A stretch of DNA of 30,475 nt from a virus. Location of the stretch: positions 1 to 30,475 of the IMG/VR virus record IMGVR_UViG_3300013131_000170, one strand, 5' to 3'. Both the position numbers and the translations under genes were made by a program. The notes beneath the pieces are model-generated. The model had not been told where the DNA came from. It saw only the letters and a program-made list of their open reading frames with translations, and did not search any database. Positions 1-30,475 of this stretch are shown here, one piece after another. The number at the start of each line of letters is the position of its first letter. Within the stretch, counting starts at the first letter, position 1.

Positions 1-1171
1 GACCCATCTTCTCAAGATCCTCTGTGGTGATCAAGGCAAACATAAGGTCGGCAGTTGCAGGCAATCCAAATGACTCGGAAGTATCCGTCAATTCAACATC
101 AGTATTTCCATACCCCCCTCGAGTTGTTTGTGTAGCAGATACGATAGGCACATTGTTTTCAACTGCTAATCCTCGAAGTTCCTCAGCAATCGCCTTCACC
201 AAAGTGTAACTATTGATATTGCTTCCTGGTTTGAATCTTGCACTAGAACAAATGTTCAAATAGTCAATGAAGATGATATCGGGTTTAAAGTTGCGCTTCA
301 GAGCAAGTTCGTTCAATAGCGACTTAAAGTGACCTGCATGTGCTGATGCAGTAGGATATTCCTTGATGATCAGCTTGCCTGTTGTCTTTCCTGTGATCTT
401 CTTGACACGGTTTTCAAATGTTGACTTAGGAATCTCTTTTAGTTGATCAATAGCAACATCCATCAGATTCGCATCGATACGTTCTGCGATACGTTCCTCA
501 GCCATCTCAAGTGTAATATAAAGAACATTCCTATTCTGTTGCAGGCATGATGCTGCAACATGGCACATAAACAAACTTTTTCCAACTCCCGTCCCAGCAA
601 GAGCGATGTTCAAAGTTTTAGACGGTAATCCTCCTTGCGTAATTGCATTGAAGTATTCAAGATCAAACGGAATTCGATCTTCTACTTTATTGTAGAATTC
701 ATATCGTGCTACTGCATCATCTAGATAGTCATGCCCAACCGAACTATCAAAACATGTTCCCAATGCTTCCTGCAGCAAAGAAGGAATCCCATCCTTCGAA
801 TGAACTTTGTCACGCCCATCCAGAATGCCGATAGAAGTTACGATTGCATTGTATACCGCTCGATCTTTACAATACTTTTCTGTTTCATTAACTAACCATT
901 CAAAATTTGATTGATCGTCGCTGAACTCATTGACTGCACCCATGATCTCGCTAAAAGAATCTTCAGGGATTGTTTTGTCGTTGTTAAAGGCAATCTCAAG
1001 GGCTTGCTTATTGGGACATGTATTATACTTGTTTACGAACTCAGTGATGTGCTTGAAGATGATACGTGTGCTAGGTTCAGCAAAGTATTCTTCCTTTAGA
1101 AAAGGAAAAACTTTCCTCATGTACGTTTCATTGTACATGAGGTTAGCAAGAATAGTTTGTTCAATTGCCAT
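1..1171 (-). CDS. 41: Replicative DNA helicase gp41 (partial, 3' end outside window)
   Basis: DnaB-family helicase that unwinds the phage replication fork and works with primase. The open frame starts at the ATG at 1169-1171 and runs without a stop to the left edge, giving about 390 residues. It carries a P-loop AGTGVGKS followed by a hydrophobic strand and then ITLEMAEERIAERID, which matches the DnaB/gp41 RecA-like core (Walker A, then the TLEM motif). A later IIFIDYLNI is the Walker B strand, and SATQTTRGG matches the sensor/H4 region. The N-terminal 150 residues are the helical N-domain. The start overlaps the stop of the upstream small gene by 11 nt, and the order uvsX, small ORF, gp41 is like that in T4-like cyanophages. 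Its C-terminus lies outside the window. Confidence 0.93.
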   Translation of the reverse strand, partial: MAIEQTILANLMYNETYMRKVFPFLKEEYFAEPSTRIIFKHITEFVNKYNTCPNKQALEIAFNNDKTIPEDSFSEIMGAVNEFSDDQSNFEWLVNETEKYCKDRAVYNAIVTSIGILDGRDKVHSKDGIPSLLQEALGTCFDSSVGHDYLDDAVARYEFYNKVEDRIPFDLEYFNAITQGGLPSKTLNIALAGTGVGKSLFMCHVAASCLQQNRNVLYITLEMAEERIAERIDANLMDVAIDQLKEIPKSTFENRVKKITGKTTGKLIIKEYPTASAHAGHFKSLLNELALKRNFKPDIIFIDYLNICSSARFKPGSNINSYTLVKAIAEELRGLAVENNVPIVSATQTTRGGYGNTDVELTDTSESFGLPATADLMFALITTEDLEKMG

Positions 1172-1448
1172 CAGTTTCCTTATGAATTTCGATTGCTGTT
1201 GCGATAATGTCCGAGATAACCAACTGAATTATATCATGAAACTCAGGTTTGTCAAGATCCTCTTTCAACATACCTTCGGGAATGTTAATGGTATGAAAGT
1301 CAAGTTGCAGGTCATTGGTGCCATCGAGGAAGTTAAGATCTTGAACTTGAATGACTGCTCCAGTATATGCACCTTGTCTAATTTCAAATCCCCAAGCATT
1401 GCCTGTTGCCCAGGGCCCATAAAGTTCTTTAATGTTAAGCGTTGTCAT
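1161..1448 (-). CDS. Small conserved hypothetical protein between uvsX and gp41
   Basis: 95-residue acidic protein of unknown function. I chose the ATG at 1446-1448 (MTTLNIKELYG) over an upstream in-frame start because it gives a 14-nt overlap with the uvsX stop, typical of translational coupling in this operon; the stop overlaps the gp41 start by 11 nt. No signal peptide, membrane segment or nucleotide-binding motif is visible. From memory, T4-like marine phages also carry a short uncharacterised protein here, so a recombination- or helicase-associated role is only an inference from position. Confidence 0.75.
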   Translation of the reverse strand: MTTLNIKELYGPWATGNAWGFEIRQGAYTGAVIQVQDLNFLDGTNDLQLDFHTINIPEGMLKEDLDKPEFHDIIQLVISDIIATAIEIHKETDGN

Positions 1449-2484
1449 ATTCTTCCTCGATATCAATTGAAGTTACGTCACTCATGATGCTACTAGAAGA
1501 GATTTTATATCTGTTGTCTACGTAGTCGTTAAAATCTTTGGATGTGAGAATAGGCATCCAGAATTCCTTGTTGTTGGTATCTGCATAACGATATTTTTTA
1601 TCCTCCCCCTTCTTCAAATACCATCCGTTGCTAGGTTTAGTAACGAATCCGCCTTCAAGCGCAATGTCAAGCAATCCCGACCACTTGCTGATGCCCCCAT
1701 CAAATGATACTTCAACAGGCAACTTAGATTTCTCTTTCACGTAGCGAGATTTCTCCACATTAATAATGAAGTTGTATCCTGTCAGATCAGTTCCGTCTTT
1801 TTCTTGTTGACGCCCAATGATAAAGATGTTGTCTGCTGAGTAATAAACACCTGTACCCCCCGATACTACATCTTTGGGATACAATCCAATTTCTTTGTAG
1901 GTGTGATTGACTACAATCATAGGAATGTCTTTTATGGTCAAGTGGGGGGTGACCATACGAAACAATGACTTAAGTTGCTTTGCCCTAGACATATCAGCAA
2001 CAGACTTTCCTTCAAGTGCATCTTCAACCTCTTTCTTTGATGCCAGGTTGCCGACCGAATCAACGATAATGATAATATGGTCACCTCGTTGAATATTTGC
2101 TAGCTGTGCCATTGAATCATGTTTCAATTGTTCAACATCAGTAATTGGCGTGTGAACAACACGCTCAGTATCAATGCCAAACGAATCAAAGTATGACTGA
2201 GGACTACCAAACTCAGAATCATAGAACAAAACAACTGCATCTTGATACTTGTCAAGATATGACTTTGCAAGCATCAAAGCAAAAGCCGTCTTGAAGTGTT
2301 TTGAGGGACCCGCAAAAACAGTCAGGCCTGGTGTCAACCCCCCCGTTAAACTACCTGACAATGCAACATTCAGAATAGGTACAGGGGTTTGAATCATATC
2401 CTTCTTGTTGAAGAATTTTGATTCCTTGAGAATAGCAGTCTCTTTGATCGTGCTATTCTTTTTAAGTTTTTCTAGTAGTGACAT
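1435..2484 (-). CDS. uvsX: UvsX RecA-like recombinase
   Basis: RecA/Rad51-family strand-exchange protein that drives recombination-dependent replication and repair. The 349-residue length is close to T4 UvsX (about 390). Walker A is AGPSKHFKT (residues 58-66), the UvsX-type variant; FYDSEFGSPQSY follows as the conserved acidic segment and HIIIIVDSVGNL is Walker B. The C-terminus is acidic (DIEEEYDNA), typical of UvsX. Its stop overlaps the downstream small gene, and its start lies 8 nt after the DNA polymerase stop, so the two are probably cotranscribed. Confidence 0.95.
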   Translation of the reverse strand: MSLLEKLKKNSTIKETAILKESKFFNKKDMIQTPVPILNVALSGSLTGGLTPGLTVFAGPSKHFKTAFALMLAKSYLDKYQDAVVLFYDSEFGSPQSYFDSFGIDTERVVHTPITDVEQLKHDSMAQLANIQRGDHIIIIVDSVGNLASKKEVEDALEGKSVADMSRAKQLKSLFRMVTPHLTIKDIPMIVVNHTYKEIGLYPKDVVSGGTGVYYSADNIFIIGRQQEKDGTDLTGYNFIINVEKSRYVKEKSKLPVEVSFDGGISKWSGLLDIALEGGFVTKPSNGWYLKKGEDKKYRYADTNNKEFWMPILTSKDFNDYVDNRYKISSSSIMSDVTSIDIEEEYDNA

Positions 2485-2492
2485 ATCATTTC

Positions 2493-4976
2493 CTATGCAA
2501 AAAGATCTTCTAATGATGCTTGAGGTTTAGCACTCCACCCCATACACCCCAAGATTGCTGAAAGCGGTTCAATAAATGTTTTCTCAAACATTGTAGGATA
2601 ATCAACGTACTTTGTCAATTCAAGTTCCTTAGGAAGTTCACTAACAAAGGCGACACAATTTTCACCTATGGGGTTTGGTTCCTTCAGATACAGAAACTTG
2701 ATCTTGTCACCTTCTTGAATCAACTCATACTTTTTATCAAGATTTTTCTTCTTAATGTGAAAGTTGTATAGCAAAGATCCTCGCACATGCATGGGTGTAG
2801 CAATCTTGTAAATCTTTGCATTGTCGGTGTACTTTTGCAAACCCTTTACACCTCGCGGGAATGCAATCTCATGAGGTTTAAGTTTCTTAAAGTTTGCTTC
2901 AACTTCCTCAATGTATCGTTGCACTTCTCCTTGTGTCTTTGTAAGCGCAAGACGAACTGCTTCACGCAATGCTTCGCGAACAGGTTCGGGTGTAGATGAC
3001 TTGACGATTTCAAGGCCCATGACTTTGAGTTTGGGTTCTTTGTATCGCACCCCTTCATTGTCAAACACATTAAGAGCATAGCGTTTCTTCGCAACCCAGA
3101 TGCCACTATCGCTGATTGTTTCTCGCTTGAATACAATCTTACGTTCAAAGGCATTGGTGTACGCCGCCATGCTTTCACATGATGCATTGATTACCTTAAC
3201 AATCTTATCTTCACAAATCTTGTTCAGAACATCAATGACCTTATCTTTAGGCAGGTCCTTGTAAAACTTCTTTACAAGCGGGTCAAGCGTAATATAACAG
3301 CTATCAGTATCGCTATAAAAAGAATAGTCATAATTCGTTGTCTCACAAACTTTGTTAAGGTATTCGTTTAATGCTTTTCCAACTCGTTGAATTATGTATT
3401 GACCTGTAATAGTGATACCTTCAGCAATACGATCATCGTAGAACCGAAAGTGCTCGTTTGCTAGAGCTCCGAACAGCGAGTTCAACTGAATCTTTCTAGC
3501 CATCTGAAAGTTGTTATACTTCGAGATGTCTTTCTGATACCTCTTGTCTTTAGTTTCCTCATACTTCTTCTGTGCAGCAATCATCTCTTTCTTGTATCGC
3601 TGCCTGTCATCAAATAACTTCTGAACAATTTCAGGAAATAATCCTTGATGGTCACGACTGTAGAAGTGACCATTAGCAGCCATAGTGTATTCATCAAGAG
3701 GAAGATCAAACGCATGATTGACTATACCTTCGATAGTTGTATCAAAGATTTTTCCTTCAATCATTGTCTCGGGAGACATGTTGTACTGCATAATGATTGA
3801 TGGATATAGAGATGTTGCATCGAATGACACAACCCAATCATACTTTCCGGGAGCAGGTTCTTTTACGAATGCTCCAATGATTTGACGACCTCGCCTTGAC
3901 TCGTCACGCTGATGGACGATGATGTTCTTTTTACGTAGGTGGTTGTAGATAATACAATCCCATGTCCTTACTGACGAAAACACATCATTGTAGTTACACT
4001 TCGCATCGTATGCCATCGTAATGATGAGTTCAATCAATCGCATCTTATCTTCAAGCTGGTCAACTAGTTCAACGTCAACCACGTTGTATTCTACAAAGCG
4101 TTGCCAGTCATTGCGGTAAAATTCGCGAAAAGAATCATACTCATGAGTGAGTTTTTGCTTTCTTAGTTCAACCTTAGCAATGTAGTCAAGTTTGTATGAC
4201 TCCTGGGCACTATAAGTAAACTTCTTGTACAGTTCAATATAGTCAAGAATTGATACACCTAGAATGTCGAAGGCGATAACAACCTTTCCCATACGTTCAA
4301 ATGATCGGTCATTGATAACCCCCCAGGGAGACAGCTTTCTAGATGCCTCGGGACCCATGACACGTTCCATTCGTTTGAGCAAATATGGAATGTCAAATAT
4401 CTCACAGTTCCATCCTGTGATTATATGAGGATACCTTTGCTGAAAGAATGCAATGAACTTGCTGAAAAGATCATACTCATCACGACAAAGAACATATGTG
4501 TGGTTGGGTTGCTTTTTCTCAAATGCATTGCAGCCAAAAGTTATGATGTCTTTGCTGACGTAATCTTGAATCGTAATAAGCAAAACAGACTCCACGGGAT
4601 TAGTGACATCCGGGAATCCATTATCTGCAGAAGTTTCAATGTCGATTGAATAGATGACCATCTGCGAGATATCAAACTGTATCTCATCAGGATAGTTTTC
4701 TGTGATATATTGATAGGCAAAGTTTTTGTTGCCGAAGATTGCAAAGTTGTCTACTTCGCTGTACTGCTTTACGAAGTCCTTTGCTTCATTGATATCTCCG
4801 AAAGAGATTGCATCCAGATTGTCACCAAAAAGTGACTTATAGTTTGACTTCTTCTGAGTCTTTACAAAAAGATTAGGTTTAAATGCATCTTTGTGCTGCA
4901 GGAGATATCCATTGTCAACTGATCTGACTAGTACCTTGTTACCGTACTGAATAACACTAGTATAAAATTTTGACAT
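2493..4976 (-). CDS. 43: DNA polymerase gp43 (family B)
   Basis: Replicative family-B DNA polymerase with proofreading, 827 residues, shorter than T4 gp43 (898) and like many marine T4-like phages. Exonuclease motif Exo I is YSIDIETSAD; further exonuclease residues lie in ITGWNCEIFDIPYL and in the DYIAKVEL-to-YNVVDVELV region. Polymerase motif A is SFDATSLYPSI, motif B is QLNSLFGALANEHFRFYD, and motif C is FYSDTDSCY with the two catalytic aspartates. The C-terminus ends SLEDLFA, which fits a clamp-binding tail like that of T4/RB69 gp43. It is the first gene after the 4994-5157 tRNA pair and probably shares the promoter at 5168-5196. Confidence 0.97.
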   Translation of the reverse strand: MSKFYTSVIQYGNKVLVRSVDNGYLLQHKDAFKPNLFVKTQKKSNYKSLFGDNLDAISFGDINEAKDFVKQYSEVDNFAIFGNKNFAYQYITENYPDEIQFDISQMVIYSIDIETSADNGFPDVTNPVESVLLITIQDYVSKDIITFGCNAFEKKQPNHTYVLCRDEYDLFSKFIAFFQQRYPHIITGWNCEIFDIPYLLKRMERVMGPEASRKLSPWGVINDRSFERMGKVVIAFDILGVSILDYIELYKKFTYSAQESYKLDYIAKVELRKQKLTHEYDSFREFYRNDWQRFVEYNVVDVELVDQLEDKMRLIELIITMAYDAKCNYNDVFSSVRTWDCIIYNHLRKKNIIVHQRDESRRGRQIIGAFVKEPAPGKYDWVVSFDATSLYPSIIMQYNMSPETMIEGKIFDTTIEGIVNHAFDLPLDEYTMAANGHFYSRDHQGLFPEIVQKLFDDRQRYKKEMIAAQKKYEETKDKRYQKDISKYNNFQMARKIQLNSLFGALANEHFRFYDDRIAEGITITGQYIIQRVGKALNEYLNKVCETTNYDYSFYSDTDSCYITLDPLVKKFYKDLPKDKVIDVLNKICEDKIVKVINASCESMAAYTNAFERKIVFKRETISDSGIWVAKKRYALNVFDNEGVRYKEPKLKVMGLEIVKSSTPEPVREALREAVRLALTKTQGEVQRYIEEVEANFKKLKPHEIAFPRGVKGLQKYTDNAKIYKIATPMHVRGSLLYNFHIKKKNLDKKYELIQEGDKIKFLYLKEPNPIGENCVAFVSELPKELELTKYVDYPTMFEKTFIEPLSAILGCMGWSAKPQASLEDLFA

Positions 4977-4993
4977 GGAAACCTTTCAAGTGG

Positions 4994-5067
4994 TGGGCCC
5001 AGTCGGGTACGATCCGACACTCTCAGCGATTATGAGTCGCGTGTTTTACCAATTAAACTACAGGCCC
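4994..5067 (-). tRNA. tRNA-Met or tRNA-Ile2 (anticodon CAT)
   Basis: Reading the minus strand gives a 74-nt cloverleaf: acceptor GGGCCTG paired with TGGGCCC, D-stem GTTT/AAAC with a GG-containing loop, anticodon loop CTCATAA and T-stem GTCGG/CCGAC. CCA is genomically encoded at 4991-4993. The first anticodon-stem pair is a C-T mismatch and the T-loop is ATCGTAC rather than TTCRANN. CAT could be Met or lysidine-modified Ile; the sequence alone does not decide. Confidence 0.88.
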
Positions 5068-5074
5068 GATTTGG

Positions 5075-5157
5075 TGCGGGTGGCCGGATTCGAACCGGCA
5101 CGCCTTGCGGCGGCAGATTTTAAGTCTGCTATGTACTACCAATTTCATCACACCCGC
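5075..5157 (-). tRNA. tRNA-Leu (anticodon TAA)
   Basis: 83-nt class II tRNA. Acceptor GCGGGTG pairs with CACCCGC, the anticodon loop is CTTAAAA (TAA), a long variable arm contains CGCCGCAAGGCG, and the T-arm is GCCGG-TTCGAAT-CCGGC. CCA is encoded at 5072-5074. The 5' end lies about 10 nt downstream of the -10 box of a strong promoter, so the transcript has almost no leader. Confidence 0.95.
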
Positions 5158-5167
5158 GAATGTCATC

Positions 5168-5196
5168 ATTATAGGTTTATGTATGCTTGTTGTCAA
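5168..5196 (-). promoter_or_regulatory. Sigma70-type promoter for the tRNA pair and polymerase operon
   Basis: On the minus strand TTGACA (5191-5196) and TATAAT (5168-5173) are separated by 17 nt, a perfect consensus promoter. The predicted start is next to the tRNA-Leu 5' end. It is read by unmodified host RNA polymerase in principle, so it should act early. Confidence 0.85.
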
Positions 5197-5205
5197 CCAA
5201 TGTGC

Positions 5206-5403
5206 TTAATAAGTTGTGATTTTGGAGGGGCATGTGCTTCTATAACAAACATATCCCGATGACTCTCCCCAACTAATCCCACAAACTTTACAATGATTGC
5301 TGTCTGTAGAATGGAAAGGTTGTTTTTGCCTGAGCATTTCTACTTTCTCTTCTAGTTTTTTGATACGCTCAATTAGTTCAGCTTCAAACGGAGATAGTTT
5401 CAT
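5206..5403 (-). CDS. Small coiled-coil plus zinc-ribbon-like protein
   Basis: 65 residues. The N-terminal half is a short charged helix with coiled-coil character (FEAELIERIKKLEEKVEMLR). The C-terminal half has four cysteines (CKVC, then YVCYRSTC), a pattern that could bind one zinc ion. The start overlaps the upstream gene stop (ATGA). No family is recognised; a small DNA- or protein-binding role would fit the zinc-ribbon look but is a guess. Confidence 0.7.
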   Translation of the reverse strand: MKLSPFEAELIERIKKLEEKVEMLRQKQPFHSTDSNHCKVCGISWGESSGYVCYRSTCPSKITTY

Positions 5404-5579
5404 TTCGAATCACAAATAAAAGTTTTGTTGCCCACATAAAACCCGTTTAACTTTTCACACTCTGTTGCAATCATGTTATGCGCGGAGACATATCCAATAA
5501 ACAGCCCAGCAAACAATCCGCAAATTGCTGTTAGAATTGAAATCATAACTGCACCCGTTGAATCAATACTTGTTCTCAT
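5400..5579 (-). CDS. Small single-pass membrane protein
   Basis: 59 residues starting at the ATG at 5577-5579. Residues 12-35 form one clear membrane segment (MISILTAICGLFAGLFIGYV), followed by a 24-residue tail with two cysteines that could form a disulfide outside the cytoplasm. The stop overlaps the next start as ATGA, supporting a real operon gene. Function unknown; early phage membrane micro-proteins often alter the host envelope or exclusion, which is only a general possibility here. Confidence 0.65.
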   Translation of the reverse strand: MRTSIDSTGAVMISILTAICGLFAGLFIGYVSAHNMIATECEKLNGFYVGNKTFICDSK

Positions 5580-5581
5580 AA

Positions 5582-5872
5582 TTACCTCGTTGCAATTTTA
5601 ACTTGCATAACAATATCTTCAATGTCTTTGCGGCGAACCCAATTACCAACAAATTGAACTTTTGGATTACTAGTACCTCTTAGATCATCAACACCGTATA
5701 CAAAACGATAATTCATGCGAACTTGAGGATTCATATAACCAAGAGTTCGATATTCATCATAATGCCCACAAACAATATATGTCGGGCGATCTTGTTGTTT
5801 ATATAGGTCATTAGTTTCGATAATGCGTTTCATCCAATCATAAAACTCATCAAGCTTTTCAATGTTGTTCAT
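5582..5872 (-). CDS. Hypothetical protein
   Basis: 96 residues, no recognised family. It has a mixed helical N-terminus (DEFYDWMKRIIETND) and a more beta-like, aromatic-rich middle (TYIVCGHYDEYRTLGY). It lies directly after the stop of the MGTNYY-type gene at 5873 with no gap, so it is translated from the same message. No signal or membrane segment. Confidence 0.65.
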   Translation of the reverse strand: MNNIEKLDEFYDWMKRIIETNDLYKQQDRPTYIVCGHYDEYRTLGYMNPQVRMNYRFVYGVDDLRGTSNPKVQFVGNWVRRKDIEDIVMQVKIATR

Positions 5873-6250
5873 TTAACTAAACTCCCTTGAACTAAAAGAA
5901 TAACCATCCTCATCATCCCAGTCATACTCTGGGCTAAACCAATTAGAGGCTCGCCCTTCATCATTATGAATGAGATTCTTTCGCCCAGTAGGATTGACAA
6001 ACCCTGGTGCTTTTTCTTTCTCGATGAATTGCACAAACCAATCGTAGTCAATTCGTTCTCGATACTCATCCATGATGATCTTGTCTTTTAGAAACTCTTT
6101 CCATTGTTTCCAAGACACCAGACGCTCGGGACGATACCCACGAAAAGAGAATGCCCAACCATATGAGGACTTTCCGATATGATATTCCTCATCGTAACGG
6201 TCACAACATTCGCAATGGTTAGTAGCCACATAATAATTAGTACCCATCAT
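5873..6250 (-). CDS. MGTNYY-type phage protein with N-terminal Cys/His cluster
   Basis: 125 residues. The N-terminus MMGTNYYVATNHCECCDRYDEE is like a family I remember from many phages (MGTNYY, CxxC, then HIGKSSxGWxF); here HIGKSSYGWAFSF follows at once. The CxCC-H/D cluster suggests a metal site. Tryptophan-rich motifs continue to the end. The family function is not known to me. The gene sits in the minus-strand accessory block and is immediately followed by the 5582 gene. Confidence 0.75.
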   Translation of the reverse strand: MMGTNYYVATNHCECCDRYDEEYHIGKSSYGWAFSFRGYRPERLVSWKQWKEFLKDKIIMDEYRERIDYDWFVQFIEKEKAPGFVNPTGRKNLIHNDEGRASNWFSPEYDWDDEDGYSFSSREFS

Positions 6251-6293
6251 TCGACTCCAAAATGATCAATAATTACTGATTTGTAAAGTGGTT

Positions 6294-6497
6294 TCATTCT
6301 TTAAATTCCATATGAGGAGCAATACAATTATCAAAAATTTGTGCCATCTCATTCCACAAAACTTTACGCTCATCATCAGTCATTCCTGATGATAACCCAG
6401 GAAAAGTATAACCACCAGGATCTGGATATTTTACTAGCCCATAATCATGCCGACTTGTGTAACACATATCTGTGATAATTTGTTCACGGGTTTTCAC
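6294..6497 (-). CDS. Hypothetical protein
   Basis: 67-residue soluble protein, no motif recognised. It begins MKTREQIITDMC and has a Gly/Pro-rich middle (YPDPGGYTFPGLSSG) and an amphipathic helix. It starts 3 nt after the stop of the 6501 gene. The 43-nt gap downstream shows nothing else. Confidence 0.6.
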   Translation of the reverse strand: MKTREQIITDMCYTSRHDYGLVKYPDPGGYTFPGLSSGMTDDERKVLWNEMAQIFDNCIAPHMEFKE

Positions 6498-6500
6498 GTT

Positions 6501-6698
6501 CTAATTCGCCAACTTTTCAAAGAGATTGATGGCATATGGTGCTGAACTACCCGAATGCCCTTCACCTGCAAAAACGTCAAGTAGTTTCAAAACGTGATTG
6601 CAAATGGCTTCTTGCATTTCATCTTTGAACGATCCATCTTCATTGGTCCAACCAGCCGCCCTAAATTCACGCATAGCATGATTAATGTAATTATTCAT
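6501..6698 (-). CDS. Hypothetical protein
   Basis: 65 residues, helical and soluble, no family recognised. Its start overlaps the preceding stop as TAATG (6696-6700), indicating translational coupling with the 6698-7081 gene. Confidence 0.6.
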   Translation of the reverse strand: MNNYINHAMREFRAAGWTNEDGSFKDEMQEAICNHVLKLLDVFAGEGHSGSSAPYAINLFEKLAN

Positions 6699-7081
6699 TA
6701 AAAATATTTCCTTTGAATGTATTGTGAAAGAACTTCAGCATCAATCTTAGCATAATCGGCAAACTCTTTCAATATCCGCTCTTCATCTTTACCCGTGAAG
6801 ATTGCATTGTGAATATCTAGATATCCTGCACATTGAGCAGGTACGTATGCTTCAGGACCAAAGCCGAAAACGTCATACAGCACATAGCGGTAGGATCCCC
6901 CTTGCTTGATTTCACCATCAAAGATCCGCCGGGAGATCGCGCAGAATGCCATCAACTGTTGTTCTTTTGACAACGAGTTCCAATATTGTTCTTGATGTTC
7001 TTCTTCTGCTTTCATTGCTTCTTGGAATCTCTCAGAAATTTCAGATAGTTCTTGCAGTGCATTTTCAGTCTTTTCGTCCAT
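6698..7081 (-). CDS. Hypothetical protein with N-terminal coiled coil
   Basis: 127 residues when started at the ATG at 7079-7081 (MDEKTENALQELSE). I rejected the longer in-frame extension up to 7174 because it lies over the well-formed 7081-7284 gene and is Arg/Ser-rich like a shadow frame; AGAGGA sits a suitable distance before the chosen ATG, which overlaps the upstream stop as TAATG. Residues 5-45 are a charged helix; the rest is mixed. No function recognised. Confidence 0.68.
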   Translation of the reverse strand: MDEKTENALQELSEISERFQEAMKAEEEHQEQYWNSLSKEQQLMAFCAISRRIFDGEIKQGGSYRYVLYDVFGFGPEAYVPAQCAGYLDIHNAIFTGKDEERILKEFADYAKIDAEVLSQYIQRKYF

Positions 7082-7284
7082 TACCATTCCTCTTTCTTTA
7101 GCCATTCGTTTGCTTGTTCTTCGGTGTCGAATACATGATCTACTTCTTGATACTGATCGAGACACGGACCACACACGGTCATGTAACCGATTGCCTTTTC
7201 ACCTTTTCGACTTGTTTCTTTGACCATTATATCATATGCGTGGTCAAAGTCAAATACCTCATGCCCACAAGAAAAGATAATCAT
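7081..7284 (-). CDS. Small putative metal-binding protein
   Basis: 67 residues. Cys/His pairs SCGHE near the N-terminus and VCGPC in the middle are spaced as in a small zinc-ribbon or knuckle. The C-terminal segment EEQANEWLKKEEW is an acidic helix. It overlaps the neighbouring genes by 1 and 4 nt. No family name is recognised. Confidence 0.65.
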   Translation of the reverse strand: MIIFSCGHEVFDFDHAYDIMVKETSRKGEKAIGYMTVCGPCLDQYQEVDHVFDTEEQANEWLKKEEW

Positions 7285-7544
7285 TTTACTCCATACCTAT
7301 CTTGAATGCGTGACTTAAGAGTGTGAATTGCATCTTGCCCAGTACCATTATCCAGGTAATGCTGAGATAGAATTTCATCACCGCAAAGATTGAGAACATC
7401 TTTCAAAAGAAGGTCAACGAAAGAAATCATTTCTTTGGTATAGTCCGGACTCCAGTCAATATGCCCAGGACCAGGACCCCATTCTTCATCTTCCCAAAAG
7501 CAAAATTCTGCTTGAGTTAGTAGTTCTCGAATTCGTTCGTTCAT
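7281..7544 (-). CDS. MNERI-type small accessory protein
   Basis: 87 residues starting MNERIRELLTQAE. This amino-terminal motif recurs in several genes of this block (7541, 7956, 8795, 9159), suggesting paralogues or shared modules. The middle is acidic and aromatic (FWEDEEWGPGPGHIDW). The C-terminus IQDRYGVK resembles the HFGVEE end of its relatives. It overlaps upstream and downstream genes by 4 nt. Function unknown. Confidence 0.68.
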   Translation of the reverse strand: MNERIRELLTQAEFCFWEDEEWGPGPGHIDWSPDYTKEMISFVDLLLKDVLNLCGDEILSQHYLDNGTGQDAIHTLKSRIQDRYGVK

Positions 7545-7822
7545 TCTTCAACTCCGAAATGTTCTTTGATCAAATCGCCCAAAGTAAAACCACTAACGTG
7601 ACCATTACAACTAGCAACTTCAGCACATTCTTTAACAATCAACTCGGCGAACTTTTCTCTGCCCTTTTCACATTCAAACAAAACAGCGATGATTTCTGAT
7701 GAAGTAGCAACTCGCCATTCACCATTCTCACGGCGAAGAATTTCTCGGTCGTTGTAATCCCATTCACCATCAATCGTGGGTAGTTCAGCTTGTTCAGCAA
7801 GTTTTTTAATCAATGGGTTCAT
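7541..7822 (-). CDS. MNERI-type small accessory protein (FAELIVKECA module)
   Basis: 93 residues from the ATG at 7820-7822 (MNPLIKKLAEQAEL); GGAGAG lies 7 nt before it, so this start is preferred over the in-frame one at 7852. It contains the module EKFAELIVKECAEV and ends LIKEHFGVEE, both shared with the 9159-9380 protein. The DNA coding this module is identical over 38 nt with 9245-9282. The promoter at 7896-7924 lies about 75 nt upstream. Function unknown. Confidence 0.72.
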   Translation of the reverse strand: MNPLIKKLAEQAELPTIDGEWDYNDREILRRENGEWRVATSSEIIAVLFECEKGREKFAELIVKECAEVASCNGHVSGFTLGDLIKEHFGVEE

Positions 7823-7895
7823 TTTACTCTCCAAGTCGTTGTTGAATTTCACTATAGAACTTCACGTTCTTGCTCTGTTTTGTTACCATACCAAC

Positions 7896-7924
7896 ATTGT
7901 AGCACCAAATTCCATGGCAGTCAA
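7896..7924 (-). promoter_or_regulatory. Sigma70-type promoter with conserved spacer
   Basis: Minus strand TTGACT (7919-7924), 17-nt spacer, TACAAT (7896-7901). The spacer is identical to that of the promoter at 8314-8342 (GCCATGGAATTTGGTGC). A hairpin lies 11 nt upstream of the -35 box. It should drive the genes from 7822 leftwards. Confidence 0.8.
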
Positions 7925-7934
7925 CCGAATATTT

Positions 7935-7954
7935 CTGTTGTTTTTAGGCAACAG
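7935..7954 (-). terminator. Hairpin after the 7956 gene, upstream of a promoter
   Basis: CTGTTG (7935-7940) pairs with CAACAG (7949-7954) one base after the stop codon of the 7956-8282 gene. There is no proper T-tract, only AT-rich sequence, so termination would be weak; the hairpin may instead belong to the recurrent promoter cassette. Confidence 0.45.
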
Positions 7955-7955
7955 A

Positions 7956-8282
7956 TTATTCTTTATTTTCGAAATGTTTGCTCATCAGGTGACGGACAAA
8001 CTCGTGGTTGAGACGATAGCTTCCTGTGCCTCTGACACTGCCGTCGGCAAATCGAGACTGGATTTGTTCACCCCGCATCGCACTGGGATCTCCCTCGACC
8101 CAAAACTTGACGGCGATGCATCCCCAGCCATTGTCTTGGTTGTGATACAAATCACTGTTTTCCACACTCATCGAGTTGACCAGTTCCTCTATGACAAGCT
8201 CGGCGAACTTTTCAAATTTTTCCGCATCTGTATTCGCTGAGAATCCGGCCTTATTGGCAAGTTCAATAATTCGTTTGTCCAT
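7956..8282 (-). CDS. MNERI-type small accessory protein
   Basis: 108 residues from the ATG at 8280-8282 (MDKRIIELANKAGF). The longer frame up to 8342 would run back over the -10 and -35 boxes, so it is rejected. It carries EKFAELVIEELVNSM, a variant of the shared FAELIVKECA module, then a domain with W/F-rich strands (GWGCIAVKFWVEG) and an RxxHEFVRHLMSKHFENKE end. Transcribed from the promoter 32 nt upstream. Function unknown. Confidence 0.7.
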   Translation of the reverse strand: MDKRIIELANKAGFSANTDAEKFEKFAELVIEELVNSMSVENSDLYHNQDNGWGCIAVKFWVEGDPSAMRGEQIQSRFADGSVRGTGSYRLNHEFVRHLMSKHFENKE

Positions 8283-8313
8283 CTCTTGCTTCGTTTTGTT
8301 AGTGTATGATGCT

Positions 8314-8342
8314 ATTGTAGCACCAAATTCCATGGCTGTCAA
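8314..8342 (-). promoter_or_regulatory. Sigma70-type promoter with conserved spacer
   Basis: Minus strand TTGACA (8337-8342), 17-nt spacer, TACAAT (8314-8319). It shares a CGGTTGAC upstream edge and the full spacer with the promoter at 7896-7924. Confidence 0.84.
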
Positions 8343-8353
8343 CCGAAAATTTC

Positions 8354-8371
8354 TGTTGTTTTAAAACAACA
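8354..8371 (-). terminator. Palindromic hairpin upstream of a promoter
   Basis: An 18-nt perfect palindrome (TGTTGTTTT/AAAACAACA) lies between the stop of the 8414 gene and the -35 box at 8337. AT-rich sequence follows, so it may end upstream transcripts weakly or insulate the promoter. Confidence 0.45.
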
Positions 8372-8413
8372 TATTATTCGTTATCTCTGAATTGTTTCAT
8401 CACAGATTATTCA

Positions 8414-8626
8414 TCACCAGTTATTCTCATCAGTAATAACCACCGAGAACTCGCCAGGAATATCTTGGTAGTTGAGATAAAACTTAGCAGTCAGAACAGT
8501 ACCAATGCCGTTATCACCCTCTTGAATCAATTCAACACTTGCATGATCCATATCACCATGCAACTTGTGAAGAATTTCATTGATTCGATTCAATTCGCTG
8601 CGATTAATAGTAATTCTGTTCATCAT
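8414..8626 (-). CDS. Hypothetical protein
   Basis: 70 residues (MMNRITINRSELNRINEILH...). The N-terminal half is helical and the C-terminal half beta-rich (TVLTAKFYLNYQDIPGEFSVVIT), like a small alpha/beta fold. It overlaps the upstream gene by 23 nt. Last gene before the hairpin at 8354. No family recognised. Confidence 0.62.
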   Translation of the reverse strand: MMNRITINRSELNRINEILHKLHGDMDHASVELIQEGDNGIGTVLTAKFYLNYQDIPGEFSVVITDENNW

Positions 8627-8798
8627 AGTCCTTCATGTAGATGCTGCCCGTTTTAGCGTAGAATTCGGCGTATTCCCAACCTCGTTTGAAACCATACCAT
8701 CGCATTTTGGCTAGCTTCTCACCTTCTTCAGTCATAGGCACGGCATATGCTTCACTGTCTCGCCATGCATTATAGATCAATTGTTCTTGTTCGTTCAT
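8604..8798 (-). CDS. Hypothetical protein
   Basis: 64 residues, MNEQEQLIYNAWRDSEAYAV then RWYGFKRGWEYAEFYAK. The GF.RGWE.A pattern is reminiscent of short phage proteins that begin with a Trp-rich helix, but I cannot name it. ATGA overlap with the upstream gene; 23-nt overlap with the downstream one. Confidence 0.62.
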   Translation of the reverse strand: MNEQEQLIYNAWRDSEAYAVPMTEEGEKLAKMRWYGFKRGWEYAEFYAKTGSIYMKDYDEQNYY

Positions 8799-8992
8799 TT
8801 TTTATCCTTCTTGATCCACACAAGTCCTAAACCTGACACAGGCTCATATCCTTCTGCCTTGAGTTCTTCAGTGCTTTTTCCTTCCCGATAAAGATCAGAA
8901 AACAATTTATCGGGCATGGGTTGAACTGAACATAATTCTTCGGCTATCCGTTCTACTGATTTCTTGGCAAGTTCTTTAATTCTTTCGTTCAT
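8795..8992 (-). CDS. MNERI-type small accessory protein
   Basis: 65 residues starting MNERIKELAKKSVERIAEEL, the same opening helix as the 7281 and 9159 proteins. The rest is unlike them (GYEPVSGLGLVWIKKDKK). ATGA overlaps at both ends. Function unknown. Confidence 0.64.
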   Translation of the reverse strand: MNERIKELAKKSVERIAEELCSVQPMPDKLFSDLYREGKSTEELKAEGYEPVSGLGLVWIKKDKK

Positions 8993-9162
8993 TCTTCAAC
9001 ATCCTCATCTGTGTATTCTGCCCATTCTTTGTGAACAGAATGAATGATAAACCCAGCATCAATTTGCTCCTTGATGAACCGAGACGCATCTAAATACTTG
9101 GTGAAAATTTTCTGCTGATAAGGCACTTGCCCATACCAAACTCGATACACAAACTTTTTCAT
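8989..9162 (-). CDS. Small hypothetical protein
   Basis: 57 residues from the ATG at 9160-9162: MKKFVYRVWYGQVPYQQKIF, ending DEDVEE. Basic, aromatic N-terminus and acidic C-terminus, no membrane segment. Overlaps as ATGA with both the upstream (9159) and downstream (8992) genes, which strongly supports it despite the short length. Confidence 0.65.
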   Translation of the reverse strand: MKKFVYRVWYGQVPYQQKIFTKYLDASRFIKEQIDAGFIIHSVHKEWAEYTDEDVEE

Positions 9163-9380
9163 TCTTCAACTCCGAAATGTTGTTTAATCTTACTAACATA
9201 AGTCGAAGCAGGTTCACGATGGTCTACTGCGTCAGCCACAACACCAGCACATTCTTTAACAATCAACTCGGCGAACTTTTCTGTAAACTCATTCAAGTCT
9301 GAGGCAGTCAAAGTAGTCCAAGTTTCTGGTACTGCTTGATCCAACGCCTTACCAGCAAGTAGTTGTATTCGTTCGTTCAT
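9159..9380 (-). CDS. MNERI-type small accessory protein (FAELIVKECA module)
   Basis: 73 residues from the ATG at 9378-9380 (MNERIQLLAGKALDQAVPE), which overlaps the upstream TGA as ATGA; the in-frame GTG at 9386 is less likely. It has EKFAELIVKECAGV and ends IKQHFGVEE. It is the closest relative of the 7541-7822 protein; their shared DNA blocks are 38 and 24 nt identical. Function unknown. Confidence 0.7.
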   Translation of the reverse strand: MNERIQLLAGKALDQAVPETWTTLTASDLNEFTEKFAELIVKECAGVVADAVDHREPASTYVSKIKQHFGVEE

Positions 9381-9601
9381 AACCACATATCCTTAGAAAA
9401 GATGGGTTGACAATTCTCACCAAGTTTATTGGTATCACACACCATCTCCATGTCCGATTCAAAGGGATAGTGTCGCAGAAGTGCCCTAGCACGATCCCGA
9501 ACCTCTTTAGGCACTCGCGGAGTCTTAGAAGGAATGAGAAGATCAAATAAGAATTCACGAGTCGAATTAACTGCGCGGAGTCTTTCGTATGGTAGTGTCA
9601 T
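9377..9601 (-). CDS. BPSL0761-like small protein
   Basis: 74 residues: MTLPYERLRAVNSTREFLFD, then TPRVPKEVRDRARALLRHYP. This matches my memory of a small family common in Burkholderiales (named after BPSL0761): MTxPYERTRAV, REFLxxL, TPRVP, RxRARxLLRHYPS. The function of that family is unknown. Its presence hints at genetic exchange with betaproteobacteria. The start overlaps the frameshifted gene at 9567-9736. Confidence 0.68.
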   Translation of the reverse strand: MTLPYERLRAVNSTREFLFDLLIPSKTPRVPKEVRDRARALLRHYPFESDMEMVCDTNKLGENCQPIFSKDMWL

Positions 9602-9736
9602 TTTTTGGTCCTAACATGAACTTTTTAAGAACTTCTTGTGCTTGCGTCAAATTTTTCACTTCATCATTATAGATCTGCTTCATAGGTCTTGCAAGCACAT
9701 CTAGTTAAAGTTTAGATAAGCAGGAACTTTCTTCAT
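9567..9736 (-). pseudogene. Probable frameshifted small gene
   Basis: The ATG at 9734-9736 overlaps the upstream TGA (TGATG) and has AAGGAAA before it, but gives only MKKVPAYLNFN before a TAG. In a second frame the reading continues LDVLARPMKQIYNDEVKNL...KTPRS to the stop at 9567. Adding one A in the run at the break would give a continuous protein of about 56 residues. Either the gene is broken or the assembly has a one-base error. The last 35 nt overlap the 9377-9601 gene. A separate start at 9683 (34 residues, no clear ribosome site) is the alternative. Confidence 0.45.
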
Positions 9737-10443
9737 CAAGCAATTTCCTTGATGCGGATAAGAGTGGTTTGCTTGCGACCTTTATAGTCGTCAGTCGACT
9801 TGACGGTACCCTTGACCTTCAACGAAGCACCCGCCTCAAGGTCAAAGTATTTCCAGACGTTGACTACGTTGCCTTTAGAGTCCTCGAAAGTAGAGATGAA
9901 CATCTGACCAAACTGTGAGTAGCCAAGATCACGACAGCGAACAAACTTAAGTTCGACCTCGATCTTGTCACCAGGCATGCCCAGCCACTCATTCGACTTC
10001 TCATGAGCCTGAGTCGCAGCAACTTCAGCGGGGGTCGGAAACGACCACGGACACGCCGCATCCTCAGGACGAGACCACTCAAGAGTAGTCTTCTCCGGGT
10101 TGGGCGCCCAGCCATCACGCAGATTGCCGTTGCCGCGGATTTTGTAGTGAGCGATGACTCCCAGCTTATCCACGACAAACCCGAAGATGACCGGAACGAT
10201 ACTGCGGGACCCGTAGTCAGCCCAGCGGGTGTGTGCAGTAACGGTGATTAGGACTTGCTCTTCAGCGAGAGGCACGCCGAAGTAGCGCATCGCCTCATAG
10301 GGCGTATGAAGGTTATTGGTGGTGTACTGCTTGTGCAGGAACTGCGCCTGCTTAGCAGTCTTGAAGAACCCATGGTTCTTATTCACCAGTCCCTTAAGGG
10401 ACATGAACAGGTCGCGATCTGCATCCGAGAAGTCGAAACTCAT
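9736..10443 (-). CDS. Hypothetical protein with possible C-terminal OB-fold
   Basis: 235 residues. The N-terminal 60 residues are helical (DADRDLFMSLKGLVNKNHGFF). The last 80 residues form alternating strands: KIEVELKFVRCRDLGYSQFG, then FISTFEDSKGNVV, ASLKVKGTVKSTDDYKGRKQT and TLIRIKEIA. The pattern SLKVKGTVKS...QTTLIRI resembles OB-fold nucleic-acid-binding domains, so single-stranded DNA or RNA binding is possible. Codons are much richer in G and C than in neighbouring genes, suggesting recent import. GGAG precedes the ATG, and a promoter cassette lies just upstream (10476-10503). Confidence 0.7.
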   Translation of the reverse strand: MSFDFSDADRDLFMSLKGLVNKNHGFFKTAKQAQFLHKQYTTNNLHTPYEAMRYFGVPLAEEQVLITVTAHTRWADYGSRSIVPVIFGFVVDKLGVIAHYKIRGNGNLRDGWAPNPEKTTLEWSRPEDAACPWSFPTPAEVAATQAHEKSNEWLGMPGDKIEVELKFVRCRDLGYSQFGQMFISTFEDSKGNVVNVWKYFDLEAGASLKVKGTVKSTDDYKGRKQTTLIRIKEIA

Positions 10444-10475
10444 CTACTACTCCGTTTAATTTCTCAACACTATCT

Positions 10476-10503
10476 ATTATACAGGTCTCAGCAGAAAGTG
10501 CAA
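10476..10503 (-). promoter_or_regulatory. Sigma70-type promoter upstream of the 9736 gene
   Basis: Minus strand TTGCAC (10498-10503), 16-nt spacer, TATAAT (10476-10481), then AGATAGTGTTGA, which recurs after the promoter at 22832. Part of the hairpin-promoter cassette family. Confidence 0.78.
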
Positions 10504-10514
10504 CCAGTATTTTA

Positions 10515-10556
10515 CTGTTGTTTAAACGCAACACTAGTGTTGTATAAAAACAACAG
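10515..10556 (-). terminator. Nested hairpins after the 10562 gene
   Basis: CTGTTG (10515-10520) pairs with CAACAG (10551-10556), enclosing a 14-nt palindrome CAACACTAGTGTTG (10529-10542). It lies between the stop of the 10562 gene and the -35 box at 10498. Weak terminator or promoter insulator. Confidence 0.45.
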
Positions 10557-10561
10557 ATAAA

Positions 10562-10885
10562 TCAAGCAGTTATCCAGGGGATTGCATTCTCAAATCTAAT
10601 AGATTCCGCCCCATCATAATCCTCGATGAGGAAGCGACTCCCCACAGGCACCCATACAACATATAGACCATCTACACCACCAAAATACTCATGTTCTCCA
10701 TACTTTTGGTGGCAGTAATTTACGATTGCACTAAGGTCCTCTTCATCATCCGGATTTTCCAACATTGCAATGACACGGGGGTCATAGAGAAGCTCCTCGA
10801 TGCCATGCCATGAATACCAACCTGCACCATATCCGGCAGAAATGAGAACACCAACCTTTCCGTCTCGAATTACCTTTTCCATCAT
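10562..10885 (-). CDS. Conserved phage hypothetical protein
   Basis: 107 residues. Recurring family features from memory: VIRDGKVGVLISAGYGAGWYSW, then a YCHQKYG segment, GGVDGLYVVWVPVGSRFLIEDYDG, and an ending in W-I-T. I have seen related proteins in phages and bacteria but know no function. ATGATG start overlaps the HNH gene stop at 10882. Confidence 0.75.
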   Translation of the reverse strand: MMEKVIRDGKVGVLISAGYGAGWYSWHGIEELLYDPRVIAMLENPDDEEDLSAIVNYCHQKYGEHEYFGGVDGLYVVWVPVGSRFLIEDYDGAESIRFENAIPWITA

Positions 10886-11433
10886 ATCACCCTTGAATGT
10901 TTGGGAATGCCCGTTTTCAAATATTCCATCTGATCAGCAAGAATGTTTCGATTCTGCAAAAGCAGATGTTCGTACAAGTTAGGAATGTAAGGAGCATAGC
11001 AAAGTTGCATTCTTGCTTGCTCAGGAGTTCGATTGCCTTTTTTGGTATTGCAATCAATACATGATGTAACTACGTTCATCCACCGATTGTCTCCCCCTTG
11101 CGCTCTGGGTAGGATATGATCACGCGACAATGAAGATGGCTTGAATGTTTTAGCACAGTATGCACACACATGACGATCTCGCCCAAAAAGAGTCTTATTG
11201 GATAGGTTAACACGTCCAAGATTTTCTTTTTTGTACTTGTGATTGCTTACTGCAATGATAGGATGAGTTTTGACTGTTGACTGAATGCCAGAATTTTGAA
11301 CCCCACCATAAAAAGTTTTGATGGGATCACCCAAAGTCCATAGAACTTTTTCGGTAGTGTAATAACTAACTGCATCTTTTACAGTCACCCATTCACGAGG
11401 CATACCGCCAACATCAAGTGTGAGGACCAACAT
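10882..11433 (-). CDS. HNH endonuclease
   Basis: 183 residues. The C-terminal half is an HNH domain: CAYC and CIDC zinc-binding pairs frame LSRDHILPRAQGGDNRWMN, with DH as the catalytic pair and the N of RWMNVV as the middle residue; CNTKKGNRTPEQA is the usual end of the HNHc fold. The N-terminal 85 residues have no recognised domain. It is free-standing, not inside an intron, and could be a homing-type or host-DNA nuclease. GGAG precedes the start. Confidence 0.9.
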   Translation of the reverse strand: MLVLTLDVGGMPREWVTVKDAVSYYTTEKVLWTLGDPIKTFYGGVQNSGIQSTVKTHPIIAVSNHKYKKENLGRVNLSNKTLFGRDRHVCAYCAKTFKPSSLSRDHILPRAQGGDNRWMNVVTSCIDCNTKKGNRTPEQARMQLCYAPYIPNLYEHLLLQNRNILADQMEYLKTGIPKHSRVI

Positions 11434-11471
11434 AATAGCTCCAAGATCAATTCATTGCATTATATATTTGG

Positions 11472-11544
11472 CCTCGGTGTACGGACTTGAACCGCATCTT
11501 CTGATTTTGGAGATCAGCGTGCTGCCATTAAACACTACACCGAG
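11472..11544 (-). tRNA. tRNA-Trp (anticodon CCA)
   Basis: 73 nt. Acceptor CTCGGTG/CACCGAG, anticodon arm CTGAT-CTCCAAA-ATCAG, discriminator G, encoded CCA at 11469-11471. Five nt separate it from tRNA-Arg. Confidence 0.93.
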
Positions 11545-11549
11545 ATTGG

Positions 11550-11623
11550 CCTGACTGCCAGGACTCGAACCTGGAATAAGGGTTTAGAAGACCCTTGTGA
11601 TAAATCCCTTTCACCACAGTCAG
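11550..11623 (-). tRNA. tRNA-Arg (anticodon TCT)
   Basis: 74 nt. Acceptor CTGACTG/CAGTCAG, anticodon arm AGGGT-CTTCTAA-ACCCT, T-arm CCAGG-TTCGAGT-CCTGG, encoded CCA at 11547-11549. Its first four bases overlap the end of the 11620-11922 coding region. TCT reads AGA, a codon frequent in AT-rich phages. Confidence 0.93.
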
Positions 11624-11922
11624 TTAGCTTCTACAACTTGAAAAATTGTCTTGCCCGGGCACCGTTCAATCGTATTCTTCAAAGCCTCTTCTTCACTAAA
11701 TCCTTGTGCAATAAACTCTTTATCATGTAGACCGTGAACTAGCCAATAAGTTTTGCCCGACTGGTTAACAACTTCGACTGTCACTAGCTTGGTTGTTTCT
11801 TCATCGATTTCAATTATACTATCATCTTGCTTACGAGATTGCAACCAGTTTCGAATGGCAGAAGCAGTAAAGTACATAACTACTAAGTTAAAAAGCGCAG
11901 ATATCACATCTAGAATAGTCAT
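11620..11922 (-). CDS. Small membrane-anchored hypothetical protein
   Basis: 100 residues from the ATG at 11920-11922 (MTILDVISALFNLVVMYF); AAGGAG lies 7 nt before it, so the longer frame to 11955 is rejected. Residues 3-25 form one N-terminal membrane anchor. The remainder is a soluble domain: VTVEVVNQSGKTYWLVHGL, then an acidic helix with EEALKN. Its TGA stop (11620-11622) lies inside the 5' end of tRNA-Arg. Function unknown. Confidence 0.72.
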   Translation of the reverse strand: MTILDVISALFNLVVMYFTASAIRNWLQSRKQDDSIIEIDEETTKLVTVEVVNQSGKTYWLVHGLHDKEFIAQGFSEEEALKNTIERCPGKTIFQVVEAN

Positions 11923-11992
11923 GAGAGCTCCTTTATTTGTATATATTATGCACATTCTAGATGTATTGCAATCCTGTTGTAAACTTTTTACA

Positions 11993-12000
11993 CATAAATA
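11993..12000 (+). promoter_or_regulatory. T4-type late promoter motif
   Basis: CATAAATA, 7 of 8 matches to the T4 late box TATAAATA, 21 nt before the ATG of the first rightward gene. The same octamer occurs at 16202-16209. Late transcription in T4 depends on gp55, gp33 and the gp45 clamp; gp45 is encoded here at 26543. Confidence 0.6.
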
Positions 12001-12021
12001 AAGTGAACATAGGAGGTCATC

Positions 12022-12564
12022 ATGACAAAAAAGTTAGCGTCGCTACTTTTTGTTATATCTTCATTAGCAGTAGCACAAACTGATGTGATAGTTACAGATT
12101 CCACTTCTAGAAGTTCTGTGGAAACAAGAAGCACTAGCATCAACGAAACAACGGTTAAGTCACCACCAGCGTCCGCTATCTCACCAAGTATGAACATTCT
12201 TAACAATGATGTTTGTACGACTGGTGTTAGCGGCTCTGTTCAAACGCAAATTCTCGGCATTTCTGGTGGAAATACAGTTCGAGACATGAATTGTGAAAGA
12301 TTAAAACTTTCTAAGACATTATTTGATATGGGCATGAAAGTTGCTGCGGTGTCTACACTCTGTCAAGACGATAGAGTTTTTACTGCCATGATGAATGCTG
12401 GCACACCATGCCCTGTTGACGGTAAGATTGGTGAAGAAGCAAAGAAAATTTGGGATGCTAATCCAGAACGTAAACCCGTCCCAATGAAAGAGGCCTCGAA
12501 TGACACACTTTGGAAAACAATTTCTGGTTTCCTTAGCGTTGCTCTTCTGTTCATCCTTCTCTAA
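12022..12564 (+). CDS. Secreted, C-terminally membrane-anchored phage protein
   Basis: 180 residues. A signal peptide (KKLASLLFVISSLAVAQT, probable cleavage after AVA or AQ) is followed by a Ser/Thr-rich linker, then a conserved-looking core: VCTTGVSGSVQTQ, ISGGNTVRDMNCERLKLSKTL, AVSTLCQDDRVFTAMMNAGTPCP. Residues 163-180 are a hydrophobic C-terminal segment. I remember similar cores in T4-like phages of water bacteria, without function. A strong AGGAGGT lies before the start. The last 65 nt also encode the signal peptide of the next gene in another frame. Confidence 0.75.
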   Translation: MTKKLASLLFVISSLAVAQTDVIVTDSTSRSSVETRSTSINETTVKSPPASAISPSMNILNNDVCTTGVSGSVQTQILGISGGNTVRDMNCERLKLSKTLFDMGMKVAAVSTLCQDDRVFTAMMNAGTPCPVDGKIGEEAKKIWDANPERKPVPMKEASNDTLWKTISGFLSVALLFILL

Positions 12565-13747
12565 TAGCCAAACTCAACTACCTCTACCACTAAGCGCATC
12601 GTCTAGTGGTCAAACGATGACAGCGCCCGGTGGTGGGGTTACGTTTGGACCTTTTGGGGGATCGTGGATATTCAGTTCAACCGTTTCAAATGTGCTTGAG
12701 TCTGTTGGGTTTCCAGTGATCGCATATGGACTTAGTTATGGATGGCACTATTTTCATTATGGTTCTAGGGGTGGAGAAACTACCGCTATTGCAGATGTTT
12801 CCTTGACTAGTAAGTCCGGCGAAGACTTATATCGCCAACAGTACACCTACAACCTCTACAACAACATCTCTAGAGAAAGCGTAAGCGTAACATTCAGAGA
12901 AACGCCAGGAAATGAGTTAGGAACTTTCAAAATAGCTTTCACATATCTTGAGGGTGACAGGTGGCCCGGAGCATACGGAAACTATGGACCAAGAATTCGA
13001 GATGTATATGCAAACATTCTTTATAAACCAAACGAATGCATAATCAATCCTTTAAGCAACATTTCTTGTGAGGGTTATCAAAAGGCGTATTTAAATCAGC
13101 AATGTTCTTTAAATGTGCTTTATAGTCCTCAATGTGTTGGATACCAACAAGCATTTTTTAATCAACAATGTTCAGCAAATCCACTATACAGTTCTGAATG
13201 TGTTGGATATCAACAAGCATTTCTTAATCAACAATGTTCAGCGAATCCCATGTTTAATCCACAGTGTGCTGGATATATTGTAAAGATTGAATTACCAGAT
13301 GCACTACCATCGGATCCTATTAAAGATTCAATGCCTAAAGTGATTGCTGATCCTATTATTGAAAATGTTTTATCATCGAAATCAGAAACAACACAAACTG
13401 TAGAGATACCTACACCACCAAAATCAAGAGAGGAAGCCAGAAAGCAAGCAAGAGAAACAAGAAAAGTAGAAGAAGCTAAAAAAACGACACCACAAGTGTC
13501 TATCGCTAGAAGACAAGAAACAAATGTCCCAAAAGGACCACAAGAACAACTAGTCCAATCTATACAAGATACTGGGCCTGATATTTCATCATACACTATA
13601 GTAAAACTTCCTGACATTCCATTTTATCCAACAACTGAAATATATACCAGTTCCAGAATTCGTGACAATGAAAGAGCTTTGAGAATGATGAATCAAAGAT
13701 CGGACAGAATTCACGGGAGAATGGTAGATGAGCAATACCAAAGATAA
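12500..13747 (+). CDS. Secreted repeat protein with Cys-rich 22-residue repeats
   Basis: 415 residues. A signal peptide spans residues 1-25 (FLVSLALLFCSSFSNS), then a Gly-rich beta domain (GGGVTFGPFGGSW). Residues 190-255 hold three 22-residue repeats of the form CxGYQxAxxNQQCSxNxLYSxx, each with two cysteines, followed by a charged helical stretch (REEARKQARETRKVEEAKK) and a basic C-terminus. AGAGG lies before the ATG at 12500, which starts inside the previous gene. The structure suggests an extracytoplasmic or surface-binding protein. A virion or host-envelope role is inferred from its late, prelysis position. Confidence 0.72.
   Translation: MTHFGKQFLVSLALLFCSSFSNSQTQLPLPLSASSSGQTMTAPGGGVTFGPFGGSWIFSSTVSNVLESVGFPVIAYGLSYGWHYFHYGSRGGETTAIADVSLTSKSGEDLYRQQYTYNLYNNISRESVSVTFRETPGNELGTFKIAFTYLEGDRWPGAYGNYGPRIRDVYANILYKPNECIINPLSNISCEGYQKAYLNQQCSLNVLYSPQCVGYQQAFFNQQCSANPLYSSECVGYQQAFLNQQCSANPMFNPQCAGYIVKIELPDALPSDPIKDSMPKVIADPIIENVLSSKSETTQTVEIPTPPKSREEARKQARETRKVEEAKKTTPQVSIARRQETNVPKGPQEQLVQSIQDTGPDISSYTIVKLPDIPFYPTTEIYTSSRIRDNERALRMMNQRSDRIHGRMVDEQYQR
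13067..13264 (+). repeat. Three in-frame tandem 66-nt repeats
   Basis: Three copies of a 66-nt unit encoding CxGYQxAxxNQQC-type repeats within the 12500 gene, with a fourth partial unit beginning at 13265. Copies two and three are most alike at DNA level. Confidence 0.85.
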
Positions 13748-14348
13748 GAATATAGATGAAAAAATTGAGAAGTTAGAAGCAGCAGTAGATTCAAATACGG
13801 TAATAAGTGTTGGCGGATTTTCATTTACGCCAGCAAAACTTATGATCGCTGGTACAATAATTTCAGGTATGCTTGGTGGATTATATGCCACCTTTGAAGT
13901 CTATAAAGATTACATAAACATGAAAGAAGCAATTCAAAACTATACTGCGCCTGATTTTAGTGAATATGAAAAAAGAATTATTGTTTTAGAACAAAATAGT
14001 GAAAAGGGGCTTGAATACACCAGAGAGATCAACACTAATCTAAAAGGTGATATTCGTCGAATAGAACAAATTGTTGATAGTGTTGAACGCGGAAGTAAGA
14101 CTGCTCAACGTGAAGTTGAAAAAGACATTAACGACATTCGGCGACAAGTTGACGGCGAAATAAAAGAGATTCGTCGATCTACCGATTCGCAAGTAAGAGA
14201 GATGCAAAAACAAGTAGATGCTACAGTACAGACGGTGAATGAAAGGGTTAACAGAATAGAAAGAGAAACGAACGCTGAACTTAGAACAATACGCCGTGAA
14301 GTTGATGATAAAATCAAGAAAGCGTTGGATAATCCATTAGCAAATTGA
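13728..14348 (+). CDS. Membrane-anchored coiled-coil protein
   Basis: 206 residues. A short coiled coil (KIEKLEAAVDSN) precedes one membrane segment (residues about 36-56, KLMIAGTIISGMLGGLYATF), then more than 120 residues of long charged coiled coil with repeated R-R-x-V-D and EIRR elements. It overlaps the upstream gene by 20 nt. The design, one anchor and a long rod, would suit spanning or organising the envelope. It resembles coiled-coil proteins near lysis genes in other T4-like phages, but I do not know a tested function. Confidence 0.7.
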   Translation: MSNTKDKNIDEKIEKLEAAVDSNTVISVGGFSFTPAKLMIAGTIISGMLGGLYATFEVYKDYINMKEAIQNYTAPDFSEYEKRIIVLEQNSEKGLEYTREINTNLKGDIRRIEQIVDSVERGSKTAQREVEKDINDIRRQVDGEIKEIRRSTDSQVREMQKQVDATVQTVNERVNRIERETNAELRTIRREVDDKIKKALDNPLAN

Positions 14349-14350
14349 TA

Positions 14351-15139
14351 ATGAAGTATAAATCAGTTTTTATAAGCGATATTCATCTTGGCACAAAAGA
14401 TTGCAAAGCAGACATTCTATTAGATTTTCTTTCTAACACTGAGTGTGACAATCTTTACCTTGTGGGTGACATAATTGATGGGTGGAAAGTTCAACGAAAT
14501 AAATTAAAATGGAAAGAATCTCATACAAGAGTAATCCGCAAAATTCTTGGATTTTCTAAAAAAGGAACCAAAGTTGTTTATGTGGCAGGAAATCATGATG
14601 AATTTCTTCGTCTTCTTATTCCATACAATGTGGTTTTTGGAAATATTGAAATTGTGAATCAGTATATACATATGGGGATCGATGGAAAAAGATATCTGGT
14701 TACACATGGAGATTTCTTTGATGGAGTGGTTAGATTGCATCGGTGGTTGTCTTTTTTGGGTGATGCCTCTTATGACTTTATTCTATCTTTTAATTCAAAA
14801 TTCAATTGGTTGCGTCATAAGATGGGTTTCGGATACTGGAGTTTATCCAAGTATCTAAAAGTGAAAGTCAAAAGAGCAGTAGATTTTATTTTTAAGTTTG
14901 AAAACACCTTGTCTGAATACTGCAAAAAAAGAAAGTTTGATGGTGTTATTTGTGGGCATATACATCATGCCGAAATAAAACAAATCGATGGTGTTACTTA
15001 TATGAATGATGGAGATTGGGTAGAGTCTTGCTCTGCTTTGGTTGAACACATGGATGGTAGATGGGAAGTAATTAACTGGTCCGAGGTAATGAATGTTAAT
15101 AGTGCTTCTAATAACAGCGATGCATGTGAACTATCCTGA
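14351..15139 (+). CDS. plcP-like: Metallophosphoesterase resembling PlcP phospholipase C (LpxH-like superfamily)
   Basis: 262 residues from the ATG at 14351-14353 (an upstream in-frame TTG is less likely). All five calcineurin-type metal motifs are present: SDIHLG (9-14), GDIID (39-43), GNHDE (80-84), THGD (118-121) and GHIHHA (202-207). Between them lie YWSLSKYLK and NDGDWVESCSALVEH, which I associate with the PlcP-type branch of COG2908 rather than classical LpxH. Known PlcP enzymes of alphaproteobacteria cleave phospholipid head groups under phosphate starvation, giving diacylglycerol for the glycosyltransferase Agt. Here a glycosyltransferase of the right type follows, with one small gene between. 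Alternatives: UDP-2,3-diacylglucosamine hydrolase (LpxH) or a lipid-A-modifying enzyme. No signal peptide. Likely late expressed. Confidence 0.78.
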   Translation: MKYKSVFISDIHLGTKDCKADILLDFLSNTECDNLYLVGDIIDGWKVQRNKLKWKESHTRVIRKILGFSKKGTKVVYVAGNHDEFLRLLIPYNVVFGNIEIVNQYIHMGIDGKRYLVTHGDFFDGVVRLHRWLSFLGDASYDFILSFNSKFNWLRHKMGFGYWSLSKYLKVKVKRAVDFIFKFENTLSEYCKKRKFDGVICGHIHHAEIKQIDGVTYMNDGDWVESCSALVEHMDGRWEVINWSEVMNVNSASNNSDACELS

Positions 15140-15296
15140 AGATGTGCCAGCGAGAATGACTATGCAATTTTCAACTATTCAACAATGTGAAGAAGCAAGA
15201 AAAACTATTAATTATTGGATAAAATTTAAACAGTTTAAGGTGGAATCTGAATGCAAAGAATTACAATCATTACCGACGCTTGGGAACCGCAAGTAA
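15093..15296 (+). CDS. Small exported or membrane-associated protein between plcP-like and agt-like genes
   Basis: 67 residues. GAGGT precedes the ATG at 15093. MLIVLLITAMH is a short signal-like segment; FSTIQQCEEARKTINYWIKF follows, with a second cysteine at ESECKEL, so one disulfide is possible. The gene overlaps both neighbours (47 and 46 nt), tying the three together in translation. No named family; small secreted proteins with QCExA motifs are common in phages. Confidence 0.6.
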   Translation: MLIVLLITAMHVNYPEDVPARMTMQFSTIQQCEEARKTINYWIKFKQFKVESECKELQSLPTLGNRK

Positions 15297-16210
15297 ACGG
15301 AGTAGTTAGAACATATCAAAACATTAGAAAGTTTGGTGATATTAACATCATTCATCATAACACGCTCGATTTTACAAAAGTCAAATTACCTTTTTACAAA
15401 GAAATCGATGTTGTTCTGAACCCATGGTTAATAAGACCCTTACTAGATGAGGCAATGATCAACAAGGATAAAATGCACATAGCAACAGAAGGTCCATTGG
15501 GCTTATATGCCAATATGCATCTCTCAGAGAATGGTTATTCGTTTTCAACTTGTTTTCATACAAATTTTCCTGCGTATCTAAAAACAAGATTTAAAGTTCC
15601 TGAAGATGTATCATTTAGATTTTATAAATGGTTTCATGATCGAGCACATAGAACGCTTGTACCATCAAAACAAACAATTGACGAATTGCAATTGAGAGGA
15701 TTTAAGAACTTGATGTTCTGGAGTAGAGGTGTAGACACTGAAGTATTTAATCCTTCAAAGAGAAGAGATTTAGGTGACTACATTCTCTGTGTTTCTAGAG
15801 CCGCACAAGAAAAAGGGTTAGACGATTTTTGTAAATTAGATTACCCCAATAAAGTTCTTATTGGTGACGGTCCATATCTAAATACACTCAAAAAGCGATA
15901 CCCGGATGTAAAATTTCTAGGTAAACTCGAAGGCGAAGAATTGGCTAAGTGGTATGCATCTGCACGAGTATTTGTATTTCCAAGTAAGACAGACACTTTT
16001 GGTGTAGTATTACTAGAATCATTAGCATGTGAGGTGCCTGTAGCATCTTATGACATGGCTGGGCCTAAAGAGGTGATTGAAAATGGTATAAACGGATATA
16101 GAGGTGACAACTTACAATCTTGTTTAGATCGATGTTTACATTTAGATTTTAAACAAACTAACCTGTCTTTTGATTGGGAAATAGTTTTAAATCAACTAAC
16201 GCATAAATAA
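15251..16210 (+). CDS. agt-like: GT4 glycosyltransferase resembling Agt lipid glycosyltransferase
   Basis: 319 residues. ITDAWEPQVNGVVRTYQN at the N-terminus is the acceptor-side motif of the MgtA/Agt branch of GT4 enzymes. The C-terminal donor domain has LCVSRAAQEKGLDDF, GDGPYLNTLKKRYPD, and FPSKTDTFGVVLLESLACEVP, the E-x7-E region in its D-x7-E form. Known Agt enzymes transfer sugar from a UDP-sugar to diacylglycerol, replacing phospholipid with glycolipid in phosphate-starved bacteria. The pair with the metallophosphoesterase at 14351 is the main support for that reading; a general GT4 acting on LPS is the alternative. AAGGTGG lies before the ATG. Confidence 0.8.
   Translation: MQRITIITDAWEPQVNGVVRTYQNIRKFGDINIIHHNTLDFTKVKLPFYKEIDVVLNPWLIRPLLDEAMINKDKMHIATEGPLGLYANMHLSENGYSFSTCFHTNFPAYLKTRFKVPEDVSFRFYKWFHDRAHRTLVPSKQTIDELQLRGFKNLMFWSRGVDTEVFNPSKRRDLGDYILCVSRAAQEKGLDDFCKLDYPNKVLIGDGPYLNTLKKRYPDVKFLGKLEGEELAKWYASARVFVFPSKTDTFGVVLLESLACEVPVASYDMAGPKEVIENGINGYRGDNLQSCLDRCLHLDFKQTNLSFDWEIVLNQLTHK
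16202..16209 (+). promoter_or_regulatory. T4-type late promoter motif
   Basis: CATAAATA overlapping the end of the glycosyltransferase gene and 17 nt before the i-spanin ATG. It would give the lysis cassette its own late start. The octamer also encodes H-K-stop, so coincidence is possible. Confidence 0.5.
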
Positions 16211-16225
16211 CACAAAAGGACAACC

Positions 16226-16660
16226 ATGTGGATTCTGGAATGGCTTCCTAACTGGATTTTTTATGCTATTCTATTATTAGGTTTGCTAGCTTTTGCTGCA
16301 ACCTATCTTTTGAAACTGATTCCTATTCCGGCATTGTATGTTTACAGAACACCTATACAAATTGCATCTGTTCTGATGATTGTATTCGGCGTTTACATGT
16401 CGGGATCTATTGCAAATAATGAATCTTGGTTGGCTAAGGTTCGCGAAGTAGAAGCAAAGTTGGCTGAAGCAGAAGCAAGAGGTGCAATAGAAACAGTTAA
16501 AGTTGTTGAAAGAATTGTGGTGCAAGAAAAAATCGTAAGAGAAAAAGGTCAAAACACTATTCAGTACATTGATAGAGAAGTGGTCAAGTATGATAATAAA
16601 TGCGAAATACCCGAACCTTTTGTTGATGCTCACAATCAAGCGGCAGGCAGAAACAAATGA
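16226..16660 (+). CDS. Putative inner-membrane spanin (Rz-like)
   Basis: 144 residues. Two hydrophobic segments (WIFYAILLLGLLAFAATYLL; IQIASVLMIVFGVYMSG) are followed by a 60-residue coiled coil (VREVEAKLAEAEARGAIETV) and a Cys-containing tail in the periplasm. The next gene is a lipoprotein overlapping by one ATGA, the usual i-spanin/o-spanin arrangement. Two rather than one membrane segment differs from lambda Rz, so this is an inference from the pair and the adjacent endolysin. Role: fusing inner and outer membrane at lysis. Confidence 0.7.
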   Translation: MWILEWLPNWIFYAILLLGLLAFAATYLLKLIPIPALYVYRTPIQIASVLMIVFGVYMSGSIANNESWLAKVREVEAKLAEAEARGAIETVKVVERIVVQEKIVREKGQNTIQYIDREVVKYDNKCEIPEPFVDAHNQAAGRNK

Positions 16661-16923
16661 AACTTGCTATACTTTTTACTCTAGTTTTTTTAGCGGGGTG
16701 TGCCACTAAACCTGTTCCTGTAAAGCAAAAGTTTCCTAGTGCACCGACGACTTTGCTGCAACGATGCCCTGATTTAAAACTGCTGTCCAAAGATGTAAAG
16801 TTGAGTGATGTGGCTAAAACAATAAACGAGAATTACTCATTGTATCACGAATGTGCAATTAAAAGTCAAGGTTGGATTGATTGGTACAATGCACAAAAGA
16901 AAATTTTTGAGGAAGTAAAATGA
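16657..16923 (+). CDS. Outer-membrane lipoprotein spanin (Rz1-like)
   Basis: 88 residues. Signal peptide with lipobox LAGC (LVFLAGCATKP), so it is lipidated at Cys14 or 15 and sorted to the outer membrane. The Pro-rich start (KPVPVKQKFPSAP) is typical of o-spanins; the C-terminal half is a helix with two cysteines. It overlaps the i-spanin gene and the endolysin gene as ATGA. Confidence 0.75.
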   Translation: MKLAILFTLVFLAGCATKPVPVKQKFPSAPTTLLQRCPDLKLLSKDVKLSDVAKTINENYSLYHECAIKSQGWIDWYNAQKKIFEEVK

Positions 16924-17540
16924 TTACACAAGAACAACTAAAACAACTACTACCCAAGAATCCTTACGTACAGCATTGGCATAGCGCGCTTGATCAATTA
17001 CTTCCAGAGTATGAAATTGACACTCCTCAGCGAATTGCTGCATTTGTTGCTCAATGTGCCCATGAGTCGGGAGGATTCACAGCGTTAGTTGAAAATCTAA
17101 ACTATCGATGGCAATCGCTTCGTAAAGTGTTTCCTAAGTATTTTCCCAACGATCAAATTGCACAAGATTACGCAGGAAGGCCTAATAAACAAGAAGCAAT
17201 TGCCAATCGCATCTATGCAAGTCGAATGGGTAATGGTGATGAAGCTAGCGGAGATGGGTTTAGATTTCGAGGAAGAGGATTGATTCAACTTACGGGTCGT
17301 CACAACTACACCTGGTTTGCTGCATCGCTTGAAATCAGCCCTGAAGAGGCCACAGAATATCTAACTACCTTCGAGGGCGCAGCACAATCTGCGTGTTGGT
17401 TTTGGGAAACCAATAAGTTAAACCAATGGGCAGATAAAGGTGATATTCTCACATTGACCAAGCGTATCAATGGCGGAACAATAGGCTTGGATGATCGTAT
17501 CAAGCATTATGAGCATGCTCTACACGTTTTAGGAGTTTGA
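16920..17540 (+). CDS. Endolysin, glycoside hydrolase family 19
   Basis: 206 residues. GH19 chitinase-type lysozyme fold: VAQCAHESGGF holds the catalytic Glu49, then ANRIYASRMGNGDEASGDGFRFRGRGLIQLTGRHNY (family signature regions) and TLTKRINGG near the end. It cuts the glycan strands of peptidoglycan at lysis. No signal peptide, so it should need a holin to reach the wall. GAGGA lies before the ATG; the gene overlaps the o-spanin by ATGA. Confidence 0.93.
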   Translation: MITQEQLKQLLPKNPYVQHWHSALDQLLPEYEIDTPQRIAAFVAQCAHESGGFTALVENLNYRWQSLRKVFPKYFPNDQIAQDYAGRPNKQEAIANRIYASRMGNGDEASGDGFRFRGRGLIQLTGRHNYTWFAASLEISPEEATEYLTTFEGAAQSACWFWETNKLNQWADKGDILTLTKRINGGTIGLDDRIKHYEHALHVLGV

Positions 17541-17541
17541 A

Positions 17542-17805
17542 ATGGTAAGTGATAAAAAGCTCTTTTGGTCACTCCTAATATTGCTATTCATTCCACTAAC
17601 ACTTGCATTCTTTGCTTCAGATAGATTTAGGTATCCTTGTCAGAATCCCAAGAATTGGGAAACTGAGGTGTGCAAGAAACCTCAATGTGAAGTGACAAGG
17701 ACATGCCCTGAACAAATTTTCAAGAATAAGGTTGCAGTTGAAAATGTAGTCCCTGCACAATGTAATACCTGTCAACCTCCTGCAGGAGTAAAAAATGGAA
17801 AATAA
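17542..17805 (+). CDS. Small membrane-anchored Cys-rich protein in lysis cassette
   Basis: 87 residues. One N-terminal membrane segment (LFWSLLILLFIPLTLAFFA) and a tail with seven cysteines, partly as CNTC and CEVTRTC, probably oxidised in the periplasm. TAGGAG precedes the start. A lysis accessory, perhaps antiholin-like, by position only. Confidence 0.65.
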   Translation: MVSDKKLFWSLLILLFIPLTLAFFASDRFRYPCQNPKNWETEVCKKPQCEVTRTCPEQIFKNKVAVENVVPAQCNTCQPPAGVKNGK

Positions 17806-18241
17806 GCCTCCCTTCGTTTATACTGAAGAACAGTTGATGGCGCGTCTTAAGTTTTTCGTAGGCGTATGTCTTGCATTGACTTTGACTGGAATCGTATTTG
17901 TTGTCTTGTATTCAATCATCTTTGTGACACAACCGCTTGATGCAATGTCTCCTATTGATCAAAAGTTCTTTGAACTTATTGTACCTATTGCAACATTTTT
18001 AACGGGAACCTTATCAGGTATCATGTTGGCAGGAACAAGCAAAGAAGATAAGGAAGCGATGCTTGCTGCACAGAAACAAGCAACAGAATCATTTAAAACA
18101 ACTATGGAAGAAGTGAAGAAACCAGTTAAGGTCGAAAGGCAAGAACCTGCATTAGGATCTGCTATGCACATGGGTGGAAATGTCGTTACCGGTTTTAATG
18201 GAAAGCTAGCTCCCCCTCCTGCTCACCAACCTGAACTATGA
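17795..18241 (+). CDS. Two-segment membrane protein, possible holin
   Basis: 148 residues. Segments at about 20-46 (FFVGVCLALTLTGIVFVVLY) and 63-85 (IVPIATFLTGTLSGIMLAG), then a charged helix and a Pro-rich tail. Two-helix topology next to an endolysin fits a class II holin, but the long C-terminal tail and the presence of a second candidate (18238) leave the assignment open. AGGAG precedes the ATG. Confidence 0.65.
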   Translation: MENKPPFVYTEEQLMARLKFFVGVCLALTLTGIVFVVLYSIIFVTQPLDAMSPIDQKFFELIVPIATFLTGTLSGIMLAGTSKEDKEAMLAAQKQATESFKTTMEEVKKPVKVERQEPALGSAMHMGGNVVTGFNGKLAPPPAHQPEL

Positions 18242-18480
18242 TGTCTAAACTTGTAACTATCTTCCAATCTACTGAGACCTCACAAGGAATCAGTAGCAAG
18301 AGGGTAGTTACATTTCTTGCTTTTGTGTTTTGCTCAATAGCTTTCTTTGCTAATATCTTTTTAGGATACGAGGTTGATCATCATCTGTATGATGGCATGA
18401 TGTATATAGCAATAGCAGGGTTGGGTGTAACCGTAGCAGAAAGATTTGCAAACAAAAACGAACCTAAGGAACCAAAATGA
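18238..18480 (+). CDS. Two-segment small membrane protein, possible holin
   Basis: 80 residues. Segments VVTFLAFVFCSIAFFANIFL and GMMYIAIAGLGVTVAERFA; charged C-terminus. Size and topology are typical of small phage holins. Two adjacent ATG codons (18238, 18241) are possible starts. It overlaps the neighbouring genes. Confidence 0.65.
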   Translation: MMSKLVTIFQSTETSQGISSKRVVTFLAFVFCSIAFFANIFLGYEVDHHLYDGMMYIAIAGLGVTVAERFANKNEPKEPK

Positions 18481-18695
18481 AAAAAATTCTATTTATCGCT
18501 CTTGTAGTTGGATCTATTCCTTTACTAAATTATCACGGAGTCTCTTTTGCTGCAGAAGTTAAGCGAGTTTGTGTAGACAAGATCACTAATGACGGAAAGA
18601 AAGTCATTGGGAAGGATGGTAAACCTGTGCAGGATTGTAAAGAAATCAAGGTGCATAAAAAACTAGAGGGAACTCAGGTCCCTCCCAAGAAGTAA
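18477..18695 (+). CDS. Small secreted protein
   Basis: 72 residues with a signal peptide (KKILFIALVVGSIPLLNYH...SFAA, cleavage after FAA). The mature part is basic, with two cysteines (VCVDK, QDCKE) and DGKKVIGKDGKP, a short beta-hairpin-like repeat. Last gene of the rightward block; ATGA overlap with the gene before. Function unknown. Confidence 0.65.
   Translation: MKKILFIALVVGSIPLLNYHGVSFAAEVKRVCVDKITNDGKKVIGKDGKPVQDCKEIKVHKKLEGTQVPPKK
18666..18684. terminator. Hairpin at the convergent junction
   Basis: GAGGGA-ACTCAGG-TCCCTC, a 6-bp stem inside the last codons of the 18477 gene, just before the stop codons of two converging genes meet (18695/18696). No T-tract, so it is a weak terminator candidate. 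Confidence 0.35.
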
Positions 18696-19520
18696 TCAAG
18701 TCCAGAGATACTTTCTAACCTTAATCAGACGAATAAGCATCTCTTCTTCTTCGCGCTCGTATCGTTCTTCAACTTCACGTAGGAGATCAAGAGACTTTGT
18801 ACTCTCTGCTTTTTGTTCGGGTGTAGTATCTTCGATAGACAAAAATCCTCCTCCTTCCTCACGCCTACGGTCACATAGTTTAGACCATCCGCTAACATCG
18901 TAGGGGTCAGGACGGGTAGGATAAACTTGTGTCCACCAGGTGTAGAGTTCTAGAGTTTCTTTTGCACCTTTTGCTTGATAGGTTTCTTTTCCATACCCCT
19001 CATCCTCAGGTGACATGCCCCAGGTTTCGTCCATCTTCAGGTTGATTGCCCAGTTGAGGTAATCTAAACCTGCTTCTTTATTGCGATAGGTGCGAGTACG
19101 AAACCATCCAGTTCCCCAAAAAGGAACCTTATATTTTTTCCTAGCCTCTTCATCAAAGCGGTAGTTGGATGCAGCAAGTTCAACTTCAACAAAGTTGACC
19201 AGCTCATTGAACATGCAATGTAGCATTCGAGTGTCCATCTCATGCCACTTGTACTTGGGCAATTTTGAGGTGAGGGTATGAGTACGAGTTACAAATCGGT
19301 TTACAAGAGCATACTTGGCTGAGTAAATCTTATCTGGAATGAACATAATAGCAGTTTGAATCCTATCAAGACCTTCTTCAGCCAGCCAAAAACGAAAAGG
19401 ATTTTTCATTTCTGCTTCGAGTTGCCATTTTGCCCATTCTTTAGAAGTGCCTGCAGGAATCTTATTAGTTCCTCGCAACCAATCTGCAAACTTAGTGCAT
19501 GACCAATACTGTTTTCTCAT
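18696..19520 (-). CDS. Conserved phage hypothetical protein
   Basis: 274 residues, soluble, rich in Trp and charged residues. MRKQYWSCTKFADWLRGTNK, then WHEMDTRMLHCMFNELVNFVE and EAGLDYLNWAI. I recall proteins with this Trp-rich pattern in several T4-like and other large phages, without function. The C-terminal 40 residues are a charged helix (REVEERYEREEEEMLIRLI). The stop abuts the stop of the convergent late operon. Confidence 0.75.
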   Translation of the reverse strand: MRKQYWSCTKFADWLRGTNKIPAGTSKEWAKWQLEAEMKNPFRFWLAEEGLDRIQTAIMFIPDKIYSAKYALVNRFVTRTHTLTSKLPKYKWHEMDTRMLHCMFNELVNFVEVELAASNYRFDEEARKKYKVPFWGTGWFRTRTYRNKEAGLDYLNWAINLKMDETWGMSPEDEGYGKETYQAKGAKETLELYTWWTQVYPTRPDPYDVSGWSKLCDRRREEGGGFLSIEDTTPEQKAESTKSLDLLREVEERYEREEEEMLIRLIKVRKYLWT

Positions 19521-19705
19521 CTTTTCTCCACTATTACAGCGTCTTGTTTTCGGACTATGTTAGCAAATCCCGTAGGTTCACGACTCATGTAACAATCATC
19601 GTATTCTCTCAATAAAGGAACCTCTTGACCCACCAGATCGCGATACCACATAAGAGAATCGGAACAGGTGATTATTTTCAGCATAGGAGTTTCATTGTGT
19701 GTCAT
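19517..19705 (-). CDS. Small hypothetical protein
   Basis: 62 residues from the ATG at 19703-19705 with GAGAG before it; an internal start at 19684 (MLKIITCSDSLMWYRDLVGQ) would give 55 residues and may be the true one, as related short phage proteins as I recall them begin close to that point. The frame further upstream runs towards tRNA-Pro and is rejected. The protein has CSD, WYRDLVGQEVPLL and a C-terminal beta pair. ATGA overlap with the gene below. Confidence 0.6.
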   Translation of the reverse strand: MTHNETPMLKIITCSDSLMWYRDLVGQEVPLLREYDDCYMSREPTGFANIVRKQDAVIVEKR

Positions 19706-19732
19706 GTAACTCTCACAAAGTTGATTGTCTGG

Positions 19733-19805
19733 TCTCGGACACAGGACTCGAACCTGCACCTTCCTGCTCCCAAAGCAGGTGGACTACCTATTATCCCAAT
19801 CCGAG
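19733..19805 (-). tRNA. tRNA-Pro (anticodon TGG)
   Basis: 73 nt. Acceptor CTCGGAT/GTCCGAG, anticodon arm CCTGC-TTTGGGA-GCAGG, standard TTCGAGT T-loop, encoded CCA at 19730-19732. Confidence 0.93.
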
Positions 19806-19812
19806 AAGATGG

Positions 19813-19884
19813 TGCCCCCATCCGGACTTGCGCCGAACTCTGATGCTTACAAGGCATCTGCATCGCTATCTATGCTTTGGAGGC
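19813..19884 (-). tRNA. tRNA-Thr (anticodon TGT), atypical elbow
   Basis: 72 nt. Acceptor GCCTCCA/TGGGGGC, D-stem GCAT/ATGC, anticodon arm GATGC-CTTGTAA-GCATC, T-stem TTCGG/CCGGA, encoded CCA at 19810-19812. The D-loop AGATAGCG lacks the usual GG and the T-loop CGCAAGT lacks T54 and T55. The 5' 15 nt overlap the 19870 coding region. Confidence 0.8.
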
Positions 19885-20037
19885 GTAACTGTTGGCAGAA
19901 CGTTCGTCAAAATCTGTATCCTCTGGCTCAGGAATATCATAATATTCATCTTTTAGTACAACTTCTCTAAGCCACTCTGCAACTTCAGGATCTAGATTTT
20001 CTAATTGAATATCGAGTTTTTTTGTTGGATCAATCAT
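19870..20037 (-). CDS. Small acidic protein ending inside tRNA-Thr
   Basis: 55 residues from the ATG at 20035-20037 with AGGAGA before it: MIDPTKKLDIQLENLDPEVA, acidic middle (DEYYDIPEPEDTDFDE). The TAG stop falls in the D-arm of tRNA-Thr, so the last codons are read from tRNA sequence. Function unknown. It begins 18 nt after the kinase stop. Confidence 0.65.
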   Translation of the reverse strand: MIDPTKKLDIQLENLDPEVAEWLREVVLKDEYYDIPEPEDTDFDERSANSYASKA

Positions 20038-20054
20038 GTTATCTCCTGAGAATT

Positions 20055-20765
20055 TTAAGACTTTTTCAATTGGCTGTCAATCCATTTTTGAGCTTCAGGT
20101 GTGTGTTTTTTTGAGGCAACGACTTTTCTAAAATGGTTATGAACATCAACAAGTCTTTTTTGGTGTTTTGCTCTTTCACTAGGAGAAGCATGAAGCATAT
20201 CTATAGAATTGTCAACTTCATGAAAATTTGAACCGAACATATTTTTGTAATGTTCTTTTGCGTTATGTACATCAGTCCATTTTTGTTGACGAACTTTTTC
20301 TGGTACTTCTCTACCACCAGCCTGACCTCTTATAATGTTTCTTTTTATAGAAGTTTCATTATCAGTATGCACAAATACCATATGCGTCTGATATCCCTGA
20401 GATTCTAAGTGGTCTTTCATTGCTTTAATTTTATGATGATCATCGCCTGTTCCGTTGATAATCAATCCATTCTTACCTTGTAAAGATAGTTTCTTTTTAA
20501 GGTCTGTAGTGTGTTTAGATTTTGTTCTTAAAAAATCTCTTTTAGGTTGTTCGCTTTCTGGCATTTTTGGATCAAGACCGTGTTTTTTCATTGAATGCTC
20601 AAAAGCCACATCAGAATTAATTTCTCGCAAACCATGACCACCAACAGTCTTTTTCATTACATAGTCTTTACCAGAACCCGGAGCACCAGCCATAAAGACT
20701 GCTTTAAAAATACCTTGATCGTGAACACCCTCTTCCAATGAAATAAAAGATTTAAAGTTAAGCAT
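20055..20765 (-). CDS. Capsid-targeted P-loop kinase (zeta-toxin/polynucleotide-kinase-like)
   Basis: 236 residues. The first 13 residues (MLNFKSFISLEEG) match the T4 capsid targeting sequence pattern (F-x-x-F-I-x-E), with a likely prohead-protease cut after L-E-E12. Then a P-loop GAPGSGKD (27-34), INSDVAFE as the acidic strand of zeta-toxin/AAA_33 kinases, IINGTGDD and a VFVHTDNETSIKRNIIR lid-type segment. These suggest phosphorylation of a small molecule or nucleic acid end. In T4, proteins with such leaders are packaged in the head and injected. CCTAAATA lies 8 nt before the ATG, too near for a normal late promoter. No clear ribosome site. Confidence 0.78.
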   Translation of the reverse strand: MLNFKSFISLEEGVHDQGIFKAVFMAGAPGSGKDYVMKKTVGGHGLREINSDVAFEHSMKKHGLDPKMPESEQPKRDFLRTKSKHTTDLKKKLSLQGKNGLIINGTGDDHHKIKAMKDHLESQGYQTHMVFVHTDNETSIKRNIIRGQAGGREVPEKVRQQKWTDVHNAKEHYKNMFGSNFHEVDNSIDMLHASPSERAKHQKRLVDVHNHFRKVVASKKHTPEAQKWIDSQLKKS

Positions 20766-20822
20766 AGATTTTTATTTAGGTCTTTTGATATGCAAAAATG
20801 GCTCCGGATCCTGGGAGAAAGT

Positions 20823-21833
20823 TCAATGTTTAATTTGACTCCAAACTCTACTACGAATGTCGGCAGTCAAACTGTCAGGCAGCGGAACATAGTCTAATTC
20901 CAATGCCATGTCCTTGCCATTGCGGAATGCCCAATCAAAAAACTTCAATACTTCTTGACTGGTTTCTTTGTTGCGAGGATTACGGTACATGATGATGAAA
21001 CTGGCTGAACTCACAGGCCATGCTTGTGGATGCTTTTGATCCACGATACTCAACCCCATACCGGGCACACCAAACCAATCTGCACCATCTGCTGCTGCGG
21101 CAAAACTCTTTTCGTCTGGATCGACAAAGTTACCAGCCTTGTTCTGAAGTTTGAGATGAATCATGTTGTTTTTCTTGGCATAGGCATACTCAACATATCC
21201 GATTGCACCCTTGACACGACGAACATTACCTGCCACACCTTCATTGCCCTTGCCACCTACACTATTGGCTGCGGGCCACTTCACTGCGGCACTACGACCC
21301 ACTCGTTTTTCCCATTCAGGACTGACCACAGTCAAATAGTCTGTCCAATTGAATGTTGTGCCCGATCCATCAGCACGATGTACCACTGTGATGGTTTGAT
21401 TGGGCAACCGTTTGCCGGGATTAAGAGCTGCTAGTCTTAGATCATTCCAATTAGTGATATTGCCCATGAAAACTTCAGCCAATACTGGTCCGGTGATGCG
21501 TAGTTCACCGGGTTTGAATCCGTCGAGATTGACAATGGGCACAGTACCGCCAATAATAGCAGGAAACTGTACCTGATCACGTTTTTCTAAATCTTCACCT
21601 TTTACTGGTGCATCAGTAGCACCAAATGCCACTGTACCGGCGTTGATTTGACGAATGCCACCTGAACTGCCAATGCTTTGATAGTTTAAGCCGACACCGG
21701 TTTGCTTTTTATAGGCTTCGGCCCATTTGGCGTAAATGGGATATGGGAATGTAGCACCAGCACCTGTGATATCTGCTGCTTGCGTACTCAAAACCGTCAA
21801 TGCACATGTAATGCTTAAAAATAATTTTTTCAA
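20823..21833 (-). CDS. pstS: Phosphate-binding protein PstS
   Basis: 336 residues, the length of bacterial PstS. Signal peptide KKLFLSITCALTVLSTQAAD, then TGAGATFPYPIYAKW (phosphate-loop start), QSIGSSGGIRQI and AFGATDAP, and VHRADGSGTTFNWTDYL, all PstS ligand-contact motifs. It binds inorganic phosphate in the periplasm and hands it to the host PstCAB transporter. The start is TTG (21831-21833) with AAGGAG before it. It follows the tRNA array and has a Pho-box-like repeat upstream. Phage pstS is known from marine cyanophages; this copy is of proteobacterial type and was probably taken from the host. Confidence 0.96.
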   Translation of the reverse strand: MKKLFLSITCALTVLSTQAADITGAGATFPYPIYAKWAEAYKKQTGVGLNYQSIGSSGGIRQINAGTVAFGATDAPVKGEDLEKRDQVQFPAIIGGTVPIVNLDGFKPGELRITGPVLAEVFMGNITNWNDLRLAALNPGKRLPNQTITVVHRADGSGTTFNWTDYLTVVSPEWEKRVGRSAAVKWPAANSVGGKGNEGVAGNVRRVKGAIGYVEYAYAKKNNMIHLKLQNKAGNFVDPDEKSFAAAADGADWFGVPGMGLSIVDQKHPQAWPVSSASFIIMYRNPRNKETSQEVLKFFDWAFRNGKDMALELDYVPLPDSLTADIRSRVWSQIKH

Positions 21834-21859
21834 TTTGATCTCCTTGTTTAGGGCTATAA

Positions 21860-21896
21860 AATATATATTTTAGACTATATTACAAAACCATTACAA
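21860..21896 (-). promoter_or_regulatory. Pho-box-like promoter of pstS
   Basis: Minus strand TTGTAAT-GGTT-TTGTAAT (21879-21896): two identical 7-mers with an 11-nt period, the geometry of a PhoB box (CTGTCAT repeats). AT-rich -10 candidates lie at 21860-21867, 11-13 nt downstream. There is no -35 hexamer, as expected for PhoB-activated promoters. It suggests control by the host phosphate sensor. Confidence 0.6.
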
Positions 21897-21912
21897 CGCA
21901 AAATAAATTTGG

Positions 21913-21983
21913 TGGGCCTCCTTGGAGTCGAACCCAGAACTGGAGCTTATGAGACTCCTGAGATACCTTTTCTCTATTCCGCA
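21913..21983 (-). tRNA. Degenerate or chimeric tRNA-Met-like gene (anticodon CAT)
   Basis: 71 nt with a sound D-arm (GAGA-AAAGGTA-TCTC), anticodon arm (GGAGT-CTCATAA-GCTCC) and near-normal T-arm (CTGGG-TTCGACT-CCAAG, one mismatch), plus encoded CCA at 21910-21912. The acceptor halves TGCGGAA and GAGGCCC do not pair, so it is either broken or a fusion of two tRNA genes. Confidence 0.6.
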
Positions 21984-21993
21984 TCAAAAATGG

Positions 21994-22065
21994 CTCCGGG
22001 AGTAGGGATTGAACCTAAGACCAATTGGTTAACAGCCAACTGCACTACCTCTGTGCTATCCCGGA
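21994..22065 (-). tRNA. tRNA-Asn (anticodon GTT)
   Basis: 72 nt. Acceptor TCCGGGA/TCCCGGA, anticodon loop CTGTTAA, T-loop TTCAATC, discriminator G, encoded CCA at 21991-21993. Confidence 0.93.
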
Positions 22066-22073
22066 ATAAATGG

Positions 22074-22145
22074 TACACCGTATGGGAATCGAACCCATCT
22101 TTCCACCTTGAAAGGGTAGCGACCTAACCGATAGTCGAACGGTGC
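22074..22145 (-). tRNA. tRNA-Glu (anticodon TTC)
   Basis: 72 nt. Acceptor GCACCGT/ACGGTGT with a terminal G-T pair, anticodon arm CTACC-CTTTCAA-GGTGG, T-arm ATGGG-TTCGATT-CCCAT, encoded CCA at 22071-22073. Confidence 0.92.
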
Positions 22146-22154
22146 AAAAACTGG

Positions 22155-22227
22155 TAGGGGCAGGGGGACTCGAACCCTCCAACCTCGACGTTAAAAGCAT
22201 CTTGCTCTACCATTGAGCTATACCCCC
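22155..22227 (-). tRNA. tRNA-Lys (anticodon TTT)
   Basis: 73 nt. Acceptor GGGGGTA/TGCCCCT, D-stem GCTC/GAGC, anticodon loop CTTTTAA, encoded CCA at 22152-22154. The outer pair of the anticodon stem is A-G. Confidence 0.92.
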
Positions 22228-22238
22228 AAAAATTCTGG

Positions 22239-22310
22239 TGCCTGTTCTTGGTATCGAACCAAGGACCTATGCGTTATCAACACATTGCTCTACCACTGAG
22301 CTAAACAGGC
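22239..22310 (-). tRNA. tRNA-Ile (anticodon GAT)
   Basis: 72 nt. Acceptor GCCTGTT/AACAGGC, D-stem GCTC/GAGC, anticodon loop TTGATAA, T-arm CTTGG-TTCGATA-CCAAG, encoded CCA at 22236-22238. Confidence 0.93.
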
Positions 22311-22315
22311 TTTGG

Positions 22316-22402
22316 TGAGTGAGGAGGGATTCGAACCCCCTACGGTTCCTAAGTAACAGATTTACAGTCTGCCGCGACACTCACCATCTTCGCCGCTCAC
22401 TC
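22316..22402 (-). tRNA. tRNA-Tyr (anticodon GTA)
   Basis: 87-nt class II tRNA. Acceptor GAGTGAG/CTCACTC, anticodon arm GCAGA-CTGTAAA-TCTGT, long variable arm, T-arm GGGGG-TTCGAAT-CCCTC, encoded CCA at 22313-22315. Confidence 0.92.
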
Positions 22403-22408
22403 AAATAC

Positions 22409-22556
22409 CATTTGGTTAGTGTTATCTGCTCCATTTAGGCGTCCGGTGCTTCCGTGCCACAGCGACTAAGCAGTTATATCAGGACGCATTCCTCGCCAGT
22501 TGCGCCCGAGTAGTCTATACGTCTATAGACGATACCTTGATAACACTAAACAAATG
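22409..22556 (-). ncRNA. Structured RNA A in tRNA array (148 nt, long closing helix)
   Basis: The two ends pair over 18 bp with a single mismatch (22409-22426 with 22539-22556). Inside, on the minus strand, are a CGTCTATAGACG palindrome and a GCGTCC/GGACGC stem enclosing about 35 nt. No tRNA T-arm or anticodon loop and no coding frame were seen. It lies between tRNA-Tyr and RNA B within one minus-strand array, so it is probably cut from the same precursor. T4 carries two stable RNAs of about 140 and 120 nt in its tRNA cluster; this looks like a positional counterpart, with no sequence likeness claimed. Confidence 0.7.
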
Positions 22557-22564
22557 ATAGATTG

Positions 22565-22688
22565 CATATTGAAACACACTCTCTCACGACTTTCGCGTGC
22601 GACTACCCCACCCTTGCGGATCTTACCGTATCTACTACGTTGCTGTTAGATTTAACAGTTTCGGGGTTTTAGAATGTATTTCAATATG
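22565..22688 (-). ncRNA. Structured RNA B in tRNA array (124 nt, long closing helix)
   Basis: The ends pair over 17 bp (22565-22581 with 22672-22688). On the minus strand all 17 are pairs, two of them G-U; on the plus strand those two would be A-C mismatches, which fixes the RNA as minus-strand. Inside are CTGTTA-AATC-TAACAG, a GNRA-capped hairpin ATCC-GCAA-GGGT, and CACG...CGTG. Its 5' end abuts the CCA end of tRNA-Leu(TAG), sharing two bases, as expected if the pair is cut from one precursor. Confidence 0.72.
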
Positions 22689-22689
22689 G

Positions 22690-22770
22690 TGCCCCAGGAG
22701 AGACTCGAACTCTCACGCTTTTCAGCACTGGCTTCTAAGACCAGCGTGTCTACCATTCCACCACCAGGGC
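22690..22770 (-). tRNA. tRNA-Leu (anticodon TAG)
   Basis: 81-nt class II tRNA. Acceptor GCCCTGG/CTGGGGC, anticodon arm CTGGT-CTTAGAA-GCCAG, variable arm TGCTGAAAAGCGT, T-loop TTCGAGT, encoded CCA at 22687-22689. Confidence 0.93.
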
Positions 22771-22831
22771 AAGACAATCAACTTTTTAAAGAACAGAGGA
22801 GCATTTGCTCATCAATCAATCAACACTATCG

Positions 22832-22859
22832 ATTATACAGGAAAGAAGATTCTTGTCAA
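22832..22859 (-). promoter_or_regulatory. Sigma70-type promoter of the tRNA-Leu to pstS array
   Basis: Minus strand TTGACA (22854-22859), 16-nt spacer, TATAAT (22832-22837), followed by CGATAGTGTTGATTGATT. It stands about 60 nt before tRNA-Leu(TAG) and should drive RNA B, RNA A and the tRNAs below. Confidence 0.85.
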
Positions 22860-22870
22860 CCGATTTCTTT

Positions 22871-22886
22871 GTTGTATTTTTACAAC
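22871..22886 (-). terminator. Hairpin upstream of the array promoter
   Basis: GTTGTA-TTTT-TACAAC, 6-bp stem ending 11 nt before the -35 box at 22859. It could end the RNA from the promoter at 23025; again AT-rich but with no long T-tract. Confidence 0.45.
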
Positions 22887-22889
22887 ATT

Positions 22890-23018
22890 GCTACAGGCCC
22901 CCTTCACCCGCCATGTAGCGTGGCATCCAAACTATACGATGCCTTTCCACATGCCTCAAGCGCCGTATTTGACCGACGACTTAGAGAGGACTTTTGAACT
23001 ACTTTTAATCAATCAACA
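22890..23018 (-). ncRNA. Candidate small structured RNA C with its own promoter
   Basis: About 130 nt without gene or tRNA, between the promoter at 23025-23053 and the hairpin at 22871. On the minus strand it folds locally as CCTC(TCT)AAG with CTTGAGG, GGCATC-GTATAGTTTG-GATGCC (22922-22943), and GCTACA-T-GGC with GCC-TGTAGC (22890-22919). No Shine-Dalgarno or frame is convincing. The predicted start is near 23018; the 3' end is inferred. Confidence 0.5.
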
Positions 23019-23024
23019 GAATCA

Positions 23025-23053
23025 ATTCTACATCTCATTATGCTGCTTGTCAA
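23025..23053 (-). promoter_or_regulatory. Sigma70-type promoter of structured RNA C
   Basis: Minus strand TTGACA (23048-23053), 17-nt spacer, TAGAAT (23025-23030). The transcript start region (CTGTTGATTGATT) resembles that of the promoter at 22832. A GTTGCA/TACAAC hairpin lies upstream at 23065-23080. Confidence 0.78.
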
Positions 23054-23064
23054 GCGTTTTCTTT

Positions 23065-23080
23065 GTTGCATCTTTACAAC
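23065..23080 (-). terminator. Hairpin after tRNA-Ser(GCT)
   Basis: GTTG(C)A-TCTT-TACAAC hairpin just after the CCA end of tRNA-Ser and about 11 nt before the -35 box at 23053. Member of the hairpin-promoter cassette; short and without a long T-tract. Confidence 0.4.
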
Positions 23081-23084
23081 ATGG

Positions 23085-23173
23085 TGGTGAGAGTGGGATT
23101 CGAACCCACGGGCCCGCTTTAGCGAACCGACGATTTAGCAAACCGCTGCCTTAAACCTCTCAGCCATCTCACC
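23085..23173 (-). tRNA. tRNA-Ser (anticodon GCT)
   Basis: 89-nt class II tRNA. Acceptor GGTGAGA/TCTCACC, anticodon loop TTGCTAA, long variable arm, T-arm GTGGG-TTCGAAT-CCCAC, encoded CCA at 23082-23084. Confidence 0.94.
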
Positions 23174-23181
23174 GAATCTGG

Positions 23182-23269
23182 CGGAAGCGGGGAGAGTCGA
23201 ACTCCCAAGGCGCTATTAACACTCAACTGTTTTCAAGACAGGTACCGTCGCCAATCGGTTTGCGCTTCC
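23182..23269 (-). tRNA. tRNA-Ser (anticodon TGA)
   Basis: 88-nt class II tRNA. Acceptor GGAAGCG/CGCTTCC, anticodon arm with CTTGAAA loop, long variable arm, T-arm GGGAG-TTCGACT-CTCCC, discriminator G, encoded CCA at 23179-23181. Its 5' end lies only 7 nt from the -10 box at 23277. Confidence 0.94.
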
Positions 23270-23276
23270 AGAAACA

Positions 23277-23311
23277 ATCATACAAAAAAATTTGGGGGCT
23301 GTCAAGCCCCC
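23277..23311 (-). promoter_or_regulatory. Fused terminator-promoter element
   Basis: Minus strand: GGGGGCT-TGAC-AGCCCCC hairpin (23294-23311) followed by AAATTTTTTT, a clear intrinsic terminator for the 23333 gene. The loop carries TTGACA (23300-23305), and after exactly 17 nt of stem and T-tract comes TATGAT (23277-23282), just before tRNA-Ser(TGA). The same design recurs at 23940-23974. Confidence 0.8.
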
Positions 23312-23332
23312 TGGTATACTTTTTTGGCTTGA

Positions 23333-23896
23333 TTAAAACAAACTTTCTTCTCTATTAAAATACGTAACAGGTCTCACATAACTAAAACTTTCTACTGATT
23401 CACTAAATTCAAAGGATCGATGACCTCGCATTGCTGTATGAAATTCACCTGCTCGATTGGCATGAAACTTACCTACATCATGCACTTCACCCATTCCGGG
23501 CCAACCACCCTCTCTAGTCCCATGCAACTTCGCGTTTTCTTCAGATGCAGACTTATGAAGAACAGAATCTTGACCATACTTCTGCCCATGTTGCTTTAGA
23601 AACGATAGCAACTGTCCTTTGTCATCTCCCTTCTTACCTACAACAAGATAAGAATCTTCATCTACTGCTCTAGCTTTATCTGTGCCGTGATTTTCAATGT
23701 ATCGACCTTTAACTTTTACGAACCCGTATCCTGCACCACGAATGCTTTTTTCAAGCTCCTTGTTGCGAGATGAGTTCTCTTTTGCAGTATTCTCACCTCG
23801 ATGAGCAGTAATCATTCCGATGTTTCTGTTCTGCACATGGGAATGCACTCTACTGAGACTAGCTTCTTGCAAAAAGTCTTTAAAAGATGTAGACAT
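23333..23896 (-). CDS. Capsid-targeted internal protein (DUF3293-like)
   Basis: 187 residues. The first 12 (MSTSFKDFLQEA) match the T4 capsid targeting sequence, whose type is MKTYQEFIAEA, with a gp21-type cut expected after L-Q-E11. The rest contains ITAHRGENTAKENSSRNKELEKSI, then GYGFVKVKGRYIENHG, EDSYLVVGK, KYGQDSVLHK and GKFHANRAGEF. This resembles DUF3293-type proteins (RN-x-LE, G-Y, E-x-S-x-xV, Q-D-S-V), a family without known reaction to me. It is probably packaged and injected early in infection. AAGGA precedes the ATG; both a late-type box (23918) and a sigma70-type promoter (23940) lie upstream. Confidence 0.75.
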   Translation of the reverse strand: MSTSFKDFLQEASLSRVHSHVQNRNIGMITAHRGENTAKENSSRNKELEKSIRGAGYGFVKVKGRYIENHGTDKARAVDEDSYLVVGKKGDDKGQLLSFLKQHGQKYGQDSVLHKSASEENAKLHGTREGGWPGMGEVHDVGKFHANRAGEFHTAMRGHRSFEFSESVESFSYVRPVTYFNREESLF

Positions 23897-23917
23897 AGAA
23901 ATCCTTTTGTTTTTCTA

Positions 23918-23925
23918 TATTTATC
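23918..23925 (-). promoter_or_regulatory. T4-type late promoter motif
   Basis: GATAAATA on the minus strand, 7 of 8 matches to TATAAATA, 21 nt before the ATG of the capsid-targeted protein. Late timing fits a protein that must be present during head assembly. Confidence 0.5.
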
Positions 23926-23939
23926 AAAATCACAAACAC

Positions 23940-23974
23940 ATTGTACAAATAAAAACGGGAGCTGTCAAGCCCCG
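23940..23974 (-). promoter_or_regulatory. Fused terminator-promoter element
   Basis: Minus strand hairpin CGGGGCT-TGAC-AGCTCCCG (23956-23974, one bulged base) followed by TTTTTATTT, an intrinsic terminator for the Hsp20 gene. Its loop carries TTGACA (23963-23968), and 17 nt later stands TACAAT (23940-23945), so the same bases form a sigma70 promoter for the next gene. Confidence 0.8.
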
Positions 23975-23991
23975 TCGAACTTTTTTGACTT

Positions 23992-24486
23992 TTACTCTGT
24001 CAAAAGCTGCTTGGGAGCAGGTTGTTCTTTAGTTGATGCAGTCTCTTTGACGGCGATCTTCTTGGGCTTTTTATGTTCGGGGATGATCATATCAAGCCAG
24101 ATACGAAGCATACCATTGAAAAGTTCAGCATCTTTAACTTCTAGGTTGTCATTGAGTAGGAAGGTTCGAGTGAAGTTACGATTAGCGATTCCTTTGTGAA
24201 TCCAATTGCTTGCTTCTGCATCTTCCTTTGACATTCCTTTGACAATCAACTTTCCGTCTGCTAGTTCAATATCAATCTCTGACTTTCCGAAACCTGCAAC
24301 AGCAAGTTCGATGATGTAACGATCTTCAGAAACTTTCTTGATATTGAATGGAGGATAGTTAGGAACTCCCTTCGTGAGGTCATCATGCATCTTCGCGAGT
24401 CGATTGTATTCACTATCGAATCCCACAAAGTATTTGTCAAAGTCTTTAAACATGTCGCGACCAAAAACGTCTTTTAGATAAGTCAT
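23992..24486 (-). CDS. hsp20: Small heat-shock protein (Hsp20/alpha-crystallin)
   Basis: 164 residues from the ATG at 24484-24486 (MTYLKDVFGRDMF) with AAGGAG before it; the longer frame to 24546 runs into the rubredoxin gene. The alpha-crystallin domain is clear: PPFNIKKVSEDRYIIELAVAGFGKSEIDIELADGKLIVKG, then FTRTFLLNDNLEVKDAELFNGMLRI. It binds unfolding proteins without ATP. T4-like cyanophages commonly carry such a gene. The C-terminal tail has KPKKIAV, the I-x-I/V-type motif used for oligomer formation. Confidence 0.93.
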   Translation of the reverse strand: MTYLKDVFGRDMFKDFDKYFVGFDSEYNRLAKMHDDLTKGVPNYPPFNIKKVSEDRYIIELAVAGFGKSEIDIELADGKLIVKGMSKEDAEASNWIHKGIANRNFTRTFLLNDNLEVKDAELFNGMLRIWLDMIIPEHKKPKKIAVKETASTKEQPAPKQLLTE

Positions 24487-24509
24487 TTGAATCTCCTTGT
24501 TAAGCAAGA

Positions 24510-24656
24510 TTAAACTTTTACGTACTCGTCCTTGTGACAACCGCACTCAGGACACAACCAGAACATGGGTAGATTTTTCCACTTCTTACCTTCTTTTGCT
24601 TCATCGTACTCATGACCACATACTTCACAAACATAAACGCTATGCTCTTCGCTCAT
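24510..24656 (-). CDS. Rubredoxin
   Basis: 48 residues from the ATG at 24654-24656, with AAAAGGAG before it. CEVCG (10-14) and CPECG (35-39) are the two Cys knuckles for a single Fe, and Y8, Y17-D-E and W33 match rubredoxin core aromatics. A further Cys40 follows. It is an electron carrier. Slightly shorter than typical rubredoxins (about 54). It lies between a structured intergenic region and hsp20, probably in one stress-related unit with it. Confidence 0.88.
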   Translation of the reverse strand: MSEEHSVYVCEVCGHEYDEAKEGKKWKNLPMFWLCPECGCHKDEYVKV

Positions 24657-24685
24657 TGGTTTCTCCTTTTCAGCGAGTTGAAATT

Positions 24686-24748
24686 GCTACCCATTAGGCG
24701 TAGCGGCAGATTTGACTAGGATGCCAGCCTAGTTCCCATCCCGGGGAT
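24686..24748 (-). other. Hairpin-rich region between regA and rubredoxin
   Basis: Three adjacent potential hairpins: ATCCC/GGGAT (24738-24748), ACTAGG-CTGGCAT-CCTAGT (24715-24733, a 7-nt loop with T at the second place like an anticodon arm), and GCTAC-G-CC-TAAT-GG-GTAGC (24686-24704). No acceptor stem or T-arm consensus. It could be a tRNA relic, a small RNA or a weak terminator of the clamp operon. Confidence 0.4.
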
Positions 24749-24751
24749 ACA

Positions 24752-25186
24752 TTATTTATCAGCTTTGTTGGACTTTTTTCCCAAATTATATTTGGTTTGA
24801 ATGTTCCATTCACCTTTTTCCTTATAAGACAAAACTTTGATCTGCGACAAAGGAGCCTGATCTGAAAACAATGCAGGATCAATGATAGTCACTAATTCCC
24901 AATCTTGCAATAGCTTTCCGATAGTATTTCTGCGCTGAATGTCGTTGTCTGTGATATCAGCGAACTTGCCATCGAGGGCAAATAGCTCTTTAAAGTGAAC
25001 TAAGAAATACCTACCCTGCTTATGAAGGATGTGACATGATTGGTAGAGAGTTTTGTCTTTCTTTGATGCTACACCAATACGTGAAAGAGTCTCCTTGACT
25101 TTCAGAAAGTCATCAGGTTCTTTTAGTTTGATCTCTAGGGGGACATATCCATCCAAATCTACGTTAAACGAAATCTCATCAGCCAT
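24752..25186 (-). CDS. regA: RegA translational repressor
   Basis: 144 residues, about 20 longer than T4 RegA. The conserved body is plain: EPDDFLKVKETLSRIGVASK, LYQSCHILHKQGRYFLVHFKELF, DITDNDIQRRNTIGKLLQDWEL and VLSYKEKGEW. It binds the start region of phage early mRNAs and blocks translation. The extra N-terminus (MADEISFNVDLDGYVPLEI) is not in T4. It overlaps gp62 by 8 nt in the T4 order 45-44-62-regA. Confidence 0.95.
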   Translation of the reverse strand: MADEISFNVDLDGYVPLEIKLKEPDDFLKVKETLSRIGVASKKDKTLYQSCHILHKQGRYFLVHFKELFALDGKFADITDNDIQRRNTIGKLLQDWELVTIIDPALFSDQAPLSQIKVLSYKEKGEWNIQTKYNLGKKSNKADK

Positions 25187-25589
25187 TTTTCAATCCACCT
25201 TTTTGTAATTTTTGTTTTAATGAATCAATTTGCTGCTTAGACAAAATGGATAGTGCCTCTTGGGCCTTCTTTGCATTGTACCCATAGTATTGTTTCACTA
25301 TTTCAATTGCCTCAAGCTTCTCCTTCTTCATCCACTTATTATAACGCGGTTTCTTAGTTATAATGTGACGTAGAAAATCAAATTGTAGTTTCTTGTCAAG
25401 GTGAGGCCTCGAGTTCATCTCATTACATTGAATTACTGTATCAGAGCCAAAACTTAACGCTTTATTTATAATAAAGGGATTGTACTGGCGCTCTGACCAA
25501 TCGTCAACGATGAGATTCTCTTTGGTGTGAGAGATTGAGTTTACAAAGTCAAAAGGATTGATAGATGGTAGTTTGAACTCCTCGCTCAT
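25179..25589 (-). CDS. 62: Clamp loader small subunit gp62
   Basis: 136 residues (T4: 187). INPFDFVNSISHTKENLIVD, YNPFIINKALSFGSDTV and FLRHIITKKPRYNKW are hallmarks of gp62 N-terminal and middle regions. It forms the gp44-gp62 complex that loads the gp45 clamp. ATGA overlap with gp44 upstream. Confidence 0.9.
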   Translation of the reverse strand: MSEEFKLPSINPFDFVNSISHTKENLIVDDWSERQYNPFIINKALSFGSDTVIQCNEMNSRPHLDKKLQFDFLRHIITKKPRYNKWMKKEKLEAIEIVKQYYGYNAKKAQEALSILSKQQIDSLKQKLQKGGLKNG

Positions 25590-26527
25590 TTGAACTCAAC
25601 CGTTGCCATGATCTCAGTCAAGCATGCAACCAGATTGATCTCTTGATCAGCACAAAACGCCGACTTGTATTGATAATCTGCAACAATCAATACCATCTGA
25701 GGAACTGTCTTAACCTTCTCAATCAGATCATCGTAGATCTTTCGAAAGATTGCAGGAGGGTCATTGTCAATATTGTTTACTACCCATGAACGCATCTTCT
25801 TCCAATCTTTCTCTTTCAAAGAAGAAATGAGTTCCTGTGTGTTGACTTCACCCACTCTCGCAAGAATGCCTTCATCAATAGTTCCTGCAGCAGAATACCT
25901 TTGCAGTTCATTAATGATTCGACGATAGTCGGGAAAGTGTTTCAGAATGAGTGCAGCAAGAACCTTATTGTCAAACGAAATGCCTTCATTGTTTAGAATG
26001 AAGGTTAGTCGCTTTAGCACTTGGCCTGCAATCTGTGCCTTCTCACTTTTTGCATACTTGAACTCAACAACAGAGCATCGCGAGTGCAAAGGTGCGATGA
26101 TACGATTCTTGAAGTTGCAAGTTAGAATGAATCGACAATTCTTAGAAAACTCTTCAATAAATCCTCGCAATGCAGGTTGCGTAGAATTGGGATTTAGGTA
26201 ATCTGCCTCATCTAGAATCACAACCTTTGTCTTACCCGTGAAAGACATAGTTGATGCAAACTGCTTGATCTTCGTGCGAAGAACATCGATACCCGACTCT
26301 TCTGATCCGTTAATGATGATATAGTCAGTTTCAAGTTCCTCACACAAAGCCCTTGCAACTGTGGTTTTGCCCATACCAGGACCTCCACAGAGAAGCATGT
26401 TTTGAATTTCACCCTTTTCTACAAACTCCTTGAACACTCGCTTCTGTTCTTCAGGAAGAATGCAATCATCTAACAATCTGGGTCGATATTTCTCAACCCA
26501 GAGAAACTCATTGTCACGTACTTCCAT
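25586..26527 (-). CDS. 44: Clamp loader AAA+ subunit gp44
   Basis: 313 residues from the ATG at 26525-26527 (MEVRDNEFLWVEKYRP); an in-frame TTG further upstream is less likely. WVEKYRP is the usual clamp-loader start, Walker A is GGPGMGKTT (48-56), Walker B is VVILDEADYL, and HSRC holds the SRC arginine finger. It hydrolyses ATP to open and close gp45 on primed DNA. Confidence 0.96.
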   Translation of the reverse strand: MEVRDNEFLWVEKYRPRLLDDCILPEEQKRVFKEFVEKGEIQNMLLCGGPGMGKTTVARALCEELETDYIIINGSEESGIDVLRTKIKQFASTMSFTGKTKVVILDEADYLNPNSTQPALRGFIEEFSKNCRFILTCNFKNRIIAPLHSRCSVVEFKYAKSEKAQIAGQVLKRLTFILNNEGISFDNKVLAALILKHFPDYRRIINELQRYSAAGTIDEGILARVGEVNTQELISSLKEKDWKKMRSWVVNNIDNDPPAIFRKIYDDLIEKVKTVPQMVLIVADYQYKSAFCADQEINLVACLTEIMATVEFK

Positions 26528-26542
26528 AATATAATGCTCCAA

Positions 26543-27193
26543 TTAGATTACTGAACCGGGTTCCATAGCAATCAGATAGCTGATCTTCTGTGACTTGAAT
26601 TGGCAGAAGTTTTTCTTCGACAAGGTTACTTCATACGCATTAGTAAGAAGTTTAAAGTTCTCTGATGAGATAAAACATTCAAATTCCTTGTCAGTGTCAC
26701 CAATAACTTTATTGAAACTGTTTGCGCTATCGTTCTTACGATCACCAATCTTCATCGTAACCTTACCATTCTTGGCTACAATTGCAATGGTGGGTGCAGC
26801 AAGAACACCTGCTGTCTTTGCAATAGTTTGCACATCTTTGCTTGAAAGATTGAACTTGAATACCTCATCAACTTCAATATTCTTCGTAGGTGCTGCAATG
26901 ATCAAAGACGGTTCGCAGTAGAAGTATTCAAATCGACCAATGTCATTGGTAATAGTCATTGACCTTTCACCAAATTCAATCTCTTGATCTTCACTAAAAG
27001 TGAGAAGTTGCAAGAGCGAGTTCAGATCATAGATAGCAACTTCCTTAGGAAAGGTCTCGCTAACTTCTGCTTTTGCAAAGATCGACTTAGGCGCCGAGAT
27101 TGTTGATAGGGTAGAGCCCGCTCGAAACAGCAGATTTGAGTTGATCGTAGCGAAGTTCTTGAGGATGTTGATCGTATCTTGACTGATTTTCAT
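26543..27193 (-). CDS. 45: Sliding clamp gp45
   Basis: 216 residues from the ATG at 27191-27193, with AAAGGAAA before it. MKISQDTINILKNFATINSNLLFRAG is the gp45 N-terminus; EVAIYDLNSLLQLLTFSEDQEIEF and FKFNLSSKDVQTIAKTAGVL follow the two-domain clamp pattern. It tethers gp43 and also activates late transcription in T4. The first 107 nt overlap the end of the DUF3310-like gene in another frame. Confidence 0.95.
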   Translation of the reverse strand: MKISQDTINILKNFATINSNLLFRAGSTLSTISAPKSIFAKAEVSETFPKEVAIYDLNSLLQLLTFSEDQEIEFGERSMTITNDIGRFEYFYCEPSLIIAAPTKNIEVDEVFKFNLSSKDVQTIAKTAGVLAAPTIAIVAKNGKVTMKIGDRKNDSANSFNKVIGDTDKEFECFISSENFKLLTNAYEVTLSKKNFCQFKSQKISYLIAMEPGSVI

Positions 27194-27506
27194 ATTCACT
27201 TTCCTTTACAGAGGGATTTTCATTTTCTAGGTCATGAGTGTAGAGCAAAATCAAAGCGTAGTGAAGGATCTTCATAATGTCTTTACGACTTTTGCCATCC
27301 TTCTTTCCATAACGCTGTGCATATTTTATAACATTGCCACGGGTGAACGCAATACCATCACCATTACTAATGATGAACTCAGTTGTCTGAATGTCACCTT
27401 GAGCATAGTGTTGGTTATATGTTGAATTGACGTATTCAAGCAGCTGCTGAATTAGTTGCTCTTCATTGTACTTATACTGCAGGGGCTTGCCAGGGGAACT
27501 TTCCAT
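27087..27506 (-). CDS. DUF3310-like protein overlapping gp45
   Basis: 139 residues. AQGDIQTTEFIISNGDGIAFTRGNVIKYAQRYGKKDGKSRKDIMKILHYALILL is the DUF3310 pattern (I-x-P/T-x-E-F-I, G-N-x-I-K-Y, R-Y-x-K, DI-K-x-x-H-Y), a family often called putative nucleotide kinase in phages, without a proven reaction as far as I know. The C-terminal 35 residues are read through the gp45 start region and may be non-conserved. GAGGAAAG precedes the ATG. Confidence 0.8.
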   Translation of the reverse strand: MESSPGKPLQYKYNEEQLIQQLLEYVNSTYNQHYAQGDIQTTEFIISNGDGIAFTRGNVIKYAQRYGKKDGKSRKDIMKILHYALILLYTHDLENENPSVKESEYENQSRYDQHPQELRYDQLKSAVSSGLYPINNLGA

Positions 27507-28197
27507 TGTATACTTTCCTCATATGTTCATTGCCTTGTAAAAAGAATTCAGGTCGAACAGAATCTGCTCGATTGCCTGCACGATAGTTTACGGTATACTT
27601 GCCGCTCACCAAGCATTGTATTTTATTGTATCTTAACACATTTGTCAATGCCCGATCAACTTCCGGTTGATCTTCTGGATGCCTTGCTCGACGATACCAG
27701 ATAGGTGTTAGCTGAAGGGCAAGTTTCTTAGGTAGAAAGAAACAGTTCACATCTACAAAGTAGTCGTTGATGACTGACACCCAGTTTCCAAGACTCTCAC
27801 AATCATCATTACAGATAAAGTTTCCCTCCATGTCTGTGATCTTCCTAAGCGCACAGGCATAGGAGTTGGGAGTATCTTTGAGCAATTCAATTAAACTTTC
27901 TATGTGGTTGGGTTCGATCCAGTTATCTTCATCAAGGTACATGATAAAGTCCCCCTTTGCAAGATAAGTTGCAGCCCCGTAGATACGATGCCCGTTGTAC
28001 TGCTCTGTGCCTGTTGCATATGGAAGTGTGACTATATCAGCAGCGATATCGTAATCTAGCTTCTCAAGGTGATGTTTGCCGTCTATGACCACAAGATGCT
28101 GAATGTTGGGATAGGTTTGCGCTAAAACAGAGTCAATGTTTTGACGTAGATATGGAGTGCAAGTGGTTGCGGTTACAATAGTCACTAATGGATTCAT
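27472..28197 (-). CDS. Glycosyltransferase family 2
   Basis: 241 residues. GT-A fold: LVTIVTATTCTPYLRQNIDSVLAQTYPNIQHLVVIDG at the N-terminus, GAATYLAKGDFIMYLDEDNWIEP with the D-E-D metal/nucleotide-sugar site, and a C-terminal PEDQPEVDRALTNVL. It transfers a sugar to an unknown acceptor. With its two neighbours and a dTDP-sugar enzyme it could glycosylate phage DNA, a virion protein or host surface polysaccharide. Overlaps the next gene by 4 nt. Confidence 0.88.
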   Translation of the reverse strand: MNPLVTIVTATTCTPYLRQNIDSVLAQTYPNIQHLVVIDGKHHLEKLDYDIAADIVTLPYATGTEQYNGHRIYGAATYLAKGDFIMYLDEDNWIEPNHIESLIELLKDTPNSYACALRKITDMEGNFICNDDCESLGNWVSVINDYFVDVNCFFLPKKLALQLTPIWYRRARHPEDQPEVDRALTNVLRYNKIQCLVSGKYTVNYRAGNRADSVRPEFFLQGNEHMRKVYNGKFPWQAPAV

Positions 28198-29000
28198 GAA
28201 ATTGTCCTTAATAAATCCCTGTGTTTCATTGCCAAATATCGTCGATTCTGTTCATAAATTTCTCCATGACGAGAGTTTATTTGTGAAATTGTTTCTGTTC
28301 TCATTCCTCCCCATGACACATCACTTAAGTATTTTAATACATAAACAGCATTTTGAAAATTGTGTTCTATCATACGCAAACTAAAGTCATGACAATCGAA
28401 CCCACAAGGGGCCAGTGCGGCATCATAAAATCCAACTTTTTTATACCTATTCCATAAAACACATGTGGGGCTTCTAATAGCGATGGGCACTTTGATAAGT
28501 TCATTTTGTTTTGCACAATAGAAATGATTAAATCCCAATTGTTTCCAATGCCCGTATTCTGATTCAACATAATTTTTTTCACCTATTGTATGATCAAGAT
28601 TAACTATATCACAACCTAATCTCATACTAACATAACCTAAGTTGGGTTCATGCGTGAATAAGTAATTAAATTTTTTGTCTACCTGTGTCTCTTGAAGAAT
28701 AACATCATCTTGAACAGTAAAGATTAAATCTTCAGGTCGTGCATTCGATAGTCGTATTTTTGTCAACCCGTGATTTAAACAAGTTATCTCATGCACATCA
28801 TCCATGTAAGAAACTAAAAAATGATTAGACAACTTATTTTGACTTATGAAGTCAAGCAGTATTTGTTCTGATGAGTCATTGCATCCGTCAAGGATCGCTA
28901 AGATTTGATAGTCACTTGATGCACTTGAAACGATTCCTTGTAAAACCTTTAAGAGCAAACTTTCCTTATTATGAATAGGTAGAATGAAAAAAGATTTCAC
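28194..29000 (-). CDS. Glycosyltransferase family 2-like
   Basis: 268 residues. FFILPIHNKESLLLKVLQGIVS, QILAILDGCNDSSEQILLDF and DLIFTVQDDVILQE (D-D site) are GT2 features; ALAPCGFDCHDFSLRMIEHN lies where the catalytic base region would be. Codon use is more AT-rich than the replication genes, suggesting separate gain. ATGA overlap with both neighbours. Confidence 0.82.
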   Translation of the reverse strand: MKSFFILPIHNKESLLLKVLQGIVSSASSDYQILAILDGCNDSSEQILLDFISQNKLSNHFLVSYMDDVHEITCLNHGLTKIRLSNARPEDLIFTVQDDVILQETQVDKKFNYLFTHEPNLGYVSMRLGCDIVNLDHTIGEKNYVESEYGHWKQLGFNHFYCAKQNELIKVPIAIRSPTCVLWNRYKKVGFYDAALAPCGFDCHDFSLRMIEHNFQNAVYVLKYLSDVSWGGMRTETISQINSRHGEIYEQNRRYLAMKHRDLLRTIS

Positions 29001-29686
29001 CAGATTCCCCCATCAAACTTGTATCTTTCGTGTAGATTCTTTTGATCAAATCCCGCCATCTCAGCGAGAGTTTCAGGATATAGAGGCATATCAAATTCAT
29101 CATATCCATTCCCGCAAAATGAATAGGGGTTCAGTAGAGTAGATCGTGTTTTACCAAACCAACCCTCATTCATTGAATGTATTAGTGTATCACTTTCAAC
29201 AATAGGCCAAACATGATCTCGCAAAAATACTTGATCATTGGTGTAATAGTTTGTCTTTGTCGCATACTCCCTCATAATTTTGTGAAGGGAAGAAGAAAGC
29301 TTCCCCTTATACCCAAACGCACAGGCAATTATGGGAAATTCAAAGTGTGCTTCATGGTCTCTATAAACATGAAAACTCTTTGACGATTCTAGCCATTCAT
29401 TCACCGCTTTACATTCTCGATAGCTGATTCTTCCATCTGAGTCTCTTACGATGACAACATTGTTCTCATTCTCAAACAACGGTTCAAATCTCCAAAAGAC
29501 CCCATGTGAACCGTCTTTTACTTCAATGATGGTGGCATCAGGCATATTATAGTTCGATGCATCATCTACATAAATTCTATATTCCCAATCTGGATACAAA
29601 CTTCTTGAAAGTTCATATTGTCTATGCGCTCCTACTATATAACGAGCGTTTGTACCATAAGAGCTAACGCTTACTATTTTTTTCAT
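28997..29686 (-). CDS. Putative glycosyltransferase with DSD motif
   Basis: 229 residues from the ATG at 29684-29686; the upstream TTG overlaps the stop of the dehydratase gene and is less likely. DWEYRIYVDD, then HGVFWRFEPLFENENNVVIVRDSDGRIS carries the D-x-D metal site in the spacing of GT-A enzymes; NDQVFLRDHVWPIV follows. No exact family is known to me. Confidence 0.7.
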   Translation of the reverse strand: MKKIVSVSSYGTNARYIVGAHRQYELSRSLYPDWEYRIYVDDASNYNMPDATIIEVKDGSHGVFWRFEPLFENENNVVIVRDSDGRISYRECKAVNEWLESSKSFHVYRDHEAHFEFPIIACAFGYKGKLSSSLHKIMREYATKTNYYTNDQVFLRDHVWPIVESDTLIHSMNEGWFGKTRSTLLNPYSFCGNGYDEFDMPLYPETLAEMAGFDQKNLHERYKFDGGIW

Positions 29687-29688
29687 AA

Positions 29689-30475
29689 TTACCAAACAAA
29701 GTTGTTTTTATACCAATTACAAATAGTTGCTAATTCCACATCAAAGTTAGCTTTAGGTGCCCAACCTATTGATCTTAAAGCATTATCGTCAATCGCATAC
29801 CTCACATCTTGACCAGGCCTGGTCTCTGATAAATCAACATGTCTAAGAGGATCGACATCTCCCAAGATGTGTTTGATCAACTTTTGAGCTACAACAAGAT
29901 TCTTTTCCTCATAGTTACCAGACACATTGAAGATTCTATTTCTTTCTGAACTTTCAATTATCGTTATGACTGCGCTTGCCGTATCACTAACATGAAGCCA
30001 AGTTCTTTTGGGCACCCCCCTATCATGTAGACTTATGAGTCTACCCAAGTATAAGTTTTTGCATGCTCGAGGAATGAACTTTTCAACATACTGCCCAATC
30101 CCATAGTTGTTAGTTGGTCTAACAATCACATATGGAATATTATAAGTCCTTGCCCATGCTAAAATCAACATATCTGCTGCAGCTTTAGTTGCGCTATAAG
30201 GATTGCTCGGTTTAAGCAGATCGGTTTCAGTATGAGACCCCACTTCTATATCACCATAAACTTCATCGGTGCTAAAATGCAAAAGTGTAGGCCTACGAGA
30301 GGCAGGTTTCTGTTTTATGAGTTCAAGTAGGTTATGCACCCCATTGATGTTGCTATGAAGAAAGACATCTGAACTCACTATGCTGTTGTCAACATGTGTC
30401 TCTGCTGCTGTATTGATAACATAGTCACAGTCATATAGATGAGTGATGCTATTGATATTTTGCTTTTCAAAAACA
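29689..30475 (-). CDS. rfbB-like: dTDP-glucose 4,6-dehydratase-like SDR enzyme (partial, 5' end outside window)
   Basis: The frame is open to the right edge, giving 261 residues. YVINTAAETHVDNSI, then HSNINGVHNLLELI, HFSTDEVYGD (catalytic T-D-E of RmlB), NPYSATKAAADML (YxxxK) and VRPTNNYGIGQYVEKFIP define an RmlB/RfbB-type dehydratase. It makes dTDP-4-keto-6-deoxyglucose, a precursor of rhamnose and other deoxysugars. The Rossmann GxxGxxG start lies outside the window. It probably supplies the three glycosyltransferases downstream. Confidence 0.92.
   Translation of the reverse strand, partial: VFEKQNINSITHLYDCDYVINTAAETHVDNSIVSSDVFLHSNINGVHNLLELIKQKPASRRPTLLHFSTDEVYGDIEVGSHTETDLLKPSNPYSATKAAADMLILAWARTYNIPYVIVRPTNNYGIGQYVEKFIPRACKNLYLGRLISLHDRGVPKRTWLHVSDTASAVITIIESSERNRIFNVSGNYEEKNLVVAQKLIKHILGDVDPLRHVDLSETRPGQDVRYAIDDNALRSIGWAPKANFDVELATICNWYKNNFVW

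Follow-up and report, generated by a model that had tools for sequence, protein, structure and literature searches.

A recurrent viral variant of the bacterial plcP-agt gene pair, predicted to remodel host membrane lipids

The closest described counterpart of the locus reported here is the plcP-agt operon of Pseudomonas aeruginosa (PA3219-PA3218), in which plcP lies directly upstream of the gene for the glycosyltransferase (GT) Agt1. PlcP of this operon is reported to be 46% identical to the PlcP of S. meliloti, and Agt1 and Agt2 to be 41% and 35% identical to the Agt of Phaeobacter; mutants and expression of the GTs in E. coli showed that the P. aeruginosa enzymes make MGDG and GADG (PMC8528852). 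The "type 2" plcP clusters of marine bacteria, including SAR11 HTCC7211 and Erythrobacter NAP1, hold the same families in the same order. Near plcP, the gene most often reported among the isolates of one study is a putative agt, and the SAR11 gene was shown there to make MGDG and GADG in E. coli (PMC4796936). Among phages, T4-like cyanophages share a phosphorus theme with our locus through pstS and phoH; their PstS is thought to serve uptake (PMC2984593), whereas the phage module described below would act on membrane lipid composition.

We analyzed a virus record of 30,475 bases, called the window here, which carries a T4-like set of replication genes on its minus strand (DnaB-like helicase, UvsX, DNA polymerase, clamp loader, and sliding clamp). 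Consecutive on its plus strand are a phosphoesterase gene, a small overlapping ORF, and a GT gene, as the initial annotation had described them, and we confirm their coordinates. The plcP-like gene (14351..15139, with an ATG start) encodes a calcineurin-type metallophosphoesterase of 262 aa, a predicted glycerophospholipid phospholipase C; it contains the motifs quoted in that annotation and scores 48.3 against the Pfam family Metallophos (cut-off 21.5). Its frame is also open from a TTG at 14345. The small ORF (15093..15296) encodes a phage-only microprotein, here of 67 aa, and overlaps both the 3' end of plcP and the 5' end of the agt-like gene (15251..16210), whose 319-aa product is a GT4 enzyme and a predicted diacylglycerol glycosyltransferase, with Glyco_trans_1_4, Glycos_transf_1, and Glyco_transf_4 all above their Pfam cut-offs. 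On the same strand follow a short gene matching phrog_4952 in PHROGs (16226..16660), a second short gene whose second-best PHROGs match is the Rz-like spanin family phrog_456 (16657..16923), and an endolysin gene (16920..17540; phrog_181, 258 bits).

The window phosphoesterase shares 53% identity with a P. aeruginosa protein (locus L086) and 46% with an S. meliloti protein (locus L085), and these two are 47% identical to each other. The former is followed by a GT gene, and the latter lies near luxR-type and AHL-synthase genes. Based on gene order, mutual identity, and locus numbers, we take the P. aeruginosa protein to be PA3219 and the S. meliloti protein to be PlcP, presumably SMc00171; the cyclase gene neighboring the P. 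aeruginosa pair is presumably PA3217. The window GT is 38% identical to Agt1, encoded downstream of plcP in P. aeruginosa. The phage locus differs from the bacterial plcP-agt loci in its location on a phage genome, in the microprotein present in part of the copies, in the Pho box that is largely missing, and in the clades of their own that the phage proteins form. We regard it as a viral variant, and a recurrent one, of a pathway known from bacteria; the microprotein is a new component in part of its members.

Our data show the families to which the proteins belong, the order of the genes, the exchange of GT partners, the linkage of the microprotein, and a difference in Pho boxes; the substrates, products, timing, and benefit of the module are inferred. 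Our preferred reading, to which we assign a probability of roughly three in four, is that the overlapping genes constitute one phage-borne lipid-remodeling module, derived from a bacterial plcP-agt operon, that would take phospholipid through diacylglycerol to glycolipid. PlcP would remove the phosphorylated head group from host phospholipids to leave diacylglycerol, onto which the Agt-like GT4 would place a hexose or hexuronic acid from a UDP-sugar, and the product would be a phosphorus-free glycolipid of the MGDG or GADG type. After its origin in the bacterial operon the module would have followed a separate phage lineage, part of which may have acquired the phage-only microprotein between the two enzymes, and PhoB control has apparently been lost. 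A phospholipase C reaction yields a phosphorylated head group, not Pi, and release of free phosphate needs a further host step, one that the initial annotation omits; host enzymes could then recycle the phosphoryl head group.

That most related viral loci we examined repeat this gene order places it beyond chance. With the window phosphoesterase alone as query against IMG/VR, the best 80 of 403 relatives (one being this phage) were followed directly by a GT4 in 43 cases, by a GT2 in 32, and by neither in 3, with no room on the contig in 2; a GT therefore stands directly downstream in 75 of the 78 loci with room. A second PlcP-only scan used the phosphoesterase of Pelagibacter phage Mosig EXVC030M, and the corresponding figures for the best 80 of 109 relatives are 44 GT4, 14 GT2, 13 neither, and 9 without room, or a GT in 58 of 71. 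Taken together, 16 of the 149 viral loci with room in these two scans are without a recognizable GT. Searches from the other side agree in outline: among the best 80 of 538 relatives of the GT2, PlcP is directly upstream in 75 and the other 5 end at a contig edge, and among the best 80 of 556 relatives of the GT4 it is directly upstream in 65 and farther up the same strand in 9, with no PlcP found in 6. Each scan took the best 80 loci at most, which favors near relatives in all of these counts; contigs also recur between scans, and near-copies are present (for example, L011-L017 and L006-L009). Pooling these first four viral scans with three phage records yields 231 distinct viral PlcP sequences, followed by a GT4 in 115, a GT2 in 84, a GT1_3 in 1, and none in 21, with 10 cut off, and since this pool takes in loci found via their GTs, the PlcP-only figures are the fairer ones.

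The alternation of GT families goes beyond the initial annotation: a GT2 is used by 32 of the 75 GT-bearing loci found with the window query (best 80 of 403) and by 14 of the 58 found with the Mosig query (best 80 of 109). This partner belongs to a different Pfam family, Glycos_transf_2, with Glyco_transf_21 also over its cut-off in the four proteins scanned. Mapped onto the PlcP tree described below, many of whose inner forks are weak, the exchange between GT4 and GT2 among 54 rows amounts to 8 partner changes by parsimony. Our strongest argument for a shared pathway of PlcP and its partner is that two unrelated GTs alternate next to one and the same phospholipase-like enzyme. The GT2 may be restricted to phages, as only a single genome among 143 sampled from one bacterial class contained a match at E<=1e-15, with 30% identity.

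Pho-box control is a feature of cellular plcP clusters and not of the PlcP family as such. We scored upstream regions against a 14-position consensus, which we take to be that of E. coli (hosts may use other boxes), with first-order random sequences, not exact shuffles, as controls. Among 71 cellular plcP upstream regions, 29 matched at 11 or more positions (0.5 expected) and 17 at 12 or more (0.0 expected), whereas among 60 viral representatives 5 matched at 11 or more (1.9 expected) and 0 at 12 (0.1 expected); at 10 of 14, the counts were 47 of 71 cellular (9.2 expected) and 21 of 60 viral (13.3 expected). Phage genes often lie within operons whose promoters are farther up, which qualifies the viral counts. 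Within the window we found 2 weak sites against 4.0 expected. Pho-box control of the phage module is thus unsupported in the window, and the viral set shows a slight excess at 10-11 positions and none at 12. Judged by these motifs, the module seems to have been freed from host phosphate control, in which case it would run during infection at any phosphate state of the host.

Phosphate salvage, the purpose proposed in the initial annotation, is plausible, but several observations tell against taking it as established: the predicted reaction yields a phospho-head-group instead of Pi, the pair of this phage immediately precedes the spanin-like and endolysin genes, pstS accompanies few related loci (4 of 80, this phage among them), and the Pho boxes of cellular plcP genes are largely missing. 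A competing account, to which we give a substantial chance, although one somewhat short of even, holds that the benefit is the envelope change and not phosphorus: replacement of phospholipid by glycolipid and diacylglycerol ahead of lysis would weaken the inner membrane or alter receptors, thereby aiding lysis or excluding other phages. The near absence of cellular-type Pho boxes from phage plcP copies fits this account, as does the position of the window pair directly upstream of the spanin-like and endolysin genes, which suggests late expression in this phage; such timing here suggests that little DNA synthesis would remain to benefit. Lipids can also affect adsorption, and a Ruegeria mutant without amino lipids is reported to adsorb a phage about four times less (PMC9938194). 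On the other hand, an endolysin homolog occurs within the examined flanks of 8 of 80 related loci, and the lysis neighborhood is therefore not general; moreover, pstS is present in this phage and also beside plcP in Mosig. For the module we favor, the likeliest benefits are phosphorus economy during infection and an altered envelope, and we give the two about equal weight.

The pstS gene of the window, reported in the initial annotation at 20823, is borne out by a score of 361 bits against the NCBIfam model TIGR00975 (cut-off 205). Encoding the phosphate-binding protein of the Pst transporter on the minus strand (20823..21833), it is outside the module and shares only the phosphorus theme with it. 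As a constant partner of the module it is a weak candidate: pstS lies in the examined flanks of 4/80, 8/80, 8/78, and 0/78 loci in four scans, between which flanks differ and contigs recur. One of the four loci in the first of these counts is this phage.

The small gene between the two enzymes is a real, phage-only, and optional part of the module. Most relatives in its family are about 57 aa long, and two Cys residues are invariant; members occur in 91 of 319 viral loci but in 0 of 103 cellular ones. Where the initial annotation proposed a search of other phages for the same three-gene order, the pair proved to recur widely in viruses, but the microprotein accompanies PlcP in only 89 of 310 viral loci and is absent from 221. 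A viral scan with one microprotein relative alone returned 56 loci, all of which we retained and none of which is the window's own contig, and in all 56 PlcP abuts the small gene upstream. Directly downstream is a GT2 in 38 of these, a GT4 in 17, and neither in 1. In eight independent close pairs of microprotein genes, counted outside the overlaps, changes at codon positions 1, 2, and 3 number 14, 8, and 37, and this third-position bias is as expected of a coding gene; the changed codons comprise 30 synonymous and 22 non-synonymous cases.

An AlphaFold2 model of the microprotein has a beta-beta-alpha-beta arrangement with a mean pLDDT of 86.6. Its hydrophobic start is modeled as a strand, which is why we refrain from naming it a membrane segment. 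A PDB search returned no solved relative at E<=0.001, and in a viral library the single match at that threshold is an uncharacterized phage protein, 41% identical. Against Pfam and PHROGs the matches were weak, with best values of 0.009 and 7.9e-05, and the families hit were unnamed or unrelated. We would guess that the microprotein serves as a scaffold or in a hand-over between PlcP and the GT. It offers a means of testing directly how PlcP and its partner GT cooperate. More tentatively, and with a likelihood we place only just below even, a large group of uncultured tailed phages may possess a self-contained lipid-remodeling device, uncoupled from phosphate control by the host and composed of PlcP and an interchangeable GT4 or GT2, in part with a phage-invented microprotein that couples or steers the enzymes, by which host phospholipid would be turned into glycolipid during infection regardless of phosphate supply.

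The same observations can be turned toward a different purpose, in which the pair would act in this pathway but mainly supply a sugar lipid needed by the phage itself, for instance as a substrate of other phage proteins, the GT2 and GT4 forms having different products. The exchange of two unrelated GTs in the same slot is compatible with this, as is the presence of the phage-only microprotein in GT2 and GT4 forms alike; nonetheless, we regard it as unlikely.

Returning to the module as a route from phospholipid to glycolipid, this conversion is likely because the PlcP and Agt assignments are backed by trees, gene order, and a same-genome LpxH control. A quick tree of 124 rows sets nine LpxH proteins apart as a clade with a support of 100 and places the window protein among the PlcPs; the LpxH branch is long and 45 of the 119 forks are weak. 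Cellular rows of this tree are every second locus plus chosen ones, viral rows were clustered at 82%, and SAR11 PlcP and Agt were left out of both the PlcP and the GT trees. One group (93) holds 58 of the 64 phage representatives; over the whole tree, the phage label requires three changes. Against the LpxH model TIGR01854, the window protein scores 40.4 bits (cut-off 190). As a control, we examined nine genomes with cellular relatives of the GT: 8 have a true LpxH (217-296 bits), and 6 have lower-scoring paralogs with 33-54 bits on the same model, compared with 40 for the window protein.

Motifs point the same way. GNRD is present in 9 of 9 LpxH rows, whereas GNHDE marks 56 of the 64 phage rows and 41 of the 51 cellular ones. 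Seven positions that we take to be metal ligands, chosen from the LpxH site together with invariant alignment columns, are all present in the window protein (D10, H12, D40, N81, H119, H203, and H205). The full set also occurs in 62 of 64 phage rows, in all 51 cellular rows, and in all 9 LpxH rows; the remaining two phage rows have gaps at the first three positions. Membership of the phosphoesterase in the PlcP group, clearly outside LpxH, is strongly supported by these comparisons, upholding the original assignment, and the enzyme is predicted to be a phospholipase C acting on host glycerophospholipids.

For the GT, we scanned a collection of one genome per species with an alignment of 17 phage and two cellular GTs. 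Among the best 80 of at least 586 relatives, a PlcP homolog lies directly upstream on the same strand in 67, an adjacent PlcP in opposite orientation accompanies 2, and no PlcP was found within the examined flank in 11. The phage GT4s form one clade both in a quick tree (52 rows, support 93; 31 of 91 forks weak) and in a careful tree of 49 chosen rows (17 rows, 97/89). In the careful tree they join cellular, mostly plcP-linked Agts that include P. aeruginosa Agt1, and E. coli WaaG, WaaB, WcaC, and WcaI and Acinetobacter mgtA stand apart; support for the forks dividing Agts from other GT4s is moderate (94/78), and the outgroup sequences sit on very long branches and do not fall together on one side of a single branch. 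The predicted structure is a GT-B fold (pLDDT 89.9) whose PDB matches are many GT4 enzymes, with BshA first and the lipid enzymes PimA and DGD2 lower among the first 50, a ranking by which the fold leaves the substrate unfixed. Nor can the substrate be read from the sequence, since the Pfam matches are broad GT4 families and NCBIfam scores are far below their cut-offs. Identity to Agt1, plcP-linked cellular relatives, and grouping with Agts strongly support the Agt-group membership proposed in the initial annotation, and the enzyme is predicted to be a diacylglycerol glycosyltransferase.

The remaining alternative, that the pair consists of LpxH and an LPS-core GT through which the phage alters lipid A or LPS, draws on relatives annotated as UDP-2,3-diacylglucosamine diphosphatase or hydrolase and on weak matches to the LpxH model (40 bits) and the LpxH structure 5k8k, but it is very improbable, being ruled out at the sequence level by the score (40 bits against 190), the separate LpxH clade, the GNRD versus GNHDE motif, the same-genome control, and a GT tree in which the phage enzyme does not group with WaaG or WaaB. 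The phylogeny called for in the initial annotation thus places the phosphoesterase outside LpxH and the GT away from LPS-core enzymes. Overall, that interpretation is partly supported: the observation is confirmed, the enzyme assignments are strong, and the function is probable.

The initial annotation also knew of no described phage with this pair. We found no description of a phage PlcP-GT pair in the open-licence literature, preprints excluded, an absence that is not proof, but the pair is not peculiar to this phage, as its recurrence shows. Nor did we find plcP named as a viral auxiliary metabolic gene in the same literature, where lpxH does appear in lists of viral genes. In an ocean-wide survey of viral metabolic genes, genes on contigs beside "lipopolysaccharide island" genes, glycosyltransferases included, were left out (PMC11360552). 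With its first gene recorded as a lipid A enzyme and GT-bearing contigs excluded from one survey, the module is easily overlooked. If our reading is correct, some of the glycolipid measured in phosphorus-poor waters could originate in cells under infection, with cellular phosphorus being diverted into virions.

Among described phages, the nearest case is Mosig, whose PlcP is 50% identical to the window protein, adjoins a pstS-like gene, and is overlapped by a small ORF; it differs in having no adjacent GT, in the unrelated sequence of that small ORF, and in its annotation as a putative UDP-2,3-diacylglucosamine hydrolase. In a collection of 50,697 phage records, a PlcP-like match occurs in six, and those with names belong to Mosig and to Synechococcus phage S-SRM01 (two records); PlcP is annotated as an LpxH-type enzyme in both isolates, neither of which has a GT4 match. 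A further arrangement, found in a gut phage contig (L084) and in Parabacteroides (L092), likewise has PlcP followed directly by a GT, but this GT is of the GT1_3 type, a third family, and the PlcP belongs to a separate branch. No named phage with this GT4 was found among the 20 records of the collection that matched it. Five of these cover 80% of the GT4 and are 23-31% identical: two are from Acinetobacter (one of which looks bacterial), two are unannotated gut contigs, and one is Enterococcus phage Efs 1-1-1 (25%).

Besides the GT4 and GT2 types, a third glycosyltransferase (GT) family accompanies PlcP. A PlcP gene with a GT1_3-type GT is common to a gut phage contig (L084, 3781-5705) and a Parabacteroides record (L092, 3983-5904), and this arrangement is another form of the PlcP-GT pair. 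At the loci L052, L060 and L062, PlcP has no GT downstream, and a ribonucleotide reductase small-chain gene is found there instead. This gene directly follows PlcP in L052 and lies one gene further on in L060 and in L062, where it was assigned through its match to L052 and L060.

PlcP-like genes are also encoded by named phages. In the cultured SAR11 phage Pelagibacter phage Mosig (L082, 3897-5913), such a gene adjoins a pstS-like gene and a small overlapping open reading frame (ORF) that differs from the small overlapping ORF of the window; this cluster is followed by a 2OG-Fe(II) oxygenase gene, and no GT is present there. Synechococcus phage S-SRM01 (L083) carries a diverged PlcP-like gene (5001-5705; 40% identity) beside which the record annotates no GT; close by lies a psbA that is split into two parts and surrounded by endonuclease genes. 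Viral contigs exceeding 200 kb that bear PlcP underlie L011 (353 kb), L033 (323 kb), L081 (250 kb) and L059 (208 kb), and jumbo phages may therefore also carry the gene. The Acinetobacter phage MD-2021a record (L483) contains prc, bcrC, iscX and ndk in the part examined, a stretch that looks like bacterial chromosome deposited under a phage name.

Elsewhere in the window, a gene resembling Zeta-toxin/AAA-type kinases (20055-20765) adjoins pstS, and the minus strand carries all 13 of the tRNA genes that lie within 4991-23269.
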